In this document: one piece after another, positions 1 through 64,000 of the stretch | Position numbering within the stretch: the stretch's first letter is position 1 | Layout of the letters: every line of letters starts with the position of its first letter | Assembly: GCF_015355765.1 (NCBI RefSeq) | Contig: NZ_JACWNA010000013.1 | Span: 1 to 64,000 of the forward strand | Length of the DNA stretch: 64,000 nt | Direction of reading: 5' to 3' | Source: Actinomyces haliotis | GTDB lineage: Bacteria > Actinomycetota > Actinomycetes > Actinomycetales > Actinomycetaceae | Position numbers and translations under genes: made by a program | The notes under the pieces: model-generated | Seen by the model: the letters and a program-made list of their open reading frames with translations, nothing else | What the model was told of the DNA's origin: nothing | Databases searched by the model: none

Positions 1-20
1 CGCGCATTAGAGTGAGTCAC

Positions 21-78
21 GAGGACCTCCGTTTGAGTTGGTGTGACCGTCGACAAGCCACACCCAACGGGGGTCCTC
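21..78 (+). terminator. Hairpin upstream of zwf
   Basis: The arms at 21-33 and 66-78 pair over 13 bp with one G-T wobble, and the interior (GTTGGTGTG against CACACCCAAC) extends the stem. No T-run follows. It most likely terminates a gene lying to the left of the window; an attenuator role for zwf is possible but nothing else supports it. Confidence 0.5.
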
Positions 79-129
79 CCCACTACGTCAACCCTTCCCA
101 GTGTCACCAACCTGTCTGCCACCAACACC

Positions 130-135
130 TAGAGT
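130..135 (+). promoter_or_regulatory. Candidate -10 box (TAGAGT) of the zwf operon
   Basis: TAGAGT fits the actinobacterial TAnnnT -10 pattern and would start a transcript near 142, about 40 nt before the GTG at 183. No convincing -35 is visible. Confidence 0.4.
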
Positions 136-182
136 GGCACCGCGCTCCGGTTCCGGAGCGTCCCGCCCTGAGGAAGGCTCAC

Positions 183-1766
183 GTGGACACCCCAGACTCG
201 CCCGTCACGCGCTCCGCCGTGCCGCAGGACGTCCAGGACAACCCGCTCCTGGACTCCCGCGACCAGCGCCTGCCGCGCATCGCGGACCCCTGCGTCATGG
301 TGATGTTCGGCATCACCGGCGACCTCGCCAGGCACAAGCTCCTGCCGGCCATCTACGACCTGGCCAACCGCGGCCTCCTCTCCCCCGCGTTCTCCCTCGT
401 GGGCGTCGGTCGCCGCGACTGGTCCGACGACGACGTGCGCGAGTACGTCGAGAAGTCGGCCCGCGAGGGCGCCCGCACCGAGTGGAGCCCGGCGATCTGG
501 GAGCAGCTCGCCGCCGGCATGCGCTTCGTGACCTTCTCCGACTTCGAGGACGATGAGGCCTACTCCCGCCTCACCGACGTCGTCGCGGAGCTCGACGCCA
601 CCCGCGGCACGAAGGGCAACCGCGCCTTCTACCTCTCCATCCCGCCGTCCTACTTCCCGGCCGTCACCGAGCGCGTCGCGAACTCCGGGCTCGTGGACGA
701 GCAGGAGGGCTCGTGGCGCCGCGTCGTCATCGAGAAGCCCTTCGGCCACGACCGCGAGTCCGCCAGGGAGCTCGACGAGCTCGTCGGGCGGATCGTCCGG
801 CCCGACGACGTCTTCCGCGTCGACCACTACCTCGGCAAGGAGACCGTCCAGAACATCCTCGCGCTGCGCTTCGCGAACACGATGTTCGAGCCCCTGTGGA
901 ACCAGGGCTACGTCGACCACGTCCAGATCACGATGGCCGAGGACATCGGCATCGGGACGCGCGCCGGCTACTACGACACGATCGGCGCCGCCCGCGACGT
1001 CATCCAGAACCACCTGCTCCAGCTCCTCGCGCTCACCGCTATGGAGGAGCCGACGAGCATGGACGCGGCCGCCGTGCGCGCGGAGAAGGAGAAGGTCCTC
1101 GCGGCCGTCACCCTCGAGCGCGACGGCGTCCTCGACCTCGACGCGACGACGGCCCGCGGACGGTACGACGCCGGGTTCCAGGGCGGCGTCCCCGTCAAGG
1201 CGTACCTCGAGGAGGACGGCGTCCCCGACGGCTCGGCGACGGAGACCTTCGCCGCGATCCGCCTCGAGATCGCCAACCGCCGCTGGGCGGGCGTCCCCTT
1301 CTACCTCCGTGCCGGGAAGCGGCTGGCCCGCCGTGTCACCGAGGTGGCGGTCGTGTTCAAGCAGCCGCCCTTCCTCCCCTTCGACGACGCCGCGACCGCG
1401 GGCGTCGGCGCGAACGCCATCGTCCTGCGCATCCAGCCGGACGAGGGCATCACGATGCGCCTGGCGTCCAAGGTCCCGGGCACGCACATGGAGCTGCGCG
1501 ACGTCACCATGGACTTCGGCTACGGCGCCTCCTTCAACGACGAGTCGCCCGAGGCCTACGAGCGCCTCATCCTCGACGCGCTCCTCGGCGACGCCCCGCT
1601 CTTCCCGCACCAGCGCGAGGTGGACCTCTCCTGGCGGATCCTCGATCCCGTCATCGAGCACTGGGCCGCCTCGGGCGCTCCTGAGGGCTACCGTCCCGGC
1701 TCGTGGGGGCCCGCCGGCGCCGACGAGCTCCTCGCCCGCGACTCGCGCACCTGGAGGCGCTCATGA
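183..1766 (+). CDS. zwf: Glucose-6-phosphate 1-dehydrogenase
   Basis: Oxidises glucose 6-phosphate to 6-phosphogluconolactone with NAD(P)+, the entry step of the oxidative pentose phosphate pathway in the cytosol. The nucleotide-binding motif GITGDLA is at residues 43-49, EKPFG at 184-188 and the active-site signature RVDHYLGKE at 212-220. The frame is open further upstream (to 12), but GTG at 183 follows an AGGAAGG ribosome site at 171-177 and gives 527 aa, a normal family length. The stop overlaps the opcA start as ATGA, so the two are translationally coupled. It heads the operon zwf-opcA-pgl; transaldolase and transketolase would be expected to the left, outside the window. Confidence 0.96.
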   Translation: MDTPDSPVTRSAVPQDVQDNPLLDSRDQRLPRIADPCVMVMFGITGDLARHKLLPAIYDLANRGLLSPAFSLVGVGRRDWSDDDVREYVEKSAREGARTEWSPAIWEQLAAGMRFVTFSDFEDDEAYSRLTDVVAELDATRGTKGNRAFYLSIPPSYFPAVTERVANSGLVDEQEGSWRRVVIEKPFGHDRESARELDELVGRIVRPDDVFRVDHYLGKETVQNILALRFANTMFEPLWNQGYVDHVQITMAEDIGIGTRAGYYDTIGAARDVIQNHLLQLLALTAMEEPTSMDAAAVRAEKEKVLAAVTLERDGVLDLDATTARGRYDAGFQGGVPVKAYLEEDGVPDGSATETFAAIRLEIANRRWAGVPFYLRAGKRLARRVTEVAVVFKQPPFLPFDDAATAGVGANAIVLRIQPDEGITMRLASKVPGTHMELRDVTMDFGYGASFNDESPEAYERLILDALLGDAPLFPHQREVDLSWRILDPVIEHWAASGAPEGYRPGSWGPAGADELLARDSRTWRRS

Positions 1767-2767
1767 TCACCACGCTGTCCGCCACGACCACCGACCGCAT
1801 CGTCTCCGAGCTCATCGACCAGGGCGCCGCAGCGGGCCGGAACCGGGTCCTGACGCTCCTGGTCTCCACCGACGCCGATGGCCTCGAGGACGCTCTCGAG
1901 GCGGCGCACGGCGCAAGCCGCGACCACCCCTGCCGCGTCGTCGCCGTCGTCAACCCGCCCGCCGACGAGACCGCCGTCGGGGCCCGCTCCCGCGACGGGC
2001 ACGCCCCTGCCGACTCCGCCGGGCACCTCGACGCGGAGATCCGCGTCGGGCACGACGCCGGGGCCGGCGAGACCATCGTCCTGCGCCCCTGGGGCCAGGC
2101 CGCGGAGCACACGGACACGCTCGTCGTGCCTTTCCTCCTGCCGGACGTCCCCGTCGTCGCGTGGTGGCCGGGCCAGCCCCCGGCGAACCCCTTCGACTCG
2201 CCGATCGGCCGGCTCGCGACGGCGCGCGTCACCAACACGCCCTCGCAGCCCGACCCTGCCGAGGCCCTCGCCGCCCTCGCCCCCGTCTACGAGCCCGGAG
2301 ACATCGACCTGGCCTGGACCCGCATCACCCTGTGGCGGGCGACGGTCGCCTCGACCCTTGACGCCGTCCTGCGCGAGCACGAGGTCAAGGAGATCCTCGT
2401 CGCCGGCGAGCCCGGCAACGCCTCGCTCTCGCTCATGATCCGCTGGCTGGCCCTTCGCCTCGGCATCCCCGTAGGGCGCCGCGACGTCGCCGACTCCGTC
2501 GGCATCTCCTCCATCACCGCGACCACGGAGGACGGCACGGTGGAGATCACCCGCAAGGACGCGAGCCGCGTCGTCATCACGCAGCCGGGGCCCGCCGCCC
2601 CGCAGGTCGTGACGATGGCGCGCCGCGCGCTCGTCGCCATCATGAGCGAGGAGCTGCGCCGCCTCGCGCCCGACCCTGTCTACGCCGAGGTCCTCGCGGC
2701 TTTCGCGAAGGACCACCACGGGCCCGCCGGCTCCCAGATCCAGGACAGGAGCGGTGCGCGTGGCTGA
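1763..2767 (+). CDS. opcA: Glucose-6-phosphate dehydrogenase assembly protein OpcA
   Basis: Actinobacteria and cyanobacteria place OpcA beside Zwf, where it acts as a redox-responsive activator or assembly partner of that enzyme. The 334-aa protein is of family length and has no signal peptide or membrane segment. An earlier ATG at 1703 is in frame but lies inside zwf; the ATG at 1763 forms an ATGA overlap with the zwf stop and is the better start. Its 3' end overlaps the start of pgl, so all three genes form one tightly coupled operon. Confidence 0.93.
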   Translation: MITTLSATTTDRIVSELIDQGAAAGRNRVLTLLVSTDADGLEDALEAAHGASRDHPCRVVAVVNPPADETAVGARSRDGHAPADSAGHLDAEIRVGHDAGAGETIVLRPWGQAAEHTDTLVVPFLLPDVPVVAWWPGQPPANPFDSPIGRLATARVTNTPSQPDPAEALAALAPVYEPGDIDLAWTRITLWRATVASTLDAVLREHEVKEILVAGEPGNASLSLMIRWLALRLGIPVGRRDVADSVGISSITATTEDGTVEITRKDASRVVITQPGPAAPQVVTMARRALVAIMSEELRRLAPDPVYAEVLAAFAKDHHGPAGSQIQDRSGARG

Positions 2768-3626
2768 GACGACGGACCCGATGCCTGCTGACCAGCGCCC
2801 GGCTGGCCCGGTGCAGGAGCCGCCCAGCGGCGCCGCCGACGTCATCGCCGCCGGCGCCCGGGCCCAGGCCCCCGCGGTCCTGCGCGTGAGCGCCGAGCTC
2901 GTCGCCGCCGCCCAGGAGGCCGCCGCGGAGACTGCCCGGCTCGTCGCCGCGGCCATCAGCGAGCGCGGTGCCGCCCACGTGGCCCTCACCGGCGGATCCG
3001 GCGGGGAGGCCCTCGCCGGGGTGCTGCCCGACGCTCTCGCCGAGGCCGGCGTCAGCCGTGACGGGCTCGCCTCACTCCACCTCTGGTTCGGTGACGAGCG
3101 CTACGTGCCCGCGGGAGACCCCGAGCGCAACGACATCCTCGTCGCCCCGTTCACGGCGGCCGGCGTCCCCGAGGCCAACGTCCACCGCGTCGCGGGACCG
3201 GACCTCGCCTCCACCCTCGAGGAGTCCGCGCGGCGCCTCGCGGAGGAGCTGCGGACGGAGGGTCCGGAGGACGGGGCCCTCGACGTGGTCCACCTCGGCA
3301 TGGGGCCGGACGCGCACGTCTGCTCCCTCTTCCCCGGTCACCCGGCGGCGCTCGCGCTCGGCACCGACGTCGTCGCCGTCGAGGACTCCCCCAAGCCGCC
3401 TCCGCGGCGCGTCTCGCTGACCTTCGAGGTGCTGCAGCGCGCCCGCTGCGTCATGGTCGTCGCCGGCGGTGCCGGGAAGGTCGACGCCGTCGCGAAGGCC
3501 CTCGGTGAGGCCGACCCCGTGGCTGCGCCGGCCTCGTGCGCACGAGGCGCTGTCACCAGCTTCTACCTCGATGAGGCCGCTGCTGCCGGCGCGCCCGGCG
3601 AGGTCGACGGCGCTGCCGCCTCCTAA
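2754..3626 (+). CDS. pgl: 6-phosphogluconolactonase
   Basis: Hydrolyses 6-phosphogluconolactone to 6-phosphogluconate, the step after Zwf. Family motifs are LTGGSGG at residues 78-84, WFGDERYVP at 111-119 and GMGPDAHVCSLFPG at 182-195; the last is usually GMGxDGHxASLFPG, so Gly-to-Ala and Thr-to-Val changes are present. Two GTG codons, 2754 and 2760, could start it; both overlap the opcA end, and the GGAG around 2747 favours 2760 slightly. The roughly 45-residue Pro/Ala-rich N-terminus is longer than in many homologs. The perfect hairpin at 3702-3727 probably ends the operon. Confidence 0.93.
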   Translation: MRVAETTDPMPADQRPAGPVQEPPSGAADVIAAGARAQAPAVLRVSAELVAAAQEAAAETARLVAAAISERGAAHVALTGGSGGEALAGVLPDALAEAGVSRDGLASLHLWFGDERYVPAGDPERNDILVAPFTAAGVPEANVHRVAGPDLASTLEESARRLAEELRTEGPEDGALDVVHLGMGPDAHVCSLFPGHPAALALGTDVVAVEDSPKPPPRRVSLTFEVLQRARCVMVVAGGAGKVDAVAKALGEADPVAAPASCARGAVTSFYLDEAAAAGAPGEVDGAAAS

Positions 3627-3701
3627 GGTCCACGACCTCGTCAGGTGGGTCGTGAGCACCCCGGCGACGACCGGTGGAGCCGCGGTCGTGCAGGCCGCTC
3701 C

Positions 3702-3727
3702 GTGGTGCCCGGCTCACCGGGCACCAC
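3702..3727 (+). terminator. Terminator after pgl
   Basis: Perfect 11-bp stem (GTGGTGCCCGG with its complement) around a CTCA loop, without a T-run, 75 bp after the pgl stop. T-less hairpins of this kind recur at operon ends in this window. Confidence 0.65.
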
Positions 3728-3806
3728 AGGGAACCCGATGAGCGGGTCGATCGTGCCGCTGGGGGGCTCGCCGTATGCGGGCCGGGTCGGTGTCGTCGGC
3801 GCGGCC

Positions 3807-3812
3807 TAGCCT
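3807..3812 (+). promoter_or_regulatory. -10 box TAGCCT, leaderless start of the aldo/keto reductase
   Basis: TAGCCT ends 6 nt before the ATG at 3819 and there is no ribosome site between, so transcription would begin at or next to the start codon. Confidence 0.6.
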
Positions 3813-3818
3813 GCTCCC

Positions 3819-4742
3819 ATGAGACTTCAGCCGCTCGGCACCTCCGACCTCACCGTCCCCAACGTCGTCCAGGGGTGCATGCGCATCAACGACATGTCCG
3901 ACGCGGAGATCCGCGCCCTCGTCGACGCGGACCTCGAGGCCGGGATCACCATGTTCGACCACGCGGACATCTACGGCGGTGACCACGCCTGCGAGGAGCG
4001 CTTCGGCACGGCGCTCGACTGGTCCGCCGAGGAGCGCGAGCAGGTAGTCATCCAGTCCAAGTGCGGCATCCGGGACGGCTGGTTCGACTTCTCCGCCGCG
4101 CACGTCCTCGAGGCGGTGGACGGAACGCTGGCCGCCCTGCGGACCGACTACCTCGACGTCCTCCTCCTGCACCGTCCGGACGCCCTCGTCGAGCCCGAGG
4201 AGGTCGCCGAGGCCTTCGACCGTCTCGCGGAGTCGGGCAAGGTCCGTCACTTCGGCGTCTCCAACCACACCCGCGGCCAGATGGAGCTGCTTCGCGCCAC
4301 GGTGAAGCAGCCGCTCGTCGCCGACCAGCTCCAGCTCTCCGTCGCGCACGCGCCGATGATCGCCGAGGGCGTCGCGCTCAACATGTTCGAGGACCAGGCC
4401 ACCTCCCGGACCGGCGAGGTGCTCGACTACTGCCGGCTCACGGGCACCACCGTCCAGGCGTGGTCACCGTTCCAGGCGCCTGGTTGGTCGGGCCCGTTCC
4501 TCGGGGACCGTGAGCGCTACGCCGAGCTCAATGACGTCATCGGCCGCCTCGCGGGCGAGTACAGCGTCGAGCCGGAGGCGATCGCGACGGCGTGGATCAC
4601 GCGTCACCCGGCCCGCATGCAGGTCGTCCTCGGGACGACGCGGATCGAGCGCGTCCGCGCCTGCGCGGCCGGCTCGGAGCTGCCGCTCACCCGGGAGCAG
4701 TGGTACGAGGTCTTCCGGACCGCGGGGCACATCGTCCCGTGA
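3819..4742 (+). CDS. Aldo/keto reductase, YdhF-like
   Basis: NADPH-dependent carbonyl reductase of the AKR superfamily; the physiological substrate is not evident. The catalytic tetrad is readable: D47 (in MFDHAD), Y52 (IYGG), K81 (QSKCG) and H118 (LLLHRP). The 307-aa length and the sequence around GVSNHTRGQ match the YdhF-like branch. The start has no Shine-Dalgarno but a TAGCCT hexamer 6 nt upstream, indicating a leaderless mRNA. Its stop overlaps the GTG start of the exported HNH protein as GTGA, an odd pairing of a cytosolic reductase with an exported nuclease-like protein. Confidence 0.9.
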   Translation: MRLQPLGTSDLTVPNVVQGCMRINDMSDAEIRALVDADLEAGITMFDHADIYGGDHACEERFGTALDWSAEEREQVVIQSKCGIRDGWFDFSAAHVLEAVDGTLAALRTDYLDVLLLHRPDALVEPEEVAEAFDRLAESGKVRHFGVSNHTRGQMELLRATVKQPLVADQLQLSVAHAPMIAEGVALNMFEDQATSRTGEVLDYCRLTGTTVQAWSPFQAPGWSGPFLGDRERYAELNDVIGRLAGEYSVEPEAIATAWITRHPARMQVVLGTTRIERVRACAAGSELPLTREQWYEVFRTAGHIVP

Positions 4743-5725
4743 GGCCGGCCGGCTGCGGGGTCGTGCAACGGGGTGCCGGTGCGGTCGTCCTCGCGCTCCT
4801 CGCTGCGGTCGGGACCTCGACTCCGCCCCCGAGCGCCGGGGCCGCCTCGGTGCGCTGGGACCAGCGGGGCACCGCCGTGCTCTCCGCCGCGCAGGCGCTG
4901 TCGGCGCTCGACGCCCTCCCCGCCGACTCCCCGGCGGCCGTGTCGTGGGGAGAGGGCGGGTCCCGGACGGGATGGTTCGGCGAGGCCTGGGAGGACGTCG
5001 ACGGCGACGGCTGCGACACCCGGAACGAGATCCTCCGACGAGACCTCGTCGACGCCGACTACTCCCGTGCGGACGGCGTCCAGCCCCTCACGCAGGGCCG
5101 TGGCCAGGGCGTCACCTCCTGCCCCGACGCCACGGTCTACGCGGGCACCCTCCACGATCCCTACACGGGCAGCACGATCCCGTTCACACGAGGCAAGGAC
5201 ACCTCCGCGGAGGTCCAGATCGACCACGTGGTCCCGCTCAACTACCTCTACGCCCACGGCGCCTGGGCGTGGGACGAGCGCACCCGTCTCCTCGTCGCCA
5301 ACGACCCGCTCAACCTCATCGCCGTCGACGGCGAGGCCAACCAGGGCAAGGGCGCCTGCGGACCGGCCACCTGCCCCGTCGGGTCCACCAAGACCGGCTC
5401 CTGGGACACCGCCGCGGGCGAGGGCTGGTGGCCGCCGGACACCGACGAGCGGTGCGCCTACGCCGAGCGCTTCGTGAGCGTCCTGGCCGCCTACCGGCTC
5501 GGGATGCCGCAGGCCGACCACGACGCCCTGGCGACGACGCTGCGCTCCTGCGCCGCCGGCGGCGACGGGGCTCCGAGCGTCCTCGACCGCACCGGCCCGG
5601 TCATCGAGCAGTCCACTCGGGTCCTCCTTCACCGGCACGCTTACACGGCGGCGCTCGTCGCAGGGCTCCTCCTCATCGGCGCCGGGCTCCTCGCCCGCGC
5701 CCGCCGTGCGCGGCGCCGCCGCTAG
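4739..5725 (+). CDS. Exported HNH nuclease-family protein (DUF1524-like) with C-terminal anchor
   Basis: The core carries the DUF1524/HNH signature IDHVVPLN at residues 161-168 and NDPLNL at 188-193, followed by the NQGKG segment; this family includes secreted actinobacterial nucleases. A hydrophobic stretch at about 12-26 looks like a signal peptide, and residues 301-319 form a second hydrophobic segment followed by an Arg-rich tail (RRARRRR), suggesting attachment to the membrane with the nuclease domain outside. Several Cys residues in the 200-245 region fit an exported protein. The GTG at 4739 overlaps the preceding stop as GTGA; the frame is open further upstream but only within the reductase gene. 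Nuclease activity is inferred from family, and substrate and role are unknown. Confidence 0.8.
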   Translation: MRPAGCGVVQRGAGAVVLALLAAVGTSTPPPSAGAASVRWDQRGTAVLSAAQALSALDALPADSPAAVSWGEGGSRTGWFGEAWEDVDGDGCDTRNEILRRDLVDADYSRADGVQPLTQGRGQGVTSCPDATVYAGTLHDPYTGSTIPFTRGKDTSAEVQIDHVVPLNYLYAHGAWAWDERTRLLVANDPLNLIAVDGEANQGKGACGPATCPVGSTKTGSWDTAAGEGWWPPDTDERCAYAERFVSVLAAYRLGMPQADHDALATTLRSCAAGGDGAPSVLDRTGPVIEQSTRVLLHRHAYTAALVAGLLLIGAGLLARARRARRRR

Positions 5726-5728
5726 GAT
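5723..5728 (+). promoter_or_regulatory. -10 box TAGGAT upstream of the S4 gene
   Basis: TAGGAT is 7 nt before ATG 5736 and 18 nt before the true start at 5747. It would yield a very short leader holding a five-codon ORF (M-V-T-S-W-stop) that overlaps the gene start. Confidence 0.5.
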
Positions 5729-5746
5729 CTCGGGCATGGTGACGTC

Positions 5747-6211
5747 ATGGTGAGCAAGGAGACGGCGCGCGCCGAGGCGATTCAGGCGGCCCTCGAGACC
5801 GGTGGGCCGACGTCGGTCAGGGTCGACGTCTGGCTCTGGGCGGTGCGCCAGTGCAAGTCCCGCTCCGCCGCGACGACCGCGTGCCGCGCGGGCCACGTCC
5901 GCGTCAACGGGGACGCGGCCAAGCCGGCCCAGCAGGTCACCATCGGTGACGAGGTCCGTTACCGCGTCGACGGCTTCGACCGGCTCCTCATCGTCAGGCG
6001 GATCCTCGTCAAGCGGGTGGGCGCGCCGGTCGCGCGCACCGCCTACACCGACCTGTCCGCACCGCGGCCCTCGCCGCTCGACGCCCCGGCCGCGATCATC
6101 CGCGACCGCGGAGCCGGCCGTCCCACGAAGAAGGAGCGCCGCCAGCTCGATGCCCTGCGCGGCGGCCTCGGCGAGCCCCTCGACATCGAGCACCTTCTCG
6201 ACGAGGACTGA
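5747..6211 (+). CDS. S4-domain RNA-binding protein (Hsp15-like)
   Basis: The S4 RNA-binding domain spans about residues 24-75 (VRVDVWLWAVRQCKSR, then GHVRVNGDAAKPAQQV), as in the heat-shock protein Hsp15/HslR that binds stalled 50S subunits. The 154 aa and basic C-terminus (RPTKKERRQ) fit the family. The chosen ATG lies 11 nt after an earlier ATG at 5736, which opens only a five-codon frame whose TGA overlaps this start. A TAGGAT -10 hexamer at 5723-5728 would place the RNA start near 5736. Confidence 0.85.
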   Translation: MVSKETARAEAIQAALETGGPTSVRVDVWLWAVRQCKSRSAATTACRAGHVRVNGDAAKPAQQVTIGDEVRYRVDGFDRLLIVRRILVKRVGAPVARTAYTDLSAPRPSPLDAPAAIIRDRGAGRPTKKERRQLDALRGGLGEPLDIEHLLDED

Positions 6212-6231
6212 ACGAGCCCGCAGGAGGCACG

Positions 6232-6978
6232 ATGACCAGGATCCCCCCGCACCAACGCAGGTAGCGTCGCGCTGGCCGCCCTCGCGGCCGTCGGAGCGGT
6301 GGGCGCCGTCGGCGCTGCGGCCCGCCGACGGGACCTCGGGGAGTCCCTCCAGCGCGTGCGACCCGGCCTGCGGGCACCTCTGCTCGTCCGCTCCGGTGGC
6401 CGCGAGGTGCCCGCGTGGCTCCACGATCAGGAGCAGGGCGAGCATCCGCGGACCACGTCAGGACAGCTCAGACCAGCCGTCGTGTGGGTCCACGGCGGCG
6501 GCTACGTCGGCGGCGACCCAGCCCAGGAGCACGGCCTGTGCACCCTCATCGCCTGCCGCACCGGCGGGCTCGCCCTCAGCGTGGAGTACCGGCTGCGCGC
6601 CGCAGCACCCCCATCCGGCGGCGCTGGACGACTGCCTCACCGTCCTCACCTGGCTGCACGAGCACGCCGACGAGCTCGGAGTCGACCCCGCCCGCGTCGC
6701 GGCCGGGGGCCCGGCCCGCACGCAGGACCTCTCGGGTCTCCCGGACGGGTGGATCGGGGGCGGCGACCTCGACCTCTTCCTCGACGAGGACCTCGCCTAC
6801 GCGGACCGCCTGCGCGAAGCGGGGGGCACGGGTCGACGTGCGCATCGAGCCGGGGATGTACCACGGCGCCGACTACTGCACGTGGGCGGCCCGGATGCGC
6901 GCCTTCCGGGAGTGCGGTGTCGACGCGCTGGCGCTTGCCCTCAGAGCCGGCGGGTCAGGCGCTCACAGCTCCTCGTAG
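6232..6978 (+). pseudogene. Decayed alpha/beta-hydrolase (esterase/lipase, HGG family)
   Basis: A good ribosome site (CAGGAGG) precedes ATG 6232, but the protein is spread over three frames. A six-C run at 6243-6248 has one base too many: without it the start reads M-T-R-I-P-R-T-N-A. The frame then carries the oxyanion-hole motif HGGGY and ends in SVEYRL; a second extra base near 6594 shifts to the frame reading APQHPHPAALDDCLTVL. A six-G run near 6830 shifts again to RVDVRIEPGMYHGADY, which holds the catalytic His region. Between RVAAGG and DLSGLPDGWIG the GDSAGG nucleophile segment is missing, so this is genuine decay and not only base-calling error. The final frame runs into the convergent reductase gene. 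Confidence 0.85.
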
Positions 6979-7811
6979 GTCGCCGGGTCCTGGTCGGCGA
7001 GGCGTCCGTCGGGACGCCCGAGGGCCGTGATCGCCTCGATCTCCGCGGCGTCGAGAAGGATCTGCGCCGAGGCGAGGTTCTCGACCTGACGCGCCGGCGT
7101 CGAGGACTTCGGGATCGGGGTGACGCCCCGCGAGACGTGCCACGCGAGCACGGCCTGCGCCGGGCTGATGCCGTGCGCCTCGGCGATCCCGGCGATGACG
7201 GGGTCCTGCAGGAGGTCCGAGCTGCGGCCGATGGGGCTCCACGCCTCGGTGAGGATCCCGCGGTCCGCGTCAGCGGCAACCTGCTCCGTGTTCGGGAATC
7301 GCGGGTGCGACTCGATCTGGTTGACGACCGGGAGCACGCCGGTCTCCCGCTCGAGGCGGTCGAGGTGCTCGGGGAGGAAGTTCGAGACGCCGATGGCGCG
7401 CACGAGGCCGCGCTCGCGCGCCTCGATGAGCGCCCGCCAGGTGTCGACGTACTTGTCGAGCCGGGGGTTGGGCCAGTGGATGAGGTAGAGGTCGATCGGG
7501 CCGATCGGCGCCATGCGGGCGGCGGACTCCTCGACGGCGGCCAGCGCCTCGTCGTAGCCGAAGTGACGGCCCGGGACCTTCGAGGTGATGGTGAGCTCGG
7601 CGCGGGCGGCGAGGCCGGCGTCGACGGCGCGGGCGACGCCGAGGGCGACGCTCGCCTCGTTCTCGTAGGAGAAGGCCGAGTCGATGAGGCGGTAGCCGTT
7701 CTCGATGGCGGAGCGGACCGCCTCCGCCCCGGACTCGCCACGGAGCGTGTAGGTGCCGAATCCGACTGCGGGGAGCGTGTACGTGCTGGTCGTGTCCTGC
7801 TGCGTGCTCAT
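6963..7811 (-). CDS. Aldo/keto reductase, 2,5-diketo-D-gluconate reductase type
   Basis: NADPH-dependent reductase of the AKR5-like group. Tetrad residues are D44 (LIDSAF), Y49 (SYENE), K78 (TSKVPG) and H112 (LIHWP), and the cofactor loop PIPKSSTPARQ is near the C-terminus. The 282-aa length is typical. The ATG at 7811 is chosen over longer open frame because family homology starts at residue 12 and a TACGGT hexamer lies 7 nt upstream, a leaderless arrangement. Only distantly related to the reductase at 3.8 kb. It converges on the decayed esterase and follows the HAD gene in the same direction. Confidence 0.9.
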   Translation of the reverse strand: MSTQQDTTSTYTLPAVGFGTYTLRGESGAEAVRSAIENGYRLIDSAFSYENEASVALGVARAVDAGLAARAELTITSKVPGRHFGYDEALAAVEESAARMAPIGPIDLYLIHWPNPRLDKYVDTWRALIEARERGLVRAIGVSNFLPEHLDRLERETGVLPVVNQIESHPRFPNTEQVAADADRGILTEAWSPIGRSSDLLQDPVIAGIAEAHGISPAQAVLAWHVSRGVTPIPKSSTPARQVENLASAQILLDAAEIEAITALGRPDGRLADQDPATYEEL

Positions 7812-7864
7812 GCCGACCACCGTACGCGGAGCCGTCTGCGGCTGCTCACCGAGCCGCTCAGCCC

Positions 7865-8731
7865 CTAGCCGCGGGCCTCGAGGAGCGCGTCGACGGCCCG
7901 GATGACGCCGTTCTCCGTGTTGGCCGGCGCCACGTAGCGGGCGAGCTCCCGAATCTCGGGGTGCGCATTCGCCATGGCGAAGGACGGCCCCGAGAAGGCG
8001 TAGAGGTCGCGGTCGTTGAGGTAGTCGCCGAAGACGGCGGTCTGCTCGGGCGTGACGCCGAGCCGTCGCTGGATGGCGTCCAGGGCCCGGCCCTTCGACG
8101 CGGCCGACGGCATCATGTCGGTCCAGTGAGCGCCGGAGACGACGGTCTGGACGGCGGGGACGGCGGTCCGCAGGTCCGCGGCGGCCTCGCGCTCGATGTC
8201 CCCGAAGTCGTACACGGCGACCTTGAGCACGTCGTCGAGCGGGAGCGCGAGGAGGTCGTCGACGACCTCGAGGGCCGTGTAGTACCGGACGCACTCGTCG
8301 ACGAAGCGCTCGTCACCGCGGTCGACGTAGGCGCAGCGCTTGCAGGCGACGACGGCACCGACGTCGAGGCTCGCCCCCGCGAGGCGCCGCGTCACCTCGA
8401 CGGCTGCGACCGCCTCGTCACGGCTGATCGTGTCGGAGTGGATCTCCTCGTCCCCGACGACGACGAAGGTGCCGTTCTCGGCGATGACGGGGCCGTCGTC
8501 GAGGACGTGGCCGAGGGTGCTGCGCAGGTTCGCGAGCTGGCGGCCCGAGGCCGGGGCGAGGAGCACGCCGGCGTCGCGCCACCGGGCCACGGCCTCGGGC
8601 AGGTCGGCGGGGACGCGGCCCTCGCCGTCGAGCAGCGTCCCGTCCATGTCCGCGATGACGAGTCGGAGATCGGCGGGCTCGTACTGGGAGAAGGGGGTCG
8701 GCTCGGCCGGGGCGTAGGGGGTGTCCGTCAT
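7865..8731 (-). CDS. HAD-superfamily phosphatase, Cof type
   Basis: Cytosolic sugar-phosphate or flavin-phosphate type hydrolase; the exact substrate cannot be read. The nucleophile motif DMDGT is at residues 28-32, the motif II Ser/Thr region reads PASGRQLA, and motif IV is FGDYLND in the last quarter. The cap between has the C2B layout usual for the Cof family, and 288 aa is normal. GAGGAT sits 6 nt before the ATG with no ribosome site, another likely leaderless start. Confidence 0.88.
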   Translation of the reverse strand: MTDTPYAPAEPTPFSQYEPADLRLVIADMDGTLLDGEGRVPADLPEAVARWRDAGVLLAPASGRQLANLRSTLGHVLDDGPVIAENGTFVVVGDEEIHSDTISRDEAVAAVEVTRRLAGASLDVGAVVACKRCAYVDRGDERFVDECVRYYTALEVVDDLLALPLDDVLKVAVYDFGDIEREAAADLRTAVPAVQTVVSGAHWTDMMPSAASKGRALDAIQRRLGVTPEQTAVFGDYLNDRDLYAFSGPSFAMANAHPEIRELARYVAPANTENGVIRAVDALLEARG

Positions 8732-8789
8732 GCTCCCATCCTCTCAGACGGCCGCTGCTCCGCCGTTTCCGGGCTCGTCGGGAGGGACC

Positions 8790-10109
8790 TCACTCGTACC
8801 AGTAGCCGGTGAAGGAGTCCTTGTACACGCGGTAGACGCCGGTGGGCGAGTCGGCGCGGTACTGGGCGATCACCTCCCCGGCTGAGGTCCGCTCCGAGAA
8901 GACGCGGGCCTTCGCCGAGCACACGACGAGGTGGTCCGAGAGCGTGCCGTCGTCGGTGTCGCGCTCGTCGTCGCTGCGGATGCGCAGGGCGTCGGACATG
9001 ACCGAGGAGTACGGGACGTCGACGCGTGCGGCCTCGGCGACCGTTCCCTCGTTCTCGTCAACGAGGTAGCGCAGAATCTCGCTCGCGCCCGTCGTCTCGG
9101 AGGTGGAGGCCTTGGCCGGCCCCATCGTGGAGACGTCGTCGCGGGTGCCCATGTACCAGAGGTTGTTGTTGAACATCTCGAGGTAGTACTGGCCATCGGC
9201 GAGGCTCGGGGCGTCGAGGCGTTGCAGCGAGTGCTGGCCGGCGTTCTCGGAGAAGTTCGTCGTCTTGGTGAGGAACTTCGACTCGTAGCCCGTGCCCTCT
9301 CAGATGTTGGAGGCACCGATGAGGTAGCGGATGGTGGGCGTGCCGGTGCCGGCGCCTGTCGCACCGTCGAGGGCGATGATCGTCGAGGTCTCGCGGGACG
9401 AGAGGTAGACGGTGTCGTCGACGACGTCGACGGAGTTGAGGTGGAGCCAGTCGTTCTTGTCCTGGCCCTCGCGCGCGTGGGTGGTCTCGAGGTACTTGGG
9501 CAGCACCTTGGTCATGTCGATGACGCGGGTGATCTCGCCTGTCGGCACGTCGACGACGAGGACGACGTCCTGGACGGTGGTGCGGTCCGACGAGGAGTCC
9601 GTGGCGAGCACGTACGCGGTGTCCCCGACGGCGTGGACGTCGTGGTGGACGGTGTACCTGCCGAGGTCGATGATGCGCCAGAGGAACCCGGTGGGCTGGA
9701 TGACGCCGAGGGCCGAGGGGCCGACGGTGGTGAGGATGCGCCCGCCGACGGGGATCGGCACCTGCGCGGCGGTCTGCGCCGTCGTGACGATCTCGCCCCG
9801 TTGGGTCCCGTCATTGCCGACGAGGACCGTCGCCTGGCCGTAGCCAATGATCCCCGAGAGGACGAAGAGCCCGTCGGTGAGCTGGGTCCGGGTGCGCGCG
9901 GGGCTCGCGGTGGAGGTGCCGAAGATCGACTGGTTGGCGCTCGTGCCGGCGGATGAGCTCGTGGTGCCGGTCGCTGAGGCGGCCGCGCTCGTGGTGATTG
10001 CGTCGTCGCCCGCCGTGGACCGTCCGATGAGCACTCCCCCGGCACCGGCGACGAGGGCGGCTCCGGCGCCGACGAGGGCGCTGCGACGGTTGAGGCTGGT
10101 GGGCGTCAT
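8790..10109 (-). pseudogene. Arylsulfotransferase-like exported protein interrupted by an in-frame TGA
   Basis: Two frame-matched pieces (10109-9303 and 9299-8790) are separated only by TGA at 9302-9300. The joined product of 439 residues starts with a twin-arginine signal (RR at 8-9, then a hydrophobic run to about 28) and a Ser/Thr-rich linker, and continues with motifs of the aryl-sulfate sulfotransferase family: HHDVH, DWLHLNSV, then GQHS and WYMGT after the stop. The stop lies in ASNI-stop-EGTGYESKF, where a Trp codon (TGG) is the simplest ancestor. The 170 codons beyond the stop remain open and protein-like, so the lesion is recent, a sequencing error, or read through. A GGAGGAG ribosome site precedes the start. 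The family call is moderate. Confidence 0.75.
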
Positions 10110-10228
10110 GAAGGGCTCCTCCTGCGAGGCGGCTGTGTCCTGACAACTTAGGCAAGGGCCCTGCGCTCGCGCTGTGCCGTCTGCTGCACGCGAGCGGCTG
10201 CGGTCACCAGCGCGTGACGCTCGTCTGA

Positions 10229-10234
10229 GAGAAT
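10229..10234 (+). promoter_or_regulatory. -10-like box GAGAAT before the P450 gene
   Basis: GAGAAT ends 6 nt before ATG 10241, the same spacing as the TAnnnT boxes of other genes here. It departs from the consensus at the first position. Confidence 0.4.
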
Positions 10235-10240
10235 CGCCGC

Positions 10241-11407
10241 ATGACCGAGCCGAGCCGCTGCCTCGTCCACCACGCCACCTCCGCCGGCGCGCCCGCCGCC
10301 GAGCTCCCCCACGACGCGGACCGCGCCGCGGTGGACACCACTGACCCGCACGGCCGTCCTCTGGTGCGCTCGCACGCCGAGGCCGTGCGGGTCGCCCAGG
10401 ACGCCGCCACCTTCTCCAACCACGTCTCCCGCTTCCTCCAGGTTCCCAACGGTCTGGACGGTGAGGAGCACCGTGAGATGCGGGCTCTGCTCGATCCCTT
10501 CTTCTCCCCCGAGGCGATGGGGCGTCTCAAGCCTCGCCTCGAGAACGTGGCCGACTCCCTCGTCGAGTCCCTCGTGCCGGGCTCGCCGATCTGGTCCGTG
10601 CGCGAGATCGGCTCCGTCTACGCGGTGCGCGCCCAGTCGACCTGGCTCGGGTGGCGCTCGGACGTGGAGGAGGAGCTCATCTCCTGGATGGACGCGAACC
10701 ACGAGGCGACGCGCTCCGGCGAGCTCGCCCGCACGCGCGAGGTCGCCGAGTGGTTCGACCGCATCATGCGCGGCCTGGTCGCGGAGCACCGCGGGTCCCA
10801 GGGGCCGGAGGACGTCACCCATGCGCTCACGCTCGTCACCAAGGGCGACGGGGAGCCGCTGAGCGAGGAGGAGCTCGTCTCCATCCTGCGCAACTGGACC
10901 GGTGGTGACCTCGGGTCCCTCGCCCTGTGCACCGGCGTGCTGCTCCACTGGCTCGTCGAGCACCCGGAGCACCAGGAGCTGTGGCCGGGGCTCTCGGACA
11001 CCGCCCTCGACCGCGCCGTCGACGAGGTCCTGCGGATCGACGATCCCTTCACCTCGAACCGCCGCGTCACCACGTGCCCCGTGCACGTGGCGGGGCGCGA
11101 CCTGGAGGCCGGCACACAGGTCGTCATCGACTGGACCAGTGCGAACCGCGACCCCGAGGTCTTCGGCGACCCCGACTCCTACGACCCGGAGGGCCACGCC
11201 GCGGACAACCTCGTCTACGGCACCGGCGTGCACGTGTGCCCGGGGCGGCCGCTCGCGACCCTCGAGCTGCGTGTTCTCGTGCGCGCGCTGCTCGCCCAGT
11301 TCCGAGTCTCGCGCGCCTCGGGCGAGGCGGCTCGTGCGCAGTGGCCGCTCGGGGGCTGGGAGCGCCTGCCCGTCCTCCTCACTGAGGTCGACGGCGGCGC
11401 GGAGTGA
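10241..11407 (+). CDS. Cytochrome P450
   Basis: Heme-thiolate monooxygenase-family protein of 388 aa. The heme-ligand motif YGTGVHVCPG is at residues 326-335 with the ligand Cys at 333, and the ExxR motif reads EVLR before IDDPFTSNRR. The I-helix segment is NWTGGDLGSLALC: the usual acid-alcohol pair of the AGx(D/E)T motif is replaced by Leu and Gly, so oxygen activation may differ from classical P450s. No ferredoxin or reductase gene is nearby. Its stop overlaps the GTG of the glycosylase gene as GTGA. Substrate unknown. Confidence 0.88.
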   Translation: MTEPSRCLVHHATSAGAPAAELPHDADRAAVDTTDPHGRPLVRSHAEAVRVAQDAATFSNHVSRFLQVPNGLDGEEHREMRALLDPFFSPEAMGRLKPRLENVADSLVESLVPGSPIWSVREIGSVYAVRAQSTWLGWRSDVEEELISWMDANHEATRSGELARTREVAEWFDRIMRGLVAEHRGSQGPEDVTHALTLVTKGDGEPLSEEELVSILRNWTGGDLGSLALCTGVLLHWLVEHPEHQELWPGLSDTALDRAVDEVLRIDDPFTSNRRVTTCPVHVAGRDLEAGTQVVIDWTSANRDPEVFGDPDSYDPEGHAADNLVYGTGVHVCPGRPLATLELRVLVRALLAQFRVSRASGEAARAQWPLGGWERLPVLLTEVDGGAE

Positions 11408-12063
11408 GCCAGTCGGCTCACGGCGCTGAAGGGGCAGACGCCACGGGGCCGGCGCATTCGACGGACTCCGGCCTCGTCATCGGGGATGACGGGCTCGCCC
11501 GACCCGTCTGGGCGGCGAAGGACCCGCTCCTGCGGGAGTACTACGACACCGAGTGGGGTCTTCCCGTGCGCGACGAGCGGGGTGTCTTCGAGCGCCTCAG
11601 CCTCGAGGCCTTTCAGTCGGGCCTGTCATGGGCGACGATCCTGCGCAAGCGCCCTGCCTTCCGCGAGGCCTTCGTCGGCTTCGACGTCGAGGCCGTGGCC
11701 GCGTTCGGGGAGGACGACGTCGAGCGCCTTCTGGGCGACGCCGCCATCGTGCGCAACCGGGCGAAGATCCTCGCCACGATCTCCAACGCGCGGGCCACGG
11801 TCCGGCTCAGGGAGGCGGACGACGTCGACGGGGGCCTCGCAGGTCTCGTGTGGTCGTACCAGCCCGAGCGGACGCCCGCGCCTCGTACTCCCTCTGAGGT
11901 CCCGACGCGCTCTCCCGAGTCCGAGGCGATGGCCGAGGACCTCAAGCGCCGCGGCTTCCGCTTCGTCGGGCCGACGACGGCCTTCGCACTCATGGAGGCG
12001 CTCGGGATCGTCGACACCCACCTCCTGGGCTCCCACAGGCGCGGCTCGTCCGGGATCTGGTGA
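11404..12063 (+). CDS. tag: DNA-3-methyladenine glycosylase I family protein lacking most zinc ligands
   Basis: Members of this HhH-type family remove 3-methyladenine from DNA. The diagnostic segment around residues 36-53 reads WAAKDPLLREYYDTEWG, and LSLEAFQSGLSWATIL and FRFVGPTTAFALMEALG follow. E. coli Tag holds a zinc with Cys4, His17, His175 and Cys179; here the equivalents are Pro34, Tyr47, His206 and Ser210, so only one ligand remains. The fold signature is otherwise well kept. The GTG start overlaps the P450 stop, and the first 25 residues are low-complexity. Confidence 0.85.
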   Translation: MSQSAHGAEGADATGPAHSTDSGLVIGDDGLARPVWAAKDPLLREYYDTEWGLPVRDERGVFERLSLEAFQSGLSWATILRKRPAFREAFVGFDVEAVAAFGEDDVERLLGDAAIVRNRAKILATISNARATVRLREADDVDGGLAGLVWSYQPERTPAPRTPSEVPTRSPESEAMAEDLKRRGFRFVGPTTAFALMEALGIVDTHLLGSHRRGSSGIW

Positions 12064-12138
12064 CCCGGGCGACTGCGGCCCGGGGAAGCAGCTCATGAGG
12101 CGTGTCAAAGGTCCGTCATCCGCCCTGCGCCGGTTCCC

Positions 12139-12144
12139 TAGACT
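12139..12144 (+). promoter_or_regulatory. Candidate -10 box TAGACT for the dicarboxylate carrier
   Basis: TAGACT in the 206-bp gap before the dcu-type gene gives a leader of about 115 nt. The leader is otherwise unremarkable. Confidence 0.35.
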
Positions 12145-12269
12145 GGTATGGCGTCGCGAACGCGCCCCTGCGGCTCCCCGCCCTCACGGTCCGAGAACCG
12201 CTCGAGGTCGAGCGCGACGTGCTTCCCCAGGACGTGCCACGTCCCCGCCCCACGTGAAGGATCCACCCT

Positions 12270-13580
12270 GTGATCTGGCTCCATCTCCTCGTCGTCCTCT
12301 TGTTCATCTTCATCGGTGCCCGTTTCGGGGGCATCGGGATCGGTCTGGCCGGTGCCGCCGGCATCCTCGTCCTGGCCGCCACGGGCGTCACCGTCACCAC
12401 GGATGACGTCCCCTGGTCCGTCGTCGGCATCATCATGGCTGTCATCTGCACGGTCGCGGCCCTGCAGGTCGTCGGTGCCATGGACCACCTCGTCCACCTC
12501 ACCTCGGTCCTGCTGCGTCACCACCCGAACCAGATCACCTACCTCGCGCCGCTCGTCACCTTCCTCATGTCGATGATGTGCGGCACCGGGCACACCGCGT
12601 ACTCGGTGATCCCCGTCATCGTGGACGTCGCCAAGGAGCACGGCATCCGGCCCTCGCGACCGCTGTCCATCGCCGTGGTCGCCTCCCAGGTCGGCGTCGC
12701 CGCCTCACCGATCTCGGCGGCCATGGTCGCCCTCGTCGTCGCCCTCGAGCCGCTTCACGTCGGCTACCTCCAGTGCCTCGCCATCGTCATCCCCACGACC
12801 TTCATCGGCTGCGCCGTCGGCGCCGTCGTCGCAGCCCGCCAGGGCAAGGAGCTCAAGGACGACCCGGTCTACCAGGAGCGCATGAGCAAGGGCCTCGTGA
12901 AGCCCTCCGCTGCGGCGGACACGACCTACAGCGCCCCGAAGGGCGCCATCGCCGGCCTGTGGATCTTCGTGGTCGCCCTTGTCCTCGCCGTCGCCTACGC
13001 CACCGTCTCCTCCAAGGAGCTGGGGATCTGGGAGAACCCGCCGATGGGCTCCACCGCCGCCATCATGATCATCATGATGACCGCCGCCGCCGTGATCTGC
13101 CTCGTCGCCAAGAAGCCCATGGGCACCATCCCCCAGCAGGACACCTACCGCGCCGGCATGACCGCAGCCGTGTGCATCATCGGCCTCGCGTGGCTGGGCA
13201 ACACCTTCGTCAACCATTACACGGACCAGATCTCCAACGCGCTGTCCGGTCCGCTGCAGTCCCAGCCCTGGCTGGCGGCCGTGTTCTTCTACTTCGCCGC
13301 GCCGCTCATGTTCTCGCACGCGGCGACGACGGCGGCCTTCATGCCGCTCATGGTCAAGCTCGGTCTCCCGGCCGCGGCGCTCGTCGCCTCCTACCCGGCG
13401 GTCGCGAACTACTACCTGCTGCCGAACTACCCGACGACCATCGCCGCCATGGAGATGGACGACACCGGCTCGACGCGCGTGGGCAAGAACGTCTTCGCCC
13501 ACCCCTTCGTCCTGCCTGGCACCGTCGCGATCATCGTGTGCATCGCGCTCGGCTTCGCGCTCGCTCCGATCATCCTCTGA
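12270..13580 (+). CDS. Anaerobic C4-dicarboxylate carrier, DcuA/DcuB family
   Basis: Polytopic inner-membrane protein of 436 aa. Dcu carriers exchange fumarate, malate or aspartate for succinate in anaerobic growth. The N-terminus (WLHLLVVLLFIFIGARFGGI) and the stretch MMCGTGHTAYSVIPVI are typical of DcuA/DcuB. A central charged loop (KELKDDPVYQERMSK) splits two hydrophobic halves. The GTG start follows an AAGGA site by about 7 nt. A single gene between its own leader and a strong terminator, it would suit succinate export in a fermentative actinobacterium. DcuA and DcuB cannot be told apart here. Confidence 0.88.
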   Translation: MIWLHLLVVLLFIFIGARFGGIGIGLAGAAGILVLAATGVTVTTDDVPWSVVGIIMAVICTVAALQVVGAMDHLVHLTSVLLRHHPNQITYLAPLVTFLMSMMCGTGHTAYSVIPVIVDVAKEHGIRPSRPLSIAVVASQVGVAASPISAAMVALVVALEPLHVGYLQCLAIVIPTTFIGCAVGAVVAARQGKELKDDPVYQERMSKGLVKPSAAADTTYSAPKGAIAGLWIFVVALVLAVAYATVSSKELGIWENPPMGSTAAIMIIMMTAAAVICLVAKKPMGTIPQQDTYRAGMTAAVCIIGLAWLGNTFVNHYTDQISNALSGPLQSQPWLAAVFFYFAAPLMFSHAATTAAFMPLMVKLGLPAAALVASYPAVANYYLLPNYPTTIAAMEMDDTGSTRVGKNVFAHPFVLPGTVAIIVCIALGFALAPIIL

Positions 13581-13600
13581 TCGCTGCGCAGACCCGATCC

Positions 13601-13636
13601 CGGTGCCCCGGTCCTCGCGTGAGGGCCGGGGCACCG
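13601..13636 (+). terminator. Terminator after the dicarboxylate carrier
   Basis: 16-bp stem (13601-13616 with 13621-13636, one G-T pair) around a GCGT loop, 20 bp after the stop codon, without a T-run. Confidence 0.75.
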
Positions 13637-13760
13637 TCGTGTCCGGATGTCCGCCTGGAGCCGTGCGGAACCGCCGCCCGGGGCTCGACCGCCTGCACCG
13701 GCCCCGGCTGGTCCAGTGGCGCGAGAACAGCGCGTGGGGCCAGGAGCGTCGTGACCGTGG

Positions 13761-13766
13761 TAGAAC
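13761..13766 (+). promoter_or_regulatory. -10 box TAGAAC, leaderless SRPBCC gene
   Basis: TAGAAC ends 6 nt before ATG 13773 and no ribosome site lies between. Confidence 0.45.
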
Positions 13767-13772
13767 CCGGGT

Positions 13773-14273
13773 ATGGGCGACGACGCGAACGACGCCGGCG
13801 AGGCGCCGCTGGACCGCCTCCAGTTCTCCGTCTTCGGCTTCGTGTCCCGACCGAGCGCCGAGGTCTACGAGGCCGCCGTCGACCCGGAGCAGATCTCGCG
13901 CTACTTCACGACGGGTGGTGCCGAGGGGCGCCTGGAGCCGGGCAACGCGGTCTCTTGGGACTTCGCCGACTTCCCGCGCCGCTTTCGGGTCACGCCGGTC
14001 GAGGCCCAGCCGGGCCGACGCGTCGTCATCGAGTGGGGCGCAGCGGAGTCGACGACGGCAGAAGCAGCCGCGAGCACCCGCGTGACCTTCACCTTCGAGC
14101 CCGTCGACGACGGCGCACGCACGAAGGTGACGATCTCCGAGGACGGCTGGTTCCTCTCGCAGGAGAACGCGGACGCTGCCTTCGGCAACTCCATGGGGTG
14201 GACCGGCTTCCTCGCGGCCCTCAAGGCATTGATGGAGCACGGCATCCACCTGCGCGAGGGCTTCTACCGGTAG
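13773..14273 (+). CDS. SRPBCC (START/Bet v 1-like) domain protein
   Basis: A single AHSA1-type domain fills the 166 aa: an N-terminal strand with FVSRPSAEVYEAAVDPEQISRYF, the GNAVSWDF and RVTPVEAQPGRRVVIEW segments, and the C-terminal helix MGWTGFLAALKALMEHG. Such proteins bind hydrophobic ligands or act with ArsR regulators, but nothing nearby identifies a ligand. It lies between two terminator-like regions and appears to be a single-gene transcript with a leaderless start. Confidence 0.82.
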   Translation: MGDDANDAGEAPLDRLQFSVFGFVSRPSAEVYEAAVDPEQISRYFTTGGAEGRLEPGNAVSWDFADFPRRFRVTPVEAQPGRRVVIEWGAAESTTAEAAASTRVTFTFEPVDDGARTKVTISEDGWFLSQENADAAFGNSMGWTGFLAALKALMEHGIHLREGFYR

Positions 14274-14378
14274 ACGCCCCGGGCGGCGGGCGATCGGTCC
14301 GCTCGCACGGCAGGAGTCCGTCAGGACTCCTAGGGTGGTCCCAGTGGCGCCGACCGCGGCGCCCGGGAAGGAGACACC

Positions 14379-14855
14379 ATGAAGATCGTCGACAACGGTC
14401 CCGAGCCGAACGCCTTCGACATCGAGACGGCCACCCAGGAGAACGAGAACTACCGGACCACCGCCTGGACCGGCAAGTACCTCCAGGTGACCCTCATGTC
14501 GATCCCCGTGGGCTCCTCGATCGGCCTCGAGGCCCACCCGGAGACCGACCAGTTCCTGCGTCTCGACGCCGGCAAGGGCCGCTGCGTCATGGGCCCCGCC
14601 GAGGACGAGCTCACCTTCGAGCAGGAGGTGAGCGACGGCTGGTCCGTGCAGGTCCCGGCCGGCACGTGGCACGACATCATCAACACCGGCGACGAGCCGA
14701 TGCAGGTCTACGCCGTGTACGCCCCGACGCACCACACCAAGGGCATCGTCCAGGCGACTGCGGAGGACGCGGAGAAGGACGAGGAGTCCGGCAAGGACAC
14801 TCCACCGGAGTGGACCGTCCAGCCGGGCGACGGCGCCGACGACAAGCACGCCTGA
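14379..14855 (+). CDS. Cupin-domain protein
   Basis: Small 158-aa protein with one conserved beta-barrel cupin. Motif 1 is degenerate (GLEAHPETDQFLRLDAGKG) and motif 2 reads VPAGTWHDIINTGDEP, so a metal site with at least two His and one Glu is plausible. A strong AAGGAG ribosome site precedes the ATG. The C-terminal 30 residues are charged and probably disordered. Enzymatic function unknown. Followed by a bidirectional hairpin shared with tRNA-Pro. Confidence 0.85.
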   Translation: MKIVDNGPEPNAFDIETATQENENYRTTAWTGKYLQVTLMSIPVGSSIGLEAHPETDQFLRLDAGKGRCVMGPAEDELTFEQEVSDGWSVQVPAGTWHDIINTGDEPMQVYAVYAPTHHTKGIVQATAEDAEKDEESGKDTPPEWTVQPGDGADDKHA

Positions 14856-14889
14856 TCGCTGAGTCCTGCAGAGGGCTCATGACACGAGC

Positions 14890-14922
14890 GAGGGGCTCAT
14901 CCGGTATCCGGATGAGCCCCTC
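14890..14922. terminator. Bidirectional terminator between the cupin gene and tRNA-Pro
   Basis: Perfect 15-bp stem (GAGGGGCTCATCCGG with its complement at 14908-14922) and a three-base loop. It lies downstream of both convergent transcripts. Confidence 0.8.
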
Positions 14923-14928
14923 AGTCGT

Positions 14929-15005
<77 letters not shown>

Positions 15006-15137
15006 TTGCCTCGCGGACCAGGTCCGCTCGGAACGTGTAGAACTTTAGCCCATGACGCACGCGGCCCCGAAATCGAGACCCGGTGACGCCCATCACCGTG
15101 CACCGTGTGCGCGGGTGGAGGCCGAGCCGTTCCGGGG

Positions 15138-15182
15138 CGGGATCGGGACCTCCTGATCTCAGGGCAGGACGTCCCGATCCCG
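15138..15182 (-). terminator. Hairpin downstream of moeZ
   Basis: Perfect 12-bp stem (CGGGATCGGGAC with GTCCCGATCCCG) with a 21-nt loop, 12 bp past the moeZ stop. The long loop makes it weaker than the other terminators here. Confidence 0.5.
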
Positions 15183-15194
15183 GCGGGAGAGGGA

Positions 15195-16397
15195 TCAGGC
15201 GCTGGCGTTCCAGGCCTTCATGCCGCCCTCCAGGTTGGTGAGCTGCCCCGTGTACCCGGCGTCCTCCAGCGCTGCGATCGCGCGCGCGGAGCGGACTCCC
15301 GCGGCGCAGTGGACGATGGTCTCCTTGGAGGTGTTCAACTCTCCCACGTGCTGCGCGACCTCGCCCAGCGGGATGCGCAGGGAGCCGTCGATGGCGTCGA
15401 GCTCGACCTCGTTGGGCTCGCGGACGTCGAGGAGCGTGAAGTCCTCGCCAACCTTCTCCCCCGCGGCCAGGCGGGCGCGCAGCTGCTCCGCGGTGATCTC
15501 GTTCATATCAGTCTCCTTCTCGCCCGGCGCACCGGGCAGTCGGACGCCGCAGAAGGCGTCGTAGTCGATGAGCTCGATGGTCTCAGGATCCACCCCGCAC
15601 ACGGGGCAGCTCGGGTTCTTCGCGACCGGCAGCTCAGCGCCACGCGCGTCCCAGGCGTTGAGCACGAGCATCCGCCCGATGAGCGGACGCGCACCACCGA
15701 TGATGAGCTTAAGCGCCTCCGTAGCCTGCATGGTGCCCACGATGCCCGGCATGACGCCGAGGACGCCGCCCTCCGCGCAGGAGGGCACCGCGCCGGGCTC
15801 CGGTGGCACGGGGTGGATGCAGCGGTAGCACGGGCCTCGACGCCCGTCGAGGACCGTCACCTGCCCGTCGGAGCGGAAGACGGCGCCGTGGACCAGCGGG
15901 ACGCCGAGCCTCACGCAGGCGTCGTTGAGCAGGTACCGCGTCGGGAAGTTGTCCGTGCCGTCGATGACGACGTCCCAGCCGGCCAGCAGCTCGAGCGCGT
16001 TCTCGCTCGTGACCGAGGCCCGCGTCGCGACGACCTCGACGTCCGGGTTGAGCGCCTCGACCCGCTCCAGCGCTGAGTCCACCTTGGCCCGGCCCTGCCC
16101 AGCGGTCGTGTGAAGGATCTGGCGCTGCAGGTTGGAGACGTCGACGGCGTCGTCGTCGATGATCCCTAGGCGCCCGACCCCAGCAGCTGCCAGGTAGAGG
16201 GCCGCCGGCGAGCCGAGAGCGCCCGCGCCCACGAGCAGGACACGCGCGGCGCGGATCCTCTGCTGGCCGCGCATTCCCACCTCTGGGACGAGGACGTTGC
16301 GCGAGTACCGACGCTTCTCGGCGTCGGTGAGCGGCCGCAGCCGGCCCTCGGGGATGATCGAGTTCCCGGGACCGGCTGCGGTGGTCGTGCTGGTCAT
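15195..16397 (-). CDS. moeZ: Adenylyltransferase/sulfurtransferase MoeZ
   Basis: The N-terminal MoeB/ThiF domain adenylates the C-terminal Gly of ubiquitin-like sulfur carriers (MoaD, ThiS, CysO type): the ATP loop VGAGALGSPAAL is at residues 56-67, NLQRQ at 89-93, and two zinc-binding pairs appear in CYRC and CPVC. The C-terminal rhodanese domain has the catalytic Cys at 364 in HCAAGVRS. The 400-aa two-domain layout is the usual actinobacterial MoeZ. The ATG at 16397 is preferred over longer open frame because homology starts near residue 15. It starts 16 bp after pgi ends, so the two may be co-transcribed. Confidence 0.92.
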   Translation of the reverse strand: MTSTTTAAGPGNSIIPEGRLRPLTDAEKRRYSRNVLVPEVGMRGQQRIRAARVLLVGAGALGSPAALYLAAAGVGRLGIIDDDAVDVSNLQRQILHTTAGQGRAKVDSALERVEALNPDVEVVATRASVTSENALELLAGWDVVIDGTDNFPTRYLLNDACVRLGVPLVHGAVFRSDGQVTVLDGRRGPCYRCIHPVPPEPGAVPSCAEGGVLGVMPGIVGTMQATEALKLIIGGARPLIGRMLVLNAWDARGAELPVAKNPSCPVCGVDPETIELIDYDAFCGVRLPGAPGEKETDMNEITAEQLRARLAAGEKVGEDFTLLDVREPNEVELDAIDGSLRIPLGEVAQHVGELNTSKETIVHCAAGVRSARAIAALEDAGYTGQLTNLEGGMKAWNASA

Positions 16398-16413
16398 GCG
16401 ACCGCTGCCCGCC

Positions 16414-18069
16414 TCAGTGGCGCTCGGCGCGGTAGCGGCGGATGAGCGCCTGGGTCGAGGAGTCCTGCGCCTCGAGGGCAGCCTCGTCCCCCATGACCGC
16501 CGGGGCGATCTGGAGAGCGAGCTTCTTGCCGAGCTCGACACCCCACTGGTCGAAGGAGTCGATGCCCCACACGATGCCCTCGGTGAAGGTGATGTGCTCG
16601 TACAGGGCGATGAGCTCGCCGACCACCTTGGGGCTCACCTCGGGGGCGAGGATGGACGTCGTCGGCTTGTTGCCGGTGAAGACACGGGCCGGGACGATCT
16701 CCTCGGGCGTGCCCTCGGCGCGCACCTCGTCGGCGGTCTTCCCGAAGGCGAGGGCCGCGGTCTGGGCGAGGAAGTTCGCGAGGAAGAGCTCGTGGACGTC
16801 CGTGTCCCCGTCCTTCGTGGCGTGGGCCGGGTTCACGATGCCGATGAAGTCCGCGGGGATGAGCTGGGTGCCCTGGTGGATGAGCTGGTAGAAGGCGTGC
16901 TGGCCGTTCGTGCCGGGCTCACCCCAGAAGACCTCACCGGTCTCCGTGGTGACGGGGGTGCCGTCCCAGCGCACGGACTTGCCGTTGGACTCCATCGTGA
17001 GCTGCTGGAGGTAGGCCGGGAAGCGGTGGAGGTACTGGGCGTAGGGCAGGACGGCGTGGGTGGCGGCCTTGAAGAAGTTTCGGTACCAGACGTTGAGCAG
17101 GCCCATGAGCATGGGGACGTTCTCCGCCGGAGCCTTCGTCGCGAAGTGCTCGTCGACGGTGCGGAAGCCCGAGAGGAACTCCTCGAAGGCCTCCGGCCCT
17201 ACCGCGACCGCGACGACGGTGCCGACGGCGGAGTCGACGGAGTAGCGACCACCGACCCAGCTCCAGAAGCCGAAGGCGTTGACGGGGTCGATGCCGAACT
17301 CCTCGACCTTGTCCAGGGCGGTCGACACGGCGACAAAGTGCTTGGCGATCGCGCCGTCCGTGCTGATCCCCTTGGCCTCGAGGGCGCCGAGGAACCAGTC
17401 GCGCGCCATGCGGGCGTTGGTGAGGGTCTCGAGAGTCGTGAAGGTCTTCGACGCGATGATGAACAGCGTCGTCTCCGGGTCGAGGTCCTTGACCTTCTCC
17501 GCGCAGTCGTTGGGGTCGATGTTGGAGATGAAGCGTGCCTCGAGGCCCTCCTGGACGTAGGACTTGAGGGCCTCGTAGACCATGACGGGGCCGAGGTCGG
17601 AGCCGCCGATGCCGATGTTGACGACCGTCTCGATGCGCTTGCCGGTGACGCCGGTCCACTCGCCGGAGCGGACGCGCTCCGCGAAGTCGTAGACCTTGTC
17701 CAGCGTCTCGCGCACGTCGGTGACGACGTCCTGACCGTCCACCGTGAGCGAGTCGCCCGCGGCACGGCGCAGGGCGGTGTGGAGGACAGCGCGGTCCTCG
17801 GTGACGTTGATGTGCTCGCCGGCGAACATGGCGTCGCGGCGGCCGGGGACGTCGACCTGCTCGGCCAGCTCGACGAGGGCGTCGCGGACGTCGTCGGTGA
17901 GGAAGTTCTTGGAGAGGTCGACGTAGAGGTCGCCGAGCTCGAAGCCGTAGCGCTGGGCGCGCTCCGGGTCCGTCTCGAAGGCGCCCCGCAGGTCCGGGGT
18001 GAAGGAGTCGTGGAGAGCGGTGAGCTTCGTCCAGGCGGGCGTGGTGGTTGCGTCAACAGGCTTGAGCAT
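16414..18069 (-). CDS. pgi: Glucose-6-phosphate isomerase
   Basis: Interconverts glucose 6-phosphate and fructose 6-phosphate. The 551 aa match the family, with [18 protein letters not shown], the second signature region [11 protein letters not shown] and the active-site [24 protein letters not shown] hexamer ends 6 nt before the ATG with no ribosome site, so the transcript is probably leaderless and the start well fixed. moeZ follows closely on the same strand. Confidence 0.96.
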
Positions 18070-18075
18070 GGCGCC

Positions 18076-18081
18076 AGTCTA
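18076..18081 (-). promoter_or_regulatory. -10 box TAGACT, leaderless pgi
   Basis: TAGACT then GGCGCC then ATG on the minus strand: a 6-nt gap, the clearest example of the pattern in the window. Confidence 0.65.
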
Positions 18082-18232
18082 GGGCGAGGGAATGGCCAGG
18101 CCCACCGCCGTCGGTCCCGGGCCCCGGGCGTTCGTCAGGAGCGAGCGGGCGCCGGCTCCTGGGAGGACGCCCCGGCGCCGCCAAGGCGCTCGGTGCGCCG
18201 CCCACGCCACGGTGACCGCGGCGTCCCCCTGC

Positions 18233-20392
18233 TCAGCGGCGCTGGCGCCGTTCGCGCGCCCGGACGCCGATCTGGATCGGCGAGCCGACGAAGCCGAACT
18301 CCTCGCGCAGGCGGCGCTCGATGAAGCGGCGATAGCCGGGGTCGAGGAAGCCGGTGGTGAAGATGACGATGCGCGGCGGTGCCGTCTGGACCTGTGTGGC
18401 GAAGAGGATGCGCGGCTGCTTGCCGCCGCGCAGCGGGTGCGGGGTCGCCGCCTGGAGCTCTCCGAGGAAGCCGTTGAGGCGGCCCGTCGGGATGCGGGTG
18501 GTCCATCCCTCCATCGCGGCGTCGAGGGCGCGCACGAGGCGGTTCGTGTGCCAGCCGGTGCGGGCAGCGAGGTTGATGTGCGGGGCCCAGGCGACGTGCG
18601 CGAGGTCGTGCTCGACCTCCCAGGCCAGCTGCGCCTGGCGGTCCTCGTCGACGAGGTCCCACTTGTTGTTGACGAGGACGAGGCCGCGTCCGGCGTCGAC
18701 GACCTGCTGGATGATGCGGACGTCCTGCTCGCTGATGGGCTCGGAGGCGTCCAGGAGGACGACGGCGACCTCGGCCTTCTCGATGGCCCCCTGCGTGCGG
18801 AGCACTGCGTAGTAGTCGGCGCCGCGGGACTGCTTGGCGCGGCGGCGGATGCCGGCGGTGTCGATGAAGAGCCACTGGCGGCCGTCGAGCTCGATGATCT
18901 CGTCGACGGGGTCGCGGGTGGTGCCGGCGAGCTCGTTGACGACGACGCGCTCGGAGCCGGCGATCGCGTTGAGGAGGCTCGACTTGCCGACGTTGGGACG
19001 GCCGACGAGAGCGACACGGGCGAGGTCGCCGTCGGGGGCGGGGCCGGCGACGGCGGAGACCTCGGGAAGGATCTCCATGGCGGCGTCGAGGACGTCGCCG
19101 GAGCCGCGGCCGTGCAGCGCGGAGACGGGGTAGGGCTCGCCGAGGCCGAGGTTCCACAGGGCCGCGGCGTCGCCCTCCTGGGCCGGGGAGTCGACCTTGT
19201 TGGCGGCCAGGACGACGGGCTTGCCGGAACGGCGAAGCATCTTGACGACCTGGGCGTCGGTATCCGTGATGCCGACCTGCGCGTCGACGACGAGGAGCAC
19301 GGCGTCGGCCATCTCGACGGCGACCTCCGCCTGCGTGGCGACGGCCTCGTCGAGGCCCTGGACGTCGAGCTCCCAGCCGCCCGTGTCGACGATGGTGAAG
19401 CGCCGTCCGGCCCACTCGGCCGGGTAGGAGACGCGGTCGCGGGTGACGCCCGGGGTGTCCTGGACGACGGCGACGCGCTTGCCGAGCACGCGGTTGACGA
19501 GGGTGGACTTGCCGACGTTGGGGCGGCCGACGACGGCGAGGACGGGCAGGCCCATCTCGATGTCCTCGCCGGCGGCGGGGGCCCCCTCTCCGGAGAGGAG
19601 CGCGAGGTCCTCCTCGTCGAGCTCGTAGTCGGACAGGCCCTGGCGGAGCGCCTCGGCGCGGAGCCGGTCCTGCTCGTCACGGGCCGCGGCGGCGTCCACG
19701 GCCTCCTCGACGAGGTCGAGGACGTGCTCGACGACCTCGTCGAGGGTCATGTCGCTCGTGTCGACGAGGGTCACGCCGTCGGGGGCGGTGAGGAACTGGG
19801 AGACGGTGGCGTCGTCCTTGTCGCGGCGCACCACCTGGTCGCGCAGGGCGGCGGCGTCGACGGCCTTGCCGGCGGCCTCGAGCTCGGCGGCACGGCGCGT
19901 GAGGCGGGCCTCCTCGCTGGCGGTGACGAGGAGGCGGACGTCGGCGTCGGGCGAGATGACGGTGGTGATGTCGCGGCCCTCGGCGACGATGCCGGCGCCG
20001 TCGGAGAAGGAGGAGGCGTCACCGACGGACTCGGCGTGGATGATCTCCTGCTGGAGGCGCTTGAGCTCGGCGCGGACCTCGAGGTTCGTGGCGACCTTGG
20101 AGACGACGGTGGCGACGTGGGGCTCGCGGATGGCGGTGGCGATGTCCTCGCCGTCGCAGGTGACGCCGGGGGCCTCGGGGTCCAGCCCCATGTCGAGCGG
20201 CATGGTCTCGACGGCGCGGGCGACGGCGGTGGCGTCGTCGAGGTCGACGCCGGAGCGCTCGCACCACCAGGCGGCGGCGCGGTACATGGCGCCCGTGTCG
20301 AGGTAGGCGAGGCCGAGCTCGGAGGCGACGCGCTTGGAGACGGTCGACTTGCCGGAGCCGGACGGTCCGTCGATAGCGACGACGATTCCCAT
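18233..20392 (-). CDS. cmk-der: Cytidylate kinase - Der GTPase fusion
   Basis: Residues 1 to about 235 are a CMP/dCMP kinase (P-loop GPSGSGKS at 9-16, [14 protein letters not shown] near 139). After an acidic linker (about 236-282) comes a complete Der/EngA ribosome-assembly GTPase with two G domains, each opened by GRPNVGKS (289-296 and 464-471), and a KH-like C-terminus. NKVD and NKWD motifs mark the two guanine sites. Both genes are adjacent in many actinobacteria, and a fused form is known in Bifidobacterium and Actinomyces relatives. AGGAGG lies 5 nt before the ATG. The 719 aa equal the sum of the two families. Confidence 0.95.
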
Positions 20393-20524
20393 GGGTGCCT
20401 CCTGGTGCGTGTCCTGACGCCGGTCAGGTGCGGGCCCGGGTTCCCGGGCGGATGTCCGCGGCCAAGCCTGCCATGCGGGCGCCCTCGCACGGCCCTGCGC
20501 CTCTCATGAGATCGCGCACCCGTC

Positions 20525-21706
20525 TCAGGACAGGACGACGCGCCAGCCCCGGGCGTCCAGGGCCTGCTCGAGGCGCTGGGCGCTCGAGGGGAGCACGGAG
20601 AGCATGGCGAGCCCGGCGCTCTGACCGGGCGAGTGCTCCATCGCGAAGTCCTCGATGTTGACGTCTGCCTCGCCGACCTCGGTGAAGAGCCGACCCAGCA
20701 TGCCGGGCTCGTCGGGGACGAGCACCTGAACCTCGGCGTAGCGGCGCGGCGCCCCGCCGTGCTTGCCGGGGATGCGGGCGTGGCCGGCGTTGCCGCGGCT
20801 CATGACGTCGGTGATGGCGCCGACGGCGCCCGGGGCGATCTCCCCCGCCCGGCCGGGTGCCCTGTACGCCTCGCTGTCCGGGGCGACGGCAGCCGGGGCG
20901 ATGCCCTCGATGAGGGCATCGAGGTCCTCGCGCACGCGCCGGAGCTGCTCGACGACGGGGCCGGCGTTCCCCACCAGGATGGCCGACCACAGGCGCGGGT
21001 CGGAGGCCGCGATGCGCGTCGTGTCCCGCAGCCCCTGACCGGCCAGCGCGAGCGAGGCCTCGGGCAGGTCCTCGAGGCGGGCGGCGAGGAGCGAGGCGAC
21101 GAGCTGGGGCACGTGGCTCACGGCTGCGACGGAGGCGTCCTGCTCGGCGGCCGTCATGCGGACCGGCGTCGCGCCGACGTCGACGGCGAGGTTGCGCACG
21201 ACGAGCTCGGCCTCCGGGGTGGCGCCGTCGGCGACGACGACCCACGGGCGCCCGACGAAGAGGTCGGAGTCAGCGGCTCCGGCGCCGGAGCGCTCCCGCC
21301 CGGCCATGGGGTGGCTGCCGACGTAGCGGGATACGGCCTCGCCGCCCCGGCGGTGGACCTCGGCGGCGATCCGGTCCTTGACGCTCGCGACGTCGGTGAC
21401 GACGGCGCCCGGGTGAGCGGCCAGGGCCTCGAGGACGACGCCGGCGGTGACGTCGGGCGGAGTCGCCACGACGACGAGCGCGGGCTCGGCCGACTCCTCG
21501 GTGCGCAAGGATCCAGCGCCCATGTCGCGGGCGAGGGCGAGCGACGTGGGTGAGGTGTCGGCGAGCTGGACCTCGACGCCCGCGGCCGTGAGGGCCAGGG
21601 CGAGCGAGGTGCCGAGGAGCCCGGCGCCGATGACGAGGACAGGGCCGGCGGTGGCGACGGCAGCGGTCGTCGGGTCGGTACCCAGAGGGGAGGGCGCGGT
21701 GCTCAC
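20525..21706 (-). CDS. tyrA: Prephenate dehydrogenase with ACT domain
   Basis: Converts prephenate to 4-hydroxyphenylpyruvate in tyrosine synthesis. The Rossmann loop is IGAGLLGTSLAL at residues 26-37, and the catalytic region contains SHPMAGRERSG with its conserved His. An ACT regulatory domain (AEVQVLVPDEPGMLGRLFTEV) follows from about 318, implying feedback control by an amino acid. The GTG at 21706 overlaps the rluB stop as GTGA; the longer open frame is out of phase with rluB and is discarded. 393 aa. Confidence 0.92.
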   Translation of the reverse strand: MSTAPSPLGTDPTTAAVATAGPVLVIGAGLLGTSLALALTAAGVEVQLADTSPTSLALARDMGAGSLRTEESAEPALVVVATPPDVTAGVVLEALAAHPGAVVTDVASVKDRIAAEVHRRGGEAVSRYVGSHPMAGRERSGAGAADSDLFVGRPWVVVADGATPEAELVVRNLAVDVGATPVRMTAAEQDASVAAVSHVPQLVASLLAARLEDLPEASLALAGQGLRDTTRIAASDPRLWSAILVGNAGPVVEQLRRVREDLDALIEGIAPAAVAPDSEAYRAPGRAGEIAPGAVGAITDVMSRGNAGHARIPGKHGGAPRRYAEVQVLVPDEPGMLGRLFTEVGEADVNIEDFAMEHSPGQSAGLAMLSVLPSSAQRLEQALDARGWRVVLS

Positions 21707-22686
21707 AGCCCGACCTCCTTCTGGAGAGCGGCGACCTCGTCGCCGGTGAGGGCGCGCATCTCGCCAGGCCGGAGGCCGCCGATGGACAGCGGACCCAGCT
21801 TGGTGCGCGCGAGGCGCTTGACCGGGTGGTCGACGGCGGCGAGCATGCGACGGACGATCCGGTTGCGGCCCGAGTGGAGGCTGATCTCCACGATGGAGCC
21901 TGCCGGGCCGGAGTCCTTGACGGTGACGCGGTCGGCGTGGATCTCGCCGTCCTCCAGCTCGATCCCGCGGCGGAGCTTGCGCGGCACCCAGTGCTCGACC
22001 TCGCCCTTCACGATCGCGACGTAGGCCTTGGAGATCTCGTAGCTGGGGTGCATGAGGCGGTGGGCGAGCTCGCCGTCGTTGGACAGGAGGAGGAGCCCCT
22101 CGGTCTCGGTGTCGAGGCGGCCGACGTGGACGAGACGGACGCCGGCGGCGCGCTCGGGCCCGCCGAGCTCCTCGACGTGCTCGTCCACCCACTGCCGGCC
22201 GAGCTCGGCGACGGTGGGCCGGCCCTCGGGGTCCTCCATGGTGGTGACGACGCCGGCCGGCTTGTTGAGCAGCACGGTGACGACGGCGGGGTTGGTGAGG
22301 ACGCGCGAGCCGTCGACGCGGATCTCCTGGGTGAGCGGGTCGACGCGCACGCCGGGCTCGGTGACGACGACGCCGTCGACGCTCACGCGCCCGGCGGAGA
22401 TGAGGCCCTCGCAGGCGCGGCGGGAGGCGACGCCGGCGTGGGCGAGGACCTTCTGGAGGCGCTCGCCGTCCTCGACGTGGGGGTCGTCCTCTCCCCCGCG
22501 GGCGGCCCGCCGGCGCGCGGCGTCGGCCACCGCCTCGTCCTCCTCGGAGACGGCCTCGGCGTCGAAGGCCGCGAGCTCGTCGGCGTCGGCGTCCTCGCCC
22601 AGCTCCTCGAGGTCGTCCTCGTCGTAGAACTCCTCCGTGCCCAGGTCGAGCTCATCGTCGTGACGCTCGTGGTTGCTCGTGCTCAT
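21703..22686 (-). CDS. 23S rRNA pseudouridine synthase, RluB type
   Basis: The enzyme isomerises uridine in large-subunit rRNA. An acidic, disordered N-terminus (1-65, rich in D/E) precedes an S4 domain (about 75-120) and the RsuA/RluB catalytic core, with the catalytic Asp at 192 in GRLDTETEGLLLL. RluB and RluE/RsuA branches cannot be fully separated here, but position next to scpB favours RluB. Overlaps scpB (ATGA) on one side and tyrA (GTGA) on the other. Confidence 0.9.
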   Translation of the reverse strand: MSTSNHERHDDELDLGTEEFYDEDDLEELGEDADADELAAFDAEAVSEEDEAVADAARRRAARGGEDDPHVEDGERLQKVLAHAGVASRRACEGLISAGRVSVDGVVVTEPGVRVDPLTQEIRVDGSRVLTNPAVVTVLLNKPAGVVTTMEDPEGRPTVAELGRQWVDEHVEELGGPERAAGVRLVHVGRLDTETEGLLLLSNDGELAHRLMHPSYEISKAYVAIVKGEVEHWVPRKLRRGIELEDGEIHADRVTVKDSGPAGSIVEISLHSGRNRIVRRMLAAVDHPVKRLARTKLGPLSIGGLRPGEMRALTGDEVAALQKEVGL

Positions 22687-23420
22687 CGCAGGCTCCTCTC
22701 GCTCATCTCGTCCTCGATGTCGCCGAGCGCGCTCGCGTCGGGCAGGTACGGGGCCAGGGGCGGGAGGTCGTCGAGGGACTCCAGCCCGAGGTACTCGAGG
22801 AACTCGGTCGTGGTGCGGTACAGGATGGCGCCGCTCGGCTCGGCTCCGGCCTCCTCGATGAGGCCCCGGGCGTGGAGCGTGCGCACGACGCCGTCGACGT
22901 TGACGCCGCGGATCGCGGCGACGCGCCCGCGCGTGACGGGCTGGCGGTAGGCGACGACAGCAAGGGTCTCGAGCGCGGCCTGGGAGAGGCGCGCGGTGGC
23001 GCCGCCGATGACGAAGCGCTCCACGAGGTCGTGGAACTCGGGGGCGGAGGCGAGGCGCCAGCCGCCCGCCACGTGGCGCAGGACGAAGCCGTGCTGGCGC
23101 CCGGTGCCGGTAGCGACGCCCGCGTGGGTGGCGGAGCCGTCGTACTCGGCGGCGAGGTCCTCGAGCACCGCGGTGGCGGTCTCGGCGCTCACGCCGAGTG
23201 CCTCGCCGAGGGCGGTGGCGGTGACGGGCTCGTCGGCGACGATGAGGACGGCCTCGGTCGCGCGGCGCAGCTCGGGCGCGGACAGCAGGGAGAGCTGGGT
23301 CGGGCGTCCCATCTCCCCCGGCGTCAGGGCGTCGGTGGGCTGCGGGTGCGCGTCGGACGGCTCGGGGTGATCGCCCGGTTCCGGTGTCGGCTGCCCCTGG
23401 GCGGGCTCGTTGCTGCTCAA
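22683..23420 (-). CDS. scpB: Segregation and condensation protein B
   Basis: ScpB dimers bind ScpA and the SMC ATPase to form bacterial condensin. Two winged-helix units are visible, the second containing LSQAALETLAVVAYRQPVTRGRV and EFLEYLGLESLDDLPPL. The TTG start at 23420 overlaps the scpA stop as TTGA and gives 245 aa with a Pro/Glu-rich leader of about 35 residues. smc itself is not in the window. Confidence 0.94.
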   Translation of the reverse strand: MSSNEPAQGQPTPEPGDHPEPSDAHPQPTDALTPGEMGRPTQLSLLSAPELRRATEAVLIVADEPVTATALGEALGVSAETATAVLEDLAAEYDGSATHAGVATGTGRQHGFVLRHVAGGWRLASAPEFHDLVERFVIGGATARLSQAALETLAVVAYRQPVTRGRVAAIRGVNVDGVVRTLHARGLIEEAGAEPSGAILYRTTTEFLEYLGLESLDDLPPLAPYLPDASALGDIEDEMSERSLR

Positions 23421-24415
23421 TCGAACTCCTCCTCCGCGTCGGCCCCCATGATGCCCGTGAGGTCGTCCTCAGTGCCGCACCAGGACACGGTGATCTCCCC
23501 CATCGCCTGCTCCTGTTCCAGGTCGACGGCGCCCTGCCTGTGCATGATGAGGAGGGCGAGGAAGCGTGCCACGACGACGGCGGTTCGGTCCGCGTCGGCC
23601 GTGAGCTCGGTGAAGGTCCGTGACCCGTGCCGGTGCAGGAGCAGGGCCAGGAGGCTCATCTGCTCGCCGACCGGCACACGCTCGTGCAGGTGGACGGTCT
23701 GGACCTCGGGCTCGCCGGGTCGCGTGAGCACGCCCGCCATGATCCGGGCGAGCTCCTCGGAACTGATGGTGGAGATGAGGCGCGGGAGGAGGGCTGCGAG
23801 CTCGGGGTCGAGGCCGACGACGCGGGGGTGGGAGCGCTGGGCGGTCTCGCCGCGCCGGCGCATCCAGTCGGCGGCCTCCTTGTAGGCCCGGTACTGGAGC
23901 AGACGAGCGAAGAGGAGGTCCCGAGCCTCGAGGAGCTCGGCGACGTCCTCGTCGTCCTCGTCGCCGTCATGCGGCAGGAGCCGGTGCGCCTTGAGCGCGA
24001 GGAGGGTCGCGGCGACGAGGAGGAACTCGCTGGCGTGCCCGAGGTCCCAGTCGGCGCGCATGTGCGCGATGAACTCGTCGGTGACCTCCGCGAGGGCGAG
24101 CTCGGTGACGTCGAGGCGCTTGCGAGCGATGAGGGCGAGAAGGAGGTCGAAGGGGCCCTCGAACTGCGGAAGGGCGACGTTGAAGCCCGGGACGCGAGCC
24201 GGTCCGGCGGGCTCGACCCCCTCTCCGGTCAGCGGCCCGGGTGCTCCCGACGGGGTGCCGGCATCAGTATCGGGGATCCTGACCTCGGACGCCGGCGCCG
24301 AGCCGGCAGTGCTGCGGGCGCCGTCGGGACCGTCGGTGACGTCAGCCGGGACACCGGCCGTCGCCGCCTCGGCCTCGGGCGCGCCGTCGGCGGACGCCGT
24401 CGTCTCAGGCGACAT
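23417..24415 (-). CDS. scpA: Segregation and condensation protein A
   Basis: Kleisin subunit of the SMC-ScpAB complex. The core starts near residue 75 with VALPQFEGPFDLLLALIARKR, and the C-terminal winged helix ends in DLEQEQAMGEITV. The first 74 residues are Ala/Gly/Thr/Pro-rich and look disordered, longer than in Bacillus ScpA. The ATG at 24415 lies 11 nt inside the parA 3' end; the larger open frame is a shadow of parA. 332 aa. Confidence 0.92.
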   Translation of the reverse strand: MSPETTASADGAPEAEAATAGVPADVTDGPDGARSTAGSAPASEVRIPDTDAGTPSGAPGPLTGEGVEPAGPARVPGFNVALPQFEGPFDLLLALIARKRLDVTELALAEVTDEFIAHMRADWDLGHASEFLLVAATLLALKAHRLLPHDGDEDDEDVAELLEARDLLFARLLQYRAYKEAADWMRRRGETAQRSHPRVVGLDPELAALLPRLISTISSEELARIMAGVLTRPGEPEVQTVHLHERVPVGEQMSLLALLLHRHGSRTFTELTADADRTAVVVARFLALLIMHRQGAVDLEQEQAMGEITVSWCGTEDDLTGIMGADAEEEFD

Positions 24416-25274
24416 CGCCGCGGTCGATGATCTCCCGGGCGAGGCGGCGGTAGGCCTCGGCTCCGGGGTGCGTGGGCGCGTAGCTCGTGATCGGTTCGCT
24501 GGCGACGGAGGCGTCCGGGAACTTGATGGTGCGCCGGATGCGCGTGTCGAAGAGCTTGTCGCCGAAGGCCTCGGCGAGCCGCTCGAGGACCTCACGTGAG
24601 TGGAGGGTCCGGGTGTCCACCATCGTGGCGAGGATGCCGTCGATCTGGAGGCGCGGGTTGAGGCGGTCGCGGACGCGGTCGACGGTCTCGACGAGGAGGG
24701 CGACGCCGCGCAGGGCGAAGAACTCGGTCTCGAGCGGGATGATGACGCCGTGCGCCGCGGTGAGGGCGTTGATGGCGAGGAGGCCGAGCGAGGGCTGGCA
24801 GTCGACGAGGATGACGTCGTACTCGTCCATGACGGGGCGCAGCACGCGCTGGAGCGCCTGCTCGCGGGCGACCTCGTTGACGAGCTGGACCTCGGCGGCC
24901 GAGAGGTCGATGTTCGCGGGGACGATGTCGAGGCCCTCGGTCGTCGTGTGGTGGATGACGGGGCGGATGTCCGGCTTGGCGGAGACGAGGAGGTCGTAGA
25001 TCGTCTCGTCGAGCTCCTGGGAGTTGATGCCCAGGCCGGCGGAGGCGGCGCCCTGAGGATCGAAGTCGATGATGAGGACGCGGCGGCCGTACTCGGCGAG
25101 CGAGGCGCCCAGGTTGATGGTGGTCGTTGTCTTGCCGACGCCGCCCTTCTGGTTGCACATCGCGATGACGCGGGCCGGGCCGTGGGACTCCAGGGGCGCG
25201 GGGACCGGGAAGACCTTCTCCGGCGGGGTGGTGTCGGGCAGGTCGATGAGGCCGGGCTGGTTGGAGTCACTCAC
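24405..25274 (-). CDS. parA: ParA/Soj-family ATPase
   Basis: Deviant Walker A ATPase: KGGVGKTT at residues 43-50, Walker A' DFDPQG, and DCQPSLGLLAINAL. It is the ParA copy that actinobacteria carry between xerD and scpA, so a link to segregation is likely, but there is no parB or parS beside it and it need not be the main partition ParA. The GTG at 25274 is chosen because a TAGGGT hexamer lies 7 nt upstream (leaderless type); the frame is open further, to 25373. 289 aa. Confidence 0.88.
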   Translation of the reverse strand: MSDSNQPGLIDLPDTTPPEKVFPVPAPLESHGPARVIAMCNQKGGVGKTTTTINLGASLAEYGRRVLIIDFDPQGAASAGLGINSQELDETIYDLLVSAKPDIRPVIHHTTTEGLDIVPANIDLSAAEVQLVNEVAREQALQRVLRPVMDEYDVILVDCQPSLGLLAINALTAAHGVIIPLETEFFALRGVALLVETVDRVRDRLNPRLQIDGILATMVDTRTLHSREVLERLAEAFGDKLFDTRIRRTIKFPDASVASEPITSYAPTHPGAEAYRRLAREIIDRGDVA

Positions 25275-25281
25275 GGCGGAA

Positions 25282-25287
25282 ACCCTA
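25282..25287 (-). promoter_or_regulatory. -10 box TAGGGT before parA
   Basis: Seven bases separate TAGGGT from GTG 25274. It could drive parA-scpA-scpB-rluB-tyrA as one transcript, since these genes overlap. AGGG within it might alternatively act as a weak ribosome site. Confidence 0.45.
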
Positions 25288-25394
25288 ACGCACCGGGCCC
25301 TTGCGGGTCCCGGGGGTCCAGCGGCGCTCGGTTCATGCGCGCGCTGGCCGTCGGGCCCGGCCCCCGGCGGCACCCGAAGCGTCGTCGGGCACGC

Positions 25395-26384
25395 TCAGCC
25401 GAGGGCGCGTGGGTGGCTCGTGGCGTAGACCTCGCGGAGCTGGTCGACGGTGACCTTCGTGTAGATCTGCGTCGTCGTCACCGAGGCGTGGCCGAGCATC
25501 TCCTGGACGACGCGCACGTCGGCACCCCCTGCGAGCAGGTGCGTGGCGAAGGAGTGACGCAGCGTGTGAGGCGAGATGTGGCGCTCGGCACTCGTCAGGT
25601 GGGCGCGCTCCGCGGCCTGCTGGAGGACGGCCCAGGCGCTCTGCCGGGACAGGGGCCGCCCCAGCGTGTTGAGGAAGACCTGTGGGACGCCCCTGCCCTT
25701 CTCGGCGAGCGCGGGCCGCCCCTGGACGAGGTACGCCTCGAGCGCGTCCCAGGCGTAGCCGCCCATGGGGACGATGCGCTCCTTGCGCCCCTTCCCGAAC
25801 AGGCGCAGGCAGCCCGAGTCGCGGTCGAGGTCGTCGACGACGAGGCCGACCGCCTCGGAGATGCGGGCTCCTGTGGCGTACAGGAGCTCGAGGAGGGCGC
25901 GGTCGCGCAGGCTGACGGGCGAGTCGTCCACGCTCGCGGCCTCGAGCAGGGCACGGACCTCGTCGACGGTGAGGGCCTTGGGCAGGCGGCGCCCGACCTG
26001 CGGGGGGCGGACGGCGGCTGAGGGGTCCTCACGGGTGGCGCCCTCGGCAAGGAGGAACTTGTGCCACCCGCGCACGGCGGTCACGGTGCGAGAGGCCGAG
26101 GAGGCGGCGAGCGGCCGCCCGCCGTCCTCCCCGGTGCGCAGCGCCTCGGCGAAGGCGGTGACGTCGGCCTCGGTGACGGCGTCGGGCTCCGTGACGGAGC
26201 GGCTCGTGAGGAAGTCGGCGTACCTCGTGAGGTCGCGCTCGTAGGCGGCCAGCGTGTTGGGGCTCAGGCCCCGCTCGACGCGGAGGTGGGCGAGGTAGCC
26301 GCAAAGGGCGCGAGCGAGCGCGTCGCCGCGGGGGTCACCGTCGGCGCGTGCGGAGGACTGCTCCGAGCCCACCGCGGCCCTCAC
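25395..26384 (-). CDS. xerD: Tyrosine recombinase XerD
   Basis: Site-specific recombinase resolving chromosome dimers. All catalytic residues are visible: R174 (ATGARISEA), K198 (FGKGRKER), H273 and R276 (PHTLRHSF), H299 (LGHAS) and Y308 (TQIYTKV). The SAM-like core-binding domain occupies residues 20-110. The GTG at 26384 overlaps the secG stop as GTGA; GTG 26372 is an alternative four codons in. The conserved place beside parA-scpAB indicates housekeeping XerD and not a phage integrase. Confidence 0.93.
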
Positions 26385-26623
26385 GCGAACTTGGCGATGA
26401 GGCCGAGGCCGACGATGGTGACGGCCCAGGTGATGGCGAAGGCGACGGTGATGCGGTCGAGGTTGCGCTCGGCGACGCCGGAGGAGCCGGCCGAGGAGGA
26501 GACACCGCCCCCGAACATGTCGGACAGGCCGCCTCCCTTGCCCTTGTGCAGGAGGATCGACAGGATGAGGAAGATGCTCGTGAGGACGAGGAGCACCTTG
26601 AGGATGATCGTGAGGACGCCCAC
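26381..26623 (-). CDS. secG: Preprotein translocase subunit SecG
   Basis: Eighty-residue inner-membrane protein with two hydrophobic segments (about 3-25 and 58-78) and the conserved loop [14 protein letters not shown] with ERNLDRITV, typical of SecG in the SecYEG channel. The GTG at 26623 follows GAAGGGA by 6 nt. Downstream of tpiA as in many actinobacteria but separated by an 18-bp hairpin, and coupled to xerD by GTGA. Confidence 0.93.
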
Positions 26624-26707
26624 GCGTGGTCCCTTCGAGGTTCGGATCCGCCTTGGGAGCGCGTCCCGGAGCGGTGTGTCTGAGCGGGACTCTACCCGAC
26701 GGGTGCA

Positions 26708-26749
26708 CCGGGGCCCGGTCACCTCGCGTGTGAGGTGACCGGGCCCCGG
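26708..26749 (-). terminator. Terminator between tpiA and secG
   Basis: Perfect 18-bp stem (26708-26725 with 26732-26749) and a 6-nt loop, 57 bp past the tpiA stop, without a T-run. Confidence 0.8.
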
Positions 26750-26805
26750 TCGCGCTGGTCCGAGGTGCGGGCGTGGCGTGGGGCCGCGTGCCGCACCGGG
26801 CCGGA

Positions 26806-27597
26806 TCAGGCGTAGAAGTTGGCCATCTCCGAGAAGGAGTCGGCCTTGAGGGAGGCACCGCCGATGAGGGCGCCGTCGACGTCGGCCTGGGCCATGAGCT
26901 CCTTGATGTTGCCGGGCTTGGCGGAGCCGCCGTAGAGGACGCGGGTGGCGTCCGCGGTGGCGTCCGCGGTGGCGTCGCCGTAGTCGGCGCGGAGGGCCTC
27001 GCGGATCGCGCCGCAGACCTCCTGGGCGTCCTCGGCGGTGGCGGTCTCGCCGGTGCCGATGGCCCAGATGGGCTCGTAGGCGATGACGATCTTGGCGACG
27101 TCCTCGGCGCTCCAGCCCTTGAGGGCGGCCCGGATCTGGCCCAGCACGAAGTCGACGTGGGTGCCCGCCTTGCGGATGTCGAGAGCCTCGCCGCAGCAGA
27201 GGATCGGGGTCATGCCGGCGTCGAGGACCTTGCGGGCCTTCTCCCCGACGAGCTCGTCGGACTCGTTGTGGTACTCGCGGCGCTCGGAGTGGCCCACGAC
27301 GACGTAGGTGCAGCCGAGCTTGGTGAGCATCTCCGTGGAGATCTCGCCGGTGTAGGCGCCGTTGTCGTGCACGGAGACGTCCTGGGCGCCGTACTTGATG
27401 TCGAGGTCGTCGGCGTCGACGATCGTCTGGACGGTGCGGATGTCGGTGAAGGGCGGGATGACCAGGACCTCGCACTTGGCGTAGTCGTGGTTCGCGTCCT
27501 TAAGGGCCATCGCAAGGCCCTGGACGAGGTGGTTGGCCTCGAGGTGGTCGAGGTTCATCTTCCAGTTGCCCGCCATGAGCGGGATGCGGTTCGACAT
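26806..27597 (-). CDS. tpiA: Triosephosphate isomerase
   Basis: Interconverts dihydroxyacetone phosphate and glyceraldehyde 3-phosphate. Active-site residues are N11 and K13 (GNWKMN), H103 (VGHSERR) and E175 ([11 protein letters not shown]). A short in-frame repeat lengthens the surface segment just before LYGGS: residues 208-218 read [11 protein letters not shown], encoded by three near-identical 12-mers at 26945-26980. The phosphate loop itself ([10 protein letters not shown]) is intact. 263 aa; AAGGAG sits before the ATG. Confidence 0.96.
26945..26980. repeat. Three 12-bp tandem units inside tpiA
   Basis: GTGGCGTCCGCG occurs twice in tandem, followed by GTGGCGTCGCCG. Read on the minus strand the units encode repeats of Asp-Ala-Thr-Ala, so copy number can change without breaking the frame. 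Confidence 0.85.
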
Positions 27598-27628
27598 GGG
27601 AACTCCTTGTGGTCTGAGGTGGGTGGGA

Positions 27629-27668
27629 CTGCCGTCCGTCCGGCCGCCGTGGGACGGCCGGACGGCAG
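27629..27668 (-). terminator. Hairpin between pgk and tpiA
   Basis: The arms CTGCCGTCCG-TCCGGCCG (27629-27646) and CGGCCGGACGGCAG (27655-27668) pair with a 4-nt bulge. It begins just past the pgk stop and may attenuate or process the pgk-tpiA mRNA. Confidence 0.5.
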
Positions 27669-27673
27669 CGGTG

Positions 27674-28867
27674 TCAGTCCGCGAGGACGGCGATGCCCGG
27701 GAGGGTCTTGCCCTCGAGGAGCTCGAGGGAGGCGCCGCCACCGGTGGAGATGTGAGAGAAGGTGGACTCGTCGAAGCCGAGTGTCCGCACGGCCGCGGCG
27801 GAGTCACCGCCACCGATGACGCTGAAGGCGTCGGAGTCGGAGATGGACTGGGCGACGGCCTTGGTGCCGGCGGCGAAGGCGGGGAACTCGAAGACGCCCA
27901 TGGGGCCGTTCCAGACGACGGTCTTGGAGGAGGCGATGGCGTCGGCATAGAGCTTCTGCGTCTTCGGGCCGATGTCGAGGCCCATCTGGTCGGCCGGGAT
28001 CGCGTCGGCGTCCACCGTGGTGGCGGGGGCGTCGGCCTTGAACTCGGGAGCGACGACGACGTCGACGGGGACGAGGAGCTCGACGCCCTTCTCCTTGGCG
28101 GTCGCGAGGTAGCCCTTGACCGTGTCGATCTGGTCCTTCTCGAGCAGGGAGGTGCCGACCTCGTAGCCCTGTGCGGCGAGGAAGGTGAAGGCCATGCCGC
28201 CGCCGATGAGGAGGCGGTCGGCCTTGCCGAGGAGGTTGGCGATGACGCCGAGCTTGTCGGAGACCTTGGAGCCGCCGAGGACGACGGTGTAGGGGCGCTC
28301 CGGGTCGTTGACGGCCTTCGAGAGCGACTCGATCTCCTTGCCGACGAGGAGGCCGGCGGCGGCGGGCAGGAGCTTCGCGACGTCGTAGACGGAGGCCTGC
28401 TTGCGGTGGACGACGCCGAAGCCGTCGGAGACGAAGACGTCGGCGAGCGAGGCGAGCTCCTTGGCGAAGGCGGCGCGCTCGGCGTCGTCCTTGCTGGTCT
28501 CGGCGGCGTTGAAGCGGACGTTCTCGAGGAGGACGATCTCGCCGTCGGCGAGCTCGGAGACGGCCTTCTTGGCGGACTCGCCGACGGTGTCCTCGGCGAG
28601 GGTGACCTTGACGCCGGTGACCTCGGCGAGGCGCTTGGCGACGGGGGCCAGCGAGTAGTCGGGGTTGACCTGGCCCTTGGGACGGCCCAGGTGCGCGACG
28701 ATGATGATCTTGGCGCCGGCGTCGATGAGCGTGCGCAGCGTCGGGAGGGCGGCCTGGATACGACCGTCGTCGGTGATGTTCTTGTCGGCGTCGAGCGGGA
28801 CATTGAAGTCGGAGCGGACCAGGACGCGCTTGCCCTTGAGGTCGCCCAGGGACTCGATGGTCTTCAT
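27674..28867 (-). CDS. pgk: Phosphoglycerate kinase
   Basis: Transfers phosphate from 1,3-bisphosphoglycerate to [16 protein letters not shown] is at residues 14-26, LGRPKG near 63, and the nucleotide-binding GGGDSAAAV near the C-terminus. The ATG at 28867 is preferred to the one four codons upstream because AGAGG lies 4 nt before it. 397 aa. It follows gap on the same strand but a perfect 19-bp hairpin stands between them, so it may have its own promoter within 28868-28950. Confidence 0.96.
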
Positions 28868-28951
28868 GAAACCTCTCATCGGTGGTGGTGGTTGCTGCTT
28901 CGGGTCGGGACCTGACCGCGGCGCCGTGCCGTGCTGACGGGGTCCCGTGAC

Positions 28952-28993
28952 GACTGACGCCCGCGCACGCAGTGGCGTGCGCGGGCGTCAGTC
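28952..28993 (-). terminator. Terminator after gap
   Basis: Perfect 19-bp stem (28952-28970 with 28975-28993) and an AGTG loop, 68 bp past the gap stop: the strongest hairpin in the window. Confidence 0.85.
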
Positions 28994-29061
28994 TCGTCAG
29001 GTGCTCGCGGCGGAGCTGCTCACGGAAGTGGGGCTCTCTGCGCGCGTGCCTCAGGACGTGC

Positions 29062-30443
<1,382 letters not shown>

Positions 30444-31424
30444 TCAGAGGTCCAGCATGTCCTGGGTGAGGACTGACTCCGTGTCCGGGACGCCCGTCTC
30501 GTGGGCCTTCTTGTCCGCCATGGCGAGGAGCCGGCGGATACGGCCGGCGACGGCGTCCTTGGTGAGCTGGGGGTCGGAGAGCTGGCCGAGCTCCTCGAGG
30601 CTCGCCTGCTTGTGCTCGATGCGCAGCCGGCCGGCCTGGACGAGGTGCTCGGGGACCTCGTCGCCGAGGATCTCGAAGGCGCGCTCGACGCGCGCACCGG
30701 AGGCGACTGCCGCACGCGCGGATCGCCGCAGGTTGGCGTCATCGAAGTTGGCGAGGCGATTGGCGGTGCCGCGCGACTCGCGACGGGATCGGCGCTCGCC
30801 CCAGAGCTTCTGGGCCTCCGTGGCACCCATCCTCTCCAGGAGGACGCCGATGGCCTCGCCGTCGCGGACGACGACGCGGTCGGCGCCGCGCACCTCGCGC
30901 GCCTTGGCGGTGATGTCGAAGGTGCGGGCGCGGCCCACGAGCGCGAGCGCGGCCTCGGAGCCGGGGCAGGTGACCTCGAGCGACGAGGAGCGGCCCGGCT
31001 CGGTGAGCGAGCCGCGGGCGAGGAAGGCGCCGCGCCAGGCGGAGGCGGCGACGTTCCGCCCGCCATGGACGACGGACACGGGCATGCCGCGCACGGGGCG
31101 GCCGCGCCCGTCGACGAGGCCGACGAGCCGGGCGAGGTCCTGGCCGCGGTCGCCCACGCGCAGGACGTAGCGGTTCCCACGGTGAAGGGACCCGCCCTGG
31201 ACGACCATGACCTCGGGCTCCATCCCGTAGAGGTCCTTGAGCTCGCGGTGCAGGCGGCGGACGGCGCCGCCGTGGTCGAGCTCCGCCTCGATGACGATGC
31301 GGCCCGAGACGATGTGCAGGCCGCCGGCGAAGCGCAGCATGGTCGCGACCTCAGCGCGGCGCTGGGCCGCGTTCTCGGTGCTCACGCGTGCGAGCTCGTC
31401 CTTGACGGTGACCGTCAGCGACAT
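30444..31424 (-). CDS. whiA: WhiA regulator of sporulation/cell division
   Basis: DNA-binding protein with a LAGLIDADG-derived N-terminal domain ([34 protein letters not shown]) and a C-terminal helix-turn-helix ([22 protein letters not shown]). In Streptomyces it works with WhiB to switch on division genes; in non-sporulating actinobacteria and Firmicutes it is linked to chromosome segregation and division. The ATG at 31424 follows AAGGAGA; the longer open frame lies in the intergenic segment. Third gene of rapZ-yvcK-whiA. 326 aa. Confidence 0.95.
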
Positions 31425-31464
31425 GTCCTGGTCTCCTTGCGCTTCCTGGCTGGTGGGACGCTCG

Positions 31465-32490
31465 TCAGGGGCGGGCGTCCGCGGGGGCGTCCTCGTCGAC
31501 GTCCCCGGCGACACCCTCGAGGGCGTCACGGAAGGCGGCGGCGAGTCGCAACGGGTCATGGTGGCACAGCCCGTCCCCCGTGCGCACCTGGCGCAGGAGG
31601 ACGACGGCGCCCATGGACGCCGCGACGGCCTCGAGGTCGTCGACGTCCTCCACGGTCGAGGGGTCCGCGATGACGACGTCGAGACGCAGCTCCGGGGCGT
31701 ACTCCCCCAGGACGCGCAGGTGGTCGGCGGCGGTCATCCCGTCGGTCTCCCCGTCCTGCCTGGCCAGGTTGAGGACGACGGCCTTGCGGGCCCTCGTGGA
31801 GACCAGGGCCCGCTGCATGGACGGCAGGATGAGGTGCGGAAGCACGGAGGTGTACCAGGAGCCCGGGCCGAGGACGACCCAGTCGGCGTCGTCGATGGCC
31901 CGCACCGCCTCGGGGTGGGCGTCGGCGTCGGCGGGAACGATCCCGACATTCTCCATCCGCCCGTGCGTCATCGCGACGGCCACCTGCCCGGTCACCCGCT
32001 CGCGCCCGTCGCCGTCGACGATGTCGGCCTCGATGACGAGGGGCTCGGCGCTCATGGGCAGCACGCGCCCGTGGATCGACAGGAGCCGGCCCACCCAGTC
32101 CAGGCCCTCGACCTCGTCGCCGAGGAGCTGCCACAGCGCGAGGATGAGGAGGTTGCCGAGCGCGTGGTTGTCGAGCTCGCCCTCCCCGTCGAAGCGGTGC
32201 TGGAGGACGTCGCGCCAGGTGAGGCCCCACTCGGAGCCGTCCGTGAGCGCGGCGAGCGCCATCCGCAGGTCGCCGGGCGGGAGGCAGTCGAACTCACGGC
32301 GCAGGCGGCCCGAGGAGCCGCCGTCGTCGGCGACGGTGACGACGGCGGTGATGCGGTGGGTGACGTGGCGCAGGGCCTGGAGGCTCGCGGCGAGGCCGTG
32401 CCCGCCGCCGAGGGCCACGACGGCGGGGCCCTCCTCGCCGCGGCGGGGCCAGCCGGAGGCGTCGAGCGTCGTCGCTCGGGGTGCGGTCAT
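31465..32490 (-). CDS. yvcK: YvcK-family UDP-sugar-binding protein
   Basis: Homologs bind UDP-GlcNAc and are needed for cell-wall homeostasis and growth on gluconeogenic carbon; in actinobacteria they affect polar growth. Motifs: GGGHGLA at residues 27-33, [10 protein letters not shown] at 55-64, [13 protein letters not shown] near 108 and [14 protein letters not shown]. 341 aa. Starts 8 nt after rapZ ends, and whiA follows 40 bp on. Confidence 0.94.
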
Positions 32491-32498
32491 GGCCCGTC

Positions 32499-33518
32499 TC
32501 ACTCCCGTCCGAGGTCGCGGTGCTGCGTGGACACCTTGTACCCGGCCTCGCGCAGGCGCGCCGAGATGCGCTCGGCGGAGGCCACGGAGCGGTGCTTGCC
32601 GCCCGTGCAGCCGACCGCGATGGTGACGTTGGGCTTCAGCTCGTCGATGTAGCGCGGCAGGATGGGGATGAGCAGGTCCGCGTAGGAGTCGACGAAGGTC
32701 GCGGCACCCTCCTGCCGGAAGACGTACTCGGCGACGGGGGCGTCGCGGCCCGTGAGGTGGCGCAGCTCCGTGACCCAGTAGGGGTTGGGTATGAAGCGGA
32801 CGTCGAGGACGTCGTCGGCGTCCATGGGGAGCCCGTACTTGAAGCCGAAGGACATGACCGTGATGCGCAGGGCGAGCTCGGACTCGGTGGCGACGAGCTC
32901 GCGGACGCGGCGGGCCAGGTCGTGGACGGAGTAGTCGGTCGTGTCGATGATGTCGTCGGCGGTGCCGCGCAGGCCGGCGAGCAGCGTGCGCTCCTGCTCG
33001 ATGCCGTCGAGGATCGAGCCCGTGCCCTGGAGGGGGTGCGGGCGGCGCGAGGACTCGAAGCGGCGGATCAGCGCCTGGTCGGAGGCGTCGAGGAAGATGA
33101 GGCGGACGTTGGTGCCGGCCTCGCGGACCTCGGTGAGGTAGCGCATGAAGTGGCTGAAGAACTCGCGGCTGCGGACGTCGACGACGGCGGCGAGGCGGTG
33201 GACGCCGGCACCGACGGTCGTCATCATGCCCGCCAGCGCCGGAAGCAGCTGGGGCGGGAGGTTGTCGACCACGTACCAGTCCAGGTCCTCCAGGGCCATC
33301 GCGGCGCGTGACCTGCCTGCGCCGGACATGCCTGTCACGATGATCATCTCGGGGCGCTGGGCCGGCGGCACCGGCGGGGTGGCCTCGTCGATGGCCGGGA
33401 TGCCGAAGGGGACGGTGTCCGTGCGGGGACCCTCCTCGTCTGGACCGGACGCGCCGGAGCGGTCGGCCAGCCGGTCCTGGATGCTGCGGCGAGCGGGGGT
33501 GTGGTCCTGGGCGTCCAT
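32499..33518 (-). CDS. rapZ: RNase adapter protein RapZ (YvcJ family)
   Basis: P-loop nucleotide-binding protein; in E. coli it guides RNase E to the small RNA GlmZ and so controls amino-sugar supply, while Gram-positive homologs have other, less clear roles. Walker A reads GMSGAGRS at residues 63-70 (Arg replacing the canonical Lys, as in other actinobacterial forms), VDNLPP is at 83-88 and the C-terminal GCTGGKHRSV is kept. N-terminal 55 residues are family-variable. uvrC, usually directly upstream, lies 5.9 kb away here. 339 aa. Confidence 0.94.
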   Translation of the reverse strand: MDAQDHTPARRSIQDRLADRSGASGPDEEGPRTDTVPFGIPAIDEATPPVPPAQRPEMIIVTGMSGAGRSRAAMALEDLDWYVVDNLPPQLLPALAGMMTTVGAGVHRLAAVVDVRSREFFSHFMRYLTEVREAGTNVRLIFLDASDQALIRRFESSRRPHPLQGTGSILDGIEQERTLLAGLRGTADDIIDTTDYSVHDLARRVRELVATESELALRITVMSFGFKYGLPMDADDVLDVRFIPNPYWVTELRHLTGRDAPVAEYVFRQEGAATFVDSYADLLIPILPRYIDELKPNVTIAVGCTGGKHRSVASAERISARLREAGYKVSTQHRDLGRE

Positions 33519-33555
33519 GGGCCAAGCATGGCACGGGTCACGGTCGCCTCGTCGC

Positions 33556-33561
33556 TAGCCT
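33556..33561 (+). promoter_or_regulatory. -10 box TAGCCT, leaderless purT
   Basis: TAGCCT ends 6 nt before GTG 33568 in the 49-bp divergent space between rapZ and purT. Confidence 0.55.
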
Positions 33562-33567
33562 GGTGCC

Positions 33568-34827
33568 GTGAGCACCGAGACGCACTCCGCCCCCGTTCCC
33601 TCCTCCCCCGCCACCGTTGTGTCTCCCGGCACGCCCTGGACCACGTCGGCCACGCGGGTCGCCCTCCTGGGCTCGGGCGAGATCGGCAAGGAGGTCGCGA
33701 TCGCCCTCATGCGCCTCGGCGTCGAGGTGACCGCCATCGACCGCTACGACGGCGCTCCCGCCCAGCAGGTCGCTCACAACGCCCTCACGGTCGACATGTC
33801 CGACCCCGTGGCGCTCACCGCCGCGATCCGCTCCACCGGCGCGAGCATCGTCGTGCCGGAGATCGAGGCGCTGGCCACCGACGCGCTCGTCGCGCTCGAG
33901 GAGGCGGGTGCGGTGCGCTGCGTCCCGACCGCACGGGCCGCCCGCCTCACCATGGACCGTGAGGGCATCCGCCGACTCGCCGCCGAGGAGGTCGGTGTGC
34001 CGACGAGCCCCTACGTCTTCGCCTCGAGCCTCGAGGACCTGCGTGCCGGCGTCGAGCAGGTGGGCGTGCCCTGCGTGGTCAAGCCCGTCATGTCCTCCTC
34101 GGGGCACGGCCAGTCGGTGGTGCGCTCCCTCGACGACGTCGAACGGGCCTGGTCCTACGCCGCCGAGGACGGTCGTGTGGACCGGGGTCGTGTCATCGTC
34201 GAGGGCTTCGTCGACTTCGACACGGAGATCACGCTTCTCACGATCCGCTCGCGCGACCCCGAGACCGGGGAGACGGTGACGAGCTTCTGCGAGCCGATCG
34301 GTCACCAGCAGGTCGACGGTGACTACGTCGAGTCCTGGCAGCCCCAGGCACTGCCGCCGGCTGCCCTGGAGCGGGCACGTGAGGTCGCGGGCGCGGTGAC
34401 GGCGGCCCTGGGTGGCTGGGGCGTCTTCGGTGTCGAGCTCTTCATCGTCGGGGGCGAGGTCCTCTTCTCCGAGGTCTCACCCCGCCCGCACGACACCGGG
34501 CTCGTCACGCTCGCGAGCCAGCGGCTGTCCGAGTTCGAGCTGCACGCCCGGGCGCTCCTCGGGCTGCCGGTGGACACGTCCCTGCGGAGCCCCGGCGCGT
34601 CCGCGGTGATCAAGGCGCACGTGGAGTCCGCTGGGGGCGAGGGCGTCGTCTACGAGGGCGTTGCCGAGGCGCTCGCCGTGCCCGGCTCGGACGTAAGGAT
34701 CTTCGGCAAGCCGGTGGCGCACGAGGGCCGGCGCATGGGCGTGGCCGTCGCTGCCGCGGACGACGTCGAGACGGCGCGTGAGCGGGCACGGGCGGCCGCT
34801 GGAGCGGTGCGCGTCGTCACCGCCTGA
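33568..34827 (+). CDS. purT: Formate-dependent GAR transformylase (PurT)
   Basis: Makes formylglycinamide ribonucleotide from GAR, formate and ATP, the folate-independent route in purine synthesis. The ATP-grasp layout is clear: [19 protein letters not shown] at the N-terminus, [28 protein letters not shown], and [25 protein letters not shown] with the metal-binding Glu residues. 419 aa including an N-terminal tail of about 28. Transcribed away from rapZ and convergent with bglA; no other pur gene is close. Confidence 0.95.
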
Positions 34828-34897
34828 CGACTGCGCGACAGACAGCGGGCCGGAGCCGCGCGAGGCGAGCCCCGGCCTGATCCGTGCCGACAACCAG

Positions 34898-38333
<3,436 letters not shown>

Positions 38334-38370
38334 GGGATCCTCCTCGATCCGCGTGGGGTGCCCGGAGACG

Positions 38371-38428
38371 AAAAAAGACCCGAGCGGGCAGCGCGATGCT
38401 GCGGCTCTGGTCTTGCCCCTCGCGGGTC
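38371..38428 (-). terminator. LicT-controlled terminator ahead of bglP
   Basis: On the minus strand GACCCGCGAGGGGCA pairs imperfectly with TGCCCGCTCGGGTC and is followed by six T residues, the only textbook T-run terminator I found. Its 5' arm overlaps the RAT element, so folding of RAT excludes the terminator. Confidence 0.8.
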
Positions 38429-38436
38429 ACAATCCT
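38409..38436 (-). promoter_or_regulatory. RAT antiterminator site for LicT
   Basis: The minus-strand RNA reads GGATTGTGAC, a short loop, then GGGGCAAGACC, close to the BglG/LicT ribonucleic-antiterminator consensus (GGATTGTTACTG...GGCAAAACC). It lies between licT and bglP. Bound, dephosphorylated LicT would stabilise it and block the overlapping terminator. Confidence 0.85.
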
Positions 38437-38519
38437 GGGGAGCCCCGGAGAGGATCCCTCTGGACCAGAGGGCTAGCGAGATCCCAGACGATCCGGGCTC
38501 CGACACTCTGTGTGTTGCG

Positions 38520-39377
38520 TCACCTACCCGCAGCTGACGCGGCCTGGAGGCGCGCCGTGTGGATAGTGAGGTACGCGAGCTCGTCGTCGGAGACCGTGAG
38601 TCCGAGGCGAAGAGCCAGGAGCTCACCGATCCGGCGCGCCGTCGTCGCCGCCGCGGGGAAAGTGGCGGCGACGGGACCGGCGACGACCGCCGCCGTGCCG
38701 TCGGAGACCTGGACGCCCTGGCGCGCGCGGACGAGGAAGTACCGCAGGTGCGTGGCGAACCGGGCCGCGTCGATCGAGTCCGGGTTGAAGCCTGGCCCGC
38801 AGGACTCCCCCACGACGGCCATGACCTGGCCCAGGACCCGCGACTGCTCGACGGCCTCATGCGTCGATCGTGCGCCGACCGCGGCCGTGAAGAGGTGGAG
38901 CGCGAGCGCGGAGGCCTCGCCTCGCGGGAGACGGATGCCCGCGCCCGCGGCGCCGGCGGCGTTGAGCTCGTCGATCATCCGCTCGGCGAGACGGAGCTCC
39001 TCGGGGTGGAGGTGTGCCACCTCGGCGCGCAAGGGATAGTCCATCTCCAGACCCTGGCGTGCGCGCTCGATCACCTGGATGACGTGGTCAACCACCGCGA
39101 CCACGGAGGACGAGGGCACGCTCGTGCCCAGGTCGCGGAGGGCCGCGCGGAAGATCCGCTCGATGAGGCCGATGCGCTCAAGCGGGATACCGGCAATCAC
39201 CTCGCCGACGGACTCCGCCGACTGCGAGGGGACGTAGCGACGCTCCACCAGCGACTCGTCCACCGTGTGCCCGGGCTCCCTCTGGAACCCCACGCCCCGA
39301 CCTGTCAGGACGGCCTCGCGCCCGAGCTCGTCGCGCGCGAGCACGACGTTGTTGTTGAAGACGCGGATTACCTGCAC
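38520..39377 (-). CDS. licT: LicT/BglG-family transcription antiterminator
   Basis: RNA-binding CAT domain (1-55, starting VFNNNVVLARD) followed by two PRD domains. All four regulatory histidines can be placed: in VVDHVIQ and ALALHLF (PRD1), ATHLRYF and LTIHTARL (PRD2). PTS-dependent phosphorylation of these controls dimerisation. The GTG start at 39377 has no good ribosome site; uvrC ends 13 bp upstream, so it may be read from uvrC. Downstream lie its RAT site and the damaged bglP-bglA pair. 285 aa, fully intact. Confidence 0.93.
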   Translation of the reverse strand: MQVIRVFNNNVVLARDELGREAVLTGRGVGFQREPGHTVDESLVERRYVPSQSAESVGEVIAGIPLERIGLIERIFRAALRDLGTSVPSSSVVAVVDHVIQVIERARQGLEMDYPLRAEVAHLHPEELRLAERMIDELNAAGAAGAGIRLPRGEASALALHLFTAAVGARSTHEAVEQSRVLGQVMAVVGESCGPGFNPDSIDAARFATHLRYFLVRARQGVQVSDGTAAVVAGPVAATFPAAATTARRIGELLALRLGLTVSDDELAYLTIHTARLQAASAAGR

Positions 39378-39389
39378 GGCGGCATTGGG

Positions 39390-41666
39390 TCAGGCAGTGG
39401 GAGCGGGTGTCTCTGCTTCGGATTCACCTCCTGGGGCGATGCCCCGCTCGGCCGGTGCAGGCTGCGCGTTGAGGTGCTCATGGATCGTCCCGGCGAGCGC
39501 GGGACCAATTCCCTTGACGGCGGCGACCTCCTCGACGCTCGCGGCACGGATCCTCTTGACGGAGCCGAGCTCCTTGAGGAGGGCGGCCTGGCGGGCCGGG
39601 CCGAGCCCCGGGATCTCGTCGAGGACGGATCGGGTCATGCCCTGGGAGCGCTTCTTGCGGTGGTGGGTGATGGCGAAGCGGTGAGACTCGTCGCGCAGGT
39701 GCTGGAGCAGGTAGAGAGCCGGTGAGGTGCGCGGGAGGACGACGGGGAACTCGTCGCCCGGTACCCAGACCTCCTCGAGGCGCTTGGCGAGGCCGACGAG
39801 CGGGACGTCGACACCGAGCTCGTCGAGGACGGCGCGGGCGGCGTTGACCTGGGGCAGGCCGCCGTCGACGACGACGAGGCTCGGCGCGTACGAGAAGCGC
39901 TTGGCGCGGCCGGTCGTCGGGTCGACGGGGCCCGAGACGAGGGGCACGCCGTCGTCGTCGACCGGCGCCTCGGACGGGACCTCGCCGGCGAGGATCGCCT
40001 CGGCCGCCTCCCGCCCGGCCTCGCCGGCCTGGGCGCCCTGCTCGGCGAGGAGCCGCTTGAAGCGGCGGGTGAGGACCTCGTGCATGGCGGCCGTGTCGTC
40101 TGTCGCTCCGTCGCCGTTCTCGCCGCGGACGATGAAGTGACGGTAGTCGGCCTTCTTAGGGGCGCCGTCCTCGAAGACGACCATGGAGCCGACCTGGTAG
40201 GTGCCCTGGGTGTGCGAGATGTCGTAGCACTCGACGCGCAGGGGCGCCTCGGGGAGCTCGAGCGCCTCCGCCAGCTCGTCGAGCGCCTGGGACCGCTGGG
40301 TGAGGTCGCCAGCGCGGCGAGTCTTGTGGAGGCGCAGAGCCTCCTCGGCGTTCTTCCGGACGGTCGCCATGAGCGCGGCCTTGTCACCGCGCAGGGGGAC
40401 GCGCAGATCGACCTTGGCGCCGCGCAGTCCGGTGAGCCAGGACGAGACGGCTGGGGCGTCGTCGGGCATGACGGGCACGAGGATCTCGCGCGGCACGGCG
40501 GTGGTGGCGGTGTGCGCGACGTCGTCGACGCTCGTCGCTCCGCTGGAGTAGTCCGCCCGGTGGCGGCGGTCGGCGCCCGTCTGTCCGGAGGTCCGGGCGA
40601 GCGGCGAGGAGGGGGCGCGCCCGCCGACGCCGAGCGACGTGGTGGGGCCGGAGCGCTCCGGGGCTCCGACGGCGGCCGGTGCCCTTCCGGCGCCCGTGTC
40701 GCGGGCGGACTCCTCGCCGGAGGGGTCGAGCAGGTCGGCGTAGGCCTGCTGGAGGAGGCGCTCGACGAGGTCGGCGTCGGTAGCGTCCTCGGGGGTGTCG
40801 ATGACCCAGCCGCGCTGGCCGCGCACGCGCCCGCCGCGGACGTGGAAGACCTGGACGGCGGCGGTGAGCTCGTCGCGCGCGAGGGCGAAGACGTCGGCGT
40901 CGGTGGCGTCGTCGAGCACGACGGCGTTCTGCTCGATGACCTTCTTGAGGGCCGCGGCGTCGTCGCGCAGGCGTGCTGCCTTCTCGAAGTCGAGGGCCGC
41001 GGCAGCAGCCCTCATCTCGGACTCGACCTCGCGGAGGTAGGGGCCGGTGCGACCGGCGAGGAAGGCGCACAGGTCCTCGGCGAGGACCTTGTGGTCCTGG
41101 GGGCTGATGCGGCCGACGCAGGGGGCGGAGCACTTGTCAATGTAGCCGAGCAGGCAGGGGCGGCCGGAGGCGTGTGCCCGCTTGAAGACGCCCGAGGAGC
41201 AGGAGCGGACGGGGAAGACGCGCAGGAGCTGGTCGAGGGTGTCGCGGATGGACCAGACCTGGACGTATGGCCCGAAGTAGCGCACGCCGGGGCGCCGCGC
41301 CCCGCGCACCACCTGGGCGCGCGGGTAGGTCTCGTTCATCGTGACCGCCAGGTACGGGTAGGACTTGTCGTCCTTGTACATGACGTTGAAGCGCGGGTTG
41401 AACTCCTTGATCCAGGAGTACTCGAGCGCGAGGGACTCGACCTCGGTGGCGACGACCGTCCACTCGACGGCGCACGCGGTGGTCACCATCTTCTGGGTGC
41501 GCGGGTGGAGGGCGGCCAGGTCCTGGAAGTAGTTGGCCAGTCGCTGGCGCAGGTTCTTGGCCTTGCCGACGTAGATGACGCGGCCCTCGGCGTCGATGAA
41601 GCGGTAGACGCCGGGCGACGTGGGGATCTCCCCCGGCGCGGGGCGGTAGGTGGACGGGTCGGCCAT
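39390..41666 (-). CDS. uvrC: Excinuclease ABC subunit C
   Basis: Makes both incisions in nucleotide excision repair. GIY-YIG domain at residues 15-95 ([20 protein letters not shown]), Cys-rich region with [16 protein letters not shown] motif near 210-240, RNase H-like domain ([20 protein letters not shown]) and C-terminal helix-hairpin-helix pair ([18 protein letters not shown]). At 758 aa it exceeds the usual 600-690 because of two low-complexity inserts, about 318-395 (Ser/Gly/Ala/Arg-rich) and 555-600. A TAGGCT box 6 nt before the ATG suggests a leaderless mRNA. Confidence 0.95.
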
Positions 41667-41672
41667 GGTGCG

Positions 41673-41678
41673 AGCCTA
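41673..41678 (-). promoter_or_regulatory. -10 box TAGGCT, leaderless uvrC
   Basis: Six bases separate the hexamer from ATG 41666; no ribosome site is present. Confidence 0.6.
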
Positions 41679-41742
41679 GGGCTCTCGGCGGGGTGCCACC
41701 GCCACGGGCGCGGGCGGGGCGCGCTCGGCGAACGGCCGTCCC

Positions 41743-42531
41743 TTGACCGGCTGGTCGGATAGCGTGGGGGGCATCACTGCCGCTCCCCCAACCGGCTCCA
41801 GTCCCTCGGCCCTGCATCGCCCGGCAGCGCTGCCCCGTGCGCTCTGCCTCCCTCGGCCGGAGCGCCTCGCGCTGGTCGCGGTCGACATGGACGGCACCTT
41901 CCTCCGGCCGGACAGCACCTTCGACCGACCGCGCCTCGCGATGCTCCGTCGGCGGATGCGCGAGGACGGTGTGCGCTTCGTCGTCGCCTCCGGCAACCAG
42001 GAGGCGCAGCTGCTCGGCTTCTTCGAGGGCGAGGAGGACGGCGCCTTCATCCTCGCCACTCAGCCGGCCGACATACGCGACTGCCTCGCCTTCTACCTCC
42101 CGAAGTACGAGACCGTCGGGACCGCCTCGGACCTCACGGTGAGGCGGATCGACAAGGGCTCGATCGTCCAGCGCGAGGGCGTCGACCCGGCTCTCGTCGA
42201 GGAGCTCGTGAGCGCGCTGGAGGGAGTGATGGTGCCGGTCGCATCGGGACACGACTGCGTGGACGTCATCATGCCGGGACGCCACAAGGTCTTCGGGCTC
42301 GGCGTGCTCCTCGAGCACTCGGGTCTCGCCTGGGAGCAGGTGGCCGCGTTCGGCGACTCGGCGAACGACGTCGAGATGCTGGAGGCAGCCGGGACGGGCG
42401 TCGCCATGGCCGGGTCGTCCGAGCTGGCCCTCGCTGCCGCCGACGCCGTCGCACCGGACAACGCTGAGGACGGCGTGCTCGCGGTCCTCGAGCACTGGTT
42501 CGCGGACCAGGCCGCCCCGGCCCGTCCGTGA
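41743..42531 (+). CDS. HAD-family hydrolase with a shortened cap
   Basis: Cof-like phosphatase: motif I VDMDGTFLRP at about 47-56, motif II VVASGNQEAQ, and motif IV AAFGDSANDVEML. The region after EEDGAF lacks the usual AENGA strand and part of the cap domain, leaving a core about 40 residues shorter than the other HAD protein at 7.9 kb. The start is uncertain: TTG 41743 and GTG 41764 are in frame, but a TAGCGT box at 41760-41765 points to codon 41773, which is ATC, one base from ATG. A mutated start plus cap loss may mean early decay. Confidence 0.65.
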   Translation: MTGWSDSVGGITAAPPTGSSPSALHRPAALPRALCLPRPERLALVAVDMDGTFLRPDSTFDRPRLAMLRRRMREDGVRFVVASGNQEAQLLGFFEGEEDGAFILATQPADIRDCLAFYLPKYETVGTASDLTVRRIDKGSIVQREGVDPALVEELVSALEGVMVPVASGHDCVDVIMPGRHKVFGLGVLLEHSGLAWEQVAAFGDSANDVEMLEAAGTGVAMAGSSELALAAADAVAPDNAEDGVLAVLEHWFADQAAPARP

Positions 42532-42562
42532 CGGATGGGGATCGGGTGGCCTCCCGGGTCGC

Positions 42563-43192
42563 TCAGGACCCCTCCTCGTCCTCGAGGCGCTCCGGGTCCA
42601 TCCCGGGCACCTCCTCGACGGGCCGCTCGATGCGCTCGCCGTGCCGGCTTCCGGGGACGAGGTCCGCGAGGAAGGCGTACCGCGTGAAGGGCGTGCCGTC
42701 CTCAGCGGTCTCCAACGCGTCGAAGGACGCCGTGCGCATCTGCGTGGCCAGGTCCGCGAACCGCTTGACGAAGTCCTCGGCCACGTCCTCGGGAAGCCAG
42801 AGCGCGCCGTCGATGTGGAGCTGGGGACCGAGCTCCGCGTGCTGAGCCGCGGACACGGTCTCCGCGAGCTGGGCGTAACGAGTGCGTTGCGCGGCACCCG
42901 CGGCCTCGGCGGGGGAGCCCGTCTCTCCCTCGGTGCGGATCCCCCTCTGAGGTGCGGCGTACCAGTGGTCCCGCGCCGTTGAGCCCTCCGGTCCCTCGAC
43001 GTCGATGACGTAGCCGGCGTCACGGAGCTTGCGCACGTGGTAGCTGATCGAGTTGGCGGGCTCGCCCAGGATCTCCGCGAGGTCGGCTGCGCGGAGCGGA
43101 CGGTTCGCGTCCCACATCTCGTCGAGGATCTGGAGTCGGAGCGGGTGCGCGACAGCGCGCATGACGGCGGGATCAGCAACCTTTCGAGCCAT
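42563..43192 (-). CDS. ArsR-type winged-helix regulator
   Basis: An N-terminal winged helix of about 80 residues (ADPAVMRAVAHPLRLQILDEM, then ANSISYHVRKLRDAGYVIDV) recognises DNA; the 120-residue C-terminal part is acidic and of unknown ligand. No metal-binding Cys pair is present, so metal sensing is unlikely. A TACACT box 6 nt before the ATG suggests a leaderless transcript. It may regulate itself or the HAD gene it faces; nothing decides. Confidence 0.83.
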   Translation of the reverse strand: MARKVADPAVMRAVAHPLRLQILDEMWDANRPLRAADLAEILGEPANSISYHVRKLRDAGYVIDVEGPEGSTARDHWYAAPQRGIRTEGETGSPAEAAGAAQRTRYAQLAETVSAAQHAELGPQLHIDGALWLPEDVAEDFVKRFADLATQMRTASFDALETAEDGTPFTRYAFLADLVPGSRHGERIERPVEEVPGMDPERLEDEEGS

Positions 43193-43198
43193 GGCAGG

Positions 43199-43204
43199 AG
43201 TGTA
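43199..43204 (-). promoter_or_regulatory. -10 box TACACT of the ArsR-type gene
   Basis: Hexamer plus 6 nt then ATG 43192 on the minus strand. Confidence 0.45.
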
Positions 43205-43390
43205 CGGAGCCGAGCCCGATGACCCAACACGTCATGCGCAGCCCGTCTTGCGCGCTCTCTCTTGCTGGTTCGTGGACGTGCCCCCCGGCTGGCCGAGGTG
43301 TCAGGAAGGGACGTCGCCGCCCCGGCCGCGGGGTCCCGGTCTGCCGACGCAGTGGTGAGATCGAGTCATTCATTCCCACCCGCGTAGCAC

Positions 43391-43422
43391 GAAGGGCCCG
43401 GTTCCGTAGAACCGGGCCCTTC
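43391..43422 (-). terminator. Terminator after the tRNA Gly-Cys-Val array
   Basis: Perfect 13-bp stem GAAGGGCCCGGTT with its complement and a 6-nt loop, starting 5 nt after the tRNA-Val CCA end. Confidence 0.8.
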
Positions 43423-43426
43423 GAGG

Positions 43427-43501
43427 TGGTGGGCGATACTGGGATCGAACCAGTGACCTCTTCCGTGTCAGGGAAGCGCGCTCCCGCTGCGCCAATCGCC
43501 C
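43427..43501 (-). tRNA. tRNA-Val (GAC)
   Basis: Acceptor GGGCGAT pairs with ATCGCCC. The anticodon arm CTTCC-CTGACAC-GGAAG gives GAC. CCA is encoded. Its 5' end is one base from the tRNA-Cys 3' end. Confidence 0.95.
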
Positions 43502-43502
43502 G

Positions 43503-43573
43503 AGGTGGGTACCGGATTCGAACCGGTGTAAACGGCTTTGCAGGCCGGTGCCTAACCTCTCGGCCAACCCACC
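43503..43573 (-). tRNA. tRNA-Cys (GCA)
   Basis: Acceptor GGTGGGT/ACCCACC; anticodon loop CTGCAAA gives GCA. Discriminator is T (U73, as normal for Cys) and CCA is not encoded. Confidence 0.95.
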
Positions 43574-43613
43574 AGTGAGACGGCCGGGAAGCTGGGAGGC
43601 CCCGGCCCCTCGG

Positions 43614-43686
43614 AGCGGATGACGGGACTCGAACCCGCGACCCTCACCTTGGCAAGGTGATGCTCTACCAACTGAGCCACATCCGC
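43614..43686 (-). tRNA. tRNA-Gly (GCC)
   Basis: Acceptor GCGGATG/CATCCGC; anticodon loop TTGCCAA gives GCC; T-arm GCGGGTTCGAGTCCCGT. CCA is not encoded. First gene of the three-tRNA minus-strand array. Confidence 0.95.
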
Positions 43687-43795
43687 ATGCGTTCCAAGTG
43701 GTTCAAGCGAACCGCTCGGTGCTGGGAAACAATAACACCCGTGTCACCCGGCGCCGCAAATCGCCTCCCGGTGATCCACCTCACCGGGTCGTCAT

Positions 43796-43825
43796 TTGCC
43801 GGAGACCGACGCCCCTGGATAGCCT
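43796..43825 (+). promoter_or_regulatory. Promoter of tRNA-Val (CAC)
   Basis: TTGCCG at 43796-43801 and TAGCCT at 43820-43825 with an 18-bp spacer; the tRNA begins 12 nt after the -10 box. Confidence 0.65.
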
Positions 43826-43837
43826 GTCCCCCGCACC

Positions 43838-43910
43838 GGGCGATTGGCTCAGGGGTTAGAGCGCCTCGTTCACACCGAGGAGGTCACTGGTTCGATTCCA
43901 GTATCGCCCA
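43838..43910 (+). tRNA. tRNA-Val (CAC)
   Basis: Acceptor GGGCGAT/ATCGCCC; anticodon arm CCTCG-TTCACAC-CGAGG gives CAC, the G-ending valine codon favoured in this GC-rich genome. No CCA encoded. Divergent from the other three tRNA genes. Confidence 0.95.
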
Positions 43911-43919
43911 CCGGTTGCA

Positions 43920-43951
43920 GGAAGGCCCGGACCGCGAGGTCCGGGCCTTCC
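43920..43951. terminator. Bidirectional terminator between tRNA-Val (CAC) and UGPase
   Basis: Perfect 14-bp stem (43920-43933 with 43938-43951) and a GCGA loop, downstream of both convergent genes. Confidence 0.8.
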
Positions 43952-43971
43952 GCGTGCTCAGCGAGGGCGCG

Positions 43972-45348
43972 TCATACTCGCGTGCCGTCTTCGATGACGC
44001 CGGGAGCACCATCGGCGGACACGGTCGCGTCACCGGCGGCGACGACGTCGGCCCCGAAGGTCCACTCGCCCTCGACGGTGAGGCTCGTCGCGTCCTTGAG
44101 CGACGGAGCTCCCTTGGGGAACCGCGCCTCGAAGTCATTGATCTTCTTGTAGTGGTCCGGATCGAGGCTCACCGTGCAGGCCTTGTCCGGGACCATCTGG
44201 AGCAGGCCGTCCTCGTCCACCTCATAGGTGTCCGAGCGCAGGAGCAGGAGGTCGTTCGTCGTCTTGACCGGCAGGAAGCGGCTGCGCGGCACCTCGACGG
44301 CGGTGGCGCCCTCGAAGGCCTCGACGGCTGCCCCCATCGCGGTCTCGAGCTGGAGGACCGGCGTCGACGAGGAGTCGCCCGGGTCCACGGTCTTGGAGTT
44401 CTTGATGAGGGGCAGACCGAGGATGCCCTTGCGCTCGATGAGGGTGTCCCGCAGGACCACGAGGTCGAACCAGAGGTTGTTCGTGTGGAAGAACGGGTGG
44501 CGGAACTGGTCGGTGAAGTAGTGCATCTCGTCGACGGGGGTCTGGGCGGTGTCCCGCAGGATGATGCGGCCGTCGGACTTGCGCACCGCGAGGTGGCCGC
44601 CCTTGACGTCCGCCGGGGTGCGGCGGCAGAGCTCGGGCGCGTACGGGGCCCCGGAGGCGGCGAACCAGCCGGCCAGGCGAGCCGACGGTGCGGCGCCGAG
44701 GTTGTCGGAGTTGGAGGTCATCGCGTAACGGAAGCCACGCTCGATGAGGGCGTCGAGCACGCCGGAGGCGACGAGCGCCGTGTAGATGTCGCCGTGGCCG
44801 GGCGGGCACCACTCGAGCGAGGGATCGGCGTCCCAGGTGACGGGGGTGAGGTCGTCGGCACGGAGCTTGGGCTCGCGGTTCTGGAGGAAGTCGAGCGGGA
44901 GCCCGTCCACCTCGATGCCCGGGTGCTCGGCGAGGGCGGCGAGGGTGTCCTCACGGGTGCGGAACGAGTTCATGAAGATGAGCGGCAGCTCGACGTCGTA
45001 GCGCTTGCGGGCGGCCATGACCTGGTCGACGAGGAGGTCGAGGAAGGACTTGCCGTCGCGCACCGGCAGGAGGGACTTCGCCTTGTCCATGCCCATCGAG
45101 GTGCCGAGGCCACCGTTGAGCTTGATGAGCACCGTCCTGGAGAGGGCCTCGCGTGCCTGCTCCTCGCTGATCTCGACGTCGTCGATGGAGTCGACCTCGG
45201 TGAGGGGATCGATCGTGTCCTCGGGGATGAGGCCGGTGGCGCCCTCCTCGAGAGCCTTGTAGTAGTGGCTGAAGACGTCGATGGCCTGCTCGGCGACGCC
45301 GGCGTCGCGCATCTTGGTCTGGGCGGCAGTGAGTCCGTTCTCGCTCAT
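43972..45348 (-). CDS. UTP-glucose-1-phosphate uridylyltransferase, eukaryotic type
   Basis: Forms UDP-glucose from UTP and glucose 1-phosphate. The sequence belongs to the UDPGP family of eukaryotes and not to bacterial GalU: LNGGLGTSMGMDKAKSL at residues 76-92 (nucleotide loop), CPPGHGDIY, NSDNLGA and FHTNNLWFDL. Bifidobacterium and Actinomyces carry this type, where it serves galactose and surface-polysaccharide metabolism. A TAACCT box 6 nt before the ATG suggests a leaderless mRNA. 458 aa; no gal genes adjoin. Confidence 0.94.
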   Translation of the reverse strand: MSENGLTAAQTKMRDAGVAEQAIDVFSHYYKALEEGATGLIPEDTIDPLTEVDSIDDVEISEEQAREALSRTVLIKLNGGLGTSMGMDKAKSLLPVRDGKSFLDLLVDQVMAARKRYDVELPLIFMNSFRTREDTLAALAEHPGIEVDGLPLDFLQNREPKLRADDLTPVTWDADPSLEWCPPGHGDIYTALVASGVLDALIERGFRYAMTSNSDNLGAAPSARLAGWFAASGAPYAPELCRRTPADVKGGHLAVRKSDGRIILRDTAQTPVDEMHYFTDQFRHPFFHTNNLWFDLVVLRDTLIERKGILGLPLIKNSKTVDPGDSSSTPVLQLETAMGAAVEAFEGATAVEVPRSRFLPVKTTNDLLLLRSDTYEVDEDGLLQMVPDKACTVSLDPDHYKKINDFEARFPKGAPSLKDATSLTVEGEWTFGADVVAAGDATVSADGAPGVIEDGTRV

Positions 45349-45354
45349 GGGCTC

Positions 45355-45360
45355 AGGTTA
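45355..45360 (-). promoter_or_regulatory. -10 box TAACCT, leaderless UGPase
   Basis: Six bases between TAACCT and ATG 45348 on the minus strand; no ribosome site. Confidence 0.55.
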
Positions 45361-45518
45361 CGTGCTCGCGCTGTGCGTGGGCTGTCTGCCGGCTGGGCCG
45401 ACGCGGCTCGGCGCCTGGGCTCCCCAAGGTGGCGTGGTGGCGCCCGTCTCCGCACGGGGCGGTCTCCCCCTGTCGGCTCGCACCGGTCGCCCGTAGCCTC
45501 CCGGCAAGGACGCCCCCC

Positions 45519-46025
45519 ATGTCCAAGGAGCCCCCGATGCCCCCGAACCCCGTGCCTCCCACCGCCGCCGACCTCGACGAGGTCGTGCGTCGTCTTGCCG
45601 TCATCGACCAGAAGATCGACTGGGTCGCGCGCCGTGTCGCGCTGCCCCACGCACCGGGCGGTCCCGACTACTCCACGTCGGCCGTCGCTCGCACGTCCGC
45701 GGCAGACCGTTCTCGACTCGCGGACGCTGGTGGGACTGCCGGGTCGAGCCCGACCGGCCGTCCGCCCGCCGTGGCCCCGGTGAGGACGCGCCCGGCGGCG
45801 TCCCGGGCCCTCCCGCTCGCGGAGGCGCCGTCAGCACTGAGCACCTCGTCTGATGGCACCGGCATGGCGACCGCCGAGCGACGGCAGCGGCCAGTGGGGC
45901 GAGCGCTTCCGGCCGCCGAGCCGCTGAGGTGCCGTCCGTGCCCGCAGACCGCGCGCCGGCACGGTCGGAGTGGACCGCCCGGGGGCGGGATGCCCCTCAT
46001 CCCACCCCCGGGCGGTTCCGCGTGA
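45519..46025 (+). CDS. Uncharacterised Pro/Ala/Arg-rich protein, possibly truncated
   Basis: Not recognised. Gene signals are good: TAGCCT at 45494-45499, AAGGA at 45506-45510 and ATG 8 nt later. The first 45 residues form a Pro-rich tail and one amphipathic helix (ADLDEVVRRLAVIDQKID). The remainder is low-complexity, and its last codons run through the hairpin at 45974-46016, which natural genes usually avoid. It could be the surviving 5' end of a longer gene whose frame was lost, or a short disordered protein. Confidence 0.4.
   Translation: MSKEPPMPPNPVPPTAADLDEVVRRLAVIDQKIDWVARRVALPHAPGGPDYSTSAVARTSAADRSRLADAGGTAGSSPTGRPPAVAPVRTRPAASRALPLAEAPSALSTSSDGTGMATAERRQRPVGRALPAAEPLRCRPCPQTARRHGRSGPPGGGMPLIPPPGGSA
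45974..46016. terminator. Hairpin shared by uvrA and the 45.5-kb gene
   Basis: 17-bp stem with one C-A mismatch and a 9-nt loop, 18 bp past the uvrA stop on the minus strand. Confidence 0.7.
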
Positions 46026-46034
46026 AGATCCGCC

Positions 46035-48893
<2,859 letters not shown>

Positions 48894-48901
48894 AACGCGT
48901 G

Positions 48902-48907
48902 AGTCTA
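48902..48907 (-). promoter_or_regulatory. -10 box TAGACT, leaderless uvrA
   Basis: Eight bases between TAGACT and GTG 48893. No SOS-box-like palindrome is seen in the 105-bp divergent region. Confidence 0.55.
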
Positions 48908-48986
48908 GGTGGGCCCCTCGTCCCGCTCATACAGGTGTTCGACGGTGGCGGGCGAGTGATTCGCCACGTGCGCGGGCCGACGCCGA

Positions 48987-48992
48987 TAGGCT
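48987..48992 (+). promoter_or_regulatory. -10 box TAGGCT, leaderless yciI-like gene
   Basis: TAGGCT then GCTCCC then ATGAG; the text from the hexamer on is nearly identical to the start of the reductase at 3.8 kb (TAGCCT, GCTCCC, ATGAG). Confidence 0.6.
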
Positions 48993-48998
48993 GCTCCC

Positions 48999-49283
48999 AT
49001 GAGCAAGATCTTCGCAGTCGAGTACCACTACGTCACGGACAAGGACGACGAGATGGCCGTCGTCCGCCCCTCCCACCGCGCCTTCAACGGCGAGCTCGCG
49101 AAGGAGGACCGTCTGCTGGCGGCCGGTCCCTACGTGGGCACGCACGACGCGCTCATCATCGTCCGTGCCGAGGACGCCGAGGGCGCCCTGGCCCTGCTCG
49201 ACGACGACCCCTTCCACAAGAACGGCTTCATCGCCGAGCGGATCCCGCACGAGTACGACCCGGTCATCGGCATCCTCCACTGA
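48999..49283 (+). CDS. YciI-like (YCII domain) protein
   Basis: A 94-residue ferredoxin-like fold protein; the family signature runs from FAVEYHYV through SHRAFNGELAKEDRLLAAGPY to LLDDDPFHKNGFIAERIPHEYDPVIG. His and Asp residues proposed as catalytic in this family are present (SH at 24-25, DDDPF). Biochemical role not established. Divergent from uvrA, leaderless start. Confidence 0.88.
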   Translation: MSKIFAVEYHYVTDKDDEMAVVRPSHRAFNGELAKEDRLLAAGPYVGTHDALIIVRAEDAEGALALLDDDPFHKNGFIAERIPHEYDPVIGILH

Positions 49284-49312
49284 GGCCGGCTCCGCCCTCG
49301 ACGCGTACCCGG

Positions 49313-51532
49313 TCACGGCTGCCATCGCCGCTGAGCCGCACGCGCGGCGGTGCCAGCCATGATGGCGACGATGATCGCCGTGGTTCCTGTCAACGCCAGG
49401 CACATGATCGAGTAGGCCGGGCTCGGACGCCACAGGAGGTCGAAGCTGTCGTCCGTCGCCTGGGCCATGCCAAGCGGAAGCACGGCGTAGAGAACGGTGG
49501 ACACTCCCCCTGTCAGGACCGTGACCAGTGCCGTGCGCCACGCCGCTGCTCGCGACGCGGTCCGCCCTGCGCCCGCGACCACGGACAGCCGGGCAAACAG
49601 CTCTGCTGTGTGCGCGTTGGCGAGCACGAGCGCGCACCCGAGGACGAGGCAGACCGTGCCGATCCCCACGGCACCGAAGACGATGGTCCACCGTGACTGG
49701 AGTCGTGTCACGGTTCCGGCCACCATCCACTGATCCGTGACAGAGCTTATCTGTGCTCCCGGCAACAGCCGGTTGAGGGTCCGGGACCACGAGGCCAGAT
49801 CGAGGTTGTTGCCCTTGGAGGACACGAGATAGACCGTGTTTGAGAGCACGCCGGTTGAGGCAGTCATAGCCGAGTCCGTGGCCACGACGACGCGGACATC
49901 GTCGAACGCCGTGAGCTCAGGAACCTGAGCCAGGACATACGGGGGCAACGGATCGTCTTGGCCACCGACCTCGTGGGGCTCACAGCGCTGGTTCCAGTCG
50001 GTGAGGACGGCACACGACGCCGCAACGGTTACGACGTCGCGAACGCCACCCTCCGTCGTGGTCTCCTCAACCATCACCTGCACGAGATCCGTACCACTTC
50101 CGGCCAGTCGTGGTCTGATCACGGAGAGGACGTCGTCCGGTTCCCCACTCACCATGGCGATGCTCTGCCCCCAGTCAGAGATCTGTTCTTCCGCCCGGAG
50201 GTATTGAGGTGCGAGTGCACCCACCCACAGCTGGATCTGGCCACCCATGATCACGGCGAGGCCGATGCCGACGGCAAGGTGACGGCTCGTTCGAGAGAGT
50301 CGTCCGACTTGTCTCCCAGCCAGAAGGAGCGACGGGCGGGACCATCGAAGTCCGGCACGCGCCACAACCATCCCCACGCCTCGACAGGCGGCGTCGATCA
50401 CTCCCGGCAGTCCGATGATGACGAGCAGCACGCCTGCGAAGTAGACGATCAGCTTGTTGGGACTCATGGGGTTCCACAACGGAAACCAGACAGCGAGCAG
50501 GATGCCGGTGAGCAGGAGGACCAGCGGAGACAGCCGCGTCGGCATGCGCTCGCTCCGTGATCGCAGGAGCGGTCGTCGATAGTGTCCCCCAGCAACCATC
50601 ACGATCAGCACGCTGAGGAGCATCCCCGCGATGAGCGCCATGGCCATCGGGCCGACGACCTTTCGCGTGTCTGCCGCGGGGAAGCTGCTGTCGAGCCAGG
50701 CGACGTGGATGTCCGTGGTCAGGGCAATGCCGATGAGCGCGCAGGTCATGGCGTGACCGGCTGCCAGGGCTGGCGCAGCGCCCACAAGATCCACGATGGC
50801 GAGATCGCGTCGCCTCATACCCATGCTGATGAGTGCAGCCGAACGCCTCTGGCTCTCCTCATCCTTCAGCCGTGCCGCGATGACGACAGCTCCGACCGCC
50901 GGAACGATCAGTGACAGAACGAGGAGGAGGCTGACATCCCCCGGATGAGCGGCGTAGAGGCTACCTTCACCCGCGTACGGTGTGCCTCTGGCGTCCGTCC
51001 CGAAGCCACAGATGGGCTCCATGTCTGACGGACGCAGGCTGGAGTCCAAGGGCCGCATGTACACGCGTCGTTCTTGGGGCGTCTCCAGCCCCTCGAGAGA
51101 AATACGTGACGTGACGTGGCCATACCTGCCCGCAAGGTCACCCGTGAGATCCGTGCCGAGTGCCGGCGAAACCGCTGCCTCGCCGGGGCCAGGCCACGCG
51201 CTCAGCCCAGGCGGAAGTGGTGCGTCCTCACTCAGGGGCGCAATCACGATGACGGTCACTGGCCTGAAGCCCACCTGGTCAAGACCACCGAACTCATAGA
51301 GTGCCGTGGCGTCAGGGCGGTCACAGATCCTCGGTACCAGAGCAGCAGCACGATCCTGGTGGAGGTCGTACGCACCCCACACGATCGCTAATGACACGAA
51401 GGCGCAGCTGAGGAGGCATGTTGCCAGGGCCAGGCACGCGGATCGTGCCACTCGGACAGGCAAGGACGAGCAACGAGCCAGTGCCTGCCCCGTCCGGACC
51501 AGACCCCGTATGAGATGCCACGACCTTCTCAC
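49313..51532 (-). CDS. FtsX-like ABC permease of the secreted-peptide cassette
   Basis: A 739-aa integral membrane protein. A first helix (about 33-55) is followed by an extracytoplasmic domain to about 200; three or four helices fall between 200 and 390; after LLAGRQVGRL comes a second long soluble domain (about 450-610), and the last helices lie in 615-730. This two-half layout and length resemble the large permeases paired with lactococcin-972-type peptides and MacB-like exporters. The GTG start overlaps the ATPase stop as GTGA. Composition is visibly less GC-rich, with more A- and T-ending codons than the flanking genes, consistent with transfer. Confidence 0.75.
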   Translation of the reverse strand: MRRSWHLIRGLVRTGQALARCSSLPVRVARSACLALATCLLSCAFVSLAIVWGAYDLHQDRAAALVPRICDRPDATALYEFGGLDQVGFRPVTVIVIAPLSEDAPLPPGLSAWPGPGEAAVSPALGTDLTGDLAGRYGHVTSRISLEGLETPQERRVYMRPLDSSLRPSDMEPICGFGTDARGTPYAGEGSLYAAHPGDVSLLLVLSLIVPAVGAVVIAARLKDEESQRRSAALISMGMRRRDLAIVDLVGAAPALAAGHAMTCALIGIALTTDIHVAWLDSSFPAADTRKVVGPMAMALIAGMLLSVLIVMVAGGHYRRPLLRSRSERMPTRLSPLVLLLTGILLAVWFPLWNPMSPNKLIVYFAGVLLVIIGLPGVIDAACRGVGMVVARAGLRWSRPSLLLAGRQVGRLSRTSRHLAVGIGLAVIMGGQIQLWVGALAPQYLRAEEQISDWGQSIAMVSGEPDDVLSVIRPRLAGSGTDLVQVMVEETTTEGGVRDVVTVAASCAVLTDWNQRCEPHEVGGQDDPLPPYVLAQVPELTAFDDVRVVVATDSAMTASTGVLSNTVYLVSSKGNNLDLASWSRTLNRLLPGAQISSVTDQWMVAGTVTRLQSRWTIVFGAVGIGTVCLVLGCALVLANAHTAELFARLSVVAGAGRTASRAAAWRTALVTVLTGGVSTVLYAVLPLGMAQATDDSFDLLWRPSPAYSIMCLALTGTTAIIVAIMAGTAARAAQRRWQP

Positions 51533-52290
51533 CGGCGATCCACCGTCTCCGGAACGAGGCAGCCGTCGCGCAGGACCATGACTCGGTCAGCCGTGGCTGA
51601 AACCTCAGGATCATGTGTCACGATGAGAAGGGCGCATCGCGTCGAGGCTACGAGAGCCGCGAGGTCGCGTAGCACGAGATCCCGAGAGGACGGATCGAGA
51701 GATCCCGTCGGTTCATCTGCCAGAAGGAGAGATGGTTCATTGACACACGCACGAGCAATTGCGATGCGTTGACGCTCCCCGCCTGAGAACGACTCGGTGG
51801 GGCGATTGGCGGTCTGGACACCCAGCTGGCTGAGGGCCTCCGTGGCCAAGCGCCTCGCCTCCGCTGTGGAGTGCCCCTCGATCAGAGCGGGAAGCATGAC
51901 GTTCTCCAGCGGAGTCAGCTCATCGACAAGGTATCCATCCTGAAAGACCACACCCATGTACTCCCGCCGAAGTCGGGCACCAAGATCGGTGGCGCCACAT
52001 GGCACACGGTGGCCACACACAAAGACCTCGCCCTCGAATGGCCGAATCAATCCAAGAACAGCAGACAGAAGTGTCGACTTACCCACCCCGGAGGTACCCG
52101 TGATCGCAACGGTCTCTCCAGGTCGGATCGAGAGGTCAATCTTGTTCAGGACCGTGCGATCTCCGAACCTCACCGAGAGGTTGGAGACGGAGAGCACCTG
52201 GTCCGCCGGACGTTGAGGTGCTCTCCGTCCAGCCCGCCGGCCCCGGTGACCAGCCAGCGATCGAAGGCGGCCAATCGAGTTCAGCGCCAT
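51529..52290 (-). CDS. ABC transporter ATPase, MacB/LolD-like
   Basis: Nucleotide-binding subunit for the permease downstream. Walker A GTSGVGKST near residue 65, Q-loop VVFQDGYLVDELTPLENVMLP, signature SFSGGERQRIAIARA, Walker B SLLLADEPTGSLD and switch His in VTHDPEV. Such ATPases drive mechanotransmission or peptide export. Starts possible at ATG 52290 or GTG 52299; both lie inside the 3' end of the peptide gene, so translation is coupled. The N-terminal 30 residues are basic. Confidence 0.88.
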   Translation of the reverse strand: MALNSIGRLRSLAGHRGRRAGRRAPQRPADQVLSVSNLSVRFGDRTVLNKIDLSIRPGETVAITGTSGVGKSTLLSAVLGLIRPFEGEVFVCGHRVPCGATDLGARLRREYMGVVFQDGYLVDELTPLENVMLPALIEGHSTAEARRLATEALSQLGVQTANRPTESFSGGERQRIAIARACVNEPSLLLADEPTGSLDPSSRDLVLRDLAALVASTRCALLIVTHDPEVSATADRVMVLRDGCLVPETVDRR

Positions 52291-52595
52291 GCGCTGCACA
52301 GGTCAGGTTGGCGCTGGCGGTTGACACAGGCTCGGAGGCTCGTAACCGTGAAGGAATAGTGCGCCTTGACGGTTGTTCCGCTACCGCTGTTGTTATCCAG
52401 CCGGTGTGCCGTGTTGTTCGCGTTCCCGTACACGGAATGAGCGTCCGCCTTCATGTCCTTGACATTGAGGTCAAGACCCTGGTTCCAAACATACGCAGCT
52501 CCGTCACTCGTCTGCGCAACGTGTGCCATCGCAGGTGGTGCGACTGTCAGCGTCGAGAGGAGAAGAATACTGATGAGGGATCGACGATGCTTCAT
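52281..52595 (-). CDS. Secreted small protein, putative bacteriocin-like peptide
   Basis: 104 residues with a clear signal peptide: basic MKHRR, hydrophobic SLISILLLSTLTVAPP and a cleavage site AMA before His25. The mature part of about 80 residues (SDGAAYVWNQG, then SGSGTTVKAHYSF) ends in ACVNRQRQPDLCSAW, whose two Cys could form a disulfide. I do not recognise the family. It is first in a three-gene unit with an ABC ATPase and a large permease, the arrangement of lactococcin-972-type clusters, but the mature sequence lacks the repeated aromatic pattern of lactococcin 972. GGAG precedes the ATG, and a promoter is visible 47 bp upstream. Confidence 0.72.
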   Translation of the reverse strand: MKHRRSLISILLLSTLTVAPPAMAHVAQTSDGAAYVWNQGLDLNVKDMKADAHSVYGNANNTAHRLDNNSGSGTTVKAHYSFTVTSLRACVNRQRQPDLCSAWR

Positions 52596-52641
52596 CTAGG
52601 ACTCCATCGTCGTAGAGAGGATCGAACGTGTGGACACGAAA

Positions 52642-52668
52642 ATCATAGAACGAATTGGGGGGGTACAA
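52642..52668 (-). promoter_or_regulatory. Promoter of the secreted-peptide cassette
   Basis: Minus strand: TTGTAC (52668-52663), a 15-bp spacer with a C-run, and TATGAT (52647-52642). The near-consensus AT-rich -10 is unlike the TAGnCT boxes elsewhere in the window. Confidence 0.6.
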
Positions 52669-52743
52669 GAGTTGGGCCCACCTCCGAGCACGCGAGGTCG
52701 GATCGTCATGGCATGGACGGCGGTCAGTGACGCTCAGGGGATC

Positions 52744-55284
52744 TCAGCCCTCTCGCGTAGCCCTGCGCTCCTCGTGCTCCCCGACCCGGTCCTGGAGCCG
52801 CAGTACCCAGCGGGCGACGGCGAGGGCCTGGATCCCGGCGACGGCGGCTCCTCCCCCGACGGCGACCGCTGTCCAGGTCCGCCACGTCGGCCACGCGAGC
52901 AGGAAGAACTCGCGGACGACGGGGATGAGGACGCCGAGGACGGCGGCACCTGCCATGAGGAGGATGAGGCCCAGGCGCCAGCCGAGCAGCGGCTTGGCCG
53001 TCAGGGTGAGGAGCCACAGTCCGGCGATGACGAGAACGAGCGTCGCTCCCGTCGTCACCTGCTCGCTCGCGGCTCCCGTCATCTCGAGCCACTGGCGCGT
53101 CATGAGGGTCGTGGTCCCGGCGACGAGGCCGGCCGGCACGGCGAGCCCGAGGACGCGCGGGAGGAAGCCGGCGCGGTATCGCTGCGAGTTCGGGGCGAGC
53201 GCGAGCACGAAGGCGGGGATGCCGATCGTCAGCGAGGAGACGATGGTGAGCTGCCGGGGCTGGAACGGGTAGCTGATGGCGGTGATCGCGACGACGACGG
53301 CGATGAGGCTCGCGTAGACCGTCTTGGCGAGGAAGAGGCTCGCGATCCGCTCGGTGTTCGCCATGACGCGTCGTCCCTCAGCGACGACGCCGGGCAGGGC
53401 GGAGAACTCGCCGGACAGGAGCACCATGCGGGCGACCGCCTTCGTGGCGGGAGCGCCGTTGCCCATGGCGATGCCGAGGTCCGCCTCCTTGAGGGCGAGG
53501 GAGTCGTTGACGCCGTCGCCGGTCATAGCGACGGTGCGGGACCGGTGGTGGAGGGCCTGGACGACGGCCTTCTTCTGCTCGGGGGTGACACGGCCGAGCA
53601 CCTGGGCGTCGTCGAGGGCGGCGGCGAGGCGCTCGAGGTCCTCGGGGTCGGAGACCTCGGTGGGCAGCTCCCGGGCGTCCAGCGCCACGGGTGCGGCGCC
53701 GTCGGGTCCCTGGACTCCCGCGCGGCGCGCGACAGCGGCGACGGTGACCGGGTTGTCCCCGGAGATGACCTTGACGGTGACGCCCTGCTCGCGGAAGTAC
53801 CCGAGGGTCTGGGCCGCGTCGGAGCGGACCTCCTCCGTGAGCTCGACGAGGCCGGCGGCCGTGAGCCCGTCGGGAAGCACCGCGTCGCCGTCAGGAGCGG
53901 TGCCGAAGGAGCTGCCGCCGTGGGCGAGGGCGACGACGCGGACACCGTCCTCGGACAGCTCCCGGGCCCGCTCGAGGAGCGCGGTGGCGCCGTCGGCGGC
54001 GTCGAGGACGATCTCGGGGGCGCCCATGACCCAGGCCTCGCCGTCGAGGACCGTCCCGGACCACTTGCGGCGCGAGGAGAAGGCGACGGCCGAGTGCGTG
54101 CGAGGCAGGATGCCGGAGACCCCGGGGAGGAGGTGCAGCTCGGTGGACCCGGTGACCTCGGTGTCCGTGAGCGCGGTGAGGACCGCCTCGGCGGTGGCGT
54201 TGGGCTCGCTGCCGCCGGTGAGGGCGAGCAGCGGATCGCGCAGGTCTCCGGCGGGCAGCCCCTCCCCCGTATCCCCGTCAGGCCCAGGTGCGACGGGCTC
54301 GCCGTCGGCGCCGAGTACCTCGCGCAGGGTGATGCGTCCGGTGGTGAGCGTGCCGGTCTTGTCCAGGCAGAGCGTGTCGACGCGGGCGAGCACCTCAACG
54401 GCAGGCAGCTCCTGGACGAGGACGTCCTGCCGGGCGAGCTTGAGGGAGGCGGTCGCGAAGTTGACGCTCGTGAGCAGGACGAGGCCTTGCGGCACCATGC
54501 CGACGACGCTCGCCACCGCTGCGACGAGGGCGACCCGCCACTGGCCTGAGGAGAGTGACTGAGAGACGGAGCCGTCGAGACGCATCTGGGACCACAGGAC
54601 GAGCAGCCCGACGGGCACGATGACCCAGGAGATCCAGGTGAGGATCCGGTTGGTGCCCTCCTGCAGCTCGGAGCGGACGACCGAGTAGCGGCGCGCCTCG
54701 GTGGCGAGGCGGTTGGCGTAGGCGTCGGCACCGACGGCTGTCGTGCGCACGACGGCGCTGCCGGAGGTGACGGTCGTGCCCGACATGACGGTGTCGCCGA
54801 CCTCGGGGCGCACAGCGTCGGACTCGCCGGTGAGGATGGACTCGTCGACCTCGAGGCCGTCGACCTGGAGCACCTCGGCGTCCGCTGGCACCTGCTCGCC
54901 GGCGCGCAGGCGCAGCACGTCGTCGAGGACGATGGCGCCGACCTCGACGTCGGACTCGTGCCCGTCGCGGACGACGTGGGCGACCGGTGCGTCGAGCACC
55001 GAGAGCCTGTCCAGGGCCCGCTTGGCGCGGATCTCCGCCAGGGTGCCGGTGGCCGTGTTGAGGACGAGGACGAAGCCGAAGAGCGCGTCGGCCCAGTGGC
55101 CGAAGACGAGGGTGAGGACGAGGGCCGTCGTGATGATCGCGTTGAAGATCGTGAAGACGTTGGCGCGCAGGATCTGCCCGGCGGAGCGCGAGGTGCGGGT
55201 GCGCAACTCGTTGGTGCGCCCGTCCCGGACGCGCTGCGCGACCTCCGCGCTGCTCAGGCCTGTCTCTGCGAGTCCCCGCGTCAC
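52744..55284 (-). CDS. Cation-transporting P-type ATPase (CtpE-like)
   Basis: Membrane pump of 846 aa. The phosphorylated Asp308 lies in CLDKTGTLT, TGES is at 152-155 and GDGVND near 600. The fourth transmembrane helix has GMVPQGLVLLTSVNFA, similar to the M4 motif of mycobacterial CtpE, linked to calcium uptake; heavy-metal CPx motifs and N-terminal metal-binding domains are absent. The GTG at 55284 overlaps the TerC stop as GTGA, so it is coupled to a probable metal-handling operon. Ion specificity (Ca or Mn) is inferred only. Confidence 0.85.
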   Translation of the reverse strand: MTRGLAETGLSSAEVAQRVRDGRTNELRTRTSRSAGQILRANVFTIFNAIITTALVLTLVFGHWADALFGFVLVLNTATGTLAEIRAKRALDRLSVLDAPVAHVVRDGHESDVEVGAIVLDDVLRLRAGEQVPADAEVLQVDGLEVDESILTGESDAVRPEVGDTVMSGTTVTSGSAVVRTTAVGADAYANRLATEARRYSVVRSELQEGTNRILTWISWVIVPVGLLVLWSQMRLDGSVSQSLSSGQWRVALVAAVASVVGMVPQGLVLLTSVNFATASLKLARQDVLVQELPAVEVLARVDTLCLDKTGTLTTGRITLREVLGADGEPVAPGPDGDTGEGLPAGDLRDPLLALTGGSEPNATAEAVLTALTDTEVTGSTELHLLPGVSGILPRTHSAVAFSSRRKWSGTVLDGEAWVMGAPEIVLDAADGATALLERARELSEDGVRVVALAHGGSSFGTAPDGDAVLPDGLTAAGLVELTEEVRSDAAQTLGYFREQGVTVKVISGDNPVTVAAVARRAGVQGPDGAAPVALDARELPTEVSDPEDLERLAAALDDAQVLGRVTPEQKKAVVQALHHRSRTVAMTGDGVNDSLALKEADLGIAMGNGAPATKAVARMVLLSGEFSALPGVVAEGRRVMANTERIASLFLAKTVYASLIAVVVAITAISYPFQPRQLTIVSSLTIGIPAFVLALAPNSQRYRAGFLPRVLGLAVPAGLVAGTTTLMTRQWLEMTGAASEQVTTGATLVLVIAGLWLLTLTAKPLLGWRLGLILLMAGAAVLGVLIPVVREFFLLAWPTWRTWTAVAVGGGAAVAGIQALAVARWVLRLQDRVGEHEERRATREG

Positions 55285-56270
55285 TCGCTCCTCCTCGTGT
55301 GGATACCGCTCGTCACGGCGACGAGCACGAGCGTCACGATGATGACCCCGAGCGAGACCGTCGTCGACGGCTCCGGGACGGCCAGGATCGGCTCGCCGCC
55401 GTTGAGCCACGAGAAGCTGTTCTCATGGAGGGCGTGGTTGATGAGCTTGAAGCCGATGAAGCCGAGGATGACGGCCAGGCCGTAGGGCAGGTAGACGAGG
55501 CGCTCGAGGAGGCCGTCGATGAGGAAGAACAGCTGCCGCAGCCCCAGCAGTGAGAAGGCCGTCGCGCTGAAGACGAGGAAGGGCTCCTGGGTCAGCCCGA
55601 AGATCGCCGGGATGGAGTCGAAGGCGAACATGAGGTCCGCGGTGCCGAGCGCGATGACGCAGATGAAGAGGGGCGTGATGCGGGTCCGGCCCGCGTGGCG
55701 GTGGATGAGGCGGTTGCCGACGAAGCCGTCGGAGACGGGCACGACCTTGCGGATGAGGCGGGTGACGCCGTTGTCCACGTACTCCATGCCGTCGTCCGGC
55801 TCGCCGTCGTCGCCGAGGGCATCGGTGACCTGCTTGACCGCCGTGTAGAGGAGGAACGCGCCGAAGAGGTAGAAGATCCAGCTGAAGCGCTCGATGAGGG
55901 CGGCGCCGAGCAGGATGAAGACGAGACGGAGCACGAGGGCGATGACGATGCCCAGGAGCAGCGCCTTCTGCTGGTACTGCCTCGGCACGTGGAACGCCCC
56001 CATGATGAGGATGAAGACGAAGAGGTTGTCGACGCTGAGCGACCACTCGGTGAGCCAGCCCGCGAAGAACTCCTGACCGGGTACGGCGCCGTAGACCGCC
56101 CAGATGACCGCGCCGTACACGGCTGCCAACGCCATGTAGCCGAGGGTCCACGTCGTCGCCTCGCGCATGGTGGGCGGGTGCGGGTTTCGGGCGTGGCCGA
56201 GGAAGTCGACGGCGAGCAGCCCGACGACGATGACGCCGAGGGCGGCCCAGGCGACGGGGTGGACGATCAT
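55281..56270 (-). CDS. TerC-family membrane protein, copy 1
   Basis: 329-aa protein with about eight or nine hydrophobic segments. The family's acidic motifs are SLSVDNLFVF near residue 78 and MFAFDSIPAIF. Bacillus TerC proteins export manganese or supply it to secreted enzymes; older annotations cite tellurite resistance. A CAGGAG site precedes the ATG. It lies 111 bp after terC copy 2 and overlaps the P-type ATPase start. No riboswitch-like motif in the 111-bp gap. Confidence 0.9.
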   Translation of the reverse strand: MIVHPVAWAALGVIVVGLLAVDFLGHARNPHPPTMREATTWTLGYMALAAVYGAVIWAVYGAVPGQEFFAGWLTEWSLSVDNLFVFILIMGAFHVPRQYQQKALLLGIVIALVLRLVFILLGAALIERFSWIFYLFGAFLLYTAVKQVTDALGDDGEPDDGMEYVDNGVTRLIRKVVPVSDGFVGNRLIHRHAGRTRITPLFICVIALGTADLMFAFDSIPAIFGLTQEPFLVFSATAFSLLGLRQLFFLIDGLLERLVYLPYGLAVILGFIGFKLINHALHENSFSWLNGGEPILAVPEPSTTVSLGVIIVTLVLVAVTSGIHTRRSE

Positions 56271-56381
56271 GCGTGTGCTCCTGACGGAGGCGGGGCGCCG
56301 GTGGCGTCAGGTTGCTCCAGGGTGGGACGGGTCAGTGGTGGCGGGTGCGCGCGGTGCGCTTGTGTCCGGGCGCGAGGCCGC

Positions 56382-57407
56382 TCAGCCCGTGGGCTCCGAC
56401 TCCGCGCCGGCCTCGCGTCGGGTGGGGACTGGCCGGGAGGAGAGCAGCGACGCGACGACGGTGAGGACGATCGTGACGACGATGAAGCCGAGCGAGACGG
56501 CGATCGACGGCTCCGGGATGACGTCCCAGTGCTCGCCGCCGTTGATGAGGGGCACCTCGTTGGTGTGCAGGGCGTGGTTGACGAGCTTGAGCCCGATGAA
56601 GCCGAGGATCGCCGCGAGGCCGTAGTGGAGGTAGACGAGTCGGTCGAGGAGCCCGTCGATGAGGAAGTAGAGCTGTCGCAGGCCGAGCAGGGAGAAGGCG
56701 TTGGCCGCGAAGACGAGGTACGCCTCCTCCGTGAGCGAGTAGATCGCGGGGATGGAGTCGACGGCGAACATGACGTCGGCCGTCCCGATCGCCACCATGC
56801 ACAGGAGCATGGGCGTGATCATGGTGCGGCCGTGCGCGCGGTGGATGACCTTGCCGCCGACGAAGCCGTCGGTGACGGGGACGACGCGGGAGACGAGACG
56901 GACGAGGCGCGAGGGCCGGTACTCCTCGCCGTCGTGCTCCTCCGGAGTCTCGACGCCCTCGCGCGCCTGGGAGATCGCGGTCCACAGCAGCCACGCCCCG
57001 AAGACGTAGAAGATCCAGGAGAAGCTCTCGATGAGGGCGGCACCGAGGAGGATGAAGACGAGCCGCAGGACGAGGGCGGTGACGATGCCCGCGAGGAGGA
57101 CCTCCTGCTGGTACCGCCGGGGCACCTTGAAGCCGGCGATCATGATGACGAAGAGGAAGAGGTTGTCGACGCTGAGGGCCTTCTCGGTGACATAGCCCGC
57201 GAAGTACTCCTGCCCGTACTCGGCTCCCCAGAGGGCCCAGACGACGCCCCCGAAGACGACGGCGATGGCGACGTAGGCGAGCGACCACCATGCGGCCTCG
57301 CGGATCGTGGGCTCGTGCGGGCTTCGCACGTGCCCGACGACGTCGACGGCGATCATGACGAGGATGATCGCGGCGAGCGCGATCCATCCGAGGGCGTGGA
57401 CGTCCAT
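56382..57407 (-). CDS. TerC-family membrane protein, copy 2
   Basis: 341-aa paralog of the adjacent TerC, alignable along its length (ALSVDNLFLFVIM, FAVDSIPAIYSLTEEAYLVF). Start ATG 57407 follows GGAGG; the longer frame upstream is the riboswitch leader read as protein. First gene of a likely three-gene operon terC-terC-ATPase behind a yybP-ykoY-like leader, so manganese-dependent expression is expected. The tandem copies probably arose by duplication but are now clearly diverged. Confidence 0.9.
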   Translation of the reverse strand: MDVHALGWIALAAIILVMIAVDVVGHVRSPHEPTIREAAWWSLAYVAIAVVFGGVVWALWGAEYGQEYFAGYVTEKALSVDNLFLFVIMIAGFKVPRRYQQEVLLAGIVTALVLRLVFILLGAALIESFSWIFYVFGAWLLWTAISQAREGVETPEEHDGEEYRPSRLVRLVSRVVPVTDGFVGGKVIHRAHGRTMITPMLLCMVAIGTADVMFAVDSIPAIYSLTEEAYLVFAANAFSLLGLRQLYFLIDGLLDRLVYLHYGLAAILGFIGLKLVNHALHTNEVPLINGGEHWDVIPEPSIAVSLGFIVVTIVLTVVASLLSSRPVPTRREAGAESEPTG

Positions 57408-57429
57408 GCGGGTGCACCTCCGGTACGGG

Positions 57430-57582
57430 TTGGGTACCGAAGGTCTCCTCCCGCCATGCCGGCGCCGCTGCTGACGGGGCCGGTCTGGCCTGCGACGCCG
57501 GGGGCCGGGACCGGGCTGAAGCCCGCGATCCGGTCCGCCGTGATGACGACGTCGCCGTTGGTGGGAGTACTCCCCTCCGAGT
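57430..57582 (-). promoter_or_regulatory. Probable yybP-ykoY (manganese) riboswitch ahead of terC
   Basis: The minus-strand leader has the hallmark loop GGGGAGTA (57575-57568), then ACGTCGTCATCACGGCGG, a GC-rich central helix (CGGGCTTCAGCCCG), and near the 3' end GGAGACCTTCGGTACC. The first and last match the conserved loops of the yybP-ykoY class, which in other bacteria controls TerC genes. The element sits between TAGACT (57593-57598) and the ATG at 57407. Confidence 0.65.
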
Positions 57583-57592
57583 GGTCGGCCTG

Positions 57593-57598
57593 AGTCTA
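57593..57598 (-). promoter_or_regulatory. -10 box TAGACT of the terC operon
   Basis: Places the RNA 5' end near 57586, a few bases before the riboswitch motif. Confidence 0.5.
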
Positions 57599-57645
57599 AC
57601 GTCCCACGGCTCCGTGTCGAGCCGGCAGACCGCATGGTGTCCAAG

Positions 57646-57664
57646 GCCGGGACTCGTCCCCGGC
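57646..57664 (-). terminator. Weak hairpin after uvrB
   Basis: GCCGGG and CCCGGC arms around a 7-nt loop, 27 bp past the uvrB stop. Confidence 0.35.
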
Positions 57665-57690
57665 GCGCGCCGAGACCGCTGGCCGTCGCC

Positions 57691-59787
57691 TCAGGAGGTC
57701 GCGCGCATGTCGCGCAGCTCCTTCTTGAGGTCCTGGATCTCGTCGCGCAAGCGGGCGGCGAGCTCGAACTGGAGGTCCTCGGCGGCCTGGTGCATCTGGT
57801 CGGTGAGGTCGCCGATGAGCTGGACGAGGTCCGACTCGGCCGCGCCGGCGAGCTTCTCGCGGACGGTGGTCTCCGCGGCCTTCTTACGCCGGGACTTGAC
57901 GGCGGCCTCCTCGTGGCCGCGGTAGCCGCCGGCGAGGAGCTCCTCGGTGTCGACGTCCTCGCGGGCGAGCATGTCGGTGACGTCGGCGATCTTCTTGCGG
58001 AGGGGCTGCGGGTCGATGCCGTGCTCGGTGTTGTAGGCGAGCTGCTTCGTGCGGCGGCGCTCGGTCTCCTCGATGGCCTCGGCCATGGCGGGCGTGATCT
58101 TGTCCGCGTACATGTGCACCTCGCCCGAGACGTTGCGGGCCGCGCGTCCGATCGTCTGGATGAGGGAGCGGGTGGAGCGCAGGAAGCCCTCCTTGTCCGC
58201 GTCGAGGATGGAGACGAGGGAGACCTCGGGCAGGTCGAGCCCCTCGCGCAGGAGGTTGATGCCGACGAGGACGTCGAACTGGCCGAGCCGCAGCTCACGC
58301 AGGAGCTCGACGCGGCGCAGCGTGTCGACGTCGGAGTGGAGGTACTCGACGCGCACGCCCCGGTCGGCGAGGTAGGTGGTGAGGTCCTCCGCCATGCGCT
58401 TGGTGAGGGTCGTGACGAGCACCCGCTCGTCCTTGTCGGTGCGGCGGCGGACCTCCTCGAGGAGGTCGTCGATCTGGCCCTCGGTCGGCTTGACGACGAT
58501 CTTTGGGTCGACGAGGCCGGTGGGTCGGATGATCTGCTCGACGACGCCGTCGGACAGGTTCATCTCGTAGTCGCCGGGCGTGGCGGACAGGTAGACGGTC
58601 TGGCCGATGCGGTCCTCGAACTCGCCGAAGGTGAGGGGGCGGTTGTCGAGCGCCGAGGGCAGGCGGAAGCCGTGGTCGACCAGCGTGCGCTTGCGGGAGG
58701 CGTCGCCCTCGTGCATGGCGCCGATCTGCGGGACGGTCACGTGGGACTCGTCGATGACGAGGAGGAAGTCCTCCGGGAAGTAGTCGAGGAGGGTGTTCGG
58801 CGGGGTGCCCGGCGAGCGGCCGTCGATGTGCATCGAGTAGTTCTCGACGCCGGAGCAGGTGCCGATCTGCTTGAGCATCTCGAGGTCGTAGGTGGTGCGC
58901 ATGCGCAGCCGCTGGGCCTCGAGGAGCTTGCCGTCGCGCTCGAGGACCTGGAGGCGCTCGGCGAGCTCGTCCTCGATGCCCTCGATGGCGCGGCCGAGGC
59001 GCTCGGGGCCGGCGACGTAGTGGGAGGCCGGGAAGATGAAGACCTGGTCCACCGTGTCGATGACGTCGCCGGTGACGGGGTGGAGGGTGGCGAGGGACTC
59101 GATCTCGTCGCCGAAGAACTCGATGCGGATCGCGAGCTCCTCGTACATGGGGATGATCTCGACCGTGTCCCCGCGCACGCGGAAGGTGCCGCGCGTGAAG
59201 TCGATGTCGTTGCGCGTGTACTGCATGCCGACGAAGCGACGCAGGAGGTCGTCACGGTCGATCTGCTCCCCCACGGACAGCGGGGTCATGCGGTCGACGT
59301 ACTCCTGCGGCGTGCCCAGTCCGTAGATGCAGGACACCGAGGAGACGACGACGACGTCGCGCCGCGTGAGGAGGTTGTTCGTCGCGCTGTGCCGCAGGCG
59401 CTCGACCTCGTCGTTGATGGAGGAGTCCTTCTCGATGAAGGTGTCCGTCTGCGGGACGTAGGCCTCCGGCTGGTAGTAGTCGTAGTAGGAGACGAAGTAC
59501 TCGACGGCGTTGTTGGGCAGGAGCTCGCGGAACTCCGCAGCCATCTGGGCGGCGAGCGTCTTGTTGGGCTCGAGGATGAGGGTGGGGCGCTGGACCTGCT
59601 CGACGAGCCAGGCCGTCGTCGCCGACTTTCCCGTACCGGTGGCGCCGAGCAGGACGATGTCCTTCTCCCCCGCGTTGAGCCGCTCCGTCAGCTCCTTGAT
59701 GGCGGTGGGCTGGTCACCGCTGGGCTGGTACGGGCTGATGACCTCGAAGGGCTTCTCGGCACGGCGGAGGTCGGTGACGGGGCGCAT
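57691..59787 (-). CDS. uvrB: Excinuclease ABC subunit B
   Basis: Helicase-like damage verification subunit. Walker A GATGTGKS at residues 48-55, the beta-hairpin [16 protein letters not shown] near 101, helicase motifs [11 protein letters not shown] and QTIGRAARN, and a C-terminal UVR domain ([20 protein letters not shown]) that contacts UvrC. 698 aa. TAGCCT-GGCGCC-ATG is the same leaderless start layout as pgi. Follows pcp-coaE, in the order rpsA-coaE-uvrB common to actinobacteria. Confidence 0.97.
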
Positions 59788-59793
59788 GGCGCC

Positions 59794-59799
59794 AGGCTA
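59794..59799 (-). promoter_or_regulatory. -10 box TAGCCT, leaderless uvrB
   Basis: Six bases (GGCGCC) between the hexamer and ATG 59787. Confidence 0.65.
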
Positions 59800-59850
59800 C
59801 GCGGCACGCACGACGCGCTCGCAGGGCACGCATCACAGGCCGTTGCGCCG

Positions 59851-61143
59851 TCAGGGAAGGGCTCGGGCGATCCTGTTCTTCCACACCCAGTCGACGCCGT
59901 CGGCGAGGTCCGGCTCCGTGCCGTTGTTGAGGAGGAGGACGTCCGCGAGGGCGCGGCGCTCCTCGTCGCTCGCCTGGTTCGCCATGCGGGCGCGTGCCTC
60001 GTCCCGCGCGAGGCCGCGTCCCTCGAGCCGCTCAAGGCGGAGGGGCAACGGGGTCTCGACGACGATGACAGCGTCGAACAGATCGGCCATCCGTCCCTCG
60101 GCCAGGAGCGGGACGTCGTAGACGGCGACCGCGCCGGCGGCGACACGGTCCATGCGCTCGGCCGCGGTCGCCGCGATGAGCGGCAGCGTGATCGACTCGA
60201 GCTGCGTCCGGGCGTCACGGTCCGCGAAGACGACGCCGGCCAGTGCCTGGCGGTCGAGCGCGCCGTCGGCGGTGAGGACGGTGGGCCCGAAGGCGTCCGC
60301 GATGGCGGCGAGCCCCGGCGTGCCGGGCTCGACCACCTCGCGGGCCAGGCCGTCGGCGTCGACGACGGTCGCGCCGTGGCTCGCCAGCAGCCTCGCGACG
60401 GAGGACTTGCCCGAGCCGATCCCACCGGTGAGCCCGAGGCGGAGGGGTCTCCCGGGCCGCGGGACGGCGAGTCGGCCGAGCCCGCTCCGGGCCGCGGATC
60501 GGCGACGGACCTGGTCCGACAGCTCGACGACGAGCCTCCTGAGGACCTCCGTCGTCACCTCGACGTCGAGCGTGTCGAGCGACGGGACGTGGACGAAGCC
60601 GACGTAGGGTGCGTCCTCGCTCATTCCCGCGGCGGTCTCGAGCGCCGAGTAGAGAGTGGCGTTGCAGACGTAGCGTCCTGCGTCGTCGGAGGCCTCGACC
60701 GGGAGCCCTGCGGCCCGGAGCCGACCGACGAGAGCGCCAACGAGCCACGTGGACCGCAGGGACTCGGCCCCGCCGGGGGTGAGCTGCTCACCAGCGGGCT
60801 GCCTGCCCGCGTTGTCGGGGATGCGGGCGTCGGCGACGTTGCGCGCGGTCGTCTCGAGCCGAACAGCACCGGCCGCGGCGCTGACGCCCACGTGCAGGAC
60901 GACGTCGGGCCGGAGAGTCTCGATGAGCTCGCGGGAGCGGGCCGCGGCCCCGGTGAAGGTGACCGGGAGCTCCTCCGTGGTGAGTTCCGCGGTGCCGCCG
61001 GCGAGGGGGACCTGGTGCGGCAGGCGGCTCACGGCCTCCCAGGAGGCGTTGACGCTCTCGCCGCCGAAGGGCGCGAAGCCTGTGACGAGGACGGTCACTC
61101 GGTCAGGCACCAACCGGGACCGCGCCGGCGACTGAGACTGCAT
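59851..61143 (-). CDS. Pyroglutamyl peptidase - dephospho-CoA kinase fusion
   Basis: One 430-residue frame with two domains. Residues 15-215 are a C15-family pyroglutamyl peptidase (Pcp): VLVTGFAPFGG near the start and a readable catalytic triad E97 (RLETTARNVADARIPDN), C160 (GRYVCNATLY) and H185 (GFVHVPS). After a short linker (about 216-232) comes dephospho-CoA kinase: P-loop LTGGIGSGKS at 238-247, VDAD at 261-264 and a C-terminal LNNGTEPDL. CoaE makes coenzyme A in the last step; Pcp removes N-terminal pyroglutamate. coaE normally stands alone between rpsA and uvrB. TAACCT 7 nt before the ATG fixes the start ahead of Pcp. Confidence 0.9.
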   Translation of the reverse strand: MQSQSPARSRLVPDRVTVLVTGFAPFGGESVNASWEAVSRLPHQVPLAGGTAELTTEELPVTFTGAAARSRELIETLRPDVVLHVGVSAAAGAVRLETTARNVADARIPDNAGRQPAGEQLTPGGAESLRSTWLVGALVGRLRAAGLPVEASDDAGRYVCNATLYSALETAAGMSEDAPYVGFVHVPSLDTLDVEVTTEVLRRLVVELSDQVRRRSAARSGLGRLAVPRPGRPLRLGLTGGIGSGKSSVARLLASHGATVVDADGLAREVVEPGTPGLAAIADAFGPTVLTADGALDRQALAGVVFADRDARTQLESITLPLIAATAAERMDRVAAGAVAVYDVPLLAEGRMADLFDAVIVVETPLPLRLERLEGRGLARDEARARMANQASDEERRALADVLLLNNGTEPDLADGVDWVWKNRIARALP

Positions 61144-61150
61144 ACCCGGC

Positions 61151-61156
61151 AGGTTA
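61151..61156 (-). promoter_or_regulatory. -10 box TAACCT, leaderless pcp-coaE
   Basis: Seven bases before ATG 61143. It supports translation from the Pcp end of the fusion. Confidence 0.5.
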
Positions 61157-61339
61157 GTACCGCACTTTGCCCACCGCGACCCCAGTGCGGGGGCAGCCGT
61201 CGTCGCCGCCGTGCTGAGCGTGCTGCCAGGGCCACTCCGGCGCCGCTCACGCGGTCGCTAGGACGCACGGACTGCCAGTGCCTGTGGCGGACCGCCACGT
61301 CCCGCACCGGCCCCACACCGGTGTACGGGCTGGGAGCAC

Positions 61340-61378
61340 GACGGCGCCCCGACCGCACGAGGTGGTCGGGGCGCCGTC
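61340..61378 (-). terminator. Terminator after rpsA
   Basis: Perfect 15-bp stem (GACGGCGCCCCGACC with its complement) and a 9-nt loop, 24 bp past the rpsA stop. Confidence 0.8.
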
Positions 61379-61401
61379 AGGAGCGGATCAGGCTGTCAGG
61401 C

Positions 61402-62853
61402 TCAGTTGCCGGTCAGCTTCTCGCGGAGGGCGGCAAGAGCCTCGTCGGAGGCGAGGGTGCCGGTGGCCTCGGCCGGGGCCGAGGAGTACGAGGTGGACTG
61501 GGCGGCGCTGGCGTCGCCGGTCTCCGTGTCCTCCTCGAGCGCCTTGGCGACCTGGGCCTTGTGGGCCTCCCAGCGGGCGTGGGCGGCCGCGTACTCGGCC
61601 TCCCAGGCCTCGCGCTGGGCGTCGTAGCCCTCGAGCCACTCGTTGGTCTCCGGGTCGAAGCCCTCGGGGTACTTGTAGTTACCGTTCTCGTCGTACTCCG
61701 CGGCCATGCCGTAGAGCGAGGGGTCGAAGTCCTCGGAGGCCGGGTCGACGCCCTCGTTGGCCTGCTTGAGGGACAGCGAGATGCGGCGACGCTCGAGGTC
61801 GATGTCGATGACCTTGACGAAGACCTCCTCGCCGACCTTGACGACCTGCTCGGGCACCTCGACGTGACGCTGGGCCAGCTCGGAGATGTGGACGAGGCCC
61901 TCGATGCCGTCCTCGACACGGACGAAGGCGCCGAAGGGGACGAGCTTGGTGACCTTGCCGGGGACGACCTGGCCGATGGCGTGCGTGCGGGCGAAGGCCT
62001 GCCACGGGTCCTCCTGCGTCGCCTTGAGCGACAGGGAGACGCGCTCGCGGTCGAAGTCGACGTCGAGGACCTCGACGGTGACCTCCTGACCGACCTCGAC
62101 GACCTCGGACGGGTGGTCGATGTGCTTCCAGGAGAGCTCGGAGACGTGGACGAGGCCGTCGACGCCGCCGAGGTCCACGAAGGCACCGAAGTTGACGATC
62201 GAGGAGACGACGCCGGTGCGGACCTGGCCCTTCTGCAGGGTCTGCAGGAAGTTGGTGCGGACCTCGGACTGGGTCTGCTCGAGCCAGGCGCGGCGGGAGA
62301 GGACCACGTTGTTGCGGTTCTTGTCCAGCTCGATGATCTTTGCCTCGAGCTCGCGGCCCACGTAGGGCTGGAGGTCGCGGACGCGACGCATCTCGACGAG
62401 GGAGGCGGGGAGGAAGCCGCGAAGGCCGATGTCGAGGATGAGACCGCCCTTGACGACCTCGATGACGGTGCCCGTGACGACGCCGTCCTCCTCCTTGACG
62501 CGCTCGATGGTGCCCCACGCGCGCTCGTACTGGGCGCGCTTCTTGCTCAGGAGCAGACGACCCTCCTTGTCCTCCTTCTGGAGAACAAGGGCCTCGATCT
62601 CGTCGCCGACGGAGACGATCTCGTCGGGGTCGACGTCGTGCTTGATGGACAGCTCACGAGCGAGGATGACGCCCTCGGTCTTGTAGCCGATGTCAAGAAG
62701 GACCTCGTCGCGGTCCACCTTGACGACGGTGCCCTCGACGATGTCGCCGTCGTCGAAGTACTTGATGGTCTCGTCGACGGCGGCGAGGATCTCCTCGGTC
62801 GAGCCGATGTCGTTGACGGCGACCGGGGCGGGGCTGGGCGTGGTGGTGGTCAT
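61402..62853 (-). CDS. rpsA: 30S ribosomal protein S1
   Basis: RNA-binding ribosomal protein with four S1 repeats at about residues 35-105, 122-190, 207-277 and 293-363 (repeats 3 and 4 contain VNFGAFVDLGGVDGLVHVSE and VPFGAFVRVEDGIEGLVHIS). The 483-aa length is typical of actinobacteria, which lack the two extra repeats of E. coli S1; the tail after 370 is acidic and disordered. ATG 62853 with GGAG 12 nt upstream. The longer frame upstream is leader sequence. Confidence 0.96.
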   Translation of the reverse strand: MTTTTPSPAPVAVNDIGSTEEILAAVDETIKYFDDGDIVEGTVVKVDRDEVLLDIGYKTEGVILARELSIKHDVDPDEIVSVGDEIEALVLQKEDKEGRLLLSKKRAQYERAWGTIERVKEEDGVVTGTVIEVVKGGLILDIGLRGFLPASLVEMRRVRDLQPYVGRELEAKIIELDKNRNNVVLSRRAWLEQTQSEVRTNFLQTLQKGQVRTGVVSSIVNFGAFVDLGGVDGLVHVSELSWKHIDHPSEVVEVGQEVTVEVLDVDFDRERVSLSLKATQEDPWQAFARTHAIGQVVPGKVTKLVPFGAFVRVEDGIEGLVHISELAQRHVEVPEQVVKVGEEVFVKVIDIDLERRRISLSLKQANEGVDPASEDFDPSLYGMAAEYDENGNYKYPEGFDPETNEWLEGYDAQREAWEAEYAAAHARWEAHKAQVAKALEEDTETGDASAAQSTSYSSAPAEATGTLASDEALAALREKLTGN

Positions 62854-63193
62854 TGAGTGGTTGCTCCGAAAGTGGACAGATGGGTCGGGTGGATAGAGTC
62901 CGTGCGTCCCACGCCCCGACGACCAGCCCGGACTGGCCCCGGCGCGGCGAGCGCGACAGCCGTTTCCGCCGAGAAGCAGTTCGGGAACTGTCTCAGGAGC
63001 GGCTCGACGTCGGCACCCATGAGCGCACTCTTGGGACTCTACCAGGACGTGCCCAGTTCGTGACCTGTGGAAGGTCACGGAGAACCCGGTGCGGAGCCGT
63101 GGAATCGCTCACGTCCGCCTGTGGCACGGGCCGGCGTCGGCGCCCCGCCGGTCGCCCTGACGACGGCCGCGGCGCTTCCCCGCAGCCGATCGC
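62854..63193. other. 340-bp gap between rpsA and polA
   Basis: Contains the rpsA leader. A TAGAGT box on the minus strand (63036-63041) could start an rpsA transcript with a leader of about 175 nt. No hairpin terminator for polA stands out and no further gene is seen. Confidence 0.4.
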
Positions 63194-64000
63194 TCAGTGC
63201 GCGGCGTCGCGCCAGGTGGTCCCGCGACCGACCGAGACGTCGAGCGGGACGGAGAGCTCGGCGGCCCCTCCCATGCGCTCGCGCAGGAAGTCCTCGACCG
63301 CGCCGGCCTCGCCGGGGGCGACCTCGACGAGGAGCTCGTCGTGGATCTGGAGCAGCACCCGCGAGGAGAGCCCCGCCTCGGCCAGGCCCTCCGCGACGTC
63401 GATCATGGCCTTCTTGACGATGTCGGCGGCGCTGCCCTGGATCGGGGCGTTGAGGGCGGCGCGCTCGGCCATCTCGCGGCGCTGGCGGTTGTCGCTCGTC
63501 AGGTCCGGGAGGTAGCGGCGGCGCCCGAACATGGTCTCCGTGTAGCCGTCGCGGCGGGCCTGCTCGACGACGGCCTCGAGGTAGTCGTGGACGCGGCCGA
63601 AGCGTGCGAAGTAGGCGTCCCGGAGGGCGGCGGCGTCGGCGTTGTCGATGCCGAGCTGCTTGGCCAGGCCGAAGGTTGACAGCCCGTAGGCGAGGCCGTA
63701 GCTCATGGCCTTGACGTGGCTGCGCTGCTCCGCGGTGACGTCCTCGACGTCGATGCCGTGGACGAGCGCGGCGACGTAGCGGTGCAGGTCCTCCCCCGAG
63801 CGGAAGGCGTCGATGAGGGCCTCGTCGCCGGACAGGTGCGCCATGATGCGCATCTCGATCTGGGAGTAGTCGGCGGTGACGAGGCACTCGTAGCCCTCGC
63901 CGGTCGTGAAGGCCTCGCGGATGCGACGGCCCTCCTCGGTGCGCGCAGGGATGTTCTGGAGGTTCGGGTCGATCGAGGACAGGCGCCCGGTCGCGGCGAC
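63194..64000 (-). CDS. polA: DNA polymerase I, C-terminal part
   Basis: The gene runs off the right edge; 268 C-terminal residues are present. These hold polymerase motif A (DYSQIEMR), the O-helix motif B region (RSHVKAMSYGLAYG) and motif C (LQIHDELLVE), that is, most of palm and fingers. The last four residues before the stop are DAAH. Used in excision repair and Okazaki fragment processing; its place upstream of rpsA on the same strand is conserved in actinobacteria. Confidence 0.96.
   Translation of the reverse strand, partial: VAATGRLSSIDPNLQNIPARTEEGRRIREAFTTGEGYECLVTADYSQIEMRIMAHLSGDEALIDAFRSGEDLHRYVAALVHGIDVEDVTAEQRSHVKAMSYGLAYGLSTFGLAKQLGIDNADAAALRDAYFARFGRVHDYLEAVVEQARRDGYTETMFGRRRYLPDLTSDNRQRREMAERAALNAPIQGSAADIVKKAMIDVAEGLAEAGLSSRVLLQIHDELLVEVAPGEAGAVEDFLRERMGGAAELSVPLDVSVGRGTTWRDAAH

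Follow-up and report, generated by a model that had tools for sequence, protein, structure and literature searches.

The lactococcin 972 family, which includes Lcn972, streptococcin B and mediterrocin, combines a peptide with a DUF1430 permease and an ATPase. The cassette described below resembles these systems in having a putative Sec-type, unmodified peptide of similar size beside a two-gene ABC system, and in its occurrence on plasmids. Passages of PMC11796350 describe lactococcin 972 as a beta-sandwich. They also report that, in 571 pneumococcal genomes, the complete lactococcin-972-type scbABC is present in 414 and scbBC alone in 157, and such ABC-only loci are a further likeness to the cassette. 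According to the same paper, D39, which carries scbBC only, is inhibited by streptococcin B producers, as is D39 without the locus (PMC11796350). This result indicates that an ABC system left without its toxin is not necessarily protective in that case, at least in the uninduced state.

Other bacteriocins share part of this arrangement. For propionicin T1/thoenicin 447 of Propionibacterium, passages of PMC5756557 describe a peptide that is likewise actinobacterial, has a Sec leader (96 aa, 65 when mature) and, as in the cassette, is encoded ahead of an ABC gene. The ABC gene is thought to give resistance, and it is argued there that the Sec signal makes an exporter unnecessary; excerpts on mediterrocin contain a similar remark (PMC12345188). 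Compared by description, propionicin T1 has one ABC-type gene, whereas the cassette has an ATPase-permease pair. The actifensins, as presented in excerpts of PMC6989792, are also Actinomyces bacteriocins with ABC genes nearby, but by size and cysteine count they differ, being 37-residue defensin-like peptides with six cysteines in a larger operon.

The cassette shares its LolD/MacB-type ATPase and FtsX-type permease topology with the ABC systems of the MacB superfamily. These include LolCDE, BceAB and MacB. In the cassette permease a single chain contains both FtsX halves, each predicted to have a large outer domain, whereas BceB has only one such domain.

The cassette and its insertion site

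The window is the whole stretch of Actinomyces haliotis DNA that was analysed, 64,000 nucleotides in length. The cassette occupies 49313-52595 on the minus strand and comprises three genes overlapping head to tail, by 19 bp between peptide and ATPase genes (taking the longest ATPase start) and by 4 bp between ATPase and permease genes (Table 1). The three reading frames and their overlaps lie where a first-pass annotation of this DNA had placed them.

Table 1. Coordinates of the cassette, its parts and the flanking genes in the window.
Feature	Position	Strand	Basis
yciI, flanking gene outside the cassette	48999..49283	+	PF03795; adjoins uvrA across the genus
Whole insert	49289..52767	.	Points where alignment with the empty site of genome G031 (L174) breaks off
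Permease, 739 aa, 10 predicted membrane spans, two FtsX-type halves	49313..51532	-	ORF list, hydropathy
Permease predicted extracellular domain 2, residues 436-618, less conserved	49679..50227	-	Averaged hydropathy
Permease predicted extracellular domain 1, residues 51-199	50936..51382	-	Averaged hydropathy
ABC ATPase (MacB/LolD/FtsE type)	51529..52299	-	PF00005 1.7e-30; overlaps peptide gene
Peptide gene, 104 aa	52281..52595	-	ORF list; GGAG 5′ of ATG; 23 aligned homologues
C-terminal loop with Cys90 and Cys100 codons	52296..52328	-	23-row alignment
Signal-peptide coding part, residues 1-24	52524..52595	-	Sequence reading
Upstream gap, expected promoter place	52596..52743	-	No promoter recognised
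P-type ATPase gene, flanking, outside the cassette	52744..55410	-	ORF list, profile match, genus conservation

A close relative (G031) has an empty site, with 142 bp separating yciI from the P-type ATPase gene, and comparison with it delimits the insert in the window as 49289-52767, which stands in place of those 142 bp. The DNA flanking the empty site aligns to 45975-49288 at 93.6% and to 52768-56500 at 89.1% nucleotide identity. The conserved neighbourhood in the genus is uvrA-yciI-P-type ATPase-terC; the comparison at yciI omitted G016, G017 and G020, and G002 gave no yciI match in it. It had been proposed that the cassette interrupts a conserved uvrA-uvrB neighbourhood. A conserved region is indeed split, but the gene that is presumably uvrB, judging from its sequence, lies farther away at 57691-59787.

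The GC content of the cassette is 63.9%, against 71.2% in the rest of the window, in agreement with the lower value suggested at first pass. The GC3 of its genes is 0.65-0.75 versus 0.82-0.98 in the other long listed ORFs, a contrast somewhat favoured by the choice of those ORFs partly on GC3 > GC1 > GC2. The codon-adaptation index is also lower, at 0.23-0.30 compared with 0.54-0.84 in 20 window ORFs, calculated with no leave-one-out. The same genes at this site in all relatives, together with neighbour-like codon use, had been named as the outcome that would speak against transfer; instead, a close relative lacks the cassette at this position and the codon use is foreign. Because these two observations are joined by a patchy occurrence, the sequence comparisons support the arrival of the cassette by recent transfer. 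An AT-rich promoter of its own, which had also been claimed, finds no support: the upstream gap of 148 bp has 58.1% GC, and no sigma-70-like match was found in it. Yet the 150-bp segment with the lowest GC in the window (52%, 52521-52670) covers the start of the peptide gene and the sequence upstream of it.

The putative secreted peptide and lactococcin 972

The peptide is predicted to bear a Sec-type signal peptide. Residues 1-24 have a basic start, a hydrophobic core and a PPAMA end before His25, and A22 and A24 are nearly invariant in the 23-row peptide alignment. The mature peptide, residues 25-104, would have 80 aa, a calculated mass of 8764 Da and a pI of 8.8. The first-pass description of a signal-peptide protein with two cysteines near its C-terminus was accurate, Cys90 and Cys100 both being present. 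This pair is kept in 23/23 aligned peptides with a spacing of 9-11 residues. It is missing from three ABC-linked peptides outside the alignment (L118, L121 and the first cassette of L075), so a disulphide loop is not essential in the cassette family. The alignment left out L086, which has an in-frame stop ahead of the second cysteine, and L075, where an in-frame stop lies shortly past a nearby ATG. Also outside it are the second copies in L075 and L090, the phylum-level peptides L116-L123 and the plasmid peptides L214-L216.

The structure model of the peptide is a 7-strand beta fold (pLDDT 77.9, pTM 0.70), and two of five models exceed a pLDDT of 70; the mature peptide is probably all-beta. 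No convincing Pfam, NCBIfam or PADLOC family was found for the peptide. A match to OMP_b-brl came from L084 alone (9.5e-5, 23.1 bits versus a cut-off of 28.7) and one to R_equi_Vir (4.8e-4) from one of 23 peptides, and both were set aside, along with some poorer ones, as weak single-member matches. These two are beta-protein families and could be remote leads for the peptide. Antibody chains, the best PDB sequence matches of the peptide profile (E 0.0096 and worse), were dismissed.

The mature peptide had been said to depart from the lactococcin 972 pattern, and the profiles agree. Mature profile-profile comparison (hhalign) gave a probability of 0.9% at E 0.065, which did not improve on the top value among 20 column-shuffled controls (E 0.061), while a positive control of two seven-row subsets of the peptide alignment reached 98.9%. 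A higher probability of 40.7% was discounted, as that alignment begins in the signal peptides. PF09683 is matched by 0/23 peptides (E up to 0.5). Unlike lactococcin 972, with its G-x-W ... S-x-Y-x-H pattern, most cassette peptides have the C-terminal cysteine pair. The genes differ as well. A match in gene order to lactococcin-972-type clusters had been proposed, but the window reads peptide-ATPase-permease, whereas five lactococcin loci with ABC genes read peptide-permease-ATPase, one of them with an extra small gene. The ATPase usually precedes the permease across the cassette family, and the permease, with its two large predicted outer domains, is again unlike that of lactococcin 972. The DUF1430 model PF07242 is matched by none of the 20 aligned permeases (E up to 0.1) and by both Lcn972-locus permeases tested; profile-profile comparison, run without a control, gave 0.0%. 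The tie to lactococcin-972-type clusters is thus one of analogy only.

The ABC genes and the spread of the family

When the ATPase was compared with the LolD, L_ocin_972_ABC, FtsE and MacB models, every match fell under the curated cut-off. No Pfam or NCBIfam model matched the window permease. The FtsX domain PF02687 is found in 7/20 aligned permeases, the window protein not among them, and lies in the first half in both matching permeases of five examined. Hydropathy averaged over the 20 aligned permeases gives 10 hydrophobic segments arranged as 1+3, 2, 1+3. Due to these domain matches and this topology, the window permease is assigned to the FtsX/MacB-superfamily type. The earlier label of FtsX-like thus holds for the topology and for relatives of the protein, but not as a direct match of the window protein to a model. 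The best conserved stretch, residues 81-160, lies inside predicted extracellular domain 1. A PDB sequence search with the permease returned a single match (E 0.0073), which was dismissed, and a first contig scan with the permease as query gave 0 relatives.

The cassette belongs to an unnamed and apparently undescribed family scattered through Actinomycetota; no description of it was found in the open-licence titles, abstract starts and passages searched. A peptide-only search in the order gave 19 matches other than its own. In all 16 loci examined the ATPase belongs to one gene run with the peptide, and 14 of them have the permease too, the remaining two ending at contig edges; three weak matches inside long ORFs (G352, G357, G088) were left out of this count. 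In a separate search, a further 12 genomes at E > 0.05 were counted as chance. All three genes are present by profile in 7/7 Streptomyces plasmid matches. Among 20 arbitrary 14-kb control stretches, none had a peptide or permease match and one had ATPase matches. Six distant relatives have the other order, with the permease before the ATPase. Permease distances are equal within and between the two gene orders (0.82), and so two clean subtypes are not claimed. Across 20 loci, peptide and permease distances correlate (Mantel r 0.51, 0/9999 permutations as high), a correlation confounded with species relatedness and covering the 20/23 loci with a permease sequence in hand.

The linkage loosens at greater distance. 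In the phylum sample, 6/8 examined peptide-homologue regions have no ABC match, and some are tandem arrays of up to four copies. In a permease-first sample, the peptide is present in 7/12 loci (four of the seven already known), absent from the visible upstream stretch in three, and cut off by contig ends in two. No conserved fourth gene was found across 23 loci (ORFs of at least 90 aa). The longest member of each of the two largest shared ORF clusters (12 loci each) overlaps cassette genes on the opposite strand, and the next cluster, of 4 loci, is presumably transposase-like. All family members found here are actinobacterial, most searches having been made in that group, and phage records gave no match. 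A phage-defence reading was dropped, PADLOC giving no match for peptide or permease. The ATPase matches 18 ATPase-containing PADLOC models (best mad3, 1.6e-27), as expected of an ABC ATPase.

Within the genus, a full-length permease persists in four loci (G014, G063, G013 and G034 contig 11) where the peptide gene is absent, broken, or reduced to a signal sequence without a mature part. By simple pairwise estimate, which covers three of these four loci, permease dN/dS is 0.22 for G014-G063, 0.15 and 0.22 for each against G005, and 0.16 for G013-G034 contig 10. The ATPase gives 0.06 for G013-G034 contig 10 and the only moderately low values of 0.33-0.52 in the G005 group. The contrary case is G004, with an intact peptide ORF and the permease in pieces, which fits poorly with an essential role of the permease in self-protection.

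Function of the cassette

Three roles had been offered at first pass: a bacteriocin, a signalling peptide or a peptide-sensing system. The bacteriocin is the best supported of these, since the peptide has been lost several times while the ABC genes stay open with dN/dS < 1, and since the cassette is also found on Streptomyces plasmids. Peptide sensing is less likely, as the 23 loci share no fourth gene. On balance, it is judged somewhat probable that the locus is a mobile cassette of an undescribed family, encoding a Sec-secreted bacteriocin together with a MacB-superfamily ABC system that confers immunity to it.

A Sec signal would take the peptide out of the cell, with cleavage following residue 24. 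The released protein would have 80 residues and probably an all-beta fold, and a disulphide between Cys90 and Cys100 would close a loop near the C-terminus. Its action may then be extracellular and directed at related bacteria, with the cell envelope as the likeliest site. The ABC pump, of the MacB superfamily, would consist of the ATPase together with the duplicated FtsX-type permease and would not be the peptide exporter, as Sec can export the peptide. This pump may strip the peptide from the membrane or from its target, thereby protecting the producer. The cassette appears to pass between species and onto plasmids. In relatives the toxin gene has often been lost and the pump retained, possibly because it gives resistance.

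An unlikely alternative, though the best placed of the others, is that the peptide is no toxin but partners the ABC complex as an extracellular subunit, aiding envelope sensing or work. Accessory proteins serve other FtsX-type systems, and the tight linkage, overlapping genes, correlated divergence and the conserved stretch within the first extracellular domain of the permease are consistent with such a role. A required partner sits poorly with the four genus loci that keep a full-length permease and no intact peptide, with dN/dS < 1 in the three tested, and with the 6/8 phylum-level peptide regions that lack the ABC genes. It is more doubtful still that the peptide is antibacterial and the ABC system its dedicated releaser or exporter instead of an immunity system. 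Related MacB-superfamily pumps can move substrates outward from the outer face of the membrane, which along with the gene linkage would suit this role, but the Sec-type signal makes an exporter unnecessary and full-length pumps outlast the peptide in genus loci. That the peptide is a pheromone-like signal, sensed or removed by the ABC system, is improbable: it is small, predicted to be secreted and variable between species, but across the 23 loci neither a regulator nor a kinase nor any other fourth gene is conserved, and its 80 residues and probable fold make it large for a pheromone. Least credible is true, if divergent, membership of the lactococcin 972 family: the same three components and the predicted all-beta peptide, set beside the described beta-sandwich (PMC11796350, in part), are outweighed by the failed peptide and permease profile comparisons.

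The bacteriocin-immunity reading can be widened, tentatively and as a joint proposal that falls short of being probable. The peptides would then make up a new bacteriocin family, its members folded, secreted through Sec, unrelated to lactococcin 972 and in most cases closed by a disulphide loop at the C-terminus. Each would have its own duplicated-FtsX immunity pump, and the family would move through Actinomycetota on chromosomes and plasmids. Pumps left without a toxin would represent widespread cross-resistance, and the tandem copies that lack ABC genes in Streptomyces-like genomes would be another branch of this toxin fold. In six annotated Streptomyces plasmid loci, “hypothetical protein” is the name given to the peptide in 6/6 and to the permease in 5/6; peptide and permease profiles make the family easily found. 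If this proposal is right, actinobacteria would have one more unannotated bacteriocin family.

Gene organisation and kinship of the peptide

The three genes of the cassette each overlap the next, as the first-pass annotation had described from the sequence. Profile searches of Pfam and NCBIfam gave no convincing family match for either the peptide or the permease, and no description of the cassette was found in the open-licence papers searched.

Cassette genes in the window
Feature	Coordinates	Strand	Basis
Peptide gene, 104 residues, signal sequence	52281-52595	minus	ORF
ABC ATPase gene	51529-52299	minus	ORF
Permease gene, 739 residues	49313-51532	minus	ORF

A C-terminal Cys pair with a spacing of 9-11 residues is present in 23/23 aligned peptides. 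A combination of D-T-x-x-D, G-x-G-T-T, to which the SGSGTT segment singled out earlier corresponds, and A-C ... C-S-x-W is frequent among them. The pair is missing from the ABC-linked peptides of loci L118 and L121 and of the first cassette of L075. AlphaFold, supplied with the mature peptide and three natural relatives, yields a helix-free model of seven strands (pLDDT 77.9, pTM 0.70), with the last ten C-terminal residues, including one of the two Cys, poorly modelled; two of five peptide models exceed pLDDT 70.

The permease has ten hydrophobic segments, arranged as TM1, a predicted outer domain of ~150 residues, TM2-4, TM5-6, TM7, an outer domain of ~180 residues and TM8-10. The best conserved 80 residues fall in the first predicted outer domain. 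FtsX (PF02687) matches 7/20 aligned permeases, and lies in the first half in the two that match among five examined.

The gene order had been likened to that of lactococcin 972 clusters, a likeness that did not hold against the five lactococcin loci with ABC genes compared. Kinship was rejected on the profiles as well. The mature peptide profile meets that of mature lactococcin 972 at a probability of 0.9%. Its E of 0.065 does not stand out from 20 column-shuffled controls, the best of which reached 0.061; as a positive control, two subsets of the peptide alignment, seven rows each, matched one another at 98.9%. The permease and DUF1430 permease profiles score 0.0%, a pair without a control. 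As far as can be read from sequence, the two systems share a plan and not descent. PMC11796350 states that in no lactococcin 972 locus has the role of genes B and C been verified; rows of PMC4055356 give MICs of 800-1600 AU/ml for strains with cloned lcn972 clusters that include orf2-orf3, versus 12.5 for the host. Loci L101, L094 and L095 encode actinobacterial lactococcin-972-type peptides, and L101, an annotated Streptomyces plasmid, lists no ABC gene beside the peptide.

Distribution of the cassette

A profile built from five genus rows matched the peptide in 20/396 genomes of the order. The ATPase lies in the peptide's gene run in 16/16 loci fetched (from 19 other than the window's own) and the permease in 14/16, the remaining two ending at contig ends; in six of the 16 the permease precedes the ATPase. 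Among 20 arbitrary 14-kb stretches of the same genome samples, peptide and permease matched 0/20 and the ATPase 1/20. Actinomyces bovis NCTC11535 was matched in a peptide scan of named genomes, and all three profiles were found in 7/7 Streptomyces plasmid records matched by the peptide, with permeases of ~720-730 residues where annotated or open. Searching with the permease instead gave matches in 9/248 genomes of the order. An upstream peptide accompanies 7/12 of these loci, the window's own excluded (four of the seven already in the peptide-first sample); three have no peptide in the visible stretch and another two are cut.

In the phylum, a wider profile matched the peptide in 6/396 genomes, the window's own included. 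Of eight regions fetched from the other five, 2/8 carry an ABC gene and 6/8 do not, and two of the latter hold tandem peptide copies (four in L119 of genome G562, two in L120 of G762). The fold of the peptide thus probably extends beyond the cassette.

The arrays encode small secreted relatives of the peptide family, and no ABC gene was matched in the fetched region. A Nostocoides locus (L075 of G278, matching L099 of Nostocoides sp. Soil756) holds two successive cassettes at 1111-4294 and 6736-10032, the second peptide gene having an in-frame stop directly after a nearby ATG. In Georgenia satyanarayanai P7 (L098, 5926-6264) the signal and mature parts of the peptide gene apparently lie in different frames, through sequencing error or decay.

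The insertion site beside yciI

A near relative, G031 (UvrA 97%, P-type ATPase 92% and TerC 91% identical), aligns with the window over 45975-49288 (93.6%) and from 52768 onward (89.1%), and has 142 bp at the empty site versus 3479 bp in the window. The yciI-region sample comprised 40 other genus genomes; 48 had a yciI match, a number that counts the window's genome and four occupied genomes. The cassette is at this site in 0/40, and the uvrA-yciI-P-type ATPase order is visible in 39/40, the remaining region ending at a contig end. Cassette GC3 is 0.65-0.75 versus 0.82-0.98 in the other listed ORFs, partly chosen for high GC3, and its codon adaptation index is 0.23-0.30 versus 0.54-0.84 in 20 reference ORFs. 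Both the absence from relatives and the foreign codon usage agree with the transfer proposed in the first-pass annotation.

In four genomes (G005, G014, G063, G012) the interval from uvrA to yciI contains a related ABC, which puts it on the opposite side of yciI from the window's cassette, and G030 has none there despite 98% DNA identity to G014 over the uvrA side. The neighbourhood was therefore probably entered twice. Within the genus, the gap between yciI and the P-type ATPase gene seems to have received insertions repeatedly.

Both the window (56508-57344, 63% identical to the first TerC) and the empty-site locus L174 of G031 (10129-11103, 60%) have another terC-like gene after the first. 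In L183, L188, L196, L200, L203, L204 and L208 the gap between yciI and the P-type ATPase gene is occupied by other ORFs, which from their sequence look aldehyde-dehydrogenase-like, transposase-like or oxidoreductase-like, or are low in GC.

Peptide loss, pump retention and proposed function

Across 14 fetched genus regions and the window, peptide and permease are both intact in four loci (the window, G005 twice, G034 contig 10). Four more have a full-length permease whose peptide gene is missing or damaged: no peptide gene was found in the fetched regions of G014 and G063, G013 keeps a recognisable signal-sequence part and lacks the mature part, and G034 contig 11 has a broken remnant. In G004 the peptide ORF is present and the permease is in pieces. 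In G012, whose assembly is only 82% complete, the peptide is absent and the permease is split between two frames. In another five loci (G034 contig 8, G009 twice, G002, G030) the permease is broken or fragmentary, and no peptide turned up. Pairwise dN/dS of the permease is 0.22 for G014-G063, 0.15 and 0.22 for these two against G005, and 0.16 for G013-G034 contig 10; for the ATPase it is 0.06 in the last pair and 0.33-0.52 within the G005 group. The set excludes G034 contig 11, which has no close partner.

Loss of the peptide with retention of the ABC genes resembles streptococcin B, for which PMC11796350 reports scbBC alone in 157/571 pneumococcal genomes. The same source gives strain D39 with scbBC only as inhibited by streptococcin B producers, as is D39 without the locus; this result and G004 count against a protective role of the ABC.

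The sequence shows a signal-like start, linkage, the type of the ABC, mobility and a pattern of loss and retention. A bacteriocin paired with an immunity pump of the MacB superfamily accounts for these observations in the fewest steps and is given slightly better than even chances, a reading weakened because D39 with scbBC only is inhibited and the Cys pair is missing in L118, L121 and the first cassette of L075. Less is explained if the peptide is an accessory subunit of the ABC, if the ABC exports the peptide or if the peptide is a signal. Were it a bacteriocin with its immunity pump, the peptide would be exported by Sec, may carry a disulphide and would act on the envelope, and the pump would protect the cell by removing the peptide outward.
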